Part shown: positions 1 through 64,000 of the stretch, piece by piece
Numbering within the stretch: the first letter of the stretch is position 1
How the letters are laid out: every line of letters begins with the position of its first letter
Source: an archaeon
GTDB taxonomy: Archaea > Nanobdellota > Nanobdellia > SCGC-AAA011-G17 > GW2011-AR17
Assembly (NCBI GenBank): GCA_018692925.1
Contig: JABHLH010000014.1
Span: 47,831-111,830 of the forward strand
Length of the DNA: 64,000 bases
Direction of reading: 5' to 3'
The notes under the pieces: model-generated
Told to the model about the DNA's origin: nothing
The model's database searches: none
What the model saw: the letters and a program-made list of their open reading frames with translations, nothing else
Made by a program: the position numbers and the translations under genes

Positions 1-482
1 AGTTTTCAAAACAAAAAATGGAACTGTTTGATGAAGCAACAAAGAAGAAAGTTATTCCTAGAGTAATTGAGCCAACATTTGGAATGGAAAGAGTATTTTT
101 AGCATTATTATTTGAAGCTTATGAAGATGATAAGAAAAGAGGAAATGTTGTTTTGAAGTTGAATAAAGATTTAGCTCCAATTAAAGTTGCTGTTCTGCCT
201 TTAGTAAATAAAGTAAATGAGAAAGCAATGAAAGTTTTTGATAGTTTAAGAAAAGATTTTGTTTGCTTTTATGATAAGTCTGGTTCAGTAGGAAGAAGAT
301 ACGCGAGAGCAGACGAGCAAGGTGTTCCTTATTGTGTTACAGTAGACTTTGATGATGGAGTTACAGTTAGAGATAGAGATTCTACAAAACAGATTAGAAT
401 TAAAGAGGATGAGTTGTTAGATGTTCTTGATAAATTGATGAAAGGTAGAATTAAATTTGAGAAGGCTGGGAAACTGGTTTAA
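1..482 (+). CDS. glyS: Glycyl-tRNA synthetase, C-terminal part (partial)
   Basis: The frame is open to the window edge, so the ATG at 18 is internal and the gene starts upstream. The visible part has the class II motif 3 region (VIEPTFGMERV) followed by the anticodon-binding domain (APIKVAVLPLVNK, then a GRRYARADEQGVPYCVTVD stretch), in the order known for archaeal/eukaryotic-type GlyRS. The enzyme charges tRNA-Gly. It converges on the thiolase gene and overlaps its end by about 30 nt. The family call is confident; the N-terminal catalytic part is not in the window. Confidence 0.93.
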   Translation, partial: FSKQKMELFDEATKKKVIPRVIEPTFGMERVFLALLFEAYEDDKKRGNVVLKLNKDLAPIKVAVLPLVNKVNEKAMKVFDSLRKDFVCFYDKSGSVGRRYARADEQGVPYCVTVDFDDGVTVRDRDSTKQIRIKEDELLDVLDKLMKGRIKFEKAGKLV

Positions 483-1350
483 TATCTTCTTTATTTTTCA
501 TTTCGTTAATAATTACACAAGCCTTACATAATTTGTTATTAGAAGGTTCTCCACAAGATTCACAAGTTTCTATAACTTGTTCTTCTTTTTCTTTTAAATT
601 TGATTGCATTGATTCATTGAATTTAACAATGTTGTATTTTACTGAAGGATGTTTTTCTTCAAATTCATTTAATATTTTTATGAATTGTCGTCTGTAAGCT
701 GCAACAGAACAAGGACAAATGTCATAGTTTACTGGAAATTCCATTAATTGTGAATATTTTTTAGCTTCTTCTTCTGAAATTAAGTATAAAGGTTTTACTC
801 TTTGTACAAAATGTGCTGTTTTTATTAAACCTGGTTTTGCACCTTGTCTTTCTGATCTTTGAAAATCATTTCTGAATACATTCATTAGAGTTGTTTGAGC
901 TTCATCGTCGAGATTGTGACCAGTTGCTAAACAATTTGCTTTTAATTCTTTTGCATATTTGTTTAATAAATATCTTTTTAGAACTCCACAAATCATACAA
1001 GATGAATAATTATAACCTTTTGATTTTAAGTGAGATCTGATGTAACATAAAGAAAAACCAAATTCTTCTCTAAAAGAAATGACATGTAATGGAACTTCAT
1101 AGGTTTTACAAACTGTTTTTATGTTCTCTAAATTTTGTTTTGTGTAGTTACCAATTTGTGCATCAATTGTAATTGCTTCAATATCATAACCAAGCTTTTT
1201 TAGAATATAAAGACAAACTGTAGAATCCTTTCCACCAGATACAGCAACTAGAATTTTGTCCTTTTGGTTGAAAAGAGTGTATTTTCTAATTGTAGATCTT
1301 ACTTTTTTTTCTACATATTCTTTAAATTTGGTATTTGACATTTTTTGCAT
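451..1350 (-). CDS. TtuA/Ncs6-family tRNA thiolase
   Basis: PP-loop ATPase of the TtcA/TtuA/Ncs6 family, which adenylates a tRNA uridine or cytidine and replaces oxygen with sulfur. The PP-loop (VSGGKDST), a CMIC pair in mid-protein and a conserved GHNLDDEAQT segment are visible. The C terminus has CESCG...CKAC, a likely zinc knuckle. The usual N-terminal zinc finger is missing, because the protein starts only about 35 residues before the PP-loop. In Thermus and archaea such enzymes take sulfur from ubiquitin-like carriers, so it may be a client of the E1/Ubl cluster at 34-48 kb (inference). Whether it modifies U54, U34 or C32 cannot be told from sequence alone. Confidence 0.85.
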   Translation of the reverse strand: MQKMSNTKFKEYVEKKVRSTIRKYTLFNQKDKILVAVSGGKDSTVCLYILKKLGYDIEAITIDAQIGNYTKQNLENIKTVCKTYEVPLHVISFREEFGFSLCYIRSHLKSKGYNYSSCMICGVLKRYLLNKYAKELKANCLATGHNLDDEAQTTLMNVFRNDFQRSERQGAKPGLIKTAHFVQRVKPLYLISEEEAKKYSQLMEFPVNYDICPCSVAAYRRQFIKILNEFEEKHPSVKYNIVKFNESMQSNLKEKEEQVIETCESCGEPSNNKLCKACVIINEMKNKEDIKPVSQPSQI

Positions 1351-1427
1351 GAGTAGAATGGGAAATAGGGTATTAAAAAGAGTTTCGTTTTTAGATTAGT
1401 CTGGACAGGGCATGGATGCGCGTGAGA

Positions 1428-1436
1428 TTTATATAA
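1428..1436 (+). promoter_or_regulatory. TATA box of the LAGLIDADG gene
   Basis: TTTATATAA starts 30 nt before the ATG at 1458, which is the spacing expected for an archaeal promoter producing a leaderless mRNA. It indicates that the endonuclease-like gene is transcribed on its own rather than only from within a longer intron. Confidence 0.6.
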
Positions 1437-1457
1437 TTAAATTGATAATATTGAGAT

Positions 1458-2219
1458 ATGGAATATATTCTTGTTGATAAAAAGAGAATTAGAAGTTTTT
1501 ACAAATCTGAGAGAGGTTTTAATTCAATGTTAAAGAAATATGAATATTTGTTTCCAGCAAAACCTTCAATAGAATTAGCTGGAATTGTAGCAGATTTAAT
1601 TGGTGATGGTAATCTTCAGGGTGAGCCAAAATGGAGATTCGATTTTGTTTCAAAGGATAAAAATGAATTGAATAGATTTGCGAAACAGATATTTGAGTTA
1701 TATAAAATAAAAGGTAAAATTCGACCCTGTACAACGAATAAATTTGGTGAAACTTTCCTTTATGGTGTAAATTGTAAACCTTTAGCTAGAATATTATATC
1801 TTTCAGGTGTGCCTTATGGTGCAAAGGTTTTAACTGAATTTAATATCCCTTCTTGGATTTTAGAGGATAAAGAATATTTTAGAAGTTTTATAAATAGGTT
1901 ATTTTATTGTGAGGGTACTGTAGATTATTCGAATTCTCCATTTATTGAAATAAAAATGTATAAAGCTGATTATTTAATTGCAAATGGTGTTGATTTTTTT
2001 GAAACAATTAAGAAATATCTTTTTTTATATTTTGGTATAATTTCAAATAATGTATATGTTAATGGGAAATCTTTTAGAAAAGATGGAATAATTACTTTAG
2101 GTGTAAGATTAAAAATAAAAAGGAAAAAAGAGGTATTAAGATTTGTGAAAGAAATTGGTTTTCCAAAAAAAGAGGTAGATCGAAATAAACTTATGAATAT
2201 TATTAATAGAAACTTTTAA
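1458..2219 (+). CDS. LAGLIDADG-type homing endonuclease-like protein
   Basis: 253 aa with two LAGLIDADG-like helices: ELAGIVADLIGDGNL near residue 40 and FINRLFYCEGTVDYS near residue 145. This matches the double-motif, single-chain layout of LAGLIDADG enzymes. The acidic catalytic residues appear kept in both (GDG and CEG). Such proteins cut DNA during intron homing or act as RNA maturases. It ends about 40 nt before a tRNA-Phe gene carrying three introns, so a link to intron mobility is plausible but unproven. Its own TATA box lies just upstream. Confidence 0.75.
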   Translation: MEYILVDKKRIRSFYKSERGFNSMLKKYEYLFPAKPSIELAGIVADLIGDGNLQGEPKWRFDFVSKDKNELNRFAKQIFELYKIKGKIRPCTTNKFGETFLYGVNCKPLARILYLSGVPYGAKVLTEFNIPSWILEDKEYFRSFINRLFYCEGTVDYSNSPFIEIKMYKADYLIANGVDFFETIKKYLFLYFGIISNNVYVNGKSFRKDGIITLGVRLKIKRKKEVLRFVKEIGFPKKEVDRNKLMNIINRNF

Positions 2220-2222
2220 ATA
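2214..2222 (+). promoter_or_regulatory. Candidate box A promoter of tRNA-Phe
   Basis: TTTTAAATA lies at the end of the upstream gene, about 38-46 nt before the inferred tRNA 5' end, which would leave a short 5' leader for RNase P. A weaker TTTTATTTTTA at about 2228 is closer and is an alternative. Confidence 0.4.
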
Positions 2223-2262
2223 GACTCTTTTATTTTTATCCTCTAGGCTGTTGCGGGATGGG

Positions 2263-2278
2263 TCTTAAAGAGCATTAA
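2263..2278 (+). other. tRNA-Phe intron at position 3/4 (acceptor stem)
   Basis: 16-nt intron. The central helix pairs GATG (2257-2260) with CATT (2273-2276, one G-U), the bulges are GG|T and AA|A, and the inner hairpin is CTT-AAA-GAG. Removing it turns a mismatched acceptor (TAAACCG) into fully paired GGGACCG. It is extremely short for a BHB intron. Confidence 0.7.
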
Positions 2279-2306
2279 ACCGTAGCTCAGTCTGGGAGAG
2301 CACTAG

Positions 2307-2334
2307 TTTGCTTAAAGTTTAAAGCATAAGTGAA
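2307..2334 (+). other. tRNA-Phe intron at position 30/31 (anticodon stem)
   Basis: 28-nt noncanonical intron. The central helix pairs CACT (2301-2304) with AGTG (2329-2332), and the bulges are AG|T and AA|A. The inner stem is TTGCTT with AAGCA plus one bulged T. Removal joins CTAG to A31 and restores the five-pair anticodon stem. Confidence 0.75.
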
Positions 2335-2341
2335 ACTGAAG

Positions 2342-2377
2342 ATCAAATAAATTCGTTTATTTGAACTGTTCTCAGAT
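2342..2377 (+). other. tRNA-Phe intron at canonical position 37/38
   Basis: 36-nt intron. The central helix pairs CTGA (2336-2339, part of the anticodon loop) with TCAG (2372-2375), and the bulges are AG|A and AT|A. The intron body is a 9-bp hairpin TCAAATAAA/TTTATTTGA capped by a UUCG tetraloop. Seven unpaired nt (ACTGTTC) lie between this hairpin and the central helix, so it is a relaxed BHB. Confidence 0.8.
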
Positions 2378-2470
2378 ATCTAGTTGTCCAGGGTTCGAAT
2401 CCCTGCGGTCTCACTTTTATTTTCTAGATACAGAAATTATTTAAATTATGTATTGAAAGTTTAAATTAAG

Positions 2471-2944
2471 ATGAGAAAAATTATTCCTTTATTTATTGGT
2501 TTGACAGCATGTTTGCCAATACAAATGAGACCTGTATCATTAGAAAGAAATTTAGCACAAGAGTTAGTTGATGCTGTTGGTGAAGATATATATAATCGAC
2601 CTAATAATTCTAAAATTGGATTTTTAGTAAATGGTGGGAATTTTCTTTTTAATTATAGTGAAGGGATGATTGATACTAAAGGACAATGTATTGAAAGTTT
2701 TTATGATAATGATTTTAATGGAAATTTAGATCCTGGAGTTGATGCTTTTTCTTTAGAAGGAAGCTTTGATGCTTGTGCTGAAGTTTATGGGGAAAAATTT
2801 ACACATAGAATAATGGATTTTGCTCATTATAGCGACTTTAGAAGTACTTTTCCAGTAGATGGTTTTTGTGAAGATGAATTAGAAGTTGTAAATGGAAGAT
2901 ATCACATAGGTTTATTGAGGGAAATTGACTTATTTAGGGAATAA
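2471..2944 (+). CDS. Hypothetical secreted or lipoprotein-like protein
   Basis: 157 aa of unknown function. The N terminus MRKIIPLFIGLTACLP is short, basic and hydrophobic and ends in a lipobox-like LTAC, so it may be a membrane-anchored lipoprotein. The rest is acidic with a few cysteines and an aspartate/asparagine-rich stretch (DNDFNGNLDPGVD) that looks like an EF-hand-like calcium loop, though this is weak. It stands alone between the tRNA and the helicase leader. Confidence 0.6.
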   Translation: MRKIIPLFIGLTACLPIQMRPVSLERNLAQELVDAVGEDIYNRPNNSKIGFLVNGGNFLFNYSEGMIDTKGQCIESFYDNDFNGNLDPGVDAFSLEGSFDACAEVYGEKFTHRIMDFAHYSDFRSTFPVDGFCEDELEVVNGRYHIGLLREIDLFRE

Positions 2945-2959
2945 TTCTAAACCGATAGG

Positions 2960-2967
2960 TTTATAAA
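2960..2967 (+). promoter_or_regulatory. TATA box of the helicase transcript
   Basis: TTTATAAA about 130 nt before the helicase ATG. Transcription would start near 2988-2992, giving a leader of about 105 nt, unusual in this mostly leaderless genome. Confidence 0.5.
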
Positions 2968-2987
2968 TGATTGGTGTGGCTGTTAAT

Positions 2988-3094
2988 GTAATTGGAAGGC
3001 CGAGACAGGAGTTTATAGCCCAATTATACTCATTCTGTTTCACATTACTTTAGAAAAATTTAGTATTGAAAGTTGTTCCAAAGGAGAAAGAAAT
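2988..3094 (+). promoter_or_regulatory. Structured 5' leader of the DEAD-box helicase gene (or small RNA)
   Basis: The predicted transcript would begin almost exactly at a 7-bp stem, TAATTGG (2989-2995) with CCAATTA (3020-3026), enclosing a 24-nt purine-rich loop. A Shine-Dalgarno AAGGAG lies 9-14 nt before the ATG. An autoregulatory leader, as known for some cold-induced helicases, or a separate small RNA are both possible. I could not fit it to C/D or H/ACA box rules. Confidence 0.35.
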
Positions 3095-5017
3095 ATGAAA
3101 TTTAGTGAAATAAATATAAGTCCTAATATTGTAAGGGCTTTAGACGAAATGGACATAGTTGAAGCAACAGATATTCAGGAAAAATCAATTCCTACAATAA
3201 AAGAAGGAAAGGATTTAATTGGAATATCAAGAACAGGATCAGGTAAAACATTAGCTTTTGGAGTACCTATCTTAGAGAATGTTGTTAAAAAAGGAGGAGT
3301 GCAAGTTTTAATCTTAGCTCCTACAAGAGAATTAGCTTCTCAGATTTCAAGAGAAATGGATAAGTTTGGAAAGTACGTTAATTTTTCAATTGCTACTGTT
3401 TTTGGTGGTGTTGCTATTGGTCCACAAATGGACAAAATTTCAAAATCTGAAATTGTAGTTGGTACACCTGGAAGAATTCTAGATCACTTAGGTAGAGGGA
3501 CATTGAATTTAGATGATTTGAAAACCTTTGTTTTAGATGAAGCTGATAAAATGGTAGATATGGGTTTTATTGACGACATTAATAGGGTTTTAGAATGTAC
3601 AAATAATGATAGACAAATTTTATTATTTGGTGCTACAATCTCAAATGAAGTTAAATATATCAAACAGAGACATATGAATGATCCTGTTACTATTAAAGCA
3701 AAATCTCAAGTTACAGATGATTTATTAGAACAATTTTATTATGATATTCCTCAAAATGAGAAATTTTCATATCTTATGCATTTGTTAAATAAAGAAAAAA
3801 CAAATAGAGTTATTATTTTCTGTTCAACAAAAGCAACTGTAAATGTTTTAACTAAGAACTTAAGAAGACATAGTATCGATGCTGACATGATTCATGGAGA
3901 TTTAACTCAAAATAGAAGAATGAAAGTTATTGAAGATTTTAATAATGGAAAACAAGAAGTTTTAGTTGCATCTGCTGTTGCTGCTAGAGGTTTAGATATT
4001 AAAAATGTTAGTCATGTTTTTAATTATGATTTGCCAAGAAACCCTGAAGAATATATCCACAGAATTGGAAGAACTGCAAGAGCTGGTGAATACGGAAAGG
4101 CTATTTCATTGTTAAGTAGAAGAGATCACGATTCATTTGGAGAAATCAAAAGAAGATATAGGATTAAAATTGAAAGATTAGATTTAGATAAATTTGAGAA
4201 AGTTCAATTTGATGCTGGTCAGAGATTTGATGGACGAAGATCTGGTGGTGGAAGATCCAGTGGAAGAAGTTCTGGTTTTGGAAGCAGAGGAAGATCAAAT
4301 GCTAGAGGATTTGGTGGAAGATCAAACTTTGGTGGAAGAGATAATAATAGATCTGGTGGTTTTGGTTCAAGAAATGATGATAGAGGATCAAATTCTGGTG
4401 ATGGATTTAGAAACAGACCAAAAGGAAGATTTAGTAATAGTGGTTCACGAAATGATGGTGGAAGAAATTCTAGTTTCGGAGATAGATCAAACTCTGGTGA
4501 TAGAGGAAGATCAAATGGTTTTGGAAACAGATCACGAAATGATGGTGGAAGAAATTCTAGTTTCGGAGATAGATCAAACTCTGGTGATAGAGGAAGATCA
4601 AATGGTTTTGGAAACAGATCAAACTCTGGTGATAGAGGAAGAAGTTCTGGTTTTGGAGATAGATCACGAAATGATGGTGGAAGAAATTCAGGTTTTGGAG
4701 ATAGATCACGAAATGATGGTGGAAGAAGTTCTGGTTTTGGAAACAGATCAAACTCTGGTGATAGAGGAAGAAGTTCTGGTTTTGGAAATAGATCAAACTC
4801 TGGTGATAGAGGAAGAAGTTCTGGTTTTGGAAATAGATCACGAAATGATGGTGGAAGAGATTCTGGTTCAAGAAGTGAAGGTAGATCTAATTTTGGATCA
4901 AGAAGTGAAGGTAGATCAAATTCTGGTGAAGGGTTTAGAAATAGACCTAAAGGTAGATCCAATTTTGGTAGTAAACCTAGATCTGAAGGCGGAAGATCAC
5001 GATCACCAAGAAGATAA
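3095..5017 (+). CDS. DEAD-box RNA helicase with RGG/GR-rich repetitive tail
   Basis: 640 aa. Residues 1-370 carry the helicase motifs in order: Q-motif region, SRTGSGKT, PTRELA, VGTPGR, DEAD, GAT (instead of SAT), ARGLD and HRIGRTARAG. It unwinds RNA, probably in ribosome assembly or cold-induced RNA remodelling. The last about 260 residues are a low-complexity tail of glycine, arginine, serine and asparagine built from near-identical 11-18 residue units (GGRSSGFG, NRSNSGDRG, RSRNDGG). Such RGG-like tails bind RNA and can drive condensates; that role here is inference. A Shine-Dalgarno and a long leader precede the ATG. Confidence 0.92.
   Translation: MKFSEINISPNIVRALDEMDIVEATDIQEKSIPTIKEGKDLIGISRTGSGKTLAFGVPILENVVKKGGVQVLILAPTRELASQISREMDKFGKYVNFSIATVFGGVAIGPQMDKISKSEIVVGTPGRILDHLGRGTLNLDDLKTFVLDEADKMVDMGFIDDINRVLECTNNDRQILLFGATISNEVKYIKQRHMNDPVTIKAKSQVTDDLLEQFYYDIPQNEKFSYLMHLLNKEKTNRVIIFCSTKATVNVLTKNLRRHSIDADMIHGDLTQNRRMKVIEDFNNGKQEVLVASAVAARGLDIKNVSHVFNYDLPRNPEEYIHRIGRTARAGEYGKAISLLSRRDHDSFGEIKRRYRIKIERLDLDKFEKVQFDAGQRFDGRRSGGGRSSGRSSGFGSRGRSNARGFGGRSNFGGRDNNRSGGFGSRNDDRGSNSGDGFRNRPKGRFSNSGSRNDGGRNSSFGDRSNSGDRGRSNGFGNRSRNDGGRNSSFGDRSNSGDRGRSNGFGNRSNSGDRGRSSGFGDRSRNDGGRNSGFGDRSRNDGGRSSGFGNRSNSGDRGRSSGFGNRSNSGDRGRSSGFGNRSRNDGGRDSGSRSEGRSNFGSRSEGRSNSGEGFRNRPKGRSNFGSKPRSEGGRSRSPRR
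4430..4860 (+). repeat. In-frame direct repeats in the helicase tail
   Basis: Tandem and interspersed copies of units such as TCAAACTCTGGTGATAGAGG and CGAAATGATGGTGGAAGAA are nearly identical at the DNA level, which implies recent duplication. The repeats also create long shadow ORFs in the other frames, which I do not count as genes. Confidence 0.85.
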
Positions 5018-5051
5018 ACATTTTTAAATTCTTTTTACTTTATTTTTTATT

Positions 5052-5531
5052 ATGAAAAGAGGAATAATATTTAGTCTAATAATAGTTTCTTTGTTATTGG
5101 TTGCTTGTCAGACAGAAGATAGTTCTTATACTTTAGAAGAAATGCAAGAGTGTCATGTAGATTCAGATTGTGTTTATGTAGATAATAGTTGTTGTCCAAA
5201 TACTGATGGTGATAATATTTATGCAATAAATTCGGAGTTTAGTGATTACTATAACTCTATTGGAGAAGATTGTGGTGAAGATTATGCTTGTATAGAGATT
5301 TATACTAGTCCTGCAATTGCTGTTTTATGTTTAGATAATGTTTGTACAAATCCGTATGATTATGTAAAAGAAGAATGTGAAGATTTTTGTATTGCAAATA
5401 AGAAATATGATTGGGACAATATGTATGATTTATCTGAAACATGGGGTGGAGGTTCTGCTTGTGATGGGATCTATGAATTAGCTGATTGGATAGATGATGA
5501 GTGTAGTTTAAATGAAGCTGTCTTAGAATAA
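5052..5531 (+). CDS. Cysteine-rich lipoprotein, unknown function
   Basis: 159 aa. An N-terminal signal with lipobox (SLLLVACQ) suggests an outward-facing lipid-anchored protein. The mature part has about a dozen cysteines (including CHVDSDC, SCC, DYACIE, VCTNP, ECEDFC), which would probably form disulfides outside the cell. An acidic C-terminal helix follows. I recognise no family. It stands alone after the helicase. Confidence 0.7.
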   Translation: MKRGIIFSLIIVSLLLVACQTEDSSYTLEEMQECHVDSDCVYVDNSCCPNTDGDNIYAINSEFSDYYNSIGEDCGEDYACIEIYTSPAIAVLCLDNVCTNPYDYVKEECEDFCIANKKYDWDNMYDLSETWGGGSACDGIYELADWIDDECSLNEAVLE

Positions 5532-5563
5532 AGTTATAAACCCTTTTTCTTTCTTTTTTTATT

Positions 5564-5920
5564 ATGTTAAAAAAGATTTTATATTGGTTGCCAAGAGTTT
5601 TGTTGATCTTGTTTACTGTATTAATTAGTATATTTGCTGTTGATGTGTTTTTTGAAGGTTATGGTTTTCCAGAAGTTTTAGTAGCTTTATTTATGCATTT
5701 AGTGCCAACATTTATACTTATAGGATTAACTATCTTAGCTTGGAAAAAAGAGCTGATTGGTGGGATTGTAATTTTAGCTTTAGGGCTATTTACAATTTTT
5801 TTCTTTAACTATAATAATGGTGAATGGTATGAACATTTATTAATTCAAGGACCAATATTTTTAATAGGTGCTTTGTTTTTAATTAATTATTGGGTGAAAA
5901 ATGAAAATAGGAAACGTTAA
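5564..5920 (+). CDS. Small polytopic membrane protein
   Basis: 118 aa with four hydrophobic stretches that read as membrane helices, joined by short loops and ending in a basic tail (KNENRKR). No catalytic motif is visible. It overlaps the start of the dus gene by 20 nt, so the two are probably co-transcribed; the functional link is unknown. It resembles generic archaeal DUF membrane proteins. Confidence 0.65.
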   Translation: MLKKILYWLPRVLLILFTVLISIFAVDVFFEGYGFPEVLVALFMHLVPTFILIGLTILAWKKELIGGIVILALGLFTIFFFNYNNGEWYEHLLIQGPIFLIGALFLINYWVKNENRKR

Positions 5921-6833
5921 ACTTGAAGGGAATTTAATTCTTGCTCCAATGGCTGGAATTACTAATTTGCCATTTAGATTATTGTGTAAAAAGTATGGTG
6001 CTGATTTAGTTTATTCTGAAATGATTAACTTGAATGCTTTGTCTAGAAATAATAAAGCTACTGAAAAATTATGTTTGACTTGTAAAGAAGAAAAGCCTGT
6101 TGCATTTCAATTGTTTGGTTTGAGAGAAGATGCTATTAAAAAATCTGTTGAAAAGATTGAAGATAATGCAGATATTATTGATTTTAATTTTGGTTGTCCA
6201 GCACATCAAATTGTTGGAGCTGGTTCAGGTTCTGCTTTATTGAAAAGACCTGAGAAAGTTGGAAAAATTATTGCTACTTTAGTAAAACATTCTTCAAAAC
6301 CTGTAACTGCTAAAATAAGATTAGGTTATGATAAAGATATTTCTGTTAAATTAGCTAAAATTATAGAAGATAATGGAGCCTCAGCGATTGCAATTCATGC
6401 TCGAACATACAAGCAAGGTTTTTCAGGAAAAGCTGATTGGGATGCTATTGCCAAAGTGAAAGAAGAAATTAATATTCCTGTTATTGGGAATGGAGATATT
6501 CTTAATGGAATGCATACAAAGAAATTATTAGAAAAGTGTGATGCAGTTATGATTGGTAGAGGAGCAATTGGAGATCCTATGCTTTTTTCGAGAATAAAAA
6601 CTTTTTTAGATAAAAATGAAGTTGTTAGAATGCCAAGTTTAGATGAAAAAATTAATTTATTTTTAGAGTATTATAAAACAGCTAAGAAATATGATTTAGT
6701 AAATGTGCATACTTTGAAACAAAGGTCTCAAGAATTTACAAAAGGTTTGAGAGGGTCAACTGTTATTAGAAAAGAATTAAATAAAATTAGTTCTGAAGAA
6801 AAATTAGTAAAATATATGAAAAGTTTGTTATAA
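5901..6833 (+). CDS. dus: tRNA-dihydrouridine synthase
   Basis: 310-aa FMN-dependent enzyme that reduces uridines in the tRNA D-loop. Visible family marks are the FMN-binding N terminus (LAPMAGITNLPFR), the catalytic cysteine in FGCPAHQIV, the phosphate-binding GNGDI and the GRGAIGDP segment near residue 225. Length is normal for Dus. It is translationally linked to the preceding membrane protein by overlap and ends 3'-to-3' with the receiver-domain gene. Confidence 0.93.
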   Translation: MKIGNVKLEGNLILAPMAGITNLPFRLLCKKYGADLVYSEMINLNALSRNNKATEKLCLTCKEEKPVAFQLFGLREDAIKKSVEKIEDNADIIDFNFGCPAHQIVGAGSGSALLKRPEKVGKIIATLVKHSSKPVTAKIRLGYDKDISVKLAKIIEDNGASAIAIHARTYKQGFSGKADWDAIAKVKEEINIPVIGNGDILNGMHTKKLLEKCDAVMIGRGAIGDPMLFSRIKTFLDKNEVVRMPSLDEKINLFLEYYKTAKKYDLVNVHTLKQRSQEFTKGLRGSTVIRKELNKISSEEKLVKYMKSLL

Positions 6834-7214
6834 TTCAGTATACACAAAATTTGCAGCTTCTAATGTAGAATTTGGTTTTAATGCATATCTATCAATTGAA
6901 GGTTCTGCAGCTAATTTATTTGTTATACTTTTATCATGTGAGCCTGTATGTAAGAAAACTCTTGTTTTTGGATTTTTATCTTTTGCAAATCTTGCAACAA
7001 AAATTCCTGAATATTGTCCTTCCATTGTCATATCTGTTAAAACATGTGTATAAGGATTAATATCTAGCTTTTGTTCTGCTTCAAATCTTGAACTTGCATA
7101 ATCAATACTTGCATCTGGACAAAATGCTTCTACTGTGCTACCTAGTAAATCTCTGATGTTATTATCATCATCTACAATCAATATTCTATGATTCTTTGTA
7201 TCTATTATTGTCAT
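6828..7214 (-). CDS. Stand-alone CheY-like receiver protein
   Basis: 128-aa single receiver domain. The acidic pair (VDDD near residue 15), phospho-acceptor aspartate (VLTDMTM), the Thr/Ser position (HTGSH) and the conserved lysine (LKP) are all present, so it should accept phosphoryl groups. There is no output domain. No histidine kinase is in the window; the Ser/Thr kinases at 14-19 kb belong to a different chemistry. A TATA box at 7257-7265 and the AAAGGA before the ATG suggest a short leader. Confidence 0.88.
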   Translation of the reverse strand: MTIIDTKNHRILIVDDDNNIRDLLGSTVEAFCPDASIDYASSRFEAEQKLDINPYTHVLTDMTMEGQYSGIFVARFAKDKNPKTRVFLHTGSHDKSITNKLAAEPSIDRYALKPNSTLEAANFVYTEL

Positions 7215-7256
7215 TTTTATTTCCTTTAATTTGCAATGTGTTCGGGTCAGTGTCCT

Positions 7257-7265
7257 TTTATAAAG
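7257..7265 (-). promoter_or_regulatory. TATA box of the receiver gene
   Basis: CTTTATAAAA on the minus strand lies about 43 nt before the ATG at 7214, leaving a leader of roughly 20 nt that carries AAAGGA. Confidence 0.45.
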
Positions 7266-7389
7266 CTTTGGTTGAAGAAAAAAACAACTTTTTGTTATGT
7301 ATTTTAGAGAGTAATTTTTATTAGTTTTTTAGAAACTTTTTTAAAGTTAAAACCTTAAAGTATATGTATAATATTTATGAGGTGAAAGA

Positions 7390-7914
7390 ATGAAAAAAAA
7401 AGGTGCAGTAGAACTTTCTATGACAACTATTATTATTATTGTTATGGGGATTACAATTCTTAGCTTAGGTTTGGTATGGATTAGATCTGTATTTACAGAT
7501 GTTGGTGAAATATCTTCTGGAGCATTTGAACAAGGTGAGTCGCAAATTGCTGAAATTTTTGGACAATCAAATGAAGAGGTTGCATTGTCTCCTTCTGAGG
7601 TAACTATGGGTCAAGGTGAGCAAGAAACTGCGACGTTAGCCATACGTAATCAAGAGTCAGGTTCTATAAGTATATCTGCAACTGTAGAAGCAATTGCTTT
7701 TGGTGGTGGATCTGCTGATGGTTTAATCTGTGGGTTTGATGATACTGGTGTAGGAAATACTAACACATATGATCTAAGCTCTGGTGAATCCTTAAGTAGA
7801 GGTTTGATTGCTAAAGATGATGGTCTTGCTATTGGTACATATATCTGTTCAGTTACTGTTTCAGGTTTAGCTGATGGGGATAAGACTACTAGTTTAGTTG
7901 TGAACATTGAGTAA
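7390..7914 (+). CDS. Archaellin/type IV pilin-like protein
   Basis: 174 aa. The N terminus MKKKGAVELSMTTIIII is a class III signal peptide: a short basic leader, a glycine before the cut, then a long hydrophobic helix that would form the filament core. The rest is a serine/glycine-rich beta domain rich in Thr, typical of archaeal pilins. FlaK/PibD-type peptidase would process it. GAGGTGA lies 4-10 nt upstream of ATG. It could be a minor pilin or an archaellin; no fla/pil machinery lies nearby. Confidence 0.75.
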   Translation: MKKKGAVELSMTTIIIIVMGITILSLGLVWIRSVFTDVGEISSGAFEQGESQIAEIFGQSNEEVALSPSEVTMGQGEQETATLAIRNQESGSISISATVEAIAFGGGSADGLICGFDDTGVGNTNTYDLSSGESLSRGLIAKDDGLAIGTYICSVTVSGLADGDKTTSLVVNIE

Positions 7915-7946
7915 GGTTTTTAAACCTACTTTTTCTTTATTTTATT

Positions 7947-9002
7947 ATGAAAATTTTAAGTTCTTTAGAAATTAAAGCAATTGTAGATGAATTACAAGTT
8001 TTTGTAGATGCAAGAGTTGATAAAATTTATCAGCCAGATAATTCTGAAATAATTTTAACTGTTCATAAAACTGGAGTTGGAAGAAAACATATTAGAATTG
8101 TTCCTGGTGTTGGATTGTATGTTGCAAAGAAGAAAAGGATGAGTCCAAATATTATTATTAATTTCTGTCGTTTTTTGAGGAAAAGAATTGGTGGGAATAG
8201 AATTAGAAAAATTATACAAAAAGATTTTGAAAGGATTGTAGAAATACATTTTGAAGGAAAAGAAAATAAGTTTATTATGGTCTGTGAGTTTTTCTCTAAA
8301 GGGAATGTTATTCTTTGTGATGAGAATTTTACTATTATTTCTGCTTTACAAGTTCAGTTGTGGAAGGATAGAAAGATTAAGGCGAGAGTAGAGTATCAAT
8401 ATCCCCCTTCAAGGCCAATTAATTTTAATGACTTTGAAGAGTTTGCACTGTATATTGAAAAAAGTGATAAGAAAGATATTGTTAGGAAGTTAGCTACTTT
8501 AAATTTAGGTGGAATGTTTGCTGAAGAAGTTTGCTTTAGGGCTAATGTAGATAAAAATAAAGAAGATGCTGATGCTAGGGATTTAAAAAAATTGTTTGTT
8601 AAACTAAATGAAGTTTTGAGTGAAAAAATAAGTGCAAATATTGTTAAGGATGAGGCTGTGCCTTTTGAAATGAAATCTTTAGGTGAAGGTGAAAAATATG
8701 AAAGTTTTAGTGAAGCATTAGATGTTTATTATGTTCCTTTTATTGATGATTTAGATGAAGGTGAAGATGTTGAAAGGTTAACCAAAGTTGATAAGCAAAA
8801 AATAATTTTAGAAGAACAAGGAAAACAATTAGTAGAATTTGAAAAAGAGTTAGTTGAAGGGAGAAAAATTGGTGATTGGATTTATGAAAACTATGTTTTA
8901 ATCCAAGAATTGTTTGATTTGTATAAAGAAAAGAAATATAAAGAGATCTTTGAAAAAGGTTATGTAATAAAAGATCAAAAAATCGAGATAAAAGATGTTT
9001 AA
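7947..9002 (+). CDS. NFACT-N (Rqc2/FbpA) domain protein, short form
   Basis: 351 aa. The start MKILSSLEIKAIVDEL and the KIYQ...LYVAKKK...FLRKRIGG...KFIMVCEFFSKGNVIL layout are those of the NFACT-N domain found in Rqc2/NEMF, which binds stalled 60S/50S-peptidyl-tRNA complexes. A helical segment follows (residues about 255-340). The protein stops there; full archaeal NFACT proteins continue into further coiled coil and an NFACT-R domain, which are missing here. The last 8 nt overlap the methyltransferase gene, indicating an operon. Confidence 0.82.
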   Translation: MKILSSLEIKAIVDELQVFVDARVDKIYQPDNSEIILTVHKTGVGRKHIRIVPGVGLYVAKKKRMSPNIIINFCRFLRKRIGGNRIRKIIQKDFERIVEIHFEGKENKFIMVCEFFSKGNVILCDENFTIISALQVQLWKDRKIKARVEYQYPPSRPINFNDFEEFALYIEKSDKKDIVRKLATLNLGGMFAEEVCFRANVDKNKEDADARDLKKLFVKLNEVLSEKISANIVKDEAVPFEMKSLGEGEKYESFSEALDVYYVPFIDDLDEGEDVERLTKVDKQKIILEEQGKQLVEFEKELVEGRKIGDWIYENYVLIQELFDLYKEKKYKEIFEKGYVIKDQKIEIKDV

Positions 9003-9837
9003 AGCAAGATATAAGGAAATGGGCGGAGAATTGAAAGTAGTTAAGCTAAATAGATGTATAAGAGTTAATACTAAAAAAATTACTGCAAATGAGTTGAAAG
9101 CAAGGTTAGAGAAGAAAAGAGTTGTTTTGGAAAAGGTACCTTTTTTGAAGAATTCCTTTTATGTAAAGAGTTCTAAATTCAATTTAGTGAGTTGTCCTGA
9201 GTATTTGCTTGGTTTGTTTTATATTCAAGAAGCTGCTAGCCAAGTTCCTGTAGAAATTATGAAGCCTAAAGGTTTGGTTTTAGATGCTTGTGCTGCTCCT
9301 GGTGGGAAAACTAGTCAACTTTCTGAATATTGTGATGTTGTTGCTGTAGAAAATAAAGGAGAAAGGTTGAGTGTTTTAGAGAATAATTTGGAGAGATTAG
9401 GTGTTGATAATTGTATTGCTTATCTTATGGATTTTAGAGCTGTAAGTAAAAAGTTTAATTATATCTTATTAGATGCTCCATGTTCTGGAAATTTTATGTT
9501 GGAAAATAATTGGTTGAGAAAGAATAATTTGAGAAGAGTAGAAGAGAGAAGTGAGTTGCAAAAAGAATTAATTGGACATGCTATTTCTTTGTTGAATAAA
9601 GATGGGGTTTTAGTTTATAGTACTTGTTCATTAGAACCTGAAGAGGATGAGTTTGTAATACAATATGCTTTAGATCATTTTGATGTTAAATTAGAAAAAA
9701 TTGAATGTATTGGAGATGATGGTTTGACAAATATTTTTGGTAAGAAATTAGATAAAAATATGAGGTTTTGTAAAAGGTTTTGGCCACATAAAACAAATAC
9801 AATTGGATTTTTTATTGCGAGGTTAAGAAAATGTTAG
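8995..9837 (+). CDS. RsmB/NOP2-family RNA cytosine-C5 methyltransferase
   Basis: 280 aa. SAM-binding DACAAPGGKTSQL, the DAPCSG motif with one active cysteine, and STCSLEPEE with the second cysteine mark the NOL1/NOP2/Sun family, which makes 5-methylcytosine in rRNA or tRNA. It overlaps both neighbours by a few nt. The next gene encodes a PUA-like RNA-binding protein that would complement its missing C-terminal RNA-binding domain. Specific target not determinable here. Confidence 0.92.
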   Translation: MFKARYKEMGGELKVVKLNRCIRVNTKKITANELKARLEKKRVVLEKVPFLKNSFYVKSSKFNLVSCPEYLLGLFYIQEAASQVPVEIMKPKGLVLDACAAPGGKTSQLSEYCDVVAVENKGERLSVLENNLERLGVDNCIAYLMDFRAVSKKFNYILLDAPCSGNFMLENNWLRKNNLRRVEERSELQKELIGHAISLLNKDGVLVYSTCSLEPEEDEFVIQYALDHFDVKLEKIECIGDDGLTNIFGKKLDKNMRFCKRFWPHKTNTIGFFIARLRKC

Positions 9838-10283
9838 ATACATTTGTTAAAAAGTTTACAGATAAGGAAATTAAGTTTGTGAAAATTGGAAAAAAGTACT
9901 TTTTAGAGAATAAAAAGTTGGAAGAGAATAGATTGAATGTTAAAGAAAAGTTTTTTGGATTACTATTAGGTCAAGATAGAGAAGGTAAGTTTACTCCTTC
10001 ATTTGGATTGTTAGATTTGCTTTCAAAAATGTCTAATGAAAAGATTTTTGTTAAAGATATTGGAGAGATGGATTTTTTGTATGGTAAACATTTGAGAGTT
10101 AGACATGTTTTAAGAATTGAAGGTGAAAAGAAAATTGGTTTCTTGAAGTTAGTACAAAATGAACACGATGAAAACATTGGTTATGGAAAATATGTTGGTG
10201 AAGAGGGTAAGATTCAAGTTCTTAAACATAGAATGGATCGAGGTATTTTCTTGAAGAGAGATAAAGAAAAAGTAATGCATTAA
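9831..10283 (+). CDS. PUA-like (NIP7/RsmF C-terminal-like) RNA-binding protein
   Basis: 150 aa. The pattern FLYGKHLRVRHVLRI resembles the conserved segment of NIP7 and of the RNA-binding domain at the C terminus of RsmF-type methyltransferases. The overlap of 7 nt with the methyltransferase gene suggests the two polypeptides act together on rRNA or tRNA. Domain assignment is by pattern and position, hence moderate confidence. Confidence 0.65.
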   Translation: MLDTFVKKFTDKEIKFVKIGKKYFLENKKLEENRLNVKEKFFGLLLGQDREGKFTPSFGLLDLLSKMSNEKIFVKDIGEMDFLYGKHLRVRHVLRIEGEKKIGFLKLVQNEHDENIGYGKYVGEEGKIQVLKHRMDRGIFLKRDKEKVMH

Positions 10284-10314
10284 ATTTATAAATAGGTTTT
10301 TGCACATTGTTTTT

Positions 10315-10686
10315 ATGGATTTGAGGTGGTCCTTGTGTGGAGGCAGTTTCAGAAATAATTCTTGGTTTTCTTATAATGAAGTATTTAATTTTTTAAAACC
10401 TGAAAGTGTTAATGGTTATGTTCCTAGAATGAATGGGGTTGAAGTTTCTGTTTATGTTCCTGATGGATTAATTCTTGAAAATGGTGCTGGTGAAATGTTG
10501 TATGGTGCTCTTGAAAAAGCTATGAGGAGGTTTCCTTATTCTAATGATAGAAAATCTTTGTCTCTGGTTAAAAGAAAAATATGGATAAAAAGAAATGTAA
10601 ATGGGCTTCCAATTGCTTGTGATGTTACTGATGAAGGTTATTCTGATAAGGGAAGAGCTTTTGGTAATTATAGGGTAGATTTGTGA
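10315..10686 (+). CDS. Hypothetical protein
   Basis: 123 aa from the ATG at 10315. The ORF track begins at an upstream TTG (10300), but a TATA box (TTTATAAATA, 10285-10294) sits about 25-30 nt before the ATG, so the ATG fits a leaderless start. The sequence starts MDLRWSLCGGSFRNN and has no recognised motif, signal or membrane segment. Function unknown. Confidence 0.55.
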   Translation: MDLRWSLCGGSFRNNSWFSYNEVFNFLKPESVNGYVPRMNGVEVSVYVPDGLILENGAGEMLYGALEKAMRRFPYSNDRKSLSLVKRKIWIKRNVNGLPIACDVTDEGYSDKGRAFGNYRVDL

Positions 10687-10769
10687 GATATAGATATAAT
10701 AATTGTTATTTTATAGGTTAGATTTTTTTAAGTATTAGGGATGTATTATTTATGTAATTGGAGGATAAA

Positions 10770-11186
10770 ATGACATTAGATGATGAAATTGTAGCTAGAA
10801 TAAATGAAGCAAAAGAGAAGAATATTAGTAGTAAAGCAGGTAATATTGCTAGATATTTAGGTTTGGGTGGAACAACTCATGCTAATGGTGTTGAATCAAC
10901 TGAATATAATTATTCTGGGAATGGTTTTGAAATAAATTCTTCTATTGCTATTGGTCATGATTGTGGTGGTTTTGGTACAAGTGTAAAATTTGCTGGTAAT
11001 GATGTTTATAGAATGGGTGGTGGAACAATTTATACATATGTTCCAGGTGAATGGTTAAGTGAATTTGAAAGTTTGTATACTCAATCTCTTGCTGCTGGAG
11101 AAATAGCAAGAGCAGATCAAAAAAGAAAAGATGATTCTAAAAGATTAAATGAAGAACTTGAATTAAGAGATAGGTGGGGGTTATAA
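10770..11186 (+). CDS. Hypothetical small soluble protein
   Basis: 138 aa. I start at the ATG at 10770 because GGAGG lies just upstream (TTGGAGGATAAAATG); the ORF track's TTG is part of this ribosome site. It has a glycine-rich centre (IGHDCGGFGTS, RMGGGTIY) and a charged helical C terminus. No family recognised. It converges with the lrp gene. Confidence 0.6.
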   Translation: MTLDDEIVARINEAKEKNISSKAGNIARYLGLGGTTHANGVESTEYNYSGNGFEINSSIAIGHDCGGFGTSVKFAGNDVYRMGGGTIYTYVPGEWLSEFESLYTQSLAAGEIARADQKRKDDSKRLNEELELRDRWGL

Positions 11187-11190
11187 TTTT

Positions 11191-11637
11191 TTAATTTTCA
11201 TGGATAACTATCATTGATTGAGTTTTTTCTATACCTTCAATAAGTTGTATTTTTTTTAATAATACTTTATCATATTCTTCAACATCTTTTACTCTTATAG
11301 TTGCAATAATATCTGTTCCGCTTGTAACAATATCTGCTTTTTCTACAAAAGCAAATTTTTTTAGATCTTTTACAATATCATACTGAGTTCTCTTTTTTTC
11401 TTTTAATTGTTTTAAGTTTGCAGAGATTAGTAAATAGACTAAAAGTGATTGGTCTAATTTTTTATGATCTAGTTCTATTGTGAATTTTTTAATTATTCCT
11501 TCTTTTTTTAGTTTTGATATTCTATTATGGATGGTTGTAATAGGCAATAATGTTTTTTTAGCAATCTGTCTAGTAGAATAGTCTGCATGGGTTTTTAATA
11601 TTTCAATTATTTTTTTATCTTTTTCGTCGATTTTCAT
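11191..11637 (-). CDS. Lrp/AsnC-family transcription regulator
   Basis: 148 aa from the ATG at 11637 (MKIDEKDKKIIEILK). The N-terminal winged helix-turn-helix (TRQIAKKTLLPITTIHNRISKLKKEG) and a C-terminal RAM-like effector domain (TSGTDIIATIRVKDVEEYD) are complete. I prefer this start to the one at 11691 because a TATA box lies 26 nt upstream and a perfect palindrome falls between them. Lrp proteins sense amino acids and often repress their own gene. Confidence 0.88.
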   Translation of the reverse strand: MKIDEKDKKIIEILKTHADYSTRQIAKKTLLPITTIHNRISKLKKEGIIKKFTIELDHKKLDQSLLVYLLISANLKQLKEKKRTQYDIVKDLKKFAFVEKADIVTSGTDIIATIRVKDVEEYDKVLLKKIQLIEGIEKTQSMIVIHEN

Positions 11638-11646
11638 TTTTATATA

Positions 11647-11658
11647 GAACAAGTGTTC
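11647..11658. promoter_or_regulatory. Palindromic operator of the lrp gene
   Basis: GAACA-AG-TGTTC is a perfect inverted repeat placed between the TATA box and the start codon, so a bound dimer would block initiation. Autoregulation is inferred from position. Confidence 0.55.
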
Positions 11659-11662
11659 CAGA

Positions 11663-11674
11663 TTATATATAAAT
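11663..11674 (-). promoter_or_regulatory. TATA box of the lrp gene
   Basis: ATTTATATATAA on the minus strand ends 26 nt from the ATG at 11637, fitting a leaderless start. Confidence 0.55.
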
Positions 11675-11784
11675 CTTTCTATTTCTTGCAAGTTTTACCT
11701 TCTTTTTTGGAATATCTATTTAAAGAATTCTTGAGTGATTCAGTGTATTAGTCAAGTGGACTCTAAACACAGGAGAAAAGAAAA

Positions 11785-12531
11785 ATGGAAAGAAAAATTC
11801 AAGAGTATAGAGATTTATTAGAAAAAGATAAAGATTTAATTTGGTCGTATGTAGAATCTAGAGGAGAAGATGCTGAACTTAGAAAAAAAGTATTGTATTC
11901 CTTAGTAGATCCAGGAGATATATTAGAGACAAAAGATGGAATGCCAATACATTTAAAAGTATCATTAGAAAGTTTAAGTGATTCAGTTTTGTCTGTATTA
12001 AAAACATATGGTTCTCATAGAAAAAGCTCTATTGAAGAAAGAACTATTGGACATTATCTTGGTGGAGATTCAGGAGATATACCATACCTTGCCCCAGAGA
12101 GATTAGTAGATCGAATGGATTGGATAGATTATTTTGCTAGAAAAATGCAGAAAAAAGATTTAGTAGGGTATCGACCAATGTTTTTTGGAGGTCAAACTGA
12201 TGTTACTCTTGCAGATACTCCAAAATTTGTAAAATTTGCTAGACCATTAATTGAAAAATTAGATCAAGCAGAATTACGAAGAAGTGAAGGAGATATTGAT
12301 GGTGCAATTGAACTAAGAGAAGAAGTTGAAAAAGGAATGAGCAAAAGATGGATATTTTGGATGGAGAGGTTTAGAGTCGAAAAAGAAAAGATTCTAATTG
12401 ATAAAACAATGTCTAAAGAAGAAGTAAGAATGCGTTTCCATGATCAGCCAGTTAAATTTGAAACCCATAGTATTGAAGGTTTTGGATTTCTTGATTTGTA
12501 TGAAAGATTACTTCCTTATGTTTGGACATAA
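11785..12531 (+). CDS. Hypothetical helical protein
   Basis: 248 aa, unknown. It is charged and mostly helical, with tryptophans and aspartates spread through it (DLIWSYVES, RMDWIDYFARKM, KRWIFWMERF), and no signal or membrane segment. ACAGGAGAAAAG sits upstream, and a TATTTAAAG box at about 11718 implies a leader of about 40 nt. It stands between lrp and cysS in its own unit. Confidence 0.6.
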   Translation: MERKIQEYRDLLEKDKDLIWSYVESRGEDAELRKKVLYSLVDPGDILETKDGMPIHLKVSLESLSDSVLSVLKTYGSHRKSSIEERTIGHYLGGDSGDIPYLAPERLVDRMDWIDYFARKMQKKDLVGYRPMFFGGQTDVTLADTPKFVKFARPLIEKLDQAELRRSEGDIDGAIELREEVEKGMSKRWIFWMERFRVEKEKILIDKTMSKEEVRMRFHDQPVKFETHSIEGFGFLDLYERLLPYVWT

Positions 12532-12584
12532 TTTTTTTCTTTTTTTATACAAAAGTTTATATAATTCTAAGATAAAATAAATTT

Positions 12585-13988
12585 ATGCAATTGAAGCTCT
12601 ATAATACAATGTCTAAAGAAAAGGAAACATTTAGTCCCTTGAATAAAAGTGAAGCAAGAATTTATGCTTGTGGCCCGACCGTATACCATTACCAACACAT
12701 AGGAAATTTAAGGAACTATTTATTCAATGATATACTGAAAAGAGTTTTATTATTTAACAAATATAAAGTTAAACAAGTGATTAATATTACTGATGTTGGA
12801 CATTTAACTTCTGATGAAGATTCTGGTGAAGATAAAATGATTAAAGCACTGAAAAGAGAGAAGTTAGATATTTCTGAAGAATCATTGTTAACATTAGCAA
12901 AAAAATATGAAGCTGTATGGCAAAATGATATGGTGAAAATAAATATTTTACCTGCTGAAGTTTATTGTAAAGCAACTGAACATGTAAAAGATATGGTTGA
13001 AATGATTGAAAAAATTGAAAAGAATGGTTTTTCTTATGAAAGTGATTCTTGTGTATATTTTGATATTTCAAAGTTTAAAGATTATAATAAATTAGCTAGA
13101 TTAAAATTAGAAAATTTAGAAGCTGGAGCTAGAGTTGCAGTAGATAAAGAAAAAAAGAATCCAGGTGATTTTGTACTTTGGTTTAAAACTGTTGGTAAGC
13201 ATGAAAAACATATTATGCAATGGGATTCAAAATATGGTAAAGGGTTCCCTGGATGGCATATAGAATGTTCAGCAATGTCTGTGAAGTATTTAGGAGAACA
13301 ATTTGATATTCATACTGGTGGAATTGAACATGTTCCTGTACATCATACAAATGAAATTGCACAAACAGAAGCATCAACTGGAAAAAAACCTTGGGTTAAG
13401 TATTGGATGCATGGAGAACATTTAACTTTAGCAAAAGAAAAAATGAGTAAGTCATTAGGTAATGTATTCTTGTTAGATGATTTGATTAAGAAAGGTTTTG
13501 ATCCTTTAGCTTTTAGATATTTATGTTTAGGTAGTCATTATAGGAAACAAATGATCTTTACTTTAGAAAGTTTAGAAGGTGCACAGAATTCTTTGAATAA
13601 ATTAAGAAATAAAGTTTTAGAGTTAATGCAAAAAGATGAAGGTGAAAGAGCTGTTGAAGATTATATTGAAAGATTTCAAGATGCTATTAATGATGATTTG
13701 AATATGCCTAAAGCTTTAGCTGCAGTTTGGGATATGGTTAAAGATGAAGAAGTTAATAGTAAAGAGAGATATGATTCTTTGATGGAATTTGATAGAGTTT
13801 TAGGTTTAGGTTTAGAGGATATTAAAAGTTTAGAAATTCCAGAAGATGTTCAAAGATTGTTAGAAGAAAGAGAACATGCTAGATTGAATAAACATTGGAA
13901 TGATGCTGATGCTTTAAGAGATGAGATTAAGAAAAAAGGTTATATTATTGATGATGGTGTTAAGGGTCCTGTGTTGAAGAGAGTTTAA
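12585..13988 (+). CDS. cysS: Cysteinyl-tRNA synthetase
   Basis: 467-aa class I synthetase charging tRNA-Cys. The first zinc cysteine and the HIGH signature appear together as ACGPTVYHYQHIGNLR, the zinc-site GWHIECS and HTGGIEH segments follow, and KMSKSLGN marks the ATP loop. Length equals that of typical CysRS. The promoter box and ATG suggest a short leader or none. Confidence 0.96.
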   Translation: MQLKLYNTMSKEKETFSPLNKSEARIYACGPTVYHYQHIGNLRNYLFNDILKRVLLFNKYKVKQVINITDVGHLTSDEDSGEDKMIKALKREKLDISEESLLTLAKKYEAVWQNDMVKINILPAEVYCKATEHVKDMVEMIEKIEKNGFSYESDSCVYFDISKFKDYNKLARLKLENLEAGARVAVDKEKKNPGDFVLWFKTVGKHEKHIMQWDSKYGKGFPGWHIECSAMSVKYLGEQFDIHTGGIEHVPVHHTNEIAQTEASTGKKPWVKYWMHGEHLTLAKEKMSKSLGNVFLLDDLIKKGFDPLAFRYLCLGSHYRKQMIFTLESLEGAQNSLNKLRNKVLELMQKDEGERAVEDYIERFQDAINDDLNMPKALAAVWDMVKDEEVNSKERYDSLMEFDRVLGLGLEDIKSLEIPEDVQRLLEEREHARLNKHWNDADALRDEIKKKGYIIDDGVKGPVLKRV

Positions 13989-14024
13989 TTAGAGTTCTTT
14001 AATAGTGCAAGTTTAGGATTTATT

Positions 14025-16427
14025 TCAGGAGAATTCTTTAATTATTTGATTATATAATTTTTTTGCTTTTTGATAAGGTTTATGATTCTCTGAGAAACCT
14101 GCTTCTTTTCTAGCTTCTTCTATCCATTCCATATTACCAATAATATCAAGAAGATCATGATTAGAATTTTGAATTATATAAAAATCATTAAGAGATTTCC
14201 TATAATCTTTTGCTGCTTCAGTTTGTGAAAGATGATATTTTAAATATGAAGTTGAACTTGGTACTAGTCTTTCTTCTAAAGAAGATGTTTCTAATTGTTT
14301 TGGTTTGTGAGGTTTAATTCTTTCTGTAATGTATCTTGCTTGTGCGAGTCCACAGATTAATAATGTTTGTGAATTTTTTTTAATGTCATAAAATATAGAT
14401 CTTGGTATATATGTAAATTGATTCAAAATATTATTTTCATCATAAATAGGTTCTTCAATATTTGCATCAATATCTTTTCCAAAAGTTTCTATAACTCTCA
14501 AATCAGGTATTTCATTTGTTGATCTAATATGGTCTTTTACTAATACATCTATTTTGTCTACAACTTTTCTTTTGTAGTCGAGAAGATGTTTTATTCCCAT
14601 TCGAACTAAACCTATGTTAAATGCTAAGGAAAGAGTTCCTGAAATAGCTGCAGTTATTGGATCTCCACTAGCTATTGCTTCAAAATATGCATTATAAGCA
14701 AAAATATTTGTGGATACAGTTAAAAGTCCTAAACCTTTAAATTTTCTTGGATTCTTATAAAAATAATCCCTTTCTAAAACTGTTAATTCATTTTCGGTTA
14801 AATTTTCTCTAGTTACTAAATCTGTTAATTTTCCTGTTCTATGATTTTCAATATTATTGTTTTTTTCAATATCTCTTCTTAAATGTGAAAGATAACGATT
14901 CAAAGTAGTTTTTATCTCATTTGTTGTTTGTGAAGTTAAAGGTAATGAATTAAAAGCATCTTTTTCTTCTCCTAAGAAAAATGTATTATTATCAAAATAA
15001 AAAGCTATATCATTGAAAGAAGGGTGTTTGGTAGTTGTTAAATAATTTAGTACTTCTTCTGTTTGTATACTTTTTCTATAAGAATCTGTTCTTCTACTAC
15101 TTGAGATATAATCTCTAACTTCTTTTCTTAATCTTCTTTTTAATCTTTTTTCAGCTTTGTTTCTTGCTTTGATATTTTCTTCTGTTAATCCTGTTCCTTC
15201 AATATATAATAACATAGTACTTGTTTTTAAGAATTTGAAATTTGTAATCTCATATGGATTATTTACAGATAATTGATTATCCTCATAATTATTAGATCTA
15301 TTTATTTTTTGCAAATCATTTACTATCATTGGAATTAGATGGCTCTCAAATTGATCATAAAAATGTGAAAAACCTCTTTGTGTATTTTTAACTTCAAGAT
15401 CTAAATCTTCTTCTACTCTTTCTTCTAAAGGTTCTCCTAAAACTGTTATTTCTAAAGAATCTTCAAATGCAAATGGATCTAATGATTTTCTAACATCTAA
15501 AGCAGAAGAAAATAAAACTTCTTCATCAGGGTTAATCATTCTATTTAATGTTGGTCTTATAAATTCTGAAATCCATTCTGGTAATTCATAAGGTTTTCCA
15601 CCATACATTCTACTCCTATCTAATTCTTTGGGAATGTTTCCAAGTAAAGCTTCTGCTGCAGAAAAACCTAAAGAAAAAATATCATAAGCTGGAGATGTTT
15701 CACCGATTAATGCATTCGGATGAGCATATTTTTTACTTCCAACAGAAGTTAATTGTGTTGCACCACTATCTGCATCTTTTAGTGTGTCTAAGTCGATTAA
15801 ACTTACTTTACCATTTTTATCAATTATTATATGTCTTGGATTTACATCTCTGTGACAAACAACTCCAACTTCAGGGTGTTGAGATTCATCTTGTAAATAT
15901 TCTAAACATTCTAATGTTCCATTTAAAATTGGTTTTAATTCTTCTGGTGTTAAGTGACCTTTCTCTTTAATCATATCAGCTAAACTTGTACCTTGAACAT
16001 ATTCTCGAACAACAACAAATTGTCTTTCATCTTTTAGTTCAATTAAATCATGATATTCTGGAATTCCTGGATGATGAAGAGCTTTAGAAATTTCAATTCC
16101 TCTTGCTAAATTACTTTGTGCTCTTTTCCATTTTGCTAAATTAAAACTTCCTTCGAAAACTTTTCCAACATGTTTGTTACCCTCTTTATCTTCTAAAACT
16201 AAAGCAGTTGCTTGTTCACCCCAACCTAAATAATCAACAATTCTGTAATCGCCTACAGTTCCACTAGGGAATGCTTCTTTAATATCTTCATGAAGTTCTT
16301 GTTGTGGAGTTTGGATTAAATGATCTAAAGTTCTCACTGAAGCAGTAGCTGGAGCTTGTGCATTCTTTGCATCTCTTTGTCTTGCTGCCATAGCTTGTTG
16401 TTGTCGTTTGGATTGTTTAGCTGTCAT
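14025..16427 (-). CDS. Ser/Thr protein kinase with C-terminal membrane region
   Basis: 800 aa. Kinase domain at about residues 55-310: a glycine loop (LGWGEQATA), an ATP-lysine (HVGKVF), HRDVNPRHI in place of HRDLKPEN, and IDLDT in place of DFG. The catalytic-loop lysine is thus asparagine, so activity may be reduced or altered. The middle is rich in Arg/Lys (EKRLKRRLRKEVRDYISS). Two hydrophobic segments near residue 580-620 (TNIFAYNAYFEAIASG, AAISGTLSLAFNIGLV) suggest membrane anchoring. It is the last gene of a five-gene operon, overlapping the previous gene by 4 nt. Confidence 0.82.
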   Translation of the reverse strand: MTAKQSKRQQQAMAARQRDAKNAQAPATASVRTLDHLIQTPQQELHEDIKEAFPSGTVGDYRIVDYLGWGEQATALVLEDKEGNKHVGKVFEGSFNLAKWKRAQSNLARGIEISKALHHPGIPEYHDLIELKDERQFVVVREYVQGTSLADMIKEKGHLTPEELKPILNGTLECLEYLQDESQHPEVGVVCHRDVNPRHIIIDKNGKVSLIDLDTLKDADSGATQLTSVGSKKYAHPNALIGETSPAYDIFSLGFSAAEALLGNIPKELDRSRMYGGKPYELPEWISEFIRPTLNRMINPDEEVLFSSALDVRKSLDPFAFEDSLEITVLGEPLEERVEEDLDLEVKNTQRGFSHFYDQFESHLIPMIVNDLQKINRSNNYEDNQLSVNNPYEITNFKFLKTSTMLLYIEGTGLTEENIKARNKAEKRLKRRLRKEVRDYISSSRRTDSYRKSIQTEEVLNYLTTTKHPSFNDIAFYFDNNTFFLGEEKDAFNSLPLTSQTTNEIKTTLNRYLSHLRRDIEKNNNIENHRTGKLTDLVTRENLTENELTVLERDYFYKNPRKFKGLGLLTVSTNIFAYNAYFEAIASGDPITAAISGTLSLAFNIGLVRMGIKHLLDYKRKVVDKIDVLVKDHIRSTNEIPDLRVIETFGKDIDANIEEPIYDENNILNQFTYIPRSIFYDIKKNSQTLLICGLAQARYITERIKPHKPKQLETSSLEERLVPSSTSYLKYHLSQTEAAKDYRKSLNDFYIIQNSNHDLLDIIGNMEWIEEARKEAGFSENHKPYQKAKKLYNQIIKEFS

Positions 16428-17047
16428 TTTGAATTTCCTATTTGGACTAGCCCATACTCTTGATTATTTTCTCCCCAAAAAGCTTCGAATCTGTCTGCAA
16501 AACTCATACCTTGTATATAACCTAAACTTTTAGTTTTGTCTTCAAGAACACGATCTCCAAAAGATATACCTCTATCATTACCACATGTCATTTGAAGAAA
16601 ATATCCTGTTTTTAATGGTAAATCTTTCATCCATTCTTTTAAATCAATTGTGGTAACTACTCCATCTTTTGCTGACCATGAAGATCTAGAACCTTGTCCA
16701 ACAACTACAATACTTTGATAGGTATCATTTTCTAATACCTCTCTTAAATCTCTGCTTGTAGCGTTATGTTTAAAATCAAGTCTAATATCTCTTTCAGTAA
16801 AAAAATCTGAAATTTTCCCTTTATTTCCTAAAGTAAGATTTGCGAATTCAATTAAAGTTGGTTCATAAATTAAAGCAATTGCTTTTTCATTGCCACTAGT
16901 TTCTTTTATATTTTTTTGTGATTGATATGTGTTATATAATAATCCTGGAAAAGCTAATGGCCCAAGTTGTAATAAACTTAAAGGATTTAATCCTAGAACA
17001 AATTCGGAATATATTTCTAATTTAATTTTTCGAGGATATTCTATCAT
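16424..17047 (-). CDS. Caspase-fold-like protein in the kinase operon
   Basis: 207 aa, no certain family. The centre reads SIVVVGQGSRSSW and later YFLQMTCGNDRG. This matches the spacing of clan CD (caspase/CHAT-like) peptidases, where a His-Gly-containing strand end and a Cys strand end form the dyad; here the His position is Gln, so it may be an inactive member. The same VVxG(H/Q)G...W and FLxxTCG pair occurs in the protein at 58901. It overlaps both kinase genes by 4 nt. Function unknown. Confidence 0.45.
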   Translation of the reverse strand: MIEYPRKIKLEIYSEFVLGLNPLSLLQLGPLAFPGLLYNTYQSQKNIKETSGNEKAIALIYEPTLIEFANLTLGNKGKISDFFTERDIRLDFKHNATSRDLREVLENDTYQSIVVVGQGSRSSWSAKDGVVTTIDLKEWMKDLPLKTGYFLQMTCGNDRGISFGDRVLEDKTKSLGYIQGMSFADRFEAFWGENNQEYGLVQIGNSK

Positions 17048-19128
17048 TGTCTCACCTTCTGTGCCATTCTAGCTTTTCTTAATCTTTCTGTGTCTTGTTC
17101 TGTAGCTTTTCTTAATCTTTTCTTTTCTTGTTCAAAATTATTAGTTGTAGTTCTTACTGGTCCTGTAACTTCTACTGGATCAAAAGTAATTTCTGGTGTA
17201 GAATCCGAAAAAGTTAACTTTGGTGTAGGATCAGAAACTACTATTGGTTCTTGTGTAGAAACTTTTGTTTGATCTTCAAAAAATTCAGAAGTATCTTCAA
17301 GTTCTGTTTTAGAATCTGGTAACATTGCTCTTAATGAATTATATAATTTAGATGGATCTCTTTTAAATTTTTTAAAAGTTCTTTTTACTTCTTTAGGAAA
17401 ACCTTCAAAGTTAAAATTATCAAGTTCTTCTTTTGTGCTTACTCCTGTAGATAGTACATAGTTATCCTGGTGGTTAACTTGTTTTGAATATGAAAAAATA
17501 AATTGCTGCCCATTTGTAGAGATATTTAGATATCTTCCAAGATTATTATATCTTTCAATTTTTATTCTAAAAAGATCATTTGATTTTATTTCAAAATCTA
17601 TTTTAAATTTTTTATAATTTTTATTGTAACTTTCTAAAATAAAATCATGATATGCTTGACTATCAAAATTTTCTCCTAATCTAACTCCTTCTGGTAACTT
17701 TGCAGTTTCAATTCTATCTTCTAAAGATTTAATTTTTTTCCTTCTTTTGAGATAATTTGATATTGTGAATTTAGTATGTATTGCAGTTAATGTTAATAAT
17801 GCAGCAAATGGAATAATTACATCATCTACACTATTATATAAATAATAACCAGCTGTAGAAATAGCTCCTGTTAAACCTAATTGTATTGGAAGTTTTTTTC
17901 TATCTCTAGATCTTTCTTTTATTAAATCTAATCTTTGTTCTTCTAATTTTCTTACTTCAGTACCGTATTGTTCTTCGGTGTCAAGTAAGTGTAAATCTCT
18001 TTTGACTTGTTTATATTGTATTTTAAACTCCCCGAATATTGCTTTATCTATTATACTTAAACCTCCAACAATTCCTCCCGTAACTAAACTTGCTTTTAAC
18101 AAACTATGTTCAACAGAATAAACTATTGGGAATGATACTAAAGAGAAAATTTGTAATAAATTAAGCATAGAGATGGGAAAATTTAAAGCTTTTAATTTAC
18201 TTTCTTTCTTTTTAAGATCATTTCTTAGTGATGCATAATCTTTTCCTTCAACTACAGCTATTTCTTTTATTTCTTCATCAACTATTTCTTCTAAATTAAA
18301 ATCAAAATCATTTCTTATGTCTATTGCAGTATGATATCTTTGTTTTTGTTCAGGATGAACCATTTTTTCAATTACATTTCTAAATTCTTCTGGTATCCAT
18401 TCTGGCATTTTATATGGATTACTACCTCTAAATCTACTATCACTTAGTTCATTTGGTATTTCTCCAAGTAATGCTTCTGTTGCAGTAAATCCTAAAGCAT
18501 AATAATCCCCGTCTGGAGAAGTACTTCCAAGTAAAGCTTCTGGACTCTGGTATGATTTTGTTCCTGCTGCTGTGTATCTAGTTGTTTGATTAGAAGTTGA
18601 TTTTGATGTGTCTAAATCAATTAATGTAACATTGCCTTCATCATCAACAATAATGTGTTCTGGTTTTATATCTCTGTGGCAAACTGTTTTTACTTTTGGA
18701 TGTTGTGATTCATCATGTAAATATTCTAAAGCTTCTACAGTTTTACCAATAATTGGAGCTAATTCTTCTGGAGATATTGTTCCATCTTCTTCAATAATTT
18801 CTTTTAATGATCTTCCTTTTGCATATTCTTTTACAACTACAAACATACTTTGATCTGGAATATCAATAATTTCTTTTACGGTTTGAATACTAGGATGGTC
18901 TAAATGTTGTGAAATATCAATTCCCCTTTTTAGATCTTTTAATTCTTCAATATATGGTGTTAAACTTAATCTTCTTTGGATTACTTTTCCTGTGTATGTT
19001 TTTCCATCACCATTTTCTAATTGTAAAACAAGTCCTTGTCCACCTTCTCCGATTACTCCTGTAATATTATAATGGTTAATAGTTTGATCTTGAAACATTG
19101 CAGTTATTTGTGTTGGTAAAGTTGTCAT
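17044..19128 (-). CDS. Membrane-linked Ser/Thr protein kinase
   Basis: 694 aa. Kinase domain at about residues 18-275 with a good glycine loop (GVIGEGGQG), ATP-lysine (TGKVIQ), a canonical HRDIKPEH catalytic loop, DLD in place of DFG, and a GTKSYQSPEAL activation/APE-like segment. Hydrophobic segments at about 315-360 and 410-445 are probable membrane helices. The rest includes a basic region and a Pro/Thr-rich tail ending in Arg/Lys-rich helices. Catalytic residues look complete, unlike the partner kinase downstream. Overlaps of 4 nt on both sides show a tightly coupled operon. Confidence 0.88.
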   Translation of the reverse strand: MTTLPTQITAMFQDQTINHYNITGVIGEGGQGLVLQLENGDGKTYTGKVIQRRLSLTPYIEELKDLKRGIDISQHLDHPSIQTVKEIIDIPDQSMFVVVKEYAKGRSLKEIIEEDGTISPEELAPIIGKTVEALEYLHDESQHPKVKTVCHRDIKPEHIIVDDEGNVTLIDLDTSKSTSNQTTRYTAAGTKSYQSPEALLGSTSPDGDYYALGFTATEALLGEIPNELSDSRFRGSNPYKMPEWIPEEFRNVIEKMVHPEQKQRYHTAIDIRNDFDFNLEEIVDEEIKEIAVVEGKDYASLRNDLKKKESKLKALNFPISMLNLLQIFSLVSFPIVYSVEHSLLKASLVTGGIVGGLSIIDKAIFGEFKIQYKQVKRDLHLLDTEEQYGTEVRKLEEQRLDLIKERSRDRKKLPIQLGLTGAISTAGYYLYNSVDDVIIPFAALLTLTAIHTKFTISNYLKRRKKIKSLEDRIETAKLPEGVRLGENFDSQAYHDFILESYNKNYKKFKIDFEIKSNDLFRIKIERYNNLGRYLNISTNGQQFIFSYSKQVNHQDNYVLSTGVSTKEELDNFNFEGFPKEVKRTFKKFKRDPSKLYNSLRAMLPDSKTELEDTSEFFEDQTKVSTQEPIVVSDPTPKLTFSDSTPEITFDPVEVTGPVRTTTNNFEQEKKRLRKATEQDTERLRKARMAQKVRQ

Positions 19129-19754
19129 TCTAACTTTACCTCCAAGTTTGTAATTTGTTCATATACATTTGAAACAAAATTATTTGGTACATGATCATAA
19201 ATATTTTCCATTAAATTTAAAGATAAGAATGCTAAACCTGCAGCAATAGCTAATTTATTCAATGGTGTTTGTTTTTTTAAAAAATTAGGATATGATTTTC
19301 TTTCACATTTTTCTAAACTTGTTAAATCTCTAAATGCATCTACAGCATAACCCATTGGGATCCCATTAGCTGCTCCTAAAACTACAGAACATGCAGAACC
19401 AATTGCAATTTTTCCCCAATCAGTTTCACCTGAGTAGTAATATAATGGTGGTGAAATAATTATATTAAAAACACCAGTATAAGCCATATCATGAAGTGTT
19501 TGTTTTTTTTCAGAACTTTGATCTGTGATTTTAAAAGCATATCTCCATAAATCTCTTCCTCTTCCATAAACAGTACCTAAACCTAGATAAGCTAATTTTG
19601 ATGCATTTATTCTAGTATCTAATGAAACTTCATCAGTCATTCCAGCAACACCAACTTCATATAATGCAAAGAATGGATTGGATTCAATTAACAAAGCAGT
19701 AGTATCTGTTAAATGATATCTCAATTGTTTTGAAAGTTTGGAGATTTTAATCAT
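19125..19754 (-). CDS. AlaE-like (L-alanine exporter family) membrane protein
   Basis: 209 aa. The run LTDTTALL...GMTDEVSLDTRINASK...YGRGRDLWRYAF...HDMAYTGVFNIIISPPLYYYSGETDW...GAANGIPMGYAVDAFRDL follows the pattern I recall for bacterial AlaE (conserved DT, GM-E-S-R, YG-RD, GxxxGxxxD-R). AlaE exports L-alanine. There are about four membrane helices, and a C-terminal extension of about 50 residues adds a further one. Placement ahead of two kinases suggests a transported or sensed small molecule; that is inference. Confidence 0.6.
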   Translation of the reverse strand: MIKISKLSKQLRYHLTDTTALLIESNPFFALYEVGVAGMTDEVSLDTRINASKLAYLGLGTVYGRGRDLWRYAFKITDQSSEKKQTLHDMAYTGVFNIIISPPLYYYSGETDWGKIAIGSACSVVLGAANGIPMGYAVDAFRDLTSLEKCERKSYPNFLKKQTPLNKLAIAAGLAFLSLNLMENIYDHVPNNFVSNVYEQITNLEVKLE

Positions 19755-19887
19755 TTTCTTCCTCCAATAACTTATTTAATGCAAATTCTACTACATGACT
19801 TCTATTCCTGAAAATCTTTTTTTTTAGCTCTTTTTCTATCTTTTTTAGAACTTCTTTATCCACTGTAACTGAGAGTTTTTGCTTCAT
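19747..19887 (-). CDS. Small ribbon-helix-helix (CopG-like) regulator
   Basis: 46-aa ORF absent from the supplied track. It begins MKQKLSVTVDKEVLKKIE, has a basic turn (KKIFRNRSHVVEFALNKLL) and ends EEEND. A beta strand, two helices and the (N)RSHVVE turn are typical of ribbon-helix-helix DNA-binding proteins. It overlaps the AlaE-like gene by 8 nt and follows a TATA box 27 nt upstream. It is therefore the first gene of the kinase operon and probably its autoregulator. Confidence 0.78.
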   Translation of the reverse strand: MKQKLSVTVDKEVLKKIEKELKKKIFRNRSHVVEFALNKLLEEEND

Positions 19888-19913
19888 CCTATTAAATCCG
19901 ATTTTAGGCGATG

Positions 19914-19920
19914 TTTATAA
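19914..19920 (-). promoter_or_regulatory. TATA box of the kinase operon
   Basis: TTATAAA on the minus strand, 27 nt before the ATG at 19887. It gives a leaderless start for the ribbon-helix-helix gene and is the only clear promoter for the five overlapping genes. Confidence 0.55.
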
Positions 19921-19937
19921 GACTTTTTGTTTAGAAT

Positions 19938-21647
19938 TTAGCTAGTACAAGCCCTTACAAAACCTAAAAACATAGGAGAAGGATCATCTAATCTTGATTT
20001 GAATTCTGGATGTCCTTGAGTTGCTAAGAAAAATTTATGTGAAGGTAATTCTATGAACTCCATTAATTTCATATTATCAGATTCTCTAATGTGATGTCCT
20101 GAGAAAACCATGCCTTTTTCTTCAAACCTTTCAACATATTTAGGAGAAACTTCCCATCTGTGTCTGTGTCTCTCTAAAATTACATTATCAGTAGTTTCTA
20201 AATTTCCAAGTCTTTCACTAGAAGTTTTATTAATTATCTCTTGATCTTTTTCTAATCTTTGAGTCTCTTCATAAAGCTTGTATGTTTGTGAATCCTTTTT
20301 CAGAATTGCAGCATAAGCACCTAGTCTCATTGTCCCACCATAATCTTTGTTCTTCATTAACTCTTTTTGTGCAGGTAAAATGTCTATAACAGGATGTGGT
20401 GTGTCTGGATTTACTTCAGATGTGTTTGCATTTTCTAAATTTAAAATATTTCTTGCAAATTCTATTAAAGCCATTTGCATTCCATAACAGATACCTAAGT
20501 AAGGAATATTATTTTCTCTAGCAAATTGTGCTGCCTTAATTTTTCCTTCAACACCTGATGATCCAAAACCACCTGGAACTAAAATTCCTTGGTATTCTTT
20601 TAATTTTTCTAACTCTGAAGGATTTTTTTCTAAATCTTTTGCATTTACCCAAATAATTTCTACTTTTACATTTAAGTTTGCACCAGCATGAATTAATGCT
20701 TGGTTAATTGATACATAAGAATCAGTTAAAGTGAAATTTCCAACATCAACATATTTTCCAACAATTGCAATTTTAATCTTTTTAGCTGGGTTTACAATAT
20801 TGCTTACTAACTTTTCCCACTCTTCCCAATTAGGATTTGCTTTTGGATATAAATTACATTTTTTTAATATTTTTAGACCTACATTTTCTTTTTCTAAGTC
20901 TAATGGTACCCTATAAATAGTGTCAATATCTGGTTCTGAAATAATTGATTCACTTGGAATGTTTGCTGAAGATTCTATTTTTCTTCTTCGAATATCATCC
21001 AAAGGAAATGGTCCTCTACAGAAAATTAAATCTGGAAAAATACCTGCAGCTTCACTTAACAATTTAATCGCTTGTTGAGTTGGCTTTGTTTTCATTTCTT
21101 CCATGTGTCTTGGAACAAGAAGGTAAGTAACAAGAACATAAAGAACATTTTCTTTTCCAAACTTTCTTTCTAAAGCTTTCATAGCAAATAAGAAAGGAAC
21201 ATTTTCATAATCTCCAATAGTACCACCAACTTCAATAATTGCAAAATCAAATCCCTTTGAAGATTCTAGTACCCTTTTTTGTATTTCTTCAGGAATGTGA
21301 GGAATAATTTGTACAGTTTTACCAAGATATTCACCTTTTCTTTCTTTTTCAATAACAGTTCTATAAACTTGGCCTGTTGTAATGTTATGTGATTTTGGAA
21401 TGTTTTGATCTAAGAATCTTTCATAGTTACCTAAGTCTTGGTCAATTTCTCCACCATCATCAGTAACCCAGACTTCTCCATGTTCAGTTGGTCTTAAGGT
21501 ACCAGCATCGCAGTTCATGTATGGATCAATTTTAATTGCTGTAACAGAATAGCCATATTTTTGAAGAATTTTACCTATAGAAGCTGATGAGACACCTTTG
21601 CCAACACCACTAATAACACCACCTACAACAACTATGAATTTAGTCAT
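19938..21647 (-). CDS. pyrG: CTP synthase
   Basis: 569 aa, full length. It amidates UTP to CTP using glutamine. The synthetase domain (VVGGVISGVGKGVSSASIG, then IDPYMNCDAGT) occupies the first half and the class I glutamine amidotransferase domain the second half, with the catalytic cysteine in GICYGMQMA and the His-Glu pair in GHPEFKS. It is monocistronic by spacing. Confidence 0.97.
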   Translation of the reverse strand: MTKFIVVVGGVISGVGKGVSSASIGKILQKYGYSVTAIKIDPYMNCDAGTLRPTEHGEVWVTDDGGEIDQDLGNYERFLDQNIPKSHNITTGQVYRTVIEKERKGEYLGKTVQIIPHIPEEIQKRVLESSKGFDFAIIEVGGTIGDYENVPFLFAMKALERKFGKENVLYVLVTYLLVPRHMEEMKTKPTQQAIKLLSEAAGIFPDLIFCRGPFPLDDIRRRKIESSANIPSESIISEPDIDTIYRVPLDLEKENVGLKILKKCNLYPKANPNWEEWEKLVSNIVNPAKKIKIAIVGKYVDVGNFTLTDSYVSINQALIHAGANLNVKVEIIWVNAKDLEKNPSELEKLKEYQGILVPGGFGSSGVEGKIKAAQFARENNIPYLGICYGMQMALIEFARNILNLENANTSEVNPDTPHPVIDILPAQKELMKNKDYGGTMRLGAYAAILKKDSQTYKLYEETQRLEKDQEIINKTSSERLGNLETTDNVILERHRHRWEVSPKYVERFEEKGMVFSGHHIRESDNMKLMEFIELPSHKFFLATQGHPEFKSRLDDPSPMFLGFVRACTS

Positions 21648-21734
21648 GTATTAAGATATGGGAGTAAAGAGTTTTTAAAGAAAGTTGTTTTGGGTTGTAT
21701 ATTTTTGAGAAAGTTTATTAACTAGTTATTAAAA

Positions 21735-22298
21735 ATGAGGTTTATGGCTGAAGATATTGTTGAATTAAGGAGAAGAGTGATTTCTGATTTAAATGATTCA
21801 GATTATGAATTTGGTGGATATGTACTAGGAAGGACATCAAGTTTGTATAGAGCTGTTAGTGAGTTTTCAAATGGATTAGAAAAAAATGAAGGATTTAAAT
21901 TATTAAGTTCAGCTTTAATTTTTTATAACCCTGAGAAATTTGATATATTAAAAACTGAATTTAATTATAGTCAAAGAAATATTGATGATATTAGAGCTAT
22001 TACTGAAAGTGCTGTATATACTCAATCCCCTTCTAATGGAACTGAAAGATTATTTTGTGATGCTGTTGCTTCAGAATTATCAAGAGAAGATTATTTTATG
22101 TATAATGGAATTAAAAGAAAAATGCTCTCTAATGAAGAAATAGTATTTTCAAATGTTCAATGGTTTAGTCTTTTAAGAGATCTATTTTTGGATCATGAGT
22201 ATTTTACAAGATTTGGGAAAACTCGTTTTGAAGAAGGGAAAAAAATAAACTTAGCAAAAATATTAACAAAACTTAGACAGGAAGAATTAAAAAGTTGA
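21735..22298 (+). CDS. Hypothetical protein
   Basis: 187 aa, unknown. The ATG at 21735 or a second in-frame ATG at 21744 (MAEDIVELRRRV) could be the start. Acidic, helical and free of signal or membrane segments; two copies of an aromatic pattern (FEFGGYVLG-like and YFTRFGKTRF) are the only marks. It ends 18 nt before the UDG gene, so the two are probably co-transcribed. Confidence 0.55.
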   Translation: MRFMAEDIVELRRRVISDLNDSDYEFGGYVLGRTSSLYRAVSEFSNGLEKNEGFKLLSSALIFYNPEKFDILKTEFNYSQRNIDDIRAITESAVYTQSPSNGTERLFCDAVASELSREDYFMYNGIKRKMLSNEEIVFSNVQWFSLLRDLFLDHEYFTRFGKTRFEEGKKINLAKILTKLRQEELKS

Positions 22299-22316
22299 AG
22301 AAAATATTTAATTATT

Positions 22317-22868
22317 ATGTTTGATAAATTGAAAGAAGAATATTCTAAATGTGAAAAATGTTCAGCTCTTCTTAATAGTAGGAGCCAAGTTGTTTTTGGT
22401 TCAGGTAATAAAAATTCTAAAATTTTATTTATTGGTGAAGCTCCTGGAGCTAATGAGGATAAAAAAGGTGTGCCTTTTTGTGGTATGTCTGGAAAGATTT
22501 TAACTGAATTATTAAATCATGTTGGTTTAGAAAGAGAAGATATTTTTATTACAAATACAATTTTATGCAAACCAGATAAAAATAGAAATCCAAGAAAAGA
22601 TGAAGTTGAGAATTGTAGAAATAGATTAGATCAACTAATTTCTATAATGAATCCTGATGTAATTGTAACAATTGGTAATTTTGCAACTGAGAGAATTATT
22701 AATAAAAAAGAGATTCGGTCGATTAGAGGCCAAATTTTTGATTTAAATGGAAGAACTGTAATTCCTGTTGTACATCCTGCTGCATATATTTATTCTGGAA
22801 GAAATCCTTCAATGTTTGAAGAAATGAAAGAGGATTTTGAACTAATTGCCTCTTTAGTTAAAAAATAG
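22317..22868 (+). CDS. Family 4 uracil-DNA glycosylase
   Basis: 183-aa iron-sulfur UDG that removes uracil from DNA. Motif 1 GEAPGANED and motif 2 HPAAYIYSGR are intact. Four cysteines (CEKC at the N terminus and two in the ILCKPD...NCRN stretch) fit the 4Fe-4S ligands of this family, common in archaea and thermophiles. Length is normal. Confidence 0.93.
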   Translation: MFDKLKEEYSKCEKCSALLNSRSQVVFGSGNKNSKILFIGEAPGANEDKKGVPFCGMSGKILTELLNHVGLEREDIFITNTILCKPDKNRNPRKDEVENCRNRLDQLISIMNPDVIVTIGNFATERIINKKEIRSIRGQIFDLNGRTVIPVVHPAAYIYSGRNPSMFEEMKEDFELIASLVKK

Positions 22869-22931
22869 ATATAATCTTTTAAGAACTCTTCAATCAATGT
22901 TTTTATAAAGGATCATTTTATTTTTTTTAAT

Positions 22932-24044
22932 ATGGCTGATGATTATTATAAAGGTACAAGATTTGTTTTCGTAGATCAATTAGATTTAGGAATGATATTT
23001 TTAAAACAAACTTCAAGTGAATTACTTAATGGATCTTTTGATCGTGCAGATTCAAATTTTAGAATTGCACAAAGATTTATTGATCAAGAACAAATTGATA
23101 ATTATATTGCTCATTTAGTTAGAACAGGTATGTCTTTGTATAATCAAAAAGATCCTATCACAGCTGAAAACATATTAACTGGAGCTGTTAATTTTTCTAC
23201 TTCAAGTTCTGAAGATATAACTCTTTTAGTAAAAAGTTATTTAGAAAGGAGTTTAACAAGATTTGAACAAGATAAGAATTTAGAAGGGGTTTCTGATCTT
23301 GAAAAAGTTTTAGAAAATACTAATGAAGAACCTTTAAGTGATTTTTTATTTGAAGCTAGAGTATCAAGTTATGGTTTATTTGGTAATTTTTATCTTAAGA
23401 ATTTTAAAGATCATAAAAACTCTTTATCTAGTTATAATAATAGTCTTGATTTAATTCATGATAGAGAAAATCTTTCTAATAAGGAGAGAATTTTATTATA
23501 TTTCTCTAATGCAATGATTTTAAGAGAAGCTTTAACTTATTTAGATAATACTGATGATTTAAAATTTGCAGAAGGATTTATTAATTGCTATAGAAAAAAT
23601 GGAGCTTATTCATATTCTCTAATGGAAAAATTAAGTTCTGAAGAAATTTCTCCAGAGCTTATACAGATTATTCATAAATTAGGTGCAGAATTATTTTTAG
23701 GAAGTTTAAAAAGTTCTAGATTATATTTGAGAATGTCAAGGAGTCAAGATATTTTAGGTAGTAAAAAACAAGGATATTGGGAAATTGCGACTAGAATTAT
23801 CGAGGGTTATAATAATATGGAAAAAGATTTTAATGCTTATGTAAGAATAGGTCAAGAATTGAGTGGAGTAGAAGATTTACATGCAAAAAAATTCTTATTG
23901 ATGGCTAAAGATTTATATGATTCTTCTGAAGATCCTAAAAATGAATTTCATCCTGATCATTTAGATATATATGAAGTATTAGCTCAAGTGCATGATATTA
24001 GTCCTGCATTGAATCCTTGGGGAATATCTATTGATAATACTTAA
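22932..24044 (+). CDS. Helical repeat (TPR-like) hypothetical protein
   Basis: 370 aa, almost wholly helical. Pairs of helices with alternating aromatic and small residues (NGSFDRADSNFRIAQRFI, DHKNSLSSYNNSLDLI) look like degenerate TPR units, suggesting a protein-binding scaffold. No signal peptide. It converges with the small gene at 24041, overlapping by 4 nt. No precise function. Confidence 0.55.
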   Translation: MADDYYKGTRFVFVDQLDLGMIFLKQTSSELLNGSFDRADSNFRIAQRFIDQEQIDNYIAHLVRTGMSLYNQKDPITAENILTGAVNFSTSSSEDITLLVKSYLERSLTRFEQDKNLEGVSDLEKVLENTNEEPLSDFLFEARVSSYGLFGNFYLKNFKDHKNSLSSYNNSLDLIHDRENLSNKERILLYFSNAMILREALTYLDNTDDLKFAEGFINCYRKNGAYSYSLMEKLSSEEISPELIQIIHKLGAELFLGSLKSSRLYLRMSRSQDILGSKKQGYWEIATRIIEGYNNMEKDFNAYVRIGQELSGVEDLHAKKFLLMAKDLYDSSEDPKNEFHPDHLDIYEVLAQVHDISPALNPWGISIDNT

Positions 24045-24274
24045 AATCTTCTTCCAGATAATAATTCAGCCATTTTTCCAGACATATCTTCGTAAGGAAT
24101 AACCCTACATCCGCCACCTGTTTTTGAAACATTTTTTTTAGGTTCTTCTTTTTTGGTTTCTTGAGAAATAGGTTTTCCTTCTCTGTGAGCAATTAGTTTT
24201 TGTAATGCTTCAACTAATTTCTTTAGATTGTCTAAACTTTCATTTTCTGTATCAAAACTTATTTTTACTTGCAT
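24041..24274 (-). CDS. Small conserved-looking archaeal protein
   Basis: 77 aa: an N-terminal helix pair (NESLDNLKKLVEALQKLI), a Lys/Glu-rich linker and a short C-terminal segment with a GGGCRVIPYEDMSGKM core. No known motif. The start is within 90 nt of the divergent ferredoxin gene, so the two share a regulatory region. Confidence 0.55.
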   Translation of the reverse strand: MQVKISFDTENESLDNLKKLVEALQKLIAHREGKPISQETKKEEPKKNVSKTGGGCRVIPYEDMSGKMAELLSGRRF

Positions 24275-24329
24275 TTTTTATATCTGGGTGTTAGTTATTA
24301 AAAAAGGTTTTGCTTTTATTTTAGTTAAT

Positions 24330-24338
24330 TTTATATAC
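24330..24338 (+). promoter_or_regulatory. TATA box of the ferredoxin gene
   Basis: TTTTATATA lies about 25-30 nt before the ATG at 24360. This supports that ATG over the TTG used in the ORF track. Confidence 0.5.
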
Positions 24339-24359
24339 TTAAAGAAATGGGATTCTATT

Positions 24360-24608
24360 ATGGCAAAAAAATATACTATTACATTGTATCCAGATAAATG
24401 CATTGGATGTGGTGCATGTGCTGGAGTAGAAGCTGAATTGTTTGAAATGGATGAAGAGACATATATCTCTAAGTTGAAAAGTTCTGTTAAAAAAGAAGAA
24501 GATGGAAAAGAAGTTTGGGTTTTTGAAACTGATGATCCTAAAAATGCTAAAGAAGCTGCAGAAATCTGTCCTGGACAAGCAATTAAAGTTGAAGAGAGTG
24601 AAGAATAA
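24360..24608 (+). CDS. 4Fe-4S ferredoxin
   Basis: 82 aa from the ATG at 24360; the ORF track extends to an upstream TTG through the promoter and is too long. The cluster motif CIGCGACAG plus a later ICPG cysteine (CxxCxxC...CP) gives one 4Fe-4S cluster. It is an electron carrier, a possible partner for the radical SAM enzymes and flavin reductase in this window. Confidence 0.9.
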   Translation: MAKKYTITLYPDKCIGCGACAGVEAELFEMDEETYISKLKSSVKKEEDGKEVWVFETDDPKNAKEAAEICPGQAIKVEESEE

Positions 24609-24664
24609 TTCTTTTTTTATTGTATTATAGTTTCGAAAAACTTATAAAGTAGTAATTATTCTTA

Positions 24665-24683
24665 ATTAGGAATGATTCCTAAT
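24665..24683. promoter_or_regulatory. Fur/PerR-type palindrome over the regulator start codon
   Basis: ATTAGGAAT-G-ATTCCTAAT is a perfect 9-1-9 inverted repeat covering the ATG at 24672. It has the 7-1-7 geometry known for Fur/PerR boxes. Autoregulation of the whole oxidative-stress operon is the likely role. Confidence 0.7.
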
Positions 24684-25064
24684 AAGCAAAGAAGGATAAG
24701 CTTTCAAAGGCAAGAGATATTAAATTATCTGAAGAGTGTTAAGACACATCCAACAGCTGAAATGGTTTATAGTGGAGTGAAAAAAGATATACCTAATGTA
24801 AGTTTAGGTACAGTCTATAGAAACTTAAATATTTTAGCAGAAGATGGAGAAATTCTTAAGTTAGAAATTAATAATGAATTCCATTTTGATGGTGATTTAT
24901 GTAAACATCAACATTGTGTTTGTAATAAATGTGGAAAAATTAAAGATGTATTTCAAGAAGAAATTTCTAAGTATGCTTTGAAGAAAGTTAATGTTAAAGG
25001 TTTTGAAGCAAAATGTGTAAATGTAATCTTTAATGGAATTTGTAATAATTGCGAGGTAAAATAA
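24672..25064 (+). CDS. Fur/PerR-family metal or peroxide regulator
   Basis: 130 aa. Winged helix ([13 protein letters not shown]...[15 protein letters not shown]), then a metal-binding dimerisation domain with [11 protein letters not shown] and CNNC, which gives the structural zinc CxxC pairs. Downstream genes are thioredoxin, peroxiredoxin and superoxide dismutase, so peroxide sensing (PerR-like) is more likely than iron sensing. A perfect palindrome overlaps its own start codon. Confidence 0.9.
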
Positions 25065-25065
25065 A

Positions 25066-25392
25066 ATGACAGTAAAAAAAATAGAAGAAAATAATTTTGA
25101 AGAAGAAGTTAAAAAATCTAAGATGCCAGTTCTTATTGATTTCTGGGCAGAATGGTGTGGACCATGTAGAATGATGGGACCAATCTTTGAAGAACTAAGT
25201 GAAGATTTTGAAGGGAAATTAATCTTTGCTAAACTAAATATCGACGAAAATAACTCAATTGCTAATGAATTTGGTGTAAGAAGTATTCCAACATTAGTTT
25301 TGGTTAAAGATGGTAAAGAAGTAAATAGAATTACAGGACTTTTACCTAAAGCAGCATTAAAAGCTAAAATTGAGGATTTGTTAAAGGAGTAA
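25066..25392 (+). CDS. trxA: Thioredoxin
   Basis: 108 aa with the WCGPC active site and the cis-proline segment ([13 protein letters not shown]). It starts 1 nt after the Fur gene ends, in the same operon as AhpC, whose disulfide it probably reduces. Normal family length. Confidence 0.95.
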
Positions 25393-25396
25393 AAAT

Positions 25397-25954
25397 ATGA
25401 TAAATGAAAAAGCAGTAAACTTTGTAGAAGATGCATATTATAATGGGGAAATTAATAAAATAAATTTAGAAGACTATAAAGGTAAATGGGTAGTATTATT
25501 TTTTTATCCAGCTGATTTTACTTTTATTTGTCCAACTGAATTAGGTGAACTTGCTGACCACTATGAACAGTTTAAGAACTTAAATGTAGAAATTATAAGT
25601 GTAAGTACTGATACAGCATTTGTACATAAGGCATGGCATGATAGCTCAGAGTCAATTAAAAAAATTAATTTTCCAATGTTAGCAGATCCAACTGGAAGAG
25701 TTTCAAAAGCTTATGGAACTTATATCGAAAATGAAGGTCTTTCTTTGAGAGGTACTTTTATTATTGACCCAGATGGGAATGTAAAAGCAAGCGAAATACA
25801 TGATAATAGTATTGGAAGAAGTTCTAAAGAATTAATTAGAAAAATACAAGCTGCACAATTTGTAAGGAATAGTAATGGTAAAGTTTGTCCAGCAAGTTGG
25901 ATGCCAGGAATGGAAACATTAAGTCCTGGTGTTGACCTAATAGGAAAAATTTAG
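25397..25954 (+). CDS. ahpC: Peroxiredoxin (AhpC/Prx, 2-Cys)
   Basis: 185 aa. Peroxidatic cysteine in FTFICPTEL and resolving cysteine in KVCPASWMPG show a typical 2-Cys peroxiredoxin that reduces peroxides with thioredoxin. It lies 4 nt after trxA in the oxidative-stress operon. Confidence 0.95.
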   Translation: MINEKAVNFVEDAYYNGEINKINLEDYKGKWVVLFFYPADFTFICPTELGELADHYEQFKNLNVEIISVSTDTAFVHKAWHDSSESIKKINFPMLADPTGRVSKAYGTYIENEGLSLRGTFIIDPDGNVKASEIHDNSIGRSSKELIRKIQAAQFVRNSNGKVCPASWMPGMETLSPGVDLIGKI

Positions 25955-25966
25955 GAGAATAAAAAA

Positions 25967-26533
25967 ATGTATGAAGAAAAAGATTTTTCTCATTTATTGG
26001 GAATGGAAGGTTTTTCAGAGGGAATGCTGAAAGATCATTTTAAGTTATATAATGGATATGTAAAAAATACAAATGAACTAATGAAAACTTTGAAAGTTAT
26101 GACAAATAATTGTATGGAATTTTCAGAGTTAAGAAGAAGGTTTGGTTGGGAATTTAATGGAATGAGATTACATGAATTATATTTTGGTAATTTAGTGAAA
26201 GGTGGAAAAAAATTAAATGAAGAATCTAAAATTGGAAAGAAAATTATTGAAAGTTTTGATAATTTAGGTGAATGGGAATGTGATTTTAGAGCTAGTGCAA
26301 GTATGAGAGGAATTGGATGGGTTATTTTAGCTTATGATCCTGTTGGTGATAAATTGTTTAATGTTTGGGTAGATGAACATGATGGTGGGATTTTAGCTGG
26401 TGCTGTTCCTTTGTTAGTCATGGATGTATTTGAACATGCTTTCATAAAAGACTATGGTTTAGGAAAAAGAGCATATCTTGAAAGTTTCCTTAAGAACATA
26501 AATTGGGAAGAAGTAGAGAAAAGACTTCTTTAA
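25967..26533 (+). CDS. Superoxide dismutase (Fe/Mn type), divergent
   Basis: 188 aa. The iron/manganese SOD pattern is clear: first His in KDHFKLYNGYV, second in LHELYF, GIGWVILAYDP, and DVFEHAF supplying Asp and His, then INWEEVEKRL near the end. The usual HHxxHH at the first ligand is reduced to a single His, otherwise ligands are complete. It converts superoxide to peroxide, which AhpC next to it removes. Confidence 0.88.
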   Translation: MYEEKDFSHLLGMEGFSEGMLKDHFKLYNGYVKNTNELMKTLKVMTNNCMEFSELRRRFGWEFNGMRLHELYFGNLVKGGKKLNEESKIGKKIIESFDNLGEWECDFRASASMRGIGWVILAYDPVGDKLFNVWVDEHDGGILAGAVPLLVMDVFEHAFIKDYGLGKRAYLESFLKNINWEEVEKRLL

Positions 26534-26560
26534 TTTTATTTTATATTCACGGAGAAAAAA

Positions 26561-26779
26561 ATGAAAAAAGATGTAATAGAAAAATTTGCAGCTTTAATTA
26601 CAGCTGCTTTTGGTCTGGTAGCTGCATTAGCATGGAACGATACAATTAAGGCAATATTTGTAAGAATTTTTGGTAGTTCAGATACTGTTCTTGCAATGGT
26701 TATTTATGCGGTAATTGTAACTATTTTAGCAGTAATTGCAACATTATATATTGCTAAAGCTGCTGAAAAAGCACATTAA
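26561..26779 (+). CDS. Small two-helix membrane protein (DUF5654-like)
   Basis: 72 aa with two membrane helices (ITAAFGLVAALAWNDTIKAI and AMVIYAVIVTILAVIATLY) and a short basic end. This matches the small DUF5654-type protein common in archaea. Function unknown. Confidence 0.6.
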   Translation: MKKDVIEKFAALITAAFGLVAALAWNDTIKAIFVRIFGSSDTVLAMVIYAVIVTILAVIATLYIAKAAEKAH

Positions 26780-26835
26780 TTTTTTTTTATTTTTTTGAGA
26801 AAAGACTTAAATAGTATTTTAGCATGTTTGTACTA

Positions 26836-27282
26836 ATGGTAAAGAAAAAAACTGTACCTAAAGGAGTAAAATTAGTTTCTTTGTATTATTTTATTATTTC
26901 TGCTTTAACAATGTTAGTTGCTTTAATTGTTGGGGTTGTAGGTAGTATTGTTGTAAATATAATTGAAATTGAACAAGCTTGGATGAGTATTGTCGGAACT
27001 GCAGGTTTGATTGTTATTGGAATAATCTTTGCAGTTTTCTCAGTTTTATATTTTATAGTAGGTAAATCACTGAGAAAAGGTAAATATTGGGCTTGGATAG
27101 TTGCGATAGTTTTATCGTCTGTTGGAGTATTAAGTAGTTTTACTGCAATTGCTGGTGGAGATTTCTTTTTATCACCATTTAAGCTGTTAATCAACGGTGG
27201 AATTTTGTACTACTTAGGATTCAATGAAGAAGGTAAAGCCTATTTTAAAACTAATACAAAGAAGAAGAAAAAGAAAAAATAA
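26836..27282 (+). CDS. Small membrane protein, unknown
   Basis: 148 aa from the ATG at 26836; an upstream ATG at 26824 is also in frame, but a TTAAATAG box at about 26806 places the leaderless start at 26836. Four hydrophobic stretches and a lysine-rich tail (KKKKKKK) are visible. Small residues dominate the helices. No known family. Confidence 0.6.
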   Translation: MVKKKTVPKGVKLVSLYYFIISALTMLVALIVGVVGSIVVNIIEIEQAWMSIVGTAGLIVIGIIFAVFSVLYFIVGKSLRKGKYWAWIVAIVLSSVGVLSSFTAIAGGDFFLSPFKLLINGGILYYLGFNEEGKAYFKTNTKKKKKKK

Positions 27283-27294
27283 TTTTTTTTATTT

Positions 27295-28761
27295 TTATTT
27301 ACTTAAAAAATATGAAAGTAATCTAACTCCAGCACCAGTTCCGCCTTTTGTTAAATAATCTCTATCTTCAGCAATAAAACCTGGACCTGCAATGTCAATG
27401 TGTGCCCATTTGGTTTTTTCTGTGTTAACAAAATGACTTAAGAAGACTGCTGCTGTGATTGCACCTGCACCATGAGACCTAGGAGCTATATTTTTTATGT
27501 CAGAAATTGATCCTTTCATTGCATCTTGGTATTCTTCTAACATAGGTAATCTCCAAACTCTATCATGGCTAGATAATCCAGCATCTTCAAGTTCTTTAGA
27601 TAAATTATCATCTTTAGACATTAAACCAGAAATTTGTTCTCCTAAAGCTACAACACAAGCACCAGTTAAAGTTGCTAAGTCAATTAAAATTTTAGGTTTG
27701 TATTTTTCTTCAGCATAACTAATTGCATCTGCAAGAATTAATCTTCCTTCAGCATCTGTGTTTCCAATTTCAATTGTTTTTTTGTTGTAAGCTCTTAAAA
27801 TATCACCAGGTTTGTAAGCAGAACCATTTACTAAGTTTTCACATAAAGGCATTAAAGCAATAATGTGTTTCTTTACTTTCATTTCTGAAGCAGCTTTTAT
27901 TGCTCCAAAAACTGCTGCAGCTCCACCCATGTCACATTTCATAGTTTCCATGTGGCCAGAAGGTTTTAAATTGTATCCTCCAGCGTCGAAAGTAACACCT
28001 TTTCCAACTAATGCAATTGGTCTTTCTGATGAGCCTTTATATTCTAAAATTAATAATTTAGGTTCTTGGTCTGAACCAGCTGTTACACCTAAAAGTCCAC
28101 CCATTTTTAACTTAACCATATCTTTTTTATTTAGAACAGTTAATGAGATATTGTTTTTCTTTGAAATTTCTTTTGCAAGCTTTTCAAAGTAAGCAGGAGT
28201 AACTTCAATTGCAGGTTCATTTACTAAATCTCTTGCAAAGTTTGTTGCATTTGCAATTATTTCTCCTTCTTCTAATCCGTTTAATAATTCTTTACTGCTT
28301 GAATATTCTAAGTAAATATTTTCTAGCTTAACTTTAGGATTCTCTTTGTCAGGAGTTATGTATTTATCAAAAATATATTCTGATAAGAAAAATCCTTCTG
28401 CTGTTGCTCTTCCTAATAAATTTGTGTTAAAGTTTGAAATTTTTAATAGGTTTGTAGATATAGATTTGCATTTTCTAGATCTAGAATATTTGAATGATTT
28501 GTTTATAGATTTTCTAAATTTTTCTAAAGTGAATTCTTCTTTCTTTCCTAAGCCTAAAATCAATACTCTTTTAGTAGAATTGTTTAAATTGCTTGAATAA
28601 GCATGACCATATTTCTTAGTAAAGATTTTCTTTGAAATTGCATCAGAAATTTCTTCAGATAATTTTTGGTTAAAGTCTTTGTAATTATGTTTGTCTTCTT
28701 CAAAAAGACCAAGAACAGTTAAATCTGCCTCTTTTAATTTAGATTCTACATTTAGTTTCAT
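27295..28761 (-). CDS. pepA: Cytosol (leucyl) aminopeptidase, family M17
   Basis: 488 aa from the ATG at 28761, which follows GAGGATAAA; the ORF track's start at 28827 would overlap the flavin reductase. The two-metal site (VTFDAGGYNLKPSGHMETMKCDMGG) and the signature NTDAEGRLILADA are intact. It removes N-terminal residues from peptides in the cytosol. It follows the reductase gene by 16 nt and may be co-transcribed. Confidence 0.93.
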   Translation of the reverse strand: MKLNVESKLKEADLTVLGLFEEDKHNYKDFNQKLSEEISDAISKKIFTKKYGHAYSSNLNNSTKRVLILGLGKKEEFTLEKFRKSINKSFKYSRSRKCKSISTNLLKISNFNTNLLGRATAEGFFLSEYIFDKYITPDKENPKVKLENIYLEYSSSKELLNGLEEGEIIANATNFARDLVNEPAIEVTPAYFEKLAKEISKKNNISLTVLNKKDMVKLKMGGLLGVTAGSDQEPKLLILEYKGSSERPIALVGKGVTFDAGGYNLKPSGHMETMKCDMGGAAAVFGAIKAASEMKVKKHIIALMPLCENLVNGSAYKPGDILRAYNKKTIEIGNTDAEGRLILADAISYAEEKYKPKILIDLATLTGACVVALGEQISGLMSKDDNLSKELEDAGLSSHDRVWRLPMLEEYQDAMKGSISDIKNIAPRSHGAGAITAAVFLSHFVNTEKTKWAHIDIAGPGFIAEDRDYLTKGGTGAGVRLLSYFLSK

Positions 28762-28777
28762 TTTATCCTCTCTAGTA

Positions 28778-29461
28778 TTATGAAAACCTTTCTTGTTTAA
28801 TATCTTTTTGGTCAACGCCTCTTTCAACTAAAGTCTTTCTAGTGTCAAGTACCATTTCTTTTAGACCACAGATGTAAAACATTTTACCTTTAATTACTTC
28901 AGGTAAATGTAAGGTTACTCTACCTTTCTTACCATCCCATTCTTCTCTTGTAATAGAGGGATGATATTCAAAATTAGGATATTTTTTTTCTAATTCAAAT
29001 AATTCTTCATGATGTAACATGTTTTTTCTTAGTTTATATGAAACGATTAAAGAAAATTTCTTATTAGGAAAATCTTCAACATGTTCTTTGATCATTGAAA
29101 TCATTGGAACAATACCAGTACCCACAGCTAAGAAACAAAATTCTTCAATATCTTCCCTATCTTGGAATTTAAAAAAACCAAGAGGACCTTTTACATATAA
29201 TTTTTCTCCTTGTTTGACATCTTTAAAGAATTCTGATGCAAAACCACCTGGAATTAATCTAATACATAAAGTAATGCCTTTCTCAGAAGGAGGATTTAAG
29301 ATTGAATATGATTTTATCTCTTTTTTTTCTTCTCTGTCTATTTCTATAGTGATAAATTGTCCTGCTTCAAAAGTGAAGTCATCAGGGCTAGATAATTTTA
29401 GTAGAATTACATCTTCTGTATATTCTATTTTTTCCAATATTTCTGATTCGAAGTTTTTCAT
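28778..29461 (-). CDS. Ferredoxin/NAD(P)H flavin reductase-like protein
   Basis: 227 aa. FAD-binding FNR fold: the FAD motif is KSYSI (RxYS-like), followed by GPLG, and the NAD(P) motif GTGIVPMI. It moves electrons between NAD(P)H and a flavin or ferredoxin. It is one of few oxidoreductases here that could feed ferredoxin or thioredoxin. It starts a few nt after the HAD gene stops. Confidence 0.85.
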   Translation of the reverse strand: MKNFESEILEKIEYTEDVILLKLSSPDDFTFEAGQFITIEIDREEKKEIKSYSILNPPSEKGITLCIRLIPGGFASEFFKDVKQGEKLYVKGPLGFFKFQDREDIEEFCFLAVGTGIVPMISMIKEHVEDFPNKKFSLIVSYKLRKNMLHHEELFELEKKYPNFEYHPSITREEWDGKKGRVTLHLPEVIKGKMFYICGLKEMVLDTRKTLVERGVDQKDIKQERFS

Positions 29462-29465
29462 ATTA

Positions 29466-29966
29466 TTAGCCTTTTATGAATATAGTTAAAAAGTTTATTA
29501 TTGTGTTGTCTATAAGTCTTCCTATACTAACTCTTATATTTTCACTAGGAGCAAAGGGTTTAAGTAAAATTGCTGTTGCATTGTTTTTTTTAGCAAATAA
29601 TACATCTGTGAAATAAAAATCGCCTATAGTTACAATATCTTTTGACTTAACTTTGTACTTTTTTTTAACTTTATTGAATAATTCTTTTGAAGGTTTTCTT
29701 AAGCCAGTAATGAAAAGTTCACAATTTAAGGACTTTTTTATTGAAGCTTCTCTTTGTTTAATAGTTTTGGAGTTAGAAATGCAAATGGTTTTGTACTTTT
29801 TTGAAATCTTTTTGAACCATACTTGTGTTTTTGGATCTATTTTTGTAGTTTCAGGATAAAATAAAGTATTATCTATGTCAAAAATTAATAATTTTTTAGT
29901 TTTGAAAATCTTTTCATCAATATCTATAACAGTATTGAAGCTATAATCTGGAAAATATTTTTTCAT
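29466..29966 (-). CDS. HAD-superfamily hydrolase
   Basis: 166 aa. Motif I FDIDNT, motif II ISNSK, and motif III/IV TIGDFYFTD give a HAD phosphatase of the YqeG/HAD-IIIA type; the aspartate-poor cap is absent. Substrate unknown. It precedes the flavin reductase by 4 nt. Confidence 0.85.
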   Translation of the reverse strand: MKKYFPDYSFNTVIDIDEKIFKTKKLLIFDIDNTLFYPETTKIDPKTQVWFKKISKKYKTICISNSKTIKQREASIKKSLNCELFITGLRKPSKELFNKVKKKYKVKSKDIVTIGDFYFTDVLFAKKNNATAILLKPFAPSENIRVSIGRLIDNTIINFLTIFIKG

Positions 29967-30007
29967 TTTGGTAAAGTATATAAAGTAAATACTAAGTATA
30001 TATATTT

Positions 30008-30340
30008 ATGGATTGGTCGTTTATAATAGGGTTATCTATACTGCTTGAAATTTTTACAGTATTTGTTAGATTTAGTACAGGAATTCATAGTAAGAGTGTT
30101 CAACATAAATTACATATGCCTGTTAGGATACATCATATGTATTTTGGGATTTTGATAGCTGTTGTAGGATTATTTTATGTTACTCCTGTTATTGCTTTTG
30201 AAGGTTCTAGATTAATAATTCCTGCGACTATAAGTTTGTTTGAAATTGGTATGGCTATTGCATTGTCAGATTTATTTCATCATTTTATAGTTTTACCTGC
30301 TGTATATAAAACTAAAAAATTTCCAATAGATTTTCCTTAA
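30008..30340 (+). CDS. Small membrane protein with histidines
   Basis: 110 aa with three likely membrane helices and several histidines near the loop ends (HSKSVQHKLHMPVRIHHMYFG, SDLFHHFIVLPAVY). A TATA box (GTATATAAAG) lies 28 nt upstream, consistent with leaderless start. No family is recognised. Confidence 0.6.
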   Translation: MDWSFIIGLSILLEIFTVFVRFSTGIHSKSVQHKLHMPVRIHHMYFGILIAVVGLFYVTPVIAFEGSRLIIPATISLFEIGMAIALSDLFHHFIVLPAVYKTKKFPIDFP

Positions 30341-31419
30341 TCTTCTTTCCAGAATTCAAGCTCTTCAGTTTTTTCATCAACTTTCATTCTTTCTTTTGTT
30401 CCTTTACCACTTAAGCCAGTCTCAGGAGTTTCTCTAGAATAATCTTCTTCTTTGTTGAAAAATTTATCAAAATCAATCCAAGTGTGCCATTTACCATTTT
30501 TCTTATATTTCTTTTTTGCTAGTAAAACTATTCTTGAAGGAATGTGTTCAGCTACAATTTCATAGTCAGGAAGATACTTTACTAAAGCTTTTGAAAAATT
30601 TACCATGTCTTCATGGAAAGGCATATTTTTTAAATCTAATCTTTGTCGAGAGGAACCAACAAACATGTAAGCTTTTATTTCTAAGAAATCAGGATCTGCT
30701 TTTTGGATTAATTTTGAGTAGCCTTCTAAGTCACACATATTAATCTCTCGCATTAAAGTAAATCTTAAACAAGTTCTTTCTTTTTTCTCTGATAGATATT
30801 CTAAACTTTTGTTCAATCTCTCCCAGTGATCTGTGAATAAAGGTTGACTTACTTTTTTTAGTATCTCTTTGCTCGGAGCATCTAGGCTAATATAAAGTTG
30901 TGTTATTGGAGGTAAATCCTTTAGTTCTTCAGGGTATTGTCCATTTGTTACTAAGAAAGTTGAGATTTTTTCTTTGTGAAATAAGTTTATAATTTCATTT
31001 ATTTTGGGATAATTAATTGGCTCACCAGTTAAGGATAGAGCTACATGTTTTACTGTTTTAGATTCATTTTTTAATTCTGTAATTGCACTTGGATGTCCAC
31101 CAAAACCAGAAAGTAATTCTTTTTGTGCTTCTTTTGCACCGTCGATAATTTCTTGAGGATCATTTATTTCTCCAAGCCATTCTTTTGAAACTGGAGCCTT
31201 GTAATCTCTCCAACAAAAAATACATCTGTTTGCACAACTTAAACTTGTTGACATTTGTAAACATTGATTGCTTCTAATTCCATAAAATTTTAATTTGTAA
31301 CAGCCACCTTCTCCACGAATCATTTTTTTAGCCCAGCCACAAACCTTTACTGCACTATGTGAACCAACAATTCTGTATTGCTGTTTTTCCATTAATTTTT
31401 TTACTTCTTCAGTTATCAT
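30337..31419 (-). CDS. taw1: TYW1/Taw1 4-demethylwyosine synthase
   Basis: 360-aa radical SAM enzyme forming the tricyclic wyosine core on G37 of tRNA-Phe. The SAM cluster motif CANRCIFCWRD and the LSLTGEPINYP segment identify archaeal Taw1. It directly follows iscU with a 4-nt overlap, tying a cluster-demanding enzyme to cluster assembly. Its substrate tRNA-Phe is in this window and carries introns around position 37. Confidence 0.95.
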   Translation of the reverse strand: MITEEVKKLMEKQQYRIVGSHSAVKVCGWAKKMIRGEGGCYKLKFYGIRSNQCLQMSTSLSCANRCIFCWRDYKAPVSKEWLGEINDPQEIIDGAKEAQKELLSGFGGHPSAITELKNESKTVKHVALSLTGEPINYPKINEIINLFHKEKISTFLVTNGQYPEELKDLPPITQLYISLDAPSKEILKKVSQPLFTDHWERLNKSLEYLSEKKERTCLRFTLMREINMCDLEGYSKLIQKADPDFLEIKAYMFVGSSRQRLDLKNMPFHEDMVNFSKALVKYLPDYEIVAEHIPSRIVLLAKKKYKKNGKWHTWIDFDKFFNKEEDYSRETPETGLSGKGTKERMKVDEKTEELEFWKED

Positions 31420-31781
31420 TTTTTGTTTCTATAATCTTCTATCGCTCTTTTTAATGCTTTTTGTCCCATAATAGAACAGTGAAATTTTAATTGAGGTAGT
31501 TTACCTAGTTCATCTGCAATTTCTTTAGCTGAAATATTTTCTGCTTCTTCTAAAGTTTTTCCTTTTGCTATTTCACAAAGCATGTCTGTTGAAGCTATTG
31601 CTGCAATACAACCATATGTTAAAAATGTTATTTTTGTAATTATATTATTCTCTACTTTAATGAAAATCTTCATAGCGTCACCACATTTGAAGTTTCCTTC
31701 TTCGCCAACTCCATCAGGATTTTGCATTTCTCCTGCATTTTTTGGTTCTTTAAAATGTTTAATTGTTTTTTCTGAATACAT
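31416..31781 (-). CDS. iscU: IscU-type Fe-S scaffold
   Basis: 121 aa. The three cluster cysteines appear in FKCGDAM, TYGCIAA and FHCSIMG, with the Asp after the first. It holds nascent Fe-S clusters using sulfur from IscS. It overlaps both iscS and taw1 in one operon. Shorter than bacterial IscU but complete. Confidence 0.93.
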   Translation of the reverse strand: MYSEKTIKHFKEPKNAGEMQNPDGVGEEGNFKCGDAMKIFIKVENNIITKITFLTYGCIAAIASTDMLCEIAKGKTLEEAENISAKEIADELGKLPQLKFHCSIMGQKALKRAIEDYRNKK

Positions 31782-32955
31782 AGTCCATTACCTTTCCAAA
31801 AGGAGATATTTTCCTTAGTTTTTTTACAACCTTAGGAATTGTTTCTAAAGTTTTGTTTATGTCTTCTTCTGTTGTGTATTTACTTAATGTTAATCTTAAA
31901 CTACCATTTGCAGCTTCATGTGATAAGCCTATTGCCATTAAAACATGACTAGGTTCTAATAATGCTTCTGAACATGCAGAGCCTGTAGATGAACAAATGA
32001 ATTTTTGATCTAAATACCCACCAATAGCTTCTCCTTCAATTCCTGCAAAGGAAATATTTACATTATTACATAATCTTTTTTCTCCTTTAGGTCCATTTAA
32101 TTTAGTAGCTTCAATTTTTATAATTCCTTCAATTAATTTATCTCTTAATTCAGACATTTTTTCAATTTCTTTTTTTGTAGGTCCATGTTTTAATGCAGAT
32201 GCGAAACCAATAATTCCTGGAATGTTTTCTGTACCTGCTCTTTTTTTGAATTCATGTTCACCACCATGTAAAAGAGGAGTTATTTTTGTACCTTGTTTTA
32301 CATACATAGCACCAACACCTTTTGGTCCGTTAATTTTATGAGAATTTATTGTTAAAAGATCTAAATTTTGTTTATTTACGTCAATTTCTACTTTTGTATA
32401 ACTTTGACATGCATCAGAATGAAAGTAAACCTTGTGTTTTTTACAAACTTTACCTAATGCTTCTAAGTCTTGAATTGTACCGACTTCATTGTTTGCATGA
32501 ATTACTGAAAATAAAATAGTTTTATCTGTGATTGCTTTTTCTAAATCTTCAGGATTTACAAATCCTTCTTCATCAACATCTAAATAAGTTATTTTGAAAC
32601 CTTGAGTTTCTAACCATTCACAAGCTTTTACAATACACTTATGTTCAACTTTTGAAGTAATAATATGATTTCCTTTGTCTTTGTTTGCGAAAGCAATACC
32701 TTTGATTATTGCATTGTTAGATTCTGTTCCACCAGAAGTGAAAACTATTTCTTCAAAATCTGCATTGATTGATTTTGCAATAACTTTTCTTGCTTTGTCT
32801 AATGCTTGATGTGCTTCATAACCAAATGAATGAGCTGAAGATGCATTACCATAATGTTTTGTGAAATATGGAAGCATTTCTTTTAGTACTTTCTCATCAA
32901 CCTTAGTTGAAGCTCCGTTATCTAAGTATATATCTTTAGGAATCATCTTTGTCAC
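31759..32955 (-). CDS. iscS: IscS/NifS cysteine desulfurase
   Basis: 398-aa PLP enzyme giving sulfur from cysteine. PLP lysine in SHKINGPKG and the active cysteine in SSTGSACSEAL are intact. It is distinct from the SufS-like gene at 47.6 kb. It overlaps iscU and the upstream ArsR gene, so Fe-S assembly is under that regulator. Confidence 0.95.
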   Translation of the reverse strand: MTKMIPKDIYLDNGASTKVDEKVLKEMLPYFTKHYGNASSAHSFGYEAHQALDKARKVIAKSINADFEEIVFTSGGTESNNAIIKGIAFANKDKGNHIITSKVEHKCIVKACEWLETQGFKITYLDVDEEGFVNPEDLEKAITDKTILFSVIHANNEVGTIQDLEALGKVCKKHKVYFHSDACQSYTKVEIDVNKQNLDLLTINSHKINGPKGVGAMYVKQGTKITPLLHGGEHEFKKRAGTENIPGIIGFASALKHGPTKKEIEKMSELRDKLIEGIIKIEATKLNGPKGEKRLCNNVNISFAGIEGEAIGGYLDQKFICSSTGSACSEALLEPSHVLMAIGLSHEAANGSLRLTLSKYTTEEDINKTLETIPKVVKKLRKISPFGKVMDYVFRKNN

Positions 32956-33238
32956 ATCCTCTACAATTTTTTTCTACATGCTTTTGTACTAATTTTAATA
33001 ATGGTTGAACTGTGTCTTTATTTAAGGAATAAAATCTTTCTCTTCCTTTACTTTCAACAGTTAAAATATTACATTCTATTAGTTTTTTTAGATTATGTGA
33101 GACAGAACTTTGTTCATATCCAGTCTTTTCTACTATACTTGATACATTCATTTGGCCTTTTTGTAATAAAAAAATAATTTCCAAATTAGTTCGATTTGCG
33201 AAGTTCTGAAAAAATGTGTTGTATGATTTACATAACAT
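32936..33238 (-). CDS. ArsR-family regulator with C-terminal CRGC
   Basis: 100 aa. Winged helix (VEKTGYEQSSVSHNLKKL) and wing (VESKGRERFYSL). The tail has ENCRGCDKD, a CxxC that could bind metal or an Fe-S cluster. It heads the iscS-iscU-taw1 operon by overlap and its start codon lies within an inverted repeat, which suggests it senses iron-sulfur or metal status and represses itself. Confidence 0.85.
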   Translation of the reverse strand: MLCKSYNTFFQNFANRTNLEIIFLLQKGQMNVSSIVEKTGYEQSSVSHNLKKLIECNILTVESKGRERFYSLNKDTVQPLLKLVQKHVEKNCRGCDKDDS

Positions 33239-33256
33239 ATGAATCTTGTTTCATAT
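33237..33256. promoter_or_regulatory. Candidate ArsR operator
   Basis: ATATGAA-N6-TTCATAT is a 7-bp inverted repeat over the arsR start codon at 33238, between the TATA box and the ORF. Confidence 0.5.
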
Positions 33257-33260
33257 ATAC

Positions 33261-33268
33261 TTTATAAA
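33261..33268. promoter_or_regulatory. TATA box of the arsR-isc operon
   Basis: TTTATAAA, 23-30 nt before the arsR start. The same sequence is palindromic; the DJ-1 gene has its own TTTTAAATAA at about 33288. Confidence 0.45.
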
Positions 33269-33317
33269 GCTTATGGTTTTGAAAAGTTTTAAATAATGAA
33301 GAGTTATTAGATGTGAT

Positions 33318-33965
33318 ATGAAAAAAATTGTGATAATATTAGTTTTATTGTTGTTAGTCTCTTGTTCAAGTCCAGTTGAAGAAACTGCAGAAGAAGTTGT
33401 AGAAGATAATATAGACGAAGTTGTTGAAATAATAGAAAGTAATGTCGAGGTAAATGAAATGGGAAAGAAAGTTGTTATGATTGTGGCTTCAGATCAATTT
33501 AGAGATGAGGAATTATTAGAACCAATGGATGTTCTAGAAAATGCAGGTGTGGAAGTTGTAGTGGCTTCAAAAGATACAGATATGGCTACAGGTATGTTAG
33601 GAGCAATTGTGTCAGTAAATTTAGATTATTCCGAGATTATTGTTGATGATTATGATGCTTTAGTTTTTATTGGAGGTACTGGAGCAAATATGTTTTTTAA
33701 TGATGAGAAAGCATGGAGTTTAGCTAATGAAGCATATTCTAAAAATAAATTAGTTGGAGCTATTTGTATTGCCCCTTCAATATTAGCAAATGCTGGATTA
33801 TTAGAAGGGAAAAAAGCAACTTCATATCCAAGTGAAGAAAGTAATTTAGCAAATAATGGTGCTCAATATACAGGAGAAAGAGTTACTGTAGATGAAAATA
33901 TCATTACAGGAAGTGGACCTGAAGCAGCTAGGGAATTTGGTGAAGGTATCCTTAGACTAATTTAA
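33318..33965 (+). CDS. DJ-1/PfpI-family lipoprotein
   Basis: 215 aa. A signal peptide with lipobox (LLLVSCSS) and an acidic linker precede a DJ-1/PfpI domain with the nucleophile in GAICIAPSILANAG. Members include deglycase- or protease-like enzymes; an extracellular lipid-anchored form is uncommon. The stop abuts the convergent radical SAM gene. Confidence 0.85.
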   Translation: MKKIVIILVLLLLVSCSSPVEETAEEVVEDNIDEVVEIIESNVEVNEMGKKVVMIVASDQFRDEELLEPMDVLENAGVEVVVASKDTDMATGMLGAIVSVNLDYSEIIVDDYDALVFIGGTGANMFFNDEKAWSLANEAYSKNKLVGAICIAPSILANAGLLEGKKATSYPSEESNLANNGAQYTGERVTVDENIITGSGPEAAREFGEGILRLI

Positions 33966-36284
33966 TTATTTTGCTGCTATTTGCTCAGCTTTTCTTCTCA
34001 GAGGACTATCTTGATTAAAAGAAGTATCTGGAATTAATGGACTTGGTTGTCTTCTATAAAAATAATTGCTTAATGTCCTTTGAATATTTCTTTTTTCAGA
34101 ATATTCTAATCTTCCTCTAAATTGAATTGGGTTTTCTGCTATTCTTTCAACAGGAAGCCTATAAGCTGCAACTAAACATCTTTTTTGATTTATGTATAAT
34201 CTTTCATCTAATAGACCTACAATATCATACATTTGTTCTACTATCATTTCTGGACTTAAAGGCATGTTTTCTCCTCGAGCTTGCTCTTCTGCCATAATGT
34301 CTGCATAAGGTGAAAATGGTGCAGCATTAATTGACATGAATGTTATAAATCTTGGTTGAACAGTATTTAGTAATTTTGCTGTCTGAACAACATGGTCTTC
34401 ATAATGTTTTAATCCACCAAGACCAGTCATAATCATTGTTGAAATTTGAATCTTACTTTGAACAGCTTTTTTTCCAGCTTTTTCCATTCTGTCATAATTT
34501 ATATTCTTGTTTACATATTGAAGAACTTGATCTGAACCAGTTTCAATACCCCAGAAAAGCATATTTAATCCGTGCTCATAAAGAGTATTCATTTCCTTAA
34601 TTGATTTTTTCTCTATACCTTCAGTTCTTGTGAAAGCAGCAATTCTTCTTATATTATTTCTATTATAAGGTGTATATTGTTGATTATCGAAAGTACTTCT
34701 AGCAGCATCAACATATTGTAATAATTTATCTGTTGGCATTGCAAAAATATCACCACCACCTAGAAAAAGTCTTTGAATATTTCCAAGATCCCCATCTAAT
34801 TTTTTTCTAACCTCTGCAATATGTTCTTGAAATGCTTGAAATCTTTTTATGTGGAATCTTGCTTGACCATATTCAGTACAGTATGTACACTTTGCATATT
34901 GACAACCATTTCCTACTTCAAGTTTTAATACTCTATGTAGTTCTTCTGATGGAGGTGAAAAAGGTTCTGCAGTATATATATCTCTATCGTGATATAATAA
35001 AGCTCTATCAAAAGAAAATTTAACTCCTAGTTTACCGCCGTCTCTTTTTTCTCTATTTATCCAAGAGTCAACAGTTTTTAGTAAAATTTCTCCAGTTATA
35101 TCCTCTAACTCATTTGTTTGTTCTGCTTTTCTAAAAACAACACTATATTCTTTTTTTAATAAAATTGATAAAGTATCCATTTGTTCTTTTGCTTTATCGT
35201 AATTATTTTCTAAAGCTAATCTTGTTGCTTCTAATACAATCTCTTTTAATTTTTCTTCATTAAAATTTTCAGTTTTATAATCTATTTTTTCATTTGCTTT
35301 ATGAGTAATAGATCTAACTGCTAGTACTATTAATTTTTCATATGGAATATTTACTTCATCTGGAAAATCTGGAATTTCATAATCAAAATTGTTATCAGCA
35401 AGAATATCTTCTAGTTGATGATTAGAGAGAGAATATTTCTTTTTTAATATTTTTGTTACTTCCTTTTTTTCATGATCATGATCAAAATTTATTCTATTTT
35501 TAGCCGAATCTATACTTAATTCTAAAATTAAATTTTCAATACCTTTTCTTAAATCTGTTTCACCAGTTGTTGTTAATGTATCATAAAATCTATTTTTTCC
35601 AGTTTGTTTAAGTTCATCTGGGTGAAAGTTCCAAAGAGTATTTTCAAATATAAGGACATATTTTTCCTCTGTAGGAGACGCAATTAGCTCACCTTCAGTT
35701 CCTAAACTATAATCTTCTTCATTACCACCATAATAATATACTTCTTCTAATGGATCATCAAAATCAAATCCTTCAAAACCAGTAATTTCAAGAATGTCAC
35801 CTAATTTTAAATCTGCTCTAATTGGTGTTGAAATGCTTTCGTATACTTTAGTTACTAATTGAGTTCTATATGTATCTAGATCTGTAAAATCTATATTTGG
35901 AATCTGGTCAAGATTGATATCAATTCTTTTTGCTAATTTTGAGAATGCATTATTAATATCTTTTTCATCAGTTGTTGGATTTTCTAATTCTAATTTTCTT
36001 TTTTCTTCAATTTCATTAAGTTTTATTTCTAGTTGAGAAAAATCTCCTTTAATTTCTTCTTTTACTGCATTTAAAATATCAGTTTTAGATGGTAATGTGG
36101 AAAGAAATTGTTCATAATCATCTTTATTATGAATACCTTTAATATTTTGACGTGCTGTTTTTATTATTTCTGCATCTTTTATTTGTGAAGATAATAATGC
36201 TAGTTGGTCCTCTGCTGAGAGTTGATAAATTGTTGCAAATAAGTTTGTAAAAACTTCTTCTTCTGTAGCTTTTATTTGTTTCAT
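33966..36284 (-). CDS. Radical SAM protein, last gene of the Ubl cluster
   Basis: 772 aa. About 450 N-terminal residues are mostly helical and unassigned. The radical SAM core then starts with CQYAKCTYC (CX4CX2C, a spacing known in Elp3- and COG1032-type enzymes), followed by GGGDIFAMP, ETGSDQVL and a Tyr/Arg-rich tail. There is no visible B12 domain. It starts 4 nt after the 840-aa gene, so it is a true operon member. A role in radical modification or sulfur insertion linked to the modifier is inference. Confidence 0.8.
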   Translation of the reverse strand: MKQIKATEEEVFTNLFATIYQLSAEDQLALLSSQIKDAEIIKTARQNIKGIHNKDDYEQFLSTLPSKTDILNAVKEEIKGDFSQLEIKLNEIEEKRKLELENPTTDEKDINNAFSKLAKRIDINLDQIPNIDFTDLDTYRTQLVTKVYESISTPIRADLKLGDILEITGFEGFDFDDPLEEVYYYGGNEEDYSLGTEGELIASPTEEKYVLIFENTLWNFHPDELKQTGKNRFYDTLTTTGETDLRKGIENLILELSIDSAKNRINFDHDHEKKEVTKILKKKYSLSNHQLEDILADNNFDYEIPDFPDEVNIPYEKLIVLAVRSITHKANEKIDYKTENFNEEKLKEIVLEATRLALENNYDKAKEQMDTLSILLKKEYSVVFRKAEQTNELEDITGEILLKTVDSWINREKRDGGKLGVKFSFDRALLYHDRDIYTAEPFSPPSEELHRVLKLEVGNGCQYAKCTYCTEYGQARFHIKRFQAFQEHIAEVRKKLDGDLGNIQRLFLGGGDIFAMPTDKLLQYVDAARSTFDNQQYTPYNRNNIRRIAAFTRTEGIEKKSIKEMNTLYEHGLNMLFWGIETGSDQVLQYVNKNINYDRMEKAGKKAVQSKIQISTMIMTGLGGLKHYEDHVVQTAKLLNTVQPRFITFMSINAAPFSPYADIMAEEQARGENMPLSPEMIVEQMYDIVGLLDERLYINQKRCLVAAYRLPVERIAENPIQFRGRLEYSEKRNIQRTLSNYFYRRQPSPLIPDTSFNQDSPLRRKAEQIAAK

Positions 36285-36288
36285 TTTT

Positions 36289-38811
36289 TTAGTTATTTAA
36301 TATGTCTATAACATATTGTCTTTCTCCTAAACTTTCTGTAAACTCTTGACTAATTTTTTCTTTAGAAATTCCAAGTGATAATAATGTTGTTATATAATCT
36401 CGAGTTTTTGTAATTATTTTTTTTCTCTTATCATTTATGATTTGGTCATATTCTTCAAGAACTGTTTCAAGATCGCCATTTATTTGCTCTTTTATTTCTT
36501 CTATAGCTTGGACATAATTTTCAGGATATTCAACCAGTTCTAAATTTCTCATATATGATCTGCCATTTTTCCCATCACCATATTTTATTCTCATAATTGG
36601 ATCAGTTCCTTCAGGTTCTGAGACTATAGTTATAGGGCCATATTTATTATAAGGTTCATTTCCAGTACCGATTTTATGTCTTACTAGATCTCCTTCTTTT
36701 AATTTAATATTAGGGAGATCAAAAGCTGGAACCATAGGAGTAACATCAAAAGTTACACCTCTTAGATTACCATTAATATTTAGAATGTGGTTACCATGTT
36801 CATTTTTCTCATAATATCTAACAATAGTACCTTTTGGATATTCTCTATTATAATCTTCTTCTAAGATAACTAAAGTACCTTTAGGAATTTTTACTTTTGC
36901 TAAAGTCTTTTTTATGAATCCTGCTTCTTCATAAAGATGAGGAATAATTCTATCAAATATATTCTTTCTAAAGTTGTCAAATTTGTTTGCATCAAGATCG
37001 TTTATTTTTAATTCTTTTAAATCTACTTTTAATTCTAATTTGTCTACTAATTTTTCAACAAGTCCTAATGCTAATTTGGAATAATTTATTTGTTCTTCAT
37101 AGGATATTAATTCTGAAAAGAGATTTTTACGAGGAACATATTGATTAATTTCTCTATCATTTATACTTATTTCTCCAAGATTTGATCTTAAAAAGAAACT
37201 GATTATACTTTCTTCTAAATCCATTGACCTTAAATCAGAAATAACTCTTTGAATAGTTGTTTTTTTATTTGTTTTTGCATTCTCAAATTTGGATTCTTCT
37301 TCTTGAATTATTCTTTCTAGTTGAGTTTTAATTTGTTCTGGATTTATTCCATCTGTTTCTTCTTCTGTTTCTTCTTCTGTTTCTTCTTCTGTTTTTATAT
37401 ATTCAATTTCACTTTCTTCTAAATGCCATCTTTTACCATTATTTAATCTTGCAATAATATGATTTCCTCTTTTTTCAATTATTTCTCCAGTTGTGCCTAT
37501 AGCAACTTCATTAATGTGGCCACCGTGCATATATGCTCTTCCATTTTCTCCTTTTCCTGCTTTTATTATTTTAATTTGTTCACCTGTACCATGTATATTA
37601 ATTGCTTCAAGTAGTTCTAAATCTTTTAAATCTATTTTAGTGTAACTTGCATAATTTTTCCTTGGTCTTGGACAAAAATCTAAATCATAATCAAGGTAAC
37701 CAGTTGTTCCAATAGGAAATCCTTTAACCTTTATTTTGGTTCTTACATAATTCTTTTTTCCAGGAGTTTTTTCTTCTGAAGGTTTATAAAAACGATTTAA
37801 GGAAAGAATTTCATCTTTTAACCAATTAAATCCTCTATCGCTTCGAATTCTTCTCTCTTCACTATGAAAAAAGAATAAACCTAATTCTTCTTCTATTTTT
37901 TTAACAGTAGAATTTCTTAAATCACTATATGTAGAACCTACTTCATGATAAATTTTTAATTCTTCAGAAATCATTAATGCAATACCTAATCTAGATCTGT
38001 AAATATTTTGATATTTACTTAAAATGGTATCAAAATCTTCTTCTTTAAAATTAGGATCATTGTGAATAGCTAATGCAACTAAAGATTGTTCCATTAATTC
38101 TTTTGGTTCTAAATCTGCTGAATGTATTTTTGAAGATAAATATGGACTAACTGTTTTTTTCACATCAACAGCGAAATTTAATTTTGCTAATTCTTCAAGA
38201 GTAGTTATTTTTTCTAAATTTATTAAATCATTAGGAATTACTTCTTCTAAAACCTTTGAAGCTAATAATGTTTCTGGATCTAATCCAATATAATCAAAAG
38301 GTAATTCTCTTGGATGTGGATCTGGTACTGCAATAAATTCTGGTTCTTCTTCTGTAATTCCAGTATCTTGAATTTCAGGTAATTCAAATGAAATCATTTT
38401 ATGAAGTCTTTCTGCAAATGCTTTTCCTGTTATTTCTAAATATTTTTCTAAAGATTCAACTTTCTTAATTAATTGTGGGGAATTATTTTCTAAAGCAGAT
38501 TGAGTTAAAATTAATGAGACAGTTTCGGAAGGATTTATTCCATGAGAATAAAAATTACTAACATATACATTTGCAATTTCTTGAGAAGGTGAGAGATGAT
38601 TTAATAATGTGGATGTAATTGGATCTATTCCATTATCTAATTCTAGTTCTATTCTTCTAGGTTTTACAAATCTTGAAACTCTATGAGTATTTGTTGTTGC
38701 TTGAGGAGTCCAATCTAGATGTTCTTCTACTACTTCTTCTTCTAATGAAGCTTCTAATAATGCATCTAAATCAAAATCATCTTCATCATCATACATTTCA
38801 TCTTTTGTCAT
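36289..38811 (-). CDS. Large protein with SH3-like repeats, Ubl cluster
   Basis: 840 aa, no clear family. The N terminus is acidic (YDDEDDFDLDALLEASLEEE). The middle and C terminus hold SH3/KOW-like barrel segments, two of which share a GxGxNGRxYM core (GKGENGRAYMHGG, GDGKNGRSYMRNL) followed by strand-rich stretches with glycine turns. Such barrels occur in E3-like and substrate-binding proteins. There is no RING-like cysteine cluster. A scaffold or substrate-recognition role is inference. Confidence 0.65.
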   Translation of the reverse strand: MTKDEMYDDEDDFDLDALLEASLEEEVVEEHLDWTPQATTNTHRVSRFVKPRRIELELDNGIDPITSTLLNHLSPSQEIANVYVSNFYSHGINPSETVSLILTQSALENNSPQLIKKVESLEKYLEITGKAFAERLHKMISFELPEIQDTGITEEEPEFIAVPDPHPRELPFDYIGLDPETLLASKVLEEVIPNDLINLEKITTLEELAKLNFAVDVKKTVSPYLSSKIHSADLEPKELMEQSLVALAIHNDPNFKEEDFDTILSKYQNIYRSRLGIALMISEELKIYHEVGSTYSDLRNSTVKKIEEELGLFFFHSEERRIRSDRGFNWLKDEILSLNRFYKPSEEKTPGKKNYVRTKIKVKGFPIGTTGYLDYDLDFCPRPRKNYASYTKIDLKDLELLEAINIHGTGEQIKIIKAGKGENGRAYMHGGHINEVAIGTTGEIIEKRGNHIIARLNNGKRWHLEESEIEYIKTEEETEEETEEETDGINPEQIKTQLERIIQEEESKFENAKTNKKTTIQRVISDLRSMDLEESIISFFLRSNLGEISINDREINQYVPRKNLFSELISYEEQINYSKLALGLVEKLVDKLELKVDLKELKINDLDANKFDNFRKNIFDRIIPHLYEEAGFIKKTLAKVKIPKGTLVILEEDYNREYPKGTIVRYYEKNEHGNHILNINGNLRGVTFDVTPMVPAFDLPNIKLKEGDLVRHKIGTGNEPYNKYGPITIVSEPEGTDPIMRIKYGDGKNGRSYMRNLELVEYPENYVQAIEEIKEQINGDLETVLEEYDQIINDKRKKIITKTRDYITTLLSLGISKEKISQEFTESLGERQYVIDILNN

Positions 38812-38820
38812 TTGTTTCTC

Positions 38821-40281
38821 CTAATCTGTTGTTTCAGTAGTTGCAGCAAAAGCCTTAACTTGTTCATCGGTTACAATTAAATCTGGTACTGGTTTTGAAT
38901 AACAATCACAAGTATCTTTTAATGGATTTGTTCCAAATCTTTTTGATAAATCTGATCTATAAGTTTGTTCACCATTGAAAGGTTCACCAAATTTTTCAGA
39001 TTCAAAAATAGTATAAGTATCTAATACTGCGCATACAGCTGCAATTGCATTACTCATTACAACTGAAGGATTGGGATTTAATGCACAACTTGCTCTTCTA
39101 ATCATTTCTTCTCTTCTACCCTCTTCATAAATATTAAATAAGTGATCCATACATTGTGTTTTTCCTTCTAAATGAACATCCCATCTTGCACTATTTGGTA
39201 ATGCTCCTGCACTGATCAAAGGTGTTTTTGTATTAATTCCGTAAGCTGAATTTACTGCTCTTGTATACCTATTGTCAACAAAATCAAAAACTAAATCATA
39301 TTTTTCTTCAGTTGTAAAACCAGGTAAGATTTTTTGATTGAATCCAGTTGATGCAGTTTTTCCATGACTCATTGCTAGAATTTTTTCTGCAATATGTAAT
39401 GCTTTTTCTTTATCTACACCATCATAAGCTAAAACTTGTCTGTTAATATTGTGAGATTCAAAAATATCGTAATCAAAAACATCTAATCTTTCAAAACCCA
39501 TCATTGAAGCAGCAATTGCACCCCAACATCCTAAAGCTCCTCCACCTAAGAAAGCAACTTTTAATTTGGAATAAATTTCGGAATCAGGTCTTTCTAATTC
39601 TTCACCTTTTTCAGGGAAACCAAATCTATAGCCAGAACCTAATCTGTACCTAATTGGATTTTTTAAGAAGTTTTGATCTTTGAAAATTAATTTTTTTACT
39701 TCTTCTGTAATAATACCAGATAAAGCTAATGCCATTAATGGATCCTGTTCTTGAGCTTCGAAGTTAGGCATTAAAAAATGTGGGTTGTTTGTATTTGGAT
39801 CACATAATATCAATTTTGTGTAAGCCCATTTTGAAGATGTGCTTAAAACAGGAATATTTTTTTCTCTTCCATAAGCAATAGCTAACTGTTTTGAAGAAAT
39901 TGAATTAGTTGCATCAATAATAACATCAGTACCTTTTAGAGCTAATTGATCTAATCTTGATTCAAGATCAGTTGCATAGCCTTCAACATTGATTTGTCTA
40001 TTAATTTGAGATAATAAGCCTGGAAGTGATTTTGCTTTTGGACCTTTTGCAAATGGCATATCTAAGAAAAGTTCATTTTCTTTTGCATCTTGACCATCAA
40101 TTAAAACAATATTTCCAACACCAAGTGATGCTAGACATAAAGAAGCATAAATTCCCTGAGGACCTAAACCAATTACTGCAACTCTTGCATTATTTAATTT
40201 AGCTTGACCGTCGTCTCCCCATAAAAGAGTTTGCCTTTTATAACGATCTTCCTCAATAATTATTGTTTCTTCTTTTGTCAT
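38821..40281 (-). CDS. Tandem-domain E1-like (ThiF/Uba-type) activating enzyme
   Basis: 486 aa with two Rossmann units. Unit 1 (about residues 14-200) starts RYKRQTLLWGDDGQAKL, has GLGPQG, but lacks the active DxD...NRQ. Unit 2 (about 238-430) has GGGALG and FDYDIFESHNINRQ, the ATP/adenylation signature. Candidate thioester or zinc cysteines are C377 and C399, plus CDC near the end. An inactive plus active pair resembles eukaryotic-type E1. It adenylates the modifier's C-terminal glycine by family analogy. It lies 1 nt from the JAMM gene. Confidence 0.88.
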   Translation of the reverse strand: MTKEETIIIEEDRYKRQTLLWGDDGQAKLNNARVAVIGLGPQGIYASLCLASLGVGNIVLIDGQDAKENELFLDMPFAKGPKAKSLPGLLSQINRQINVEGYATDLESRLDQLALKGTDVIIDATNSISSKQLAIAYGREKNIPVLSTSSKWAYTKLILCDPNTNNPHFLMPNFEAQEQDPLMALALSGIITEEVKKLIFKDQNFLKNPIRYRLGSGYRFGFPEKGEELERPDSEIYSKLKVAFLGGGALGCWGAIAASMMGFERLDVFDYDIFESHNINRQVLAYDGVDKEKALHIAEKILAMSHGKTASTGFNQKILPGFTTEEKYDLVFDFVDNRYTRAVNSAYGINTKTPLISAGALPNSARWDVHLEGKTQCMDHLFNIYEEGRREEMIRRASCALNPNPSVVMSNAIAAVCAVLDTYTIFESEKFGEPFNGEQTYRSDLSKRFGTNPLKDTCDCYSKPVPDLIVTDEQVKAFAATTETTD

Positions 40282-40282
40282 T

Positions 40283-42049
40283 TTATTTTTTTGGAGCCTT
40301 ATATGTATTCAATACACTTTCTGCATAGGTTTCTAAAAGTTTATTTTGTGCACCTATTTGTGCATGAGAAAATCGCAACATAAAATCTATTGTTTCAGCA
40401 TGATCTACGTCCCATTCTAATAATTCATTTCGAATATTTTTTACTGCATTTCCTAATCTATAGTCCAAATTTATTAAATGAGCTTCAACAATTTGTAAGT
40501 TATCTGGAAGAATTTCTCCAACAATTTCAATAGAAGTTCTAAGACCTAATGGATCATATTCTTGTCTACCTTTATGCCAGGTACTTGCTGGGTGTGAACA
40601 TAAAGTTTTTGAAAGTTCTTGCATGAAAGTTGAATATTCACAAAATGTTTGTCTATGTTTAGTCATGTACATTTGTGCTGCAAGAGTAAACATTGTTGCT
40701 ATCTCTGTATATCTATAAACTGCATTAGAAATTTTATCTTCAGTTATTAATTTTTTTGATGGTGCTGATCTAACACTAGAACCTGTAGTTAGTGATTCAA
40801 GTAAATCTGAATCTCCCTCATCAACTTCTTCATTTTGTGTTTGTATTAATTCAAGACGTTTACTTAAAGATAAAGCTGTGTAATAATTTGTTGTTATAGC
40901 ACCAGGATTTTGCCAATTACCCCATGCAGTATTTGTTCCATAAGCTGTTGCTGGAATTGCTGCATTACTTGCTGTTGCTGCAGGTTTTCGAAGTGCTCTT
41001 CTAACTGCTTTTCCTGCTTTTTTAACAAATCTTTCTGGAAAAATAACTCTTGCTGAAATTAAATCTTCAATTTCTTCATAAGTAGGTATATTTATTCCAT
41101 GTTCAATTACTCTAATAGGAATATTTTCAAAGGAATCATAATTTTTTTTACCTGAAAAAGCAAATTTTTCTTCTGCTCCAATTTTAATATAAGGAAATCC
41201 TCCACCATTATTGAAAACTATACTTACACCATAATTAATTAATCTTGGTTCAAAAGTTTGTTGATCAATTAAATCTAAAATCTGAGCTAAAAATTCTGCT
41301 TTGTTGAAAGCATTTGGGTCAGGATTTATATCAAAATGTTGTAATGCTGAAAAAAATGCTTCATCATGTGGATAAATAAATCTTTGAATTGCATCTGAGA
41401 GTTCATCTCCTTTTAGACAAAGTTGATCTTCACCATATTCTTTTCTAATTCTATCTTCAATAAAACTATAGGGTGATTCAAAAATTTGTCTAGTAGTTTT
41501 TGCCATTTTACTAGTAAGCTTAACTAACTCTTTATCATCTTGTGGTGAATGATGTAAGCCTCCATTTTTTGATGGATGTATGTGAAACATAGCAGCTAAT
41601 CTTTGATGAGTATTATTTTTTTCATTTCTTGCTTTTAATTCTCTTGCAGCAAAATCATATTGTTCTGCAATTAAAATTGCACCTGTAGTAACATGAAGTT
41701 TTCTTGGAACAATAAAATCTCTAAAATTGGTTATATCATCTCTTTCAGCAACAAAAAAACCACCTACTTCTAATGCTCTGCCATATAGTGCACCTTTTTT
41801 ATCTTGTTCTTGAACAAGAGGTCCAATCCTCTGACCTAATTTAATTGCTCTATCTGTTATTGTAAATTCTTTTGGAAGTAAATCAGCTAATCTTAAAATT
41901 TCTTCTCTTGTTTCTTCTTCTTCTTCATCACCTAATAAAGATCCTAGTAATTCATCTCCAAAATCATCATCATCGTATCCACCAGAAGCTGGACCATTTA
42001 TTGGGCAAGTTCCGTCTGGGCAATCTTTATTATCATTATCTTTATTCAT
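40283..42049 (-). CDS. JAMM (JAB/MPN) metalloprotease-like protein
   Basis: 588 aa. The JAMM zinc signature is complete: Glu in ALEVGGFFV, then FHIHP, then HSPQDD, i.e. E94, H156-x-H158, S168 and D171. The His-to-Ser interval is two residues longer than usual. Such enzymes remove or mature ubiquitin-like proteins. An acidic N-terminal segment (YDDDDFGDELLGSLLGDEEEE) and a C-terminal helical half of unknown function flank it. It is placed between E1 and E2, as in prokaryotic E1-E2-JAB loci. Confidence 0.87.
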   Translation of the reverse strand: MNKDNDNKDCPDGTCPINGPASGGYDDDDFGDELLGSLLGDEEEEETREEILRLADLLPKEFTITDRAIKLGQRIGPLVQEQDKKGALYGRALEVGGFFVAERDDITNFRDFIVPRKLHVTTGAILIAEQYDFAARELKARNEKNNTHQRLAAMFHIHPSKNGGLHHSPQDDKELVKLTSKMAKTTRQIFESPYSFIEDRIRKEYGEDQLCLKGDELSDAIQRFIYPHDEAFFSALQHFDINPDPNAFNKAEFLAQILDLIDQQTFEPRLINYGVSIVFNNGGGFPYIKIGAEEKFAFSGKKNYDSFENIPIRVIEHGINIPTYEEIEDLISARVIFPERFVKKAGKAVRRALRKPAATASNAAIPATAYGTNTAWGNWQNPGAITTNYYTALSLSKRLELIQTQNEEVDEGDSDLLESLTTGSSVRSAPSKKLITEDKISNAVYRYTEIATMFTLAAQMYMTKHRQTFCEYSTFMQELSKTLCSHPASTWHKGRQEYDPLGLRTSIEIVGEILPDNLQIVEAHLINLDYRLGNAVKNIRNELLEWDVDHAETIDFMLRFSHAQIGAQNKLLETYAESVLNTYKAPKK

Positions 42050-42051
42050 TT

Positions 42052-43461
42052 TTATTCTTCTCCAGTATATCCTCTTTCTACTACTTCAACAATCATGTAA
42101 CCTTGTTCATGTGCTTGTTTTCTTGTTAGTGATCTTTCATTACCACCAAGTATATCATCTACAGGATCACCAAAAAATCTATGGTTTGGTCCAGGGTGAC
42201 TCTTTAAACTTCCAGGATTTAATGGTTCCATTAAAGCTGTTGCAGCATCACTAATTTTTCTTACTAAATCTATTTTTGTGTGACCATAATCTCCAGAATC
42301 TCTACTTAAATTACAAATACTAGAATTTCCACTTGTTCTATTTCTTAAACAAGGATGGTGTTCTCTAGGTTCAACAATAATTGGACTATCAGAAGAATAT
42401 ATTTGTCCTCTACTCCAATTAAGTCTTATTGCTACTTTTGTTGAATCATAAGGCCAAAACCTATTAACATCTCTACTATCTTGAGTTGCAAACTTTGGAA
42501 CTTGAGTGTAAACATATAAATCCCCACTTTTTATAAAAAATCCACATAAATTATCTAAATTTAATTCATCTAATTCTGCTAATTTTCTCATATATTGTTT
42601 TGAAGCATCTTTTTCTCTTTTTCTATTATTGATTTCATCAAATGCTGTTTGAGTTCTTTCTAATGCAGCAATTCTCCAAATATTTTTTCTTTTATCTAAT
42701 AATCTTTCTGATAAATCACTCACATGCATATCTGCTCTAGCATGCATCCTATAACTTTCATTATTAACATGGATTATACTTTCGTCTTCTTTGGGATTCT
42801 CAATTTTTATTAAGGAATAAACTAAATTGTTTGAAATAAATAGAGGTGTATCAATAGAGAACTCATAAAGAGAACCTACATGTTCATTATAATCAAAACC
42901 AATCTCAGATTCTAGATTATTTTTTTCTTCTCTTAAAAGAGATAATCTCATTTCCTCAGCTAAATTTATTTCTTCCTCATTACCTTCGACTTCACCAAAA
43001 CGACTTTTTAATATTTCTTGGATCTCTTTTTTTGCTCTTTCTTGAGGTGTAATTTCATCTACTAAATCATCATCATCAGAAATTAATGAAAGTAATAAAT
43101 TATCATCATCATCATATTTTTTACTTAATAAGAAAGGTAAAAGTTCTGACATTGCATAATCTAATGATTTTAATCTTGATCCCTCTCTATCAATTTCATC
43201 TTGTCTTTTTATTTTTTGATCAATTCTAGCTTTAATATATTCTGTACAATAAGTTTCAATTCTTTCAGTTTGTAATTTTTCACTTAAGTTTTCTAATTCT
43301 AAAAAAGTTAAAGAAGGAATTAAATCAAATCTAATTCCACCAGTTCTTAAAAAATCTGGATTTGTATTAGTTTCTGCAAGACTATATGCTCTTCCATCTA
43401 ATAAAATAAATGAAGCCTGCCTTTCAGCAAGCATATCCAAAAAGCTTTCTAGTCCTGACAT
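42052..43461 (-). CDS. E2-like (UBC-fold) conjugating enzyme
   Basis: 469 aa. Near residue 369 comes HPCLRNRTSGNSSICNL, which matches the E2 pattern HPN...G.ICL, placing the candidate catalytic cysteine at about C383. It is followed by a helix KIDLVRKISDAATALMEPLNP like the E2 helix after the active site (SKVLLSICSLLCDPNP in UbcH5). The strand region VAIRLNWSRGQIYSSDSP precedes it. The first 350 residues are helical and carry the acidic motif YDDDDNLLLSLISDDDD. Assignment is by motif; a structure prediction should decide. Confidence 0.72.
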   Translation of the reverse strand: MSGLESFLDMLAERQASFILLDGRAYSLAETNTNPDFLRTGGIRFDLIPSLTFLELENLSEKLQTERIETYCTEYIKARIDQKIKRQDEIDREGSRLKSLDYAMSELLPFLLSKKYDDDDNLLLSLISDDDDLVDEITPQERAKKEIQEILKSRFGEVEGNEEEINLAEEMRLSLLREEKNNLESEIGFDYNEHVGSLYEFSIDTPLFISNNLVYSLIKIENPKEDESIIHVNNESYRMHARADMHVSDLSERLLDKRKNIWRIAALERTQTAFDEINNRKREKDASKQYMRKLAELDELNLDNLCGFFIKSGDLYVYTQVPKFATQDSRDVNRFWPYDSTKVAIRLNWSRGQIYSSDSPIIVEPREHHPCLRNRTSGNSSICNLSRDSGDYGHTKIDLVRKISDAATALMEPLNPGSLKSHPGPNHRFFGDPVDDILGGNERSLTRKQAHEQGYMIVEVVERGYTGEE

Positions 43462-43465
43462 GTTT

Positions 43466-44128
43466 TTATAATTTAGCGTCTAAGCTTTCATATCCACCAG
43501 GGATAATAATAGCTGAAACTACTAATTCTACTCCACCCATTGTTTTAATTGGATTTCCTTGTCTTTTGTAAACAGTGTGTTCTTCAGTTACATCTGCAGA
43601 AGGAATTGATCTTGGTTTTTTTCCTTCCATTATAATTGTCATTTCTACAAAATATGAACTAATTACTGCATCTGATTTTACTCTTTCACCATTAACAGCT
43701 AAAGTATATCCACCGAATCTTCCTTGTTTTTCTTTAACAAGATCAGCTACATCTCCTTCACCAGTCATTTCTTGTAATAATCTGGATACTGCTTCATTTT
43801 GTTTTCTTGGAACATTTCTGCTATATTCTCCTCTATATGTTTTTGGAACAGAATCTCCTAATGTTACATCTTTTCCAACTGCGTAATTTGCAATGTCTGC
43901 TGCTGAACCGTAAGCTAATACTGCTCTATCTCTTCCTTTTGTTGAAAATGTAATTCTATCTCCTTCAATACAACCAGGATATGTTACTAAAGAAATTGGC
44001 ATATCTGCTAATTCTTCTAAATTTAAAGGTGCTGCCTTTACGTCTTGTTCTGCCTTTCTATCTTCAGGTCTTTCTCTACCACAAGGGGTTGTTGCCTTTG
44101 CTTTTTTTTGCTTTATTTTTTTAACCAT
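43466..44128 (-). CDS. Candidate ubiquitin-like modifier precursor
   Basis: 220 aa from the ATG at 44128 (GGAGAG upstream; the track's 44143 start is a TTG in that site). The C-terminal part YTLAVNGERVKSD...GGVELVVSAIIIPGGYESLDAKL resembles a ThiS/MoaD-type beta-grasp ending in a hydrophobic strand plus GG, with an 8-residue tail YESLDAKL after GG. A JAMM protease encoded two genes downstream could remove the tail to expose GG for E1. The N-terminal half may be a second domain. The fold is inferred, not proven. Confidence 0.5.
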   Translation of the reverse strand: MVKKIKQKKAKATTPCGRERPEDRKAEQDVKAAPLNLEELADMPISLVTYPGCIEGDRITFSTKGRDRAVLAYGSAADIANYAVGKDVTLGDSVPKTYRGEYSRNVPRKQNEAVSRLLQEMTGEGDVADLVKEKQGRFGGYTLAVNGERVKSDAVISSYFVEMTIIMEGKKPRSIPSADVTEEHTVYKRQGNPIKTMGGVELVVSAIIIPGGYESLDAKL

Positions 44129-44152
44129 TTTTATTCTCTCCAATATATTTTT

Positions 44153-45721
44153 TTAAAAAACTCTTCCTATTCTTTTTCTAGTCTTTTTCGCTCCACCAAG
44201 ATCAGTAAATTCTCTTTGGTAGGTTCTAGTATTAAAATACCAAGGCTCAATTTCTTTTCCACCATTAAATTGTTTTAATGCTGCATTAAATTTTTCGTCA
44301 CCTATTGTTCTTCTATATTCCATTGCAAATCTAATGAATACCTCAGGAACATTTCCTCCTCCACAACATCCACCGTGGTCGATTCTTCCTAATTTAAAAC
44401 ATCCACCAGTTGGACATGCATCCATTAATACTCCATCATTCAATTGACTAACAAGAGGAGTTATTTCGTATCTCTCTTGAGCTCTATAAAGATAAGTTCC
44501 TACATCATAATTTCCCATTCTACTTGAAAATAATAATTTATCTCGTAGATCCTGAATTTCTGAAGAAATTTCTTTTACAATTTCTGGCATTTGAGTAATA
44601 CCTTTCTTTTTTGATTCTGCAATTTTATCAAAAAACATTTTACCAACAAGATCACCTAAAGAAGATCTTCTTGTTTTTCTATCAGAATATTCTAAATCCA
44701 TAACAAAAATTTCATTTCCTTTGTTTGCATCTTGAATATTTCTTTCTGCTTTATCATTTTTAGCTAAATAAATAACAGGCGTATTTGGATATGCTTTTTC
44801 AATTTCAGTTTGTGATATAGCTTTATCAGTTATAATTGCTAAAGGTAATCCTTCTTCTTCTATTGGTGGAAGTACTCTGAAATGTGAAACTCTTTTATTT
44901 CTTCTTTGGAAACCTATAACTTGTTTATCATCAGATAATAACATTACATTGTCTGGATTTGTTCTTAGAGGAGCCTTGTAGCCAGTTCTTTTCATCATTT
45001 CTTTTACTAAATGTACTTTTCCAAGTTCTCTTAACAAATCTCTTTTAGTATAATAAGCTTCATTTCCAGTCGCTGCAAATTCTTCAGTCATTTGTAATTC
45101 TGCTCTAAGCATTTCTTCAAGATCTGTAATACCTTCTCTTCTTTGTGAACGGATATAATTTACAGTTTCATATAATTCAGTTATAAATTCTCCATTTGAA
45201 TTATTTACTAATAAAAGTGAATGATTGCCTAAAGCTTCTTCAATTTCTGAAAGATTATCTTTTTGTCCAAAATATACTAATGTTGATTGAGGATAAAGCA
45301 TTTTTACTTTCTCTGGAGAAACAGCTTCACTTACAATTACTATACTTGGATTCTCTTCAGTACTATTTGGTCTAGCATTATAATTTGAAGTAAATTCAAA
45401 ATCTAACTTAAGATCTCTTCTTCCTCTATAATCTTTTGAACTAATTAAAAGACCTAGTTGTTCATTTGCTCTTTTTGTTAAATATGAAAATCCGCCCATT
45501 TTTTCTGAGATTGCAGAAAAGTCATCTACAAAACCAGCCCCTGGATTAAATAAACCTAACTGTAAAAATATTCCTAATTTTTCTAATACTGTTTTAGGAT
45601 CTGAAGTTTCAAATTCTACAGGATATTCAGATGCATCTCTAGTTTCTAAGTTTGGATCAGTTAAAGCCATGTAATCGCTTATACCAAAAACACCATCATC
45701 TAATTCTTCAACTTCTCTCAT
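44153..45721 (-). CDS. Novel duplicated-domain protein with Cys-rich loop
   Basis: 522 aa, unknown. Two similar alpha/beta units: SIVIVSEAVSPEKVKMLYP...LVYFG and LAIITDKAISQTEIEKAYP...VIYLA, each followed by a long helical stretch with KGIT or REGIT. This reads as an internal duplication. The C-terminal part has DACPTGGCFKLGRIDHGGCCGG, four closely spaced cysteines that could bind metal or carry sulfur. It follows the 121-aa gene by 15 nt. Function may be substrate or sulfur carrier (inference). Confidence 0.55.
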   Translation of the reverse strand: MREVEELDDGVFGISDYMALTDPNLETRDASEYPVEFETSDPKTVLEKLGIFLQLGLFNPGAGFVDDFSAISEKMGGFSYLTKRANEQLGLLISSKDYRGRRDLKLDFEFTSNYNARPNSTEENPSIVIVSEAVSPEKVKMLYPQSTLVYFGQKDNLSEIEEALGNHSLLLVNNSNGEFITELYETVNYIRSQRREGITDLEEMLRAELQMTEEFAATGNEAYYTKRDLLRELGKVHLVKEMMKRTGYKAPLRTNPDNVMLLSDDKQVIGFQRRNKRVSHFRVLPPIEEEGLPLAIITDKAISQTEIEKAYPNTPVIYLAKNDKAERNIQDANKGNEIFVMDLEYSDRKTRRSSLGDLVGKMFFDKIAESKKKGITQMPEIVKEISSEIQDLRDKLLFSSRMGNYDVGTYLYRAQERYEITPLVSQLNDGVLMDACPTGGCFKLGRIDHGGCCGGGNVPEVFIRFAMEYRRTIGDEKFNAALKQFNGGKEIEPWYFNTRTYQREFTDLGGAKKTRKRIGRVF

Positions 45722-45736
45722 TTGTTCTAAAAAAGA

Positions 45737-46102
45737 TTATCTTAATTCAGGTGCAACTAAAACTGTTGCTGATAAAATTTCATCAAGGACTGCTTGATCT
45801 TCAGGATTATCTTTTGCCCTTGTTAAAACTACTTCCATAGTTTGATTAAAAAGATCTGTACCTAATGATACATAAGCATAAGGTGCAATATCAATCATAT
45901 GTTTTGGATCTTCAAAAGTATCACATACTCTATTCAAAAAATTTGTAGCTCTTCCTAATCCCAATTCCATATTTGGATCTTCAGTAGGTTTATTTTCATT
46001 AATACCAAATGTTGAAACCAATGTTTTTCCTATTTTATCTAATGGATCTGCACATTGCTTTTGATTAAATTTCCTTAATAATTCTTCTTTATGATCTTTC
46101 AT
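45737..46102 (-). CDS. Small helical protein of the Ubl cluster
   Basis: 121 aa, unknown. Mostly helical, acidic, with two cysteines (KQCADP and NRVCDTF). It starts 2 nt after the SufS-like gene and precedes the 522-aa gene by 15 nt. No signal or membrane segment. It might be an assembly partner or substrate; I see no family. Confidence 0.5.
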   Translation of the reverse strand: MKDHKEELLRKFNQKQCADPLDKIGKTLVSTFGINENKPTEDPNMELGLGRATNFLNRVCDTFEDPKHMIDIAPYAYVSLGTDLFNQTMEVVLTRAKDNPEDQAVLDEILSATVLVAPELR

Positions 46103-46104
46103 TT

Positions 46105-47637
46105 TTATCTCCCTTTTGCAATTTCATCTACAGCTGCTACTGCTTTTTCAACTTCATCCATTGAATTGTAAACATAAAAACTAAGTCTAACTGTTCCATC
46201 AAGTTCTAAAGCTTCATGAGCAAGAGATGCACAATGAGTTCCATTTCTAGCTTCAATCCCTTTTCTATTTAATTCGAAAGCAAGATTTTGATGTTGCATT
46301 CCTTCAAGAGAAAATGCTATTAATCCACTTCTTTGTTCAGCATTTCTTGGACCATATAATTTTACACCTGGAATTTTTGATAAAGAATCAATTGCTGCTT
46401 GAGTTAATTTTTCTTCATGTTGCATAATATTAGTCATAGCTTCTGTTACAACACTTCTTGTTGCCATTAATCTTTCATTAGCATCATATAAAACTTCAAG
46501 TCGATCAGGATCTATTTCTTCAAATTGATCATATAAATTATTTTCAGCATCTGTTAATTGCTTTGTAATTTCAAAATCTCCTCTTGGAGTGTTCATTAAA
46601 ATATCAGTTACTAATTGTCTTCCTTCTTTTGCAATTCTTTCAGGTTCAGAAATTTTTCCTTTAATAAATAAATTTCCAAGACCCATATTGATCATATAAG
46701 AAATTCCTCTTCCTGTTGCTGCAATACCTAAAATATTTGGAGTACCTGCTGTAAATTTCCAAGGAAGATCATTGTATTCTACCTTTCCAAGTTTAACATC
46801 ACTAATCATATCACCACCATATAAAAATGGATCCATTGATTCTAAAACTTCTTTTTTACCATAAAGACCACCAACACCTAGAGGTAATCCCATTTTGTGA
46901 AATGACCAAGCTAAAAAGTCACAATTAATTTTTTGAACATCTACTGGTGTTCCTGGAACTAATTGAGCTCCATCTACTAAAAAGTATGAACCTCTAAAAG
47001 AATCTAATCTTGGTTGTTGATAGCCACTTGAATGAGCAATATCTCCAATTCTATTTAAGTCTGGTTTGTAACCTAAAAAGTTTGATGCACCAGTTGTTGT
47101 AACAAGTTTTGTTTTGCTGTCAACCATTGAAGCTAATTGGTCAATATCAAGTTCTCCAGTCAGTGGATCAAATCCAGCAACCCTTAGTTCAATATCAATT
47201 CCTCTTCTAGCTAAAATATTTTGTAATGCATACCAAGGTACGTAATTTGAATTGTGCTCAAGTAAAGTTGTAACAATGTTATCTCCATTTCTGAATTCAT
47301 TTTCTAAAGATCTCATAACTAAATTCATCATTTCAGAAGTGTTTCTTCCAAGAATAATTTATCTCCATGAATTTGCATTTACTAAGTTAGCTGTCATGTT
47401 ATATGCTCTTTCAAATTCTTCAGTCATAACTTGAGAAGCATCATATTCACCTCTGTGAACATTTGCATATGTAAAAAGAAATTCCCCTAAATTCTGATAA
47501 ACAGATAATGGAAGTTGTGTTGATGCAGTATTATCAAGAAATATTCTATCTGTTTTATTTGCATCAAGATCTATCTCTATTCTTCCAGTTTGATATGGAA
47601 AATGAGTTTTTATCACACTCGGGTCGATTATTGTCAT
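46105..47637 (-). pseudogene. SufS-like cysteine desulfurase with one in-frame TAA
   Basis: The gene spans about 510 codons in one frame (92 aa, TAA, 9 codons, then the M-initiated 408 aa). The junction reads NSWR-TAA-IILGRNTSEMMNLV, exactly where family members usually have an E before the IIxxRNTTE segment, so TAA probably arose from GAA by one substitution. The PLP lysine in WSFHKMGLPLG and the cysteine in RNGTHCAS are intact downstream. It is the first gene of the cluster. A nonsense mutation, sequencing error, internal restart or readthrough are the options. Confidence 0.8.
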
Positions 47638-47665
47638 TTTTATCTATTAAAAAATTTTTCTTCTT

Positions 47666-47676
47666 ATTTATAAATA
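47666..47676 (-). promoter_or_regulatory. TATA box of the Ubl cluster
   Basis: ATTTATAAATA (palindromic) lies about 30-40 nt before the ATG at 47637 and is the only clear promoter for the nine-gene block. Confidence 0.55.
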
Positions 47677-47707
47677 TTTGTTTTTGTAACTACTCAACAG
47701 TATAGAA

Positions 47708-47752
47708 AAATTAAACCTATCCATTTAAAGAAAATTAAACTGATTGGTTTAA
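47708..47752. promoter_or_regulatory. Candidate operator repeats upstream of the Ubl cluster
   Basis: Two direct copies of AAAATTAAAC (24 nt apart) and an inverted pair TTAAACC (47711-47717) / GGTTTAA (47746-47752) lie just upstream of the TATA box. Spacing suits a regulator binding cooperatively. No regulator gene is in the cluster. Confidence 0.4.
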
Positions 47753-47775
47753 AAAAAGAAATTAAATAATAAAAA

Positions 47776-49818
47776 TTAGACTAATTTAGCTTTTTTTATG
47801 ATTAATGTTGCAACAATACCATCTTCTTCAATTTCAAAATCTTCAATTTGAATTTTTTTATTAAAAATAGGGCCATCAATCATTAAAGATTCAAATTCAC
47901 CACCTTCACCAGCGATATTAAAACCTATTTTTTCGTTTAATTGAATTAATTTTTGTAAGTGGTCTTCTGTAATTATTTTGTTTAACCAAGATTTCTCTAA
48001 ACCATCTGCAGCAACTTTTGTAATTATAAATTTAAAATCTTTGTTAATTATTTCTCTAACTTCAGTCTCTTGATTCATGTGCCAGAGTGGTGAGAAGATT
48101 TTTAATGATAATGAGTCTGCAACTTTTTCTATTCTTTCTCTTTGGTAATTTGAAAATAAAGCTCCAGTGATAATTCCATCAATCTGGTATTTTTCTTTTG
48201 CTTCCTTAAGAATTATTTTTAAATCTTCTAATTCTTTTTCTTTTTCTCCTTCTGTTTCTTGGATCATTAAAGGAATTCCTGTTGATTCTGATTGAAGTTT
48301 TACAATATCTACAGCTGGAGTGTGGTACATATATGAATCTAAATTTTTACTCTTGATTGTTATCATACAAGAAATCTCATAATTTTGTTTCATCATTGTG
48401 TACATTGCATAAATCCCGTCTTTACCTGAACTAACCAAAGCTGCTAATTTTAAATTCTTTTGAGGATAAAATTGTTTTAGATAAGAAGAGATAAATTTAT
48501 GATTCTCTTTCTTTGTTAATTTTTTTAGTGCTTTGTGAAAGTTTGAACCATATTGTGCTGCTCTTTTTTTCCTTTGTGAGAATCTTTCTGGAAGTTTTAA
48601 TTTGATTGCTAAATCTCTTAAGATAATTTTAGATTGTTCTTCATTGATTTTGTATTTCTCTGGAATTTTAAGAGCATAGTTTACTAATTCTTTATCTAAG
48701 AAAGGAAGTCTTAATTCTAATTCATTAAACATTGTAATTACATCGTCTCTGTAAGTGTCCCTTTCATACATTTTTAGTAATCCAGAGATACATTCTTCAT
48801 TTGCATTTCTAGAATTTTTGTGTCGTTCATAACCTGCAAATATTTCTTCTGAACCTAAACCAGAGAAAATGACTTTACATCCATCTTCCTTAGCCTTTTT
48901 ACATGCAGCATAAAATGTTAATGCAACACCTACTTTAACAACATTTGAATCTTCAATTAAAGGTACAATAGTTTTTAGTAATGATTCTACTTCATCTAAT
49001 TTTATTTTTACAATTTCTAAGTTGAAGTTTAATTCCTTTGCAATTTCTTGAGCATAAGTTAAATCTTCTGGTTCTTTTAGGTCAGGATCGTCAAAAACTG
49101 AAAGGTAACAAGTGAAATTATGTCCATTATTTTTAATTATGTGAGATAATATAGTGCTGTCAATTCCCCCAGAGAATAAAACTCCAAATTTTTTGCTTGG
49201 AATTCTTTTTTTAATTGCATTAAGAAAATAATTTTCTAAATCTTTTAAGATAATTTCTTTTGAATCTTGATTTTCTGGTTTAATTGTGAAGAATTTTCTT
49301 TTTTTAATTGTTATTTTATCTTCTTCTTTGTTGTAAATTAATATCTCTCTAGGATTTAATTCTTGAATATTTAAGTAACCTAAATTTTCTAAAACTTTTT
49401 TCTCAGATGCGAAAGCAAATGTATCTGTGTGAGTATACCAAAGAGGTTTGATTCCAATTATGTCTCTTGCTAAGTAAATTTGATTATCTTTGTAGTAAGC
49501 GAAAGCAAAAACACCATCTAATTTTTTTAAAACTTCTTCAATCTCATTGTTTTCTAATAAATTGAATAAAACTTTTGAATCGCTCTCTTCATTCCCTAAT
49601 TCTTTCCAATTGTAAATCTCACAGTTTGCAGTTAAAATACCTCTTCCTGTAATTGGTTGCTTAGTGAATCCTACTACAGAATGTAATGTGTGACCTAAAG
49701 TAAAATTATCCCCTTCATAAATATCTTGGTTATCTTTTCCTCGATTTTTTAATAATTCTAGAGATTTCTCTACTTGAATCTTTGAATTTTCTCCGAATAT
49801 TCCAATTATTCCACACAT
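47776..49818 (-). CDS. Asparagine synthetase B fused to a Dph6-like diphthine-ammonia ligase
   Basis: 680 aa. Residues 1-200 are the class II glutamine amidotransferase (MCGIIGIFGE), 200-440 the PP-loop synthetase (FSGGIDSTIL), and about 450-680 a second PP-loop domain (ALVSSGKDGIYAMY) with GEGGEFESLM, as in Dph6/MJ0570 family. AsnB makes asparagine with glutamine ammonia; Dph6 amidates diphthine on EF2. Fusing an ammonia-yielding enzyme to one that uses ammonium is suggestive. Both sets of motifs look intact. Confidence 0.88.
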   Translation of the reverse strand: MCGIIGIFGENSKIQVEKSLELLKNRGKDNQDIYEGDNFTLGHTLHSVVGFTKQPITGRGILTANCEIYNWKELGNEESDSKVLFNLLENNEIEEVLKKLDGVFAFAYYKDNQIYLARDIIGIKPLWYTHTDTFAFASEKKVLENLGYLNIQELNPREILIYNKEEDKITIKKRKFFTIKPENQDSKEIILKDLENYFLNAIKKRIPSKKFGVLFSGGIDSTILSHIIKNNGHNFTCYLSVFDDPDLKEPEDLTYAQEIAKELNFNLEIVKIKLDEVESLLKTIVPLIEDSNVVKVGVALTFYAACKKAKEDGCKVIFSGLGSEEIFAGYERHKNSRNANEECISGLLKMYERDTYRDDVITMFNELELRLPFLDKELVNYALKIPEKYKINEEQSKIILRDLAIKLKLPERFSQRKKRAAQYGSNFHKALKKLTKKENHKFISSYLKQFYPQKNLKLAALVSSGKDGIYAMYTMMKQNYEISCMITIKSKNLDSYMYHTPAVDIVKLQSESTGIPLMIQETEGEKEKELEDLKIILKEAKEKYQIDGIITGALFSNYQRERIEKVADSLSLKIFSPLWHMNQETEVREIINKDFKFIITKVAADGLEKSWLNKIITEDHLQKLIQLNEKIGFNIAGEGGEFESLMIDGPIFNKKIQIEDFEIEEDGIVATLIIKKAKLV

Positions 49819-49936
49819 GTTGTTTAAAAAGAGTTTTTTAAGCTTTTAAAAGAGTTTTTATTTTTGTAAATATTCATCCTTGTTGAATAGTAAATATTAG
49901 GAAAGATTTATAAAGAGAATCTAAAGATTTTTTTAT

Positions 49937-50908
49937 ATGGAAAGTATTGAAACTAGATTATTTGCAGGGAAATTTGGAAATCCTGGAATGATTTTAAAAA
50001 GAGGAGGAGAAAATTTTATTTTTGATTGTGGTGATGGGCTATTAAGTAAAAGTGATTTTAACAAATTAAAAGCAGTATTTATTAGCCATCATCATTATGA
50101 CCATTTTTCTGGATTTGATCCATTAATTCCATTAAGCTTATATCATGAAAATCCAATAAAAGTTATTGGACCAGAAGGCAATATCCAAAGAGTTATTGCA
50201 AAGGTTATGGCTTATAATTGGAATCTAATTAAAGAAGATGATATTAAATTGGATGTTTATGAAATTATTGAAGATAAATTATTATTTGCTTCACTTCGTT
50301 TCCCTTTTAATCTTGATCAAAAATATGAGATTAAAAAAGTTGATCAAAAAGAAGTACTTAATTTTGGTGATTATAAGATTCGTTTTACATCTTTAGATCA
50401 TAGTATTCCTTCAATTGCTTATGCTTTTTCTGAAAAAGATTATGTTAATATTGATAAACAAAAATTATTAGAATCAGGTTTAAATCCAGGAGCTTGGTTA
50501 GAAGAATTAAAAGTAAAATTTAATCAGCCTAGAAGTGTCATTGATTATTTTGGAGAATATATTGAAACACATAAATTAATTGACATGGTAGTTTTAAATC
50601 AAGGTAGAAAGATTGTTTATGCTACTGACTTTATTTATTCTGTTGATAATATTGGAAAATTATTAAATATTGCTAAAGGAGCTGATGAATTTTATTGTGA
50701 AGCAAATTTTCTTTCTAGTGAACATATAAATGCAAAAGAGAATTATCATTTAACTGCTGGTCAAGCAGGAATGCTAGCAAGTGAATTAGGTGTTAAAAAA
50801 TTAGTTTTATTCCATCATTCCAGAAGATATAATGACGGTTCAGAATCAGTTATATCTAAGTCATTTATATCTGAAGCAAGTAGATATTTTAAAGGAGAAA
50901 TTTGTTAA
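49937..50908 (+). CDS. Metallo-beta-lactamase-fold hydrolase (tRNase Z-like)
   Basis: 323 aa. FISHHHYDHFSG is the HxHxDH motif; further histidines occur in LDHSIPS, in the ATDF segment and in LFHHSRRY, in the layout of RNase Z-like or cyclic-nucleotide phosphodiesterase-like MBL enzymes. Substrate is not evident. It is followed with a 1-nt overlap by an unknown gene. Confidence 0.85.
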   Translation: MESIETRLFAGKFGNPGMILKRGGENFIFDCGDGLLSKSDFNKLKAVFISHHHYDHFSGFDPLIPLSLYHENPIKVIGPEGNIQRVIAKVMAYNWNLIKEDDIKLDVYEIIEDKLLFASLRFPFNLDQKYEIKKVDQKEVLNFGDYKIRFTSLDHSIPSIAYAFSEKDYVNIDKQKLLESGLNPGAWLEELKVKFNQPRSVIDYFGEYIETHKLIDMVVLNQGRKIVYATDFIYSVDNIGKLLNIAKGADEFYCEANFLSSEHINAKENYHLTAGQAGMLASELGVKKLVLFHHSRRYNDGSESVISKSFISEASRYFKGEIC

Positions 50909-51567
50909 TGGTAGGTGAAATTACAATAATTCAAAGAATAAAAATGCAAGGGATTGAAGGTTTAGATTTAAGTTATGATAAAGCAGCTGAAATTTGGAAT
51001 CAATTAGTTAAAGATGGGTTGATAAATGAATCTAAAAGTATTGAATTAATTTCTGATGACTATAGATTAGTTAAAATTTTAAGAGATGATTATGGTAAAA
51101 TTACAAGTATTAATGTAAGTACACCTTTAGAAAATGTTGATTTAGAAAATTTACCTTATGAAAAATTATTTGTTTCTAGAAATTTTGAATTAAACAAGAA
51201 TAAAGGATTAGTTTTATTAGTAAATGATGAAGCAATTAAAGGATTAGATCAATATGAAGGAAAAGTTTATGATGGAAAATTAGATGTTCCTGAATTAGTT
51301 CCATTTATAGGGAAAAAATTTGGTGGAGAATATTCTGTTTGTTATGAATTAACTTCATTCGATTTAAATATTTACTCTCTTGGAAGAGGGTTTTTAAATT
51401 CATATCCTAGCTTATACCAAGAAATAAGATTTAATGGCCAAGATAGAAGAATTATTGGGATTGAAAATTTAGGATTTGTTGAAAAAGAAGATGATTTTTT
51501 TCCTCAAGAAGAGAGTATATTTAGACAAAGATTATTAATTTATAGTGAAAAGTTAAGCAGCCAATAA
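50908..51567 (+). CDS. Hypothetical protein coupled to the MBL gene
   Basis: 219 aa from the ATG at 50908, which overlaps the previous stop (TAATG); the track's TTG start is earlier by two codons. No known motif; it has KLVN-type charged helices and strands (YEKLFVSRNFELNKNKGLVLL). It converges with the YqeY fusion gene, overlapping by 15 nt. Function unknown. Confidence 0.6.
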   Translation: MVGEITIIQRIKMQGIEGLDLSYDKAAEIWNQLVKDGLINESKSIELISDDYRLVKILRDDYGKITSINVSTPLENVDLENLPYEKLFVSRNFELNKNKGLVLLVNDEAIKGLDQYEGKVYDGKLDVPELVPFIGKKFGGEYSVCYELTSFDLNIYSLGRGFLNSYPSLYQEIRFNGQDRRIIGIENLGFVEKEDDFFPQEESIFRQRLLIYSEKLSSQ

Positions 51568-53763
51568 TTCTGATAAAGTATTTCTTAATAAATTACCATC
51601 AATCTTATCTTTACCATATGTTTTCATCGTTTTTCCAATAAGTGGACCCAATGATCTTCCAGATCCCATTTTATTTATTAGACCAAGATTTTCTTGGATT
51701 ATCTTCTTTACAATTACTTCTGTTTCTTCTTTTGAAAACTTTCTAGGTAAATATTGTGTTAATAATACATTTTCATAAATAATAGAAGCTAAATAATCTG
51801 AGGATTTGTTTGTAGTTTTATTTTGTGCATACTTTATTTCATTTTCAAGAAGTCTTAACTCATGATTTAATAAAGCTTTTTCTTGAGCACTAGCTTCTTG
51901 ATACCTTTCTTGAATTTCTTTTATTTGTGCACTTATTTCTCCAAAAGAATTTTTAATAATTTTTTCATTTTCTTTTACAACTTTAGCTATTATTTCTAAA
52001 ATTTCTTTATCATTTAGTTTCACTTTTATTCTCTGTAATTCTGTTTTTATATTTCCAGGATGTAAGGTTCCAGCTTGTTCTTCTCTTTTATCTAATTCTG
52101 CATAATGAACCTTGTTTAATATATTTCTTATTGAATTAATTTCTAATTTATCCTTTTTTTTCATTGCTCTAGTTAAATCTTTGTTTATCTTAACTTCGAT
52201 TGAAGACGGTTTTTCTTTTTCAACAATTATTTTATATTCATTTAAATCAGAAAATAACTTTTTGAATCTTTTATAGCCTTTTAAAATAGAATAACCGAAA
52301 ATCCTGTCAAGTTCAATTAATTCTTGAATAGCTTCTGAAAATTTTTTGGAGGATTTATTTAATCTTTTTATTCTTTCTTTTTTTGGGATATCTGTATCCT
52401 GACTATTATAGACAATATTTTGATCTTTAATGATATGACAAATATTATTTAATCGAGCACTTTCTACTTCGTGAATAGAAATTCCGTGAGAAGTACAAAA
52501 TTTGTTTCCTTCTGTGTATAAATCTTCCTTTACAATATAATGAATTTTTCCAATATTATTGAAACTTAATGTTACTGCACAACCCCTGTGTCTTAAGCCA
52601 TATTTTTTCCCATCTTTCTCATAAATTTCTACATATTCTCTTGGAATGTTAACCCCTTTATAATTGAAATATAAAAGGTAACCATTTTGTGTAGGTTTTT
52701 TAATGACTTTTCTTGTCACTTCACCAAGAACAGGATTAATATATTTCTCTTTTATTTCTATTACATCACCAACTTTTTTTTCTTTTAATGTTTCAATAAT
52801 TATTGATTGACCTGCTTTTACAGCTGAACCTCTTTTATCAGTTGAACTAATAAATTTTTCTTCTGTTACACCATTACCTTTATCAATAATTTCAAAATTA
52901 TCAACAAAATAACAACACTGATCTGTGACATAAATTTCTGAACCGGATAAATCTATACCTTCTTTTGCTGCTTTTACAATTCCTTCAACTTCAGCATGTC
53001 CTAGAAAATGAGAATAATCATTAAATACCCTTAAAACTTTTCCATCTTTTGCTTTTATTATTGCAGCTACTCTTACACCATCATGATCATCAAGAGCTGT
53101 TAAAAAACCAATAATAGCTGTTTCTATTAAATATCGTAAAGGATCATAAGTAATATTTTGTAGACTATATTTTAAATCTAAGTCTGTTTCAGGAGAAGTC
53201 ATAATTGGACCATAATCAGTTGAACCTATTTTTATGGTCTTATAAATTTCTTCTAAAGTATGAGTTTTTTGAATTAATGTAGTTAATATGCTCATGTAAT
53301 TTTGTAAAGCTGGTATTGTTTTTTGTATAATCTGTTCAAGGTCTGTAATTTTGGTTGGATCTTTCTTTAATTCCTCTAATTTTTTTTCTATAATTCCATC
53401 CTTTTTCCCTAGTTCAAATAAGTTATTATTCATTTGTTCTGAAGATAATATTAATTGTTTTATTTCAGTAACTTCGTTATGATGTTTTTTATCCATAATT
53501 GCTTCAAGATATGAAATTTCAGTTTTTAATTTTAAAAATTGTTGTTGAATTTTATTAATAATTTTTTCTTCCCCTCCAAAAAAAGAACCACTCATTTGTG
53601 AAAGTATTTTTTTAATATTTGCTTGAACAAGTTCAGGATTTCCTTGTAATTGTGCATCTTTAGTTGATTGTAAATTGGTTAATATTTTAGAAAGACTTTT
53701 TAATTCTTGTCTAATCAAAGCTAATTCAGTTAATTCAATTGCTTCAACACTCTCTTTTGCCAT
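51553..53763 (-). CDS. Large protein with deaminase-like middle and GatB/YqeY-like C terminus
   Basis: 736 aa. Residues about 1-190 are coiled coil. Residues about 225-300 read VAAIIKAKDGKVLRVFNDYSHFLGHAEVEGIVKAA...GSEIYVTDQCCYF, which recalls a cytidine-deaminase fold (HAE and strand plus two cysteines), though the usual PCxxC is absent. The C-terminal about 190 residues (NKDLTRAMKKKDKLEINSIRNIL...GPLIGKTMKTYGKDKIDG) match YqeY/GatB tail domains that bind tRNA-like partners. A fusion with an RNA role is inferred. Confidence 0.6.
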   Translation of the reverse strand: MAKESVEAIELTELALIRQELKSLSKILTNLQSTKDAQLQGNPELVQANIKKILSQMSGSFFGGEEKIINKIQQQFLKLKTEISYLEAIMDKKHHNEVTEIKQLILSSEQMNNNLFELGKKDGIIEKKLEELKKDPTKITDLEQIIQKTIPALQNYMSILTTLIQKTHTLEEIYKTIKIGSTDYGPIMTSPETDLDLKYSLQNITYDPLRYLIETAIIGFLTALDDHDGVRVAAIIKAKDGKVLRVFNDYSHFLGHAEVEGIVKAAKEGIDLSGSEIYVTDQCCYFVDNFEIIDKGNGVTEEKFISSTDKRGSAVKAGQSIIIETLKEKKVGDVIEIKEKYINPVLGEVTRKVIKKPTQNGYLLYFNYKGVNIPREYVEIYEKDGKKYGLRHRGCAVTLSFNNIGKIHYIVKEDLYTEGNKFCTSHGISIHEVESARLNNICHIIKDQNIVYNSQDTDIPKKERIKRLNKSSKKFSEAIQELIELDRIFGYSILKGYKRFKKLFSDLNEYKIIVEKEKPSSIEVKINKDLTRAMKKKDKLEINSIRNILNKVHYAELDKREEQAGTLHPGNIKTELQRIKVKLNDKEILEIIAKVVKENEKIIKNSFGEISAQIKEIQERYQEASAQEKALLNHELRLLENEIKYAQNKTTNKSSDYLASIIYENVLLTQYLPRKFSKEETEVIVKKIIQENLGLINKMGSGRSLGPLIGKTMKTYGKDKIDGNLLRNTLSELLAA

Positions 53764-53840
53764 ATGAGTTCTATGTTTTTTTATTTTAAAAGTGTTTCTC
53801 TTCGTAAGATTTATATATGGAAGGTTTTTTAGAGGATTTT

Positions 53841-54152
53841 ATGAGATTAAGAGATTATATATTAGGAGCAGTTATTTCTGCAGGAATTATGGGTTGTGGA
53901 AAAGAATATGAAGGACGAATTACAAATGAAAGTTTTGTAGCTAGAGATAGTTTTTGGAATAGTTCTTCTGATATATACAGTTTTACAATTTCAGGAACTG
54001 ATGCTATGTTTTCTATTTATGGAGATCATAGTGCAAGAAAAGCAGATTTATTCTTAGATGAAGGTGATCGGATTAAATTTACCACTAGTAATAGAGGTGA
54101 TATGAATTTGAGAAGTATTTTAGAAATTAATGGTAAAGAAGTTAATTTGTGA
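53841..54152 (+). CDS. Small lipoprotein, unknown
   Basis: 103 aa from the ATG at 53841, which follows GAGGATTTT and is about 25 nt below a TTTATATATG box; the track's start at 53817 lies inside that box. The N terminus LRDYILGAVISAGIMGCG has a lipobox-like GIMGC. The rest is a beta-rich domain. Function unknown. Confidence 0.6.
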   Translation: MRLRDYILGAVISAGIMGCGKEYEGRITNESFVARDSFWNSSSDIYSFTISGTDAMFSIYGDHSARKADLFLDEGDRIKFTTSNRGDMNLRSILEINGKEVNL

Positions 54153-54182
54153 TAAGCCATTATAAAAAATAAGAATTTAGAT

Positions 54183-54506
54183 CTAACTTATCTTTATAGC
54201 AGTTCCATATGCAAGCATTTCTGAAGCACCAGCCATTACCATTGAGGTTGTAAATCTTACATTAATTATTGCATCTGCTTTCAAATCAACTGCCTCATTA
54301 ACCATTCTGTTATATGCTTCATCTCTTGAATTTTTGGTCATCTCTGTGTAAGTTTTTACTTCTCCACCTACAATGTTCTTAAACATAGCTCCAATGTCTC
54401 TACCAATATTTCTTGATCTTACTGTACTTCCTTTTACAAGTCCAAGAATTTTAATAATCTTTTTTCCAGGAATTTCTTCTCCATTTGTTACAATTATATC
54501 TGCCAT
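54183..54506 (-). CDS. YbjQ/UPF0145-family protein
   Basis: 107 aa. TVRSRNIGRDIGA and the NEAVDLKADAIINVRF and SEMLAYGTAIKI segments match the small UPF0145 (YbjQ) family, which forms pentamers and has been linked to metal binding. It follows the membrane protein gene by 1 nt. Confidence 0.82.
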   Translation of the reverse strand: MADIIVTNGEEIPGKKIIKILGLVKGSTVRSRNIGRDIGAMFKNIVGGEVKTYTEMTKNSRDEAYNRMVNEAVDLKADAIINVRFTTSMVMAGASEMLAYGTAIKIS

Positions 54507-54507
54507 T

Positions 54508-54693
54508 TTATTTTTTTCTCCGTTTTATTTTTTCAATTTTGTCTTCATTTTTATTAAATAAAATAAATATTCCAATAATGATTAAAGGGATCCCATAAAA
54601 TAATAGCCAATAATTTGAAATACCTAATAAGGATAAATAAAGCCCTAAAATAATTGTAATAGTTCCAGTTAAGGTTCTGCTTATTCTATTCAT
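54508..54693 (-). CDS. Small two-helix membrane protein
   Basis: 61 aa: TGTITIILGLYLSLLGI and LFYGIPLIIIGIFILF are two membrane helices, then a lysine-rich end. TTTATATATA lies about 25-34 nt upstream, so it probably begins a two-gene unit with the UPF0145 gene. No function known. Confidence 0.65.
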   Translation of the reverse strand: MNRISRTLTGTITIILGLYLSLLGISNYWLLFYGIPLIIIGIFILFNKNEDKIEKIKRRKK

Positions 54694-54763
54694 AATAATG
54701 TAATATTAAAGAGATATATATAAATACCTATAAGATAGCTTTATAAAGAAGTAATTTGGTGAA

Positions 54764-56482
54764 ATGATTATGAGACGAGCTTTCCTCCCGACCTCATATA
54801 GAGAAGGTACGGAGTATTATAAGAATTTCAAAGGATTTGATGTCATTTTTATATCTGGAGATCCATATTATGACCATCCATTAAATGGTGTTTCTATATT
54901 AGCTAGACTTTTAGATAGTAAAGGATATCGAGTAGGAATTATTCCTCAACCAATCTATGATGAAGATTATCAGGCATGTGGTAGAGCTAAATATTTTTTC
55001 TGTATTAGTTCTGGGCTTTTAGATTCAATGCTTGCAAATTATACCCCTATGCTTCACCAGAGAGATGATGTTTATGTTCCTGAGAGAGCTTTGATGGTTT
55101 ATACTCAAAAAATTAAACAAGCTTACAAAGGATGTATGACAATTCTTGGAGGAGTTGAAGCAACAATAAGAAGATTCACTCATTTTGATTATAGAACAAA
55201 TAAATTGAGGTGTGGAATTTTAAATGATACTAAAGCAGATATTCTTGCATTTGGAAATGCTGATAGAAGTTTGTTAATTCTTTTAGAAAGAATCAAAAGA
55301 ATAAATAAAAAGAAAAGTAATAAGGATTTTGATGGATATAGAGAAGGTTTAGATTTGAAATCAATTAATGGAATTGCTTATAGAATTAAAAAAGATGAAA
55401 TTAATAAAAGAGTGAAAAAGTTGCCTAGTTTTGAAGAATGTGTTGAAGATAAAAAGAAATTTTCTTTGTTAACAAAAATACATTATCTTATGCCTGAAGT
55501 TGCTTTCTTAGAAGCTTGTGGTTTAGGTTTTATACAGCATAATAGAGCACAACACACAATGCAAGAAAAAGAATTGGATTATGTATACGAACTTCCATTT
55601 ACTAGAGAACTACATAAAAATACTCGAAATTATAATACAGCAAAAGGAATGATTATTAGATTTAAAACTTCTGTAATTATTGGAAGAGGATGTTGGGGAT
55701 CTTGTAATTTTTGTGTGATACCTTTAGTACAAGGGAAGAATGTTGCTAAAAGAAGTAAGGCTAGTATTTTGAAAGAAATTGAAAAGTTGTATAATGATGG
55801 ATATAGTGTAATTAATGATTTGACTTTGCCAACAATAAATATGTATGGTTCATATTGTTCTTTGTATAATTCTCCTGAAGAAATTTATTCTCCAGTGATT
55901 AATGAAAAAATTAAAGTATTTAATAAAAAGGAATATTGTGATCAAAATTGTGTTGGCTGTAAAAATAGAGTAATTAGTGAAGATTTATTTTCTATTTTAG
56001 AAGGTGTAGAAGAAGTTCAAAGAAAGTTTAAAGGTAAAGAATTGGAACTTAGGAGTGCAATTAGACATGACATTATTTTAGAACAAGAAAGATTGTTTAA
56101 GAAGATTATGCAATTTGCAAAAAGATTAAAGATTGCTCCAGAACATGTTTCAGAATCAGTTCTAAAACAAATGAATAAATCTGATAAAAAATCATTTGAG
56201 AAATTTTTAAAGCTGTATAGGAAAACAACTAATAATAAATTAATTCCTTATTTTATAGCTGCACACCCTGGTTCAAGAATGGAAGATATGGAAGAATTAA
56301 GGAGATATTGTGATAAAAATAAATTTTATGTTAATTTAACACAAGTATTTACACCAACTCCTGGGACTATGTCTACAGCTATTTATTATACAGAAGAAAA
56401 TCCTCTAACTAATGAGAAAGTTTATGTTGCTAGAAGTTTTAGAGAGAAAAAAGATCAAAAGAATGTTTTATTTTCAGAATAA
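54764..56482 (+). CDS. YgiQ-type radical SAM protein (UPF0313)
   Basis: 572 aa. N-terminal GDPYYDHPLNGVSILARLL is the hallmark of YgiQ family; a cobalamin-like domain, GCWGSCNFCVI (CX3CX2C) and GYSVINDLTLPTINMYG follow. Substrate is unknown. No TATA-to-start distance problem; MIMRR is taken as the start. It is the only complete YgiQ protein here, separate from the two CX4CX2C enzymes. Confidence 0.92.
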   Translation: MIMRRAFLPTSYREGTEYYKNFKGFDVIFISGDPYYDHPLNGVSILARLLDSKGYRVGIIPQPIYDEDYQACGRAKYFFCISSGLLDSMLANYTPMLHQRDDVYVPERALMVYTQKIKQAYKGCMTILGGVEATIRRFTHFDYRTNKLRCGILNDTKADILAFGNADRSLLILLERIKRINKKKSNKDFDGYREGLDLKSINGIAYRIKKDEINKRVKKLPSFEECVEDKKKFSLLTKIHYLMPEVAFLEACGLGFIQHNRAQHTMQEKELDYVYELPFTRELHKNTRNYNTAKGMIIRFKTSVIIGRGCWGSCNFCVIPLVQGKNVAKRSKASILKEIEKLYNDGYSVINDLTLPTINMYGSYCSLYNSPEEIYSPVINEKIKVFNKKEYCDQNCVGCKNRVISEDLFSILEGVEEVQRKFKGKELELRSAIRHDIILEQERLFKKIMQFAKRLKIAPEHVSESVLKQMNKSDKKSFEKFLKLYRKTTNNKLIPYFIAAHPGSRMEDMEELRRYCDKNKFYVNLTQVFTPTPGTMSTAIYYTEENPLTNEKVYVARSFREKKDQKNVLFSE

Positions 56483-56484
56483 AG

Positions 56485-57018
56485 TTATTGTAATTCTCTT
56501 CTTAGTAATTTATGTGCTTTGTTTAATTTTTGAAAAATTTCAATATTACCATCAGGCATATCAGGATGACACTTTTTTGCTAAAACTTTGTATTTTTGAT
56601 TAATTTCTTCCATATCAATACAATCTTCATCAACACCAATTAATTTTCTAGCTTCTTTTCTTTGTTCATTAACATCTTTATCTTCAGAAAAAATATGACA
56701 AAATTCTTGTTCAGTCTTTTCTCCTGAAAGTAATTCTTCAACTTCAAGCTCAATGATTTTTTGAACAATATAAAGATTGTCTACAAATCTATTAGCTCGT
56801 GCATAGCTATAATATAATCTATAATTAGCAAACCAAAAGGTTGCAGAACTTGGAACATTTTTTATTGAAAATCTTTCCATAGGAATATCAACATCATCTT
56901 CATGAATACCAATTCTTCTCAAAGTAGTCACTATCTTATTTCTATATTGCAGAGATCTTCTATCAAAAGAGTTTTTTGCAACTACAGGATTTATTTCATG
57001 ACCTTTGATTTTTATCAT
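56485..57018 (-). CDS. J-domain protein (C-terminal DnaJ domain)
   Basis: 177 aa. The last about 50 residues KYKVLAKKCHPDMPDGN...IFQKLNKAHKLL form a J domain with HPD. Before it is about 120 residues of helical sequence without known motif. It would stimulate an Hsp70 ATPase; no dnaK is in the window. It converges with the ygiQ gene. Confidence 0.8.
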   Translation of the reverse strand: MIKIKGHEINPVVAKNSFDRRSLQYRNKIVTTLRRIGIHEDDVDIPMERFSIKNVPSSATFWFANYRLYYSYARANRFVDNLYIVQKIIELEVEELLSGEKTEQEFCHIFSEDKDVNEQRKEARKLIGVDEDCIDMEEINQKYKVLAKKCHPDMPDGNIEIFQKLNKAHKLLRRELQ

Positions 57019-57104
57019 CAGTATTCTGGCTAATTTCCTCTTTATAAAGGTTCGGTTTAAAAATAATCAATAGTTTTTAATAGAATTAGTTTCTAAAATA
57101 GAAT

Positions 57105-58409
57105 ATGAAAATACTACTAATTTATCCTGCATCTTGTTCACCAGTAAGTCCACCTTATTCAGTGACCCATTTAGCATCAGCAATCAAAGCAAATTCTGAA
57201 TATGATGTAGAAATCTTAGATCTAAATATTGTTTATCATAGAAAAAAATTCCCTAAAGCTAAAGAAGCTTTTCAAAATAATAAAGATATAGAAAAATATT
57301 TTATAGAAAGTACAGAAGTTTATTCTTTAGAAAATAAGAAAGTAATAAGAGGAGATGATCCTGAATTTTTAAAATATTTTGTTGATTTAATTGTAAGTAA
57401 AAAAGTTGATTGTATTGCTTTTAGTGTTGTTTATTCAAGTCAATGCTTCTATAGCTATGCACTTCTTAAAGAATTAAATAAAAAAGGAATTAAATGTATT
57501 GTTGGAGGTCCTGCTGTTAACCATAAACTCTTAGAATTTGGAAAATTTTTAAAAAATGAAGATGAGTTGCTTAAAGAAATAGAACTTCTTAATAATAATA
57601 AAGAAAGAGTTTTAGATTTTTCAGATTATAAGAATTATTTTATTCCTGAAATTGTAGTTCCAATAAAAACTGTAAATACTTGCTATTATCAGAAATGTAG
57701 TTTTTGTACTCATCATGGAAATTTAAAATATGAAGAATCCTCTTTAGAGGAAATAAAAGAAAGCTTAGTCAAATCAAAAGCTAAGAAAGTGTTTTTAATA
57801 GACGATATGAACCATAAAGTAAGGCTTCTTAAAATTGCTAAAATTATGAAAGAATTAAATATTGAGTGGATGTGTCAATTAAAACCTGATAAAACTTGGG
57901 ATGAAGAAACTTTGAAAGAATTATATTTAAGTGGACTTCGAGTTGTTTTGTGGGGTATTGAATCGGGTTCAAATAGAATTTTAAAGTTAATTAAGAAAGG
58001 AACTAATGTTGAAGATATAGAAGAGGTTTTGAAAAATTCTAAAGAGATGGGGATAAAGAATGTTGTGTATATGATTTTTGGTTTTCCGAGTGAGAGTGAA
58101 GAAGAATTTTTAGAGAGTGTTATATTTTTAGAACGAAATTCTAATAATATTGATCTTGTATCTCCTGCAACTTTTGGATTACAAGAAGGATCTGATGTGT
58201 ATAACAATCCTAAAAGTTATGGTATTAATAAAATTAAAAAAATGGAAAGAACAATTTTAGATCCTAAGATTTCTTATGAATTAAATTATGGTTTAAGTCA
58301 AATTGAAGCTGAAAAATTAAAAAGAAAATATAAAAATAGAATTAATAGTGTAAATAAAGTTCCAAAGTGGATGAACTTGTTTAGAGAACATATGTTATTC
58401 TTAGATTAA
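57105..58409 (+). CDS. Radical SAM protein with B12-binding-like N terminus
   Basis: 434 aa. MKILLIYPA...SPPYSVTHLASAIK and VDCIAFSVVYSS suggest a cobalamin-binding domain. The cluster motif is CYYQKCSFC (CX4CX2C, as in the cluster's radical SAM gene), then DDMNHKVR, ESGSNRIL and FGFPSE. Substrate unknown; such proteins often methylate or make cyclopropane-type products, but this is not shown here. Confidence 0.85.
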   Translation: MKILLIYPASCSPVSPPYSVTHLASAIKANSEYDVEILDLNIVYHRKKFPKAKEAFQNNKDIEKYFIESTEVYSLENKKVIRGDDPEFLKYFVDLIVSKKVDCIAFSVVYSSQCFYSYALLKELNKKGIKCIVGGPAVNHKLLEFGKFLKNEDELLKEIELLNNNKERVLDFSDYKNYFIPEIVVPIKTVNTCYYQKCSFCTHHGNLKYEESSLEEIKESLVKSKAKKVFLIDDMNHKVRLLKIAKIMKELNIEWMCQLKPDKTWDEETLKELYLSGLRVVLWGIESGSNRILKLIKKGTNVEDIEEVLKNSKEMGIKNVVYMIFGFPSESEEEFLESVIFLERNSNNIDLVSPATFGLQEGSDVYNNPKSYGINKIKKMERTILDPKISYELNYGLSQIEAEKLKRKYKNRINSVNKVPKWMNLFREHMLFLD

Positions 58410-58411
58410 AT

Positions 58412-58822
58412 TTACTTTAAATTATTACCTTCTCTACTATTACTTATAATAATTTCAAAATCTTGAGAAAGCCATTCACTAATAAATGGATAAAATTTAT
58501 TATTAATTACAGCTAAACAATTTCCAGATAAAATAACTTTTTTTCCTCTAATAAAAATGGGATATTCCTTACAAGTTTTTGGATGTAATGGGTCATTACG
58601 AATATTACATTTAAAATCAGTACTTAATGCAGGGCATGAATCTCCTAAAAAAGCTGATATTTTCTCTTTAGGTTTATTTTTTTTATCAATCTTAAAAATT
58701 AATTCATATTCTTTTGGTGTTAAATCGATATAACCCTTTCTACAACAATATGCCTTACAATCTGTAAAACAATAATCACCTAATGCCACTCTTGCACGAA
58801 GTTCAGTTGAGTTGCTATTCAA
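58412..58822 (-). CDS. YkgJ-like cysteine-cluster protein
   Basis: About 136 aa, taken from a TTG at 58822 that sits 25 nt below a TATATA box; the track's 58867 start is also a TTG and less likely. CFTDCKAYCCRKG, CPALSTDFKCNI, HPKTCKEYP and SGNC give the eight-cysteine pattern of YkgJ (zinc/iron-chelating) proteins. Start uncertain. Confidence 0.75.
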   Translation of the reverse strand: MNSNSTELRARVALGDYCFTDCKAYCCRKGYIDLTPKEYELIFKIDKKNKPKEKISAFLGDSCPALSTDFKCNIRNDPLHPKTCKEYPIFIRGKKVILSGNCLAVINNKFYPFISEWLSQDFEIIISNSREGNNLK

Positions 58823-58900
58823 GTTAAAAATTTTGGTGGAGAGAGTATATAAGATTATGTAATACAAAGTTTTTTAAAGAGTTTAAAATTTCTTTTTTTT

Positions 58901-59962
58901 ATGATTAGAAGATTAGGTCTTTGGACTAAGAGAACTGCATTATGGGGATTAACTTATTCTGCACTTTGGGGAGGAGTAAAGATAGTTGAATCTAAGTTAC
59001 CTGAAGTTGAAGATGGAAAATTAAGTATTTTGATTGCTGATCCTATTAGTCGTTTAGATCAGATTGCTTATGCTGTTCCTGGATTACATGATTTTTATAC
59101 AACTTCTATTGGTTTACATTTTGGTATTAAACCAGAGGTCCATAAACATGCTAGATTAGCTGAAATTAAAAATGTAGTAAATGATAAGTCTGTAGATTAT
59201 ATGGTCGTAGCTGGTCACGGTACTTGGGAAGATTGGGCTATTAAAGTTGAAAATAAACCTAAATGGAAAAGATTTATTCATGGTCAAAATTCAGACGATC
59301 TTGTTATAATAGCATTTGATGATTTTAAATTAAGGAGATTAATAGAAGATGGAGCTGAACCTAAAAAATTATTCCTTAGACATACTTGTGGTCAAGGAAG
59401 AAAAATTCAGAAATTACCTATTATTCATCCTTTTGAAACTATGACATATATTGAAAGAATGAATGAACTAGTCCCTGGTAAAATTGTTGGTCTTTCTTCT
59501 TATAATGAAGCTGATATGGTTCTAGTTGTACGTTATGAAAATGAATTATCTAGAGAAGAAATAAATTTAGTTGCACCAATTATGGATGAGTATATTGATG
59601 AAATTAGATCAAGAGAGTATAAGCCTATGGCTATAGATAGAGAAACACAATTAGGAAGTTCTGTTGTTGAAAATCTGGAAGATGTTAGAGGTTGGGATTA
59701 TATTACAAATCCATTAATTTTTATGTTCCAGCCAGTAGCTCCAAAAAATAATCTTGAAACTGAACTTGCAAAAGATTTAGAAAAAAGAGATGAAAGATTA
59801 GCAAAACATGATTATAGTATTGAAGATGAATGGGATATGATGAAAAGAAGAATTAAAAATAATCCTGAACATGATCCAGAATCTAGAGAACGTTTTTTAA
59901 AAAGTACTTTTGAAAGAATTCAAAATAGTTCTGCTGAAGGTTTAATTATTGGTTATTATTAA
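58901..59962 (+). CDS. Membrane-anchored caspase-fold-like protein
   Basis: 353 aa. N-terminal hydrophobic segment (TALWGLTYSALWGGVKIV) suggests an anchor. Then VVAGHGTWEDWAI near residue 105 and LFLRHTCGQG near residue 160 give the His-Gly and Cys pattern of clan CD peptidases. The C terminus is charged and helical. It resembles the 207-aa protein in the kinase operon, where His is Gln. Activity is inferred from motifs only. Confidence 0.5.
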   Translation: MIRRLGLWTKRTALWGLTYSALWGGVKIVESKLPEVEDGKLSILIADPISRLDQIAYAVPGLHDFYTTSIGLHFGIKPEVHKHARLAEIKNVVNDKSVDYMVVAGHGTWEDWAIKVENKPKWKRFIHGQNSDDLVIIAFDDFKLRRLIEDGAEPKKLFLRHTCGQGRKIQKLPIIHPFETMTYIERMNELVPGKIVGLSSYNEADMVLVVRYENELSREEINLVAPIMDEYIDEIRSREYKPMAIDRETQLGSSVVENLEDVRGWDYITNPLIFMFQPVAPKNNLETELAKDLEKRDERLAKHDYSIEDEWDMMKRRIKNNPEHDPESRERFLKSTFERIQNSSAEGLIIGYY

Positions 59963-59974
59963 AATTAAAAAAAA

Positions 59975-60541
59975 TTAATAATTTTCATTCTGAATTTGAT
60001 AATATGCTCTTGGATGATCACAAGAAGGACAATCTTCAGGAGCTTCAATACCATTATGTATATATCCACATTCTCTACAAATCCATACTTGTTCTTCATC
60101 ACGCTTAAACATCTTATTATTTTCAATTAATTCTAATAATCTCTGAAACCTCTGCTCATGATGTTCTTCTGCTTTTGCAATACTTCTTAGTCTTTTTGCA
60201 ATTTTTTCAAAACCTTCTTTTTCAGCAATATCTGCAAATTCAGGGTACATTTTTGTATGTTCAAAATTTTCTCCATTTATTGCTGCTTTCAAATTTTCTT
60301 TTGTTTTAGAATATACTAAAGGAACAGTAACTTCTAAATTTATTTCTTCTTCCTTTTTTAGTTCTTGAATATGCTCAAATAATCTCTTTGCATGAACTTT
60401 TTCTTGCTCAGCAGTTTCTAGAAAAATAGAAGATACTAATTCAAAAGATTCTTTCTTTGCAATCTTAGCATAAAAGGTATATCTATTTCTTGCCTGGCAT
60501 TCACCAATATAAGCTTTAATTAAATTATTTATAGTTTCCAT
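59975..60541 (-). CDS. Rubrerythrin
   Basis: 188 aa. A four-helix ferritin-like domain with repeated Glu ligands (EQEKVHAKRL, EEHHEQRF) is followed by a rubredoxin-like site WICRECGYIHNG...CPSCDHP. It reduces peroxide, complementing AhpC and SOD. It lacks the Fur-like palindrome seen at 24.7 kb. Length is normal. Confidence 0.95.
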   Translation of the reverse strand: METINNLIKAYIGECQARNRYTFYAKIAKKESFELVSSIFLETAEQEKVHAKRLFEHIQELKKEEEINLEVTVPLVYSKTKENLKAAINGENFEHTKMYPEFADIAEKEGFEKIAKRLRSIAKAEEHHEQRFQRLLELIENNKMFKRDEEQVWICRECGYIHNGIEAPEDCPSCDHPRAYYQIQNENY

Positions 60542-60660
60542 TCCAATAATAACTAAAAAATTAATTTAAATGTTTTTCTAATATGTAGGTTTAAAATGAG
60601 TTAGTTGTAGACTTTTCCTCAACAAGACCTTATATAGTAAATATTTTTTCTTAATATTTA

Positions 60661-61182
60661 ATGAGAAAGATTATCATTAGTGGCGGGCCATGTTCTGGAA
60701 AAACTAGTCTTTTAAAAAGTCTTGCTGAAGATGGTTATTCTACAATTTCTGAAGCAGCTAGAGAAATTATTGAGGAAGAGAAGATTAAAAAAAGGGGAAA
60801 GTTACCTTGGACTGATGTAAAAGAGTTTCAAATAAAAGTAATAAAAAGACAAAAAATTAAAGAATTTGAATTGAAAGAAGAAGAGATTGTATTTCTAGAT
60901 AGAGGCCTACCAGATAATATTGCTTATGGTGAATTAGAAAATATTGATTTTGGAGAAAATATTATTGAAGATATAAAAAATGCTAACTATGAAAAAGTGT
61001 TTATTTTAGATCTCTTGACTGATTATCAAAAAGATAGTGAAAGAAAAGAAAGTATTGAAGAAGCAAAAATAATACATGATAAAATTTGTGAAGTTTTTGA
61101 GAGACTTAGATTTGATGTAATAAATGTACCTTACCTTCAAATAGAAGAAAGAAAAAAATATGTTCTAGGTAGGATTAATTAA
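60661..61182 (+). CDS. AAA_28-type P-loop NTPase
   Basis: 173 aa. Walker A GGPCSGKTSL and an FLDRGLPD segment place it near AAA_28 ATPases (NadR/Ttd14-like). No catalytic role assigned. It precedes a pseudouridine synthase. Confidence 0.75.
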   Translation: MRKIIISGGPCSGKTSLLKSLAEDGYSTISEAAREIIEEEKIKKRGKLPWTDVKEFQIKVIKRQKIKEFELKEEEIVFLDRGLPDNIAYGELENIDFGENIIEDIKNANYEKVFILDLLTDYQKDSERKESIEEAKIIHDKICEVFERLRFDVINVPYLQIEERKKYVLGRIN

Positions 61183-61231
61183 AAAAAATAAATTAGTTAA
61201 TATTAAATAAGTCTAAATTATTCCAAAGAAG

Positions 61232-61960
61232 ATGGAAAAAAGACTTGTTCGAGTAAATAAGTATCTCTCTGAGATAGGATATTGTTCACGTAGAGCAGCA
61301 GATAAATTAATTGAGCAAGGAAAGTTAACAGTTAATGGAAAAGTTCCTCCAATTGGAGAGAAGATTTCTGAAGAGGATGAGATAAGAGTTGATGGTAAAA
61401 TTGTACATTCTACAAAAAAGAAAGTTTATCTTGCTTTCAATAAGCCAGTTGGTATTGTTTGTACTACAGATACAAGATATGAAAAAAATAATATTATTGA
61501 CTATATTAATTATCCTACACGAATTTTCCCAATTGGTAGATTAGATAAGCCTTCTGAAGGTCTTATTTTTCTTACAAATGATGGAGATATTGTGAACAAA
61601 ATCTTGAGAGCACAAAATAATCATGAGAAAGAATATTTGGTCACAGTAGATAAATCTGTAACTTCGAAATTTATTGATAAGATGAGCAATGGTGTTCCAA
61701 TTTTAGATACAATTACACAAAACTGTAAAGTTGAGAGGATAGGTAAAAAATCCTTTAAAATAATTTTAACTGAAGGACTTAATAGACAGATTAGAAGGAT
61801 GTGTGAATATTTAGGATATGAAGTTATAAAATTAAAAAGAGTTAGAATTATGAATATAAAGTTAGATATCCCTATTGGTAGTTACAGAGATTTTAGTAAA
61901 GAAGAGTTGGATACTTTGAATAAATTAGTTGAGCATTCTAGTAAGGATTTAGATAATTAA
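61232..61960 (+). CDS. RluF/RsuA-family pseudouridine synthase
   Basis: 242 aa. An N-terminal S4 domain (VNKYLSEIGYCSRRAADKLI) and the catalytic GRLDKPSEGLIFLTN Asp loop, then LNRQIRRMCEYLGYEV. The wording is closest to bacterial RluF (23S rRNA U2604). The bacterial style in an archaeal genome suggests transfer. Confidence 0.92.
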   Translation: MEKRLVRVNKYLSEIGYCSRRAADKLIEQGKLTVNGKVPPIGEKISEEDEIRVDGKIVHSTKKKVYLAFNKPVGIVCTTDTRYEKNNIIDYINYPTRIFPIGRLDKPSEGLIFLTNDGDIVNKILRAQNNHEKEYLVTVDKSVTSKFIDKMSNGVPILDTITQNCKVERIGKKSFKIILTEGLNRQIRRMCEYLGYEVIKLKRVRIMNIKLDIPIGSYRDFSKEELDTLNKLVEHSSKDLDN

Positions 61961-62008
61961 ACTTAAGAAAAGATAAAACTATTTATATCTTTGAAATATT
62001 TAATTCTT

Positions 62009-62269
62009 ATGATTCAAAATCCATGGTTTGTATATATTTTAGAATGTCAAGATGATTCTCTTTATACAGGTATTTCAAATAATGTTGAGAAAAGGATGGA
62101 AGCACATAAAAAAGGAACTGGAAGTAAGTATGTGAAGTGGAAGAGATTTAAGCAATTATTACATACTATTCAGGTTAAAGATAAAAGTGAAGCTGCTAAA
62201 TTAGAATATAAAATTAAGAAAATGGAAAGGAATGAGAAAATTAGTTTCTTTGTGAATTATAGAAAATAA
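62009..62269 (+). CDS. GIY-YIG endonuclease-like protein (UPF0213)
   Basis: 86 aa from the ATG at 62009, 28 nt below TTTATATC; the track's TTG at 61991 is within the promoter. WFVYILECQDDSLYTGISN...RMEAHKKGTGSKY is the GIY-YIG core of YhbQ-type nucleases. Possibly a repair nuclease. Confidence 0.88.
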   Translation: MIQNPWFVYILECQDDSLYTGISNNVEKRMEAHKKGTGSKYVKWKRFKQLLHTIQVKDKSEAAKLEYKIKKMERNEKISFFVNYRK

Positions 62270-62305
62270 ACAATCTTAAATATTAGTTCTTTTGACATAT
62301 ATCTT

Positions 62306-62770
62306 ATGGTAAAACTTGAAATGAGAGATTTTATTGGTGGAGATTATGAGAAATATATCAAAGAGATTACTAAAATGCATATGAAAAAATATTTTATGGA
62401 TAACTTTGGTGGTTGGTCAGATGAACTATGTCGTGATAAATTCTTTAAAGTTGTTGCTAATGGTTATGTTAAATTATTTTTTATCAAAGATTTGTTTGTT
62501 GGATATGTAACTTTTAACCCTGAAATTAAGGAAGAGAGTTCTTATATAATTAATGATATTCATGTTTCAAAAATATTTCAAGGATTAGGTTATGGTACTG
62601 AGATCTTAAATATTGCCATTTCTAAGTGTAAAGAATTAAATGCTAAACAAATTAAAGTTTTTGTTTTTAATGAAAATCCGGCTTTAAAATTTTATAAAAA
62701 AAATGGTTTTAAAGTTATTAAAAATTTAGAAAGATCTAATAGTTGTGTAATGGTTTTGGATTTGAATTAA
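62306..62770 (+). CDS. GNAT-family acetyltransferase
   Basis: 154 aa. The acetyl-CoA loop QGLGYGTEIL and the C-terminal NENPALKFYKKNGF identify a GNAT enzyme. Substrate unknown. It converges with the next gene, overlapping by 4 nt. Confidence 0.88.
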   Translation: MVKLEMRDFIGGDYEKYIKEITKMHMKKYFMDNFGGWSDELCRDKFFKVVANGYVKLFFIKDLFVGYVTFNPEIKEESSYIINDIHVSKIFQGLGYGTEILNIAISKCKELNAKQIKVFVFNENPALKFYKKNGFKVIKNLERSNSCVMVLDLN

Positions 62771-63555
62771 ATAATTTTTAGTTCAAGACCTTCAACTGAT
62801 TCATGACCTCTAGCATTTATCTTAAGAATACTAAAGTTTAATTTTTCTTTTGAAGCTTGTGTTAAAACTAATTCAGGTTTAAAATGTAATAATCCTAAAT
62901 ATGGAACTCTTGACTTTAAATATCTTGGAACTAAATTAAAATCCCCTTCATAATCAATAGTTATATCTTCTTCCAACCCTTCATCAAGCTCTGCTTTAGT
63001 ATGGAGATAATTAAATGGAATTCCATTTGTAATATAAAAAGAAATACCAGAAATACTAATTAAATTAGCAACTTCCATATTTGGTTGTCCAATTAATCCT
63101 GCTTTTAGTTTTTCTCTTCTAAATTCACCTAATTTTGTTGCTTTAATTTTATCCAATAACTCTCTTCTTTCTTCAAAAAAAGTTTGAGATTCACTATAAG
63201 ATCTCAATATTTGGTCCCTATAATTCCTTAAGATTTTATCTCTTTTAATAGTCCATCCGCAACTATATGGGGAAATTAATTCACCTTCTAAAATAGGATG
63301 TGTGTGACATGCTATTAGAACTTGATTTAAGGCCTCTGCTTTTTTTCTTTGTGTTTGAAATCTACCATCATAAATTAAAGGTGTATGTCCATCATCAAAC
63401 ATATACATTTTTTCATATTTTAAACCTTCATCAATTGAACTTGCTCTAATTAAGAAATTACTTTGAGATTCTTTAAAAGCAAATTGATATACAGTTTCAA
63501 GAACTTCAGAAGGTATTAAAAAAGATTTTTTCATAATAGAATTATTTTTTATCAT
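62767..63555 (-). CDS. Divergent JAMM/MPN-like protein
   Basis: 262 aa. ACHTHPILEGELISPYSCGWT resembles a JAMM HxHP...S motif, but the final aspartate is not evident and the upstream glutamate is uncertain, so activity is doubtful. The remaining part is helical then beta. A start at M8 is also possible (63534). Relation to the Ubl cluster is unproven. Confidence 0.5.
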   Translation of the reverse strand: MIKNNSIMKKSFLIPSEVLETVYQFAFKESQSNFLIRASSIDEGLKYEKMYMFDDGHTPLIYDGRFQTQRKKAEALNQVLIACHTHPILEGELISPYSCGWTIKRDKILRNYRDQILRSYSESQTFFEERRELLDKIKATKLGEFRREKLKAGLIGQPNMEVANLISISGISFYITNGIPFNYLHTKAELDEGLEEDITIDYEGDFNLVPRYLKSRVPYLGLLHFKPELVLTQASKEKLNFSILKINARGHESVEGLELKII

Positions 63556-63575
63556 TTTATATACTTTTTGAAGAA

Positions 63576-63899
63576 TTAAAATAGAATTTCAAGAGGTTCC
63601 TGACAAGTTTCATAAATTCTTACACCTAAGGGAGAATCATTTTTTAAATTCCAAGTGCAAGCTGTATAATTTGGACTATATTTACAATTAACTTGGTCTG
63701 CTTCATAATTAGAATTTTTTGTTATTAAATACATTCCATAAACAGGTTCAGGTGCGCCTATTATTACTTCGAAATCAGTTGTATCAATTTTTTGAATATT
63801 TATATTTACGTCTTCTATAGTAATTCTATCTGCTGTGTCACAATAATTATTACAAGAAAGGACAATTGGAACTAAACCTAATAATATTTTTTCTTTCAT
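63576..63899 (-). CDS. Small lipoprotein, unknown
   Basis: 107 aa. MKEKILLGLVPIVLSCN is a signal with lipobox LSC, and the mature part has cysteines that could pair (VNCKY, YTACTW, YETCQE). No family. It ends 20 nt before the JAMM-like gene, on the same strand. Confidence 0.6.
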   Translation of the reverse strand: MKEKILLGLVPIVLSCNNYCDTADRITIEDVNINIQKIDTTDFEVIIGAPEPVYGMYLITKNSNYEADQVNCKYSPNYTACTWNLKNDSPLGVRIYETCQEPLEILF

Positions 63900-64000
63900 T
63901 ATATGCAGGATAAAAATTTAACTTATATTTAAAGCTTGAGGATTGAGAAATTATAAATATATTTTTAGTAAGATTTTACTTTTTCTTTTTAATTTTAAAA

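Follow-up and report, generated by a model that had tools for sequence, protein, structure and literature searches.

A lineage-specific archaeal operon joining a ribbon-helix-helix regulator to an AlaE-like protein, Hanks-type kinases and a predicted pseudo-caspase: a possible signalling cassette

Protein kinases such as PknB, StkP, MAD6 and PD-T4-6, the AlaE exporters (TC 2.A.104, PF06610), and the caspases and CHAT peptidases of clan CD are the described systems closest to the locus reported here, every part of which belongs to a known family or fold. Also close are the MoxR-vWA and GTPase-centric conflict systems, in which caspase-like domains occur together with kinases and modular effectors (PMC7159879). 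Some operons headed by the same type of ribbon-helix-helix (RHH) regulator resemble them in carrying weakly matching AAA ATPases; in contrast, no vWA, STAND, VMAP or EAD component is identified in the present operon. The papers searched describe no system of this composition, and none of them links RHH to Woesearchaeota or pseudocaspases to archaea.

The locus lies in a 64,000-nucleotide stretch of archaeal DNA (the window) from a genome of 0.985 Mb. An archaeal 16S rRNA model matches there with 1422.8 bits but also responds to bacteria, so the archaeal assignment is additionally supported by archaeal-type genes, a class III-like pilin and TATA boxes; size and gene content suggest a place among the DPANN. 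The locus consists of the following features (window coordinates):

13992-19936, no strand assigned: whole inserted segment, absent in the sister species G001 between cysS and pyrG (flank alignment)
19888-19921, minus strand: promoter region (from the sequence)
19747-19887, minus strand: RHH (CopG-type) regulator, 46 aa, first gene (PF01402)
19125-19754, minus strand: AlaE-like (L-alanine exporter family) membrane protein, 209 aa (PF06610 below cut-off, aligned R45/D84)
17044-19128, minus strand: kinase 1, membrane Hanks-type Ser/Thr protein kinase, 694 aa (PF00069)
16424-17047, minus strand: predicted caspase-fold protein with a degenerate dyad (pseudo-caspase), 207 aa (AlphaFold and Foldseek)
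14025-16427, minus strand: kinase 2, degenerate Hanks-type kinase, possibly a pseudokinase, 800 aa (PF00069 and motifs)

All five open reading frames (14025-19887, minus strand) are present as an earlier note on this DNA had described them, and the overlaps of 4 or 8 nt that it gave are borne out: in operon order from the RHH gene they measure 8, 4, 4 and 4 nt. Four overlaps in succession exceed the local habit, since in the window 10 of 40 pairs of neighbouring genes on one strand, this operon's own pairs included, overlap or abut within 30 nt. Shine-Dalgarno-like elements (GGAGG, GGAGG, AGGTGA, and AGGA) stand at the internal starts, and a TATA-like TTATAAA (19914-19920) is located 27-34 nt (about 30) upstream of the RHH ATG. 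The single shared promoter that had been proposed is thus supported by a TATA-type element before the RHH gene and overlapping genes downstream; as expected, the pattern of promoter and internal Shine-Dalgarno elements fits a single leaderless-start archaeal transcript. GC and GC3 of the operon resemble the rest of the window, and its composition is not foreign. Elsewhere in the window, a run of large genes (33966-47331, minus strand) encodes a ThiF/E1-like protein (PF00899, 3.7e-42), a protein that is JAB-like by eye, a cysteine-desulfurase-like protein, and a radical SAM protein; the cluster looks like ubiquitin-like or sulfur-transfer conjugation.

The first gene is an RHH protein, as had been assumed: PF01402 (RHH_1) matches over the whole domain, residues 5-43 of 46, with 21.5 bits against a cut-off of 20.5. 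After the TATA-like element comes a near-palindrome, CCTATTAAATCCGATTTTAGG (19888-19908), whose sequence makes it a candidate operator for the RHH protein. In genome G015, a homologous RHH gene (59% identical to the window RHH, RHH_1 score of 27.8 bits) is preceded by a TATA element at equal distance and by a comparable element, CGGATAAAGTAGG. Among 25 non-redundant promoters of RHH homologs, TATAAA is present in 20 and the word CTACTT/AAGTAG in 13, compared with 2.7 expected; the best AT-rich word in shuffled promoters already reaches 12-17 by chance, so the evidence for an operator word is its own excess and not its rank. The window promoter contains this word in degenerate form only.

The AlaE-like protein matches PF06610 with E=1.6e-4 and 22.2 bits, under the cut-off of 25, while five of eight members of its family match at E<=0.01 (best 5.2e-10). 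Homology extends across the four-TM core, and R48 and D89 align with R45 and D84 of E. coli AlaE, both conserved; in the E. coli protein, these residues are reported to be essential for efflux (PMC7176098). The family matches and the aligned residues together uphold the AlaE relationship suggested earlier. The protein differs from AlaE in its length (209 vs 149 aa), an added C-terminal segment, weak hydropathy, and its archaeal origin, AlaE being reported in Bacteria only (PMC7176098). AlaE homologs are found in 15 of 99 genomes, and wherever the neighbourhood was fetched, none adjoins a kinase.

Both kinases are Hanks-type, matching PF00069 (kinase 1, 9.5e-35; kinase 2, 1.8e-24) and retaining the catalytic Lys, HRD Asp, and DFG Asp. 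In kinase 1, the kinase domain (residues ~20-266; Lys48, HRD153, Asp171 as the DFG Asp, and SPE present) is followed by membrane segments with hydropathy peaks of 1.5-1.7 at residues 319-360 and 438-456. Kinase 2 is its paralog (45% identity across residues 7-281), with the catalytic loop HRDVN and APE altered to HPN, and hence without the HRDxK Lys and the APE Glu; these motifs mark it as apparently degenerate and possibly a pseudokinase. Two membrane kinases had been claimed. The kinase assignment stands for both and the membrane segments are clear in the 694-aa protein, but the 800-aa protein has only one borderline hydropathy peak (1.49). The two proteins share with PknB, StkP, MAD6, and PD-T4-6 the kinase domain and the HRD loop, and kinase 1 also the membrane segments. 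In contrast to those enzymes, both kinases have His instead of the catalytic-loop Asn and DLD instead of DFG; as all five aligned relatives carry the Asn-to-His change and DLD or DMD, this is a lineage trait. A PASTA or other known sensor domain is absent here, as are MADS partner genes, unlike in PknB, StkP, and the defence kinases. Close relatives of kinase 1 occur only in the host genome (G000), G011, and G015 among 378 genomes of the class, and a sample of the phylum adds one further kinase, distant and lone. A majority of the family members have no RHH gene at the operon head. The host genome encodes a third paralogous membrane kinase (L015, G000:C6, 8956-10611, 551 aa), which stands alone without RHH. 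Kinase searches returned no match among plasmids and generic kinases only among viral contigs; the genome_contigs set, scanned with the kinase and with the caspase-like protein, contained no relatives.

The 207-aa protein has no match in Pfam, and profile libraries gave nothing convincing. Iteration through relatives delineates a family present in 17 of the 378 class genomes, with the signature GHG...W.A.D...TCG, in which GHG and TCG end two core strands. A first AlphaFold model built on 6 sequences (pLDDT 51) gave no caspase match; this was resolved with a 19-sequence alignment, for which the core exceeds a pLDDT of 90. The best 50 Foldseek matches listed against the PDB are all caspases or SAVED-CHAT proteins (best E 2.1e-4, probability ~1), with low TM-scores of 0.27-0.38 by query length. 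The model thus predicts the clan CD caspase-hemoglobinase fold, in agreement with the caspase-like fold anticipated for this gene. The catalytic His-Cys dyad is incomplete: Cys155 is kept, and Gln118 occupies the His position. The dyad His is retained in 16 of 19 family members; the remaining three, a small degenerate subgroup, carry Gln (GQG in the window protein), Pro (GPS in G084), and Tyr (GYG in G227). Owing to the Gln at the catalytic His position, the window protein is probably not a protease, and it is best described as a probable pseudo-caspase, caspase-fold yet probably dead as an enzyme. It shares with clan CD the predicted fold and the family signature GHG...TCG, and differs, besides its GQG, in an N-terminal hydrophobic anchor and the lack of a Pfam match. 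Phages searched with the protein gave no match, and no caspase-like homolog lies beside a kinase wherever the neighbourhood was fetched. A second family member in the host genome is encoded within the window (58901-59962, plus strand, 353 aa); it has an intact GHG...TCG and stands alone (profile E 1.5e-48, with the protein itself included in the profile). In G084 (L010, 302-1894), a fully degenerate caspase-like protein adjoins a Peptidase_C13 (legumain-type) gene (E 1.4e-7), so that a pseudo-enzyme and an apparently genuine clan CD protein are neighbours.

G001, the sister species, whose PyrG is 94% identical and whose flanks are about 88% identical at the DNA level, has a clean, exact empty site. 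In end-to-end alignments, window positions 12584-13991 match 3365-1927 of G001 L060, and 19937-21868 match 1934-3; there, cysS and pyrG stand tail to tail with overlapping stops, and the whole of 13992-19936 is absent in a single piece. No terminal repeats were found at either end of the insert at the length searched, and the resemblance of TTTAATTAG and TTTAGCTAG at the junctions was judged unconvincing as a repeat. In G006 and G007 the flanks are not adjacent or not covered, so that insertion versus loss in G001 is not polarised beyond the genus. The 248-aa gene beside cysS (11834-12583) is also replaced in G001, by two others (L060 3355-5210); the cysS neighbourhood therefore turns over on both sides. 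No other genome searched contained the five-gene set. Co-occurrence of these genes in relatives, on which the earlier note had made its reading depend, is accordingly contradicted: AlaE and caspase-like homologs lie away from kinases wherever their surroundings were checked, and the G001 site is empty.

The RHH gene itself is more widespread: 33 of the archaeal order's 103 genomes encode a homolog of the window type, in most cases at the start of an operon. Thirty loci were examined, comprising three fusions to nucleotidyltransferase-like domains and 27 stand-alone genes. In 26 of these 27, the next ORF of at least 60 aa starts between 29 nt before and 1 base after the RHH stop, the yardstick being the 10 of 40 co-directional window neighbours that are equally close; the figure is indicative, since the script favoured the longest ORF near the RHH stop and some loci are near-duplicates. 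The first cargo genes encode kinases, an APH-like kinase, an SNF2-type helicase, a weak HATPase, and AAA-like ATPases, and the cargo also includes tandem HEXXH or ParB-like paralogs. The sole recurring association is that of RHH with a kinase (G015 and G004), the partners differing. In G015, the RHH gene is followed by four small paralogs, ParB-like by eye, and then by the kinase, all abutting or overlapping; the four tandem paralogs (L045, G015:C34, 1416-3083) carry a GGHHRA motif reminiscent of ParB-like domains, and the two that were scanned have no Pfam match. In G004, the RHH gene shares 4 nt with the gene of a less closely related membrane kinase, after which four HEXXH paralogs (AHEFGH), PALP, and GNAT-like genes follow, overlapping or nearly so (L122, G004:C20, 1470-8825). 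Three further RHH-led loci (L129, L130, and L131 in G018, G049, and G059) combine an AAA-like ATPase with several paralogous proteins of 250-310 aa that share short N-terminal repeats, IGDK.KS.FDPDLAREIN. Taken together, these loci suggest that RHH-led cassettes with exchangeable cargo may form one class.

The sole functional link among the five parts is their predicted co-transcription, and an assembly of unrelated genes under one promoter in an AT-rich, gene-dense genome, with no joint function, would be consistent with a five-gene set confined to the host genome and with AlaE and caspase-like homologs that stand alone elsewhere. Such a chance origin nevertheless appears unlikely, given paralogous kinases on both sides of the caspase-like gene, the 4-nt overlaps, the recurrence of RHH with a kinase in two relatives, and the presence or absence of the entire set as a single block. 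Block-wise presence or absence would also suit a toxin-antitoxin pair of RHH and membrane protein, with the remaining genes as cargo, as would a small RHH gene overlapping the next one and a second gene encoding a small membrane protein. This arrangement is very improbable: the RHH protein, its domain filling residues 5-43 of 46, combines no C-terminal toxin-binding tail with the DNA-binding domain as a type II antitoxin does, the second genes of RHH-led operons encode non-homologous large proteins, and in the present operon that position is taken by an AlaE homolog whose transport residues are conserved.

An antiviral or anti-element defence system, in which kinase 1 would sense infection and phosphorylate host targets or the caspase-like partner so that growth is halted, in the manner of defence kinases, seems doubtful to us. 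The lineage-specific insertion agrees with it, prokaryotic conflict systems include caspase-fold proteins and kinases (PMC7159879), and the kinase domains score highest against the MAD6 and PD-T4-6 models. However, the MAD6 score of 96.7 against a curated cut-off of 460 bits reflects kinase-domain similarity, and a defence reading drawn from the PADLOC kinase scores was dropped as too generic. With the kinase under the cut-off and no partner among the other operon genes matching in PADLOC, the operon does not belong to MADS or PD-T4-6; the caspase-like protein, moreover, is predicted to be inactive.

The reading we prefer, and to which we give an even chance, is that the locus constitutes a lineage-specific accessory signalling cassette with a small RHH autorepressor at its head and a putative use in stress or conflict. 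It builds on what is established: adjacent overlapping genes, one promoter, the empty site, the fold and motif identities, and RHH-headed operons with other cargo. The RHH dimer would bind its own promoter and keep transcript levels down until repression is lifted by a signal, and translational coupling would then yield the cassette proteins together. Kinase 1, membrane-anchored and with its catalytic residues in place, is presumably an active signalling enzyme. The pseudo-caspase, with its N-terminal hydrophobic segment, might serve as a non-cleaving, membrane-side binding partner or substrate, and kinase 2, as a degenerate paralog, might act as a modulator. The AlaE-like protein could export a small amino acid or peptide as an output or relief valve; its gene may also be a passenger of the cassette. 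A signalling or conflict role of the five-gene set is thus possible, and a stress or conflict response would be its most likely use, given the patchy occurrence of the cassette and its interchangeable cargo.

More tentatively, small, closely related RHH genes may typically lead accessory cassettes with a single promoter throughout the order; the same promoter-RHH unit, overlapping the gene that follows it, would then regulate cargo that is rapidly exchanged. The membrane kinases, pseudo-caspases, AAA ATPases, and tandem metallopeptidase-like paralogs that they carry might then represent an undescribed class of archaeal signalling or conflict islands, a proposal we consider somewhat less likely than not. 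Signalling and defence in small, mostly uncultured archaea are almost unknown. If the proposal is true, the 46-aa RHH and its promoter would provide a search handle for accessory modules in these organisms, and the locus would add an archaeal case of a caspase-fold family, one branch of which is probably inactivated and is encoded between two kinase genes.
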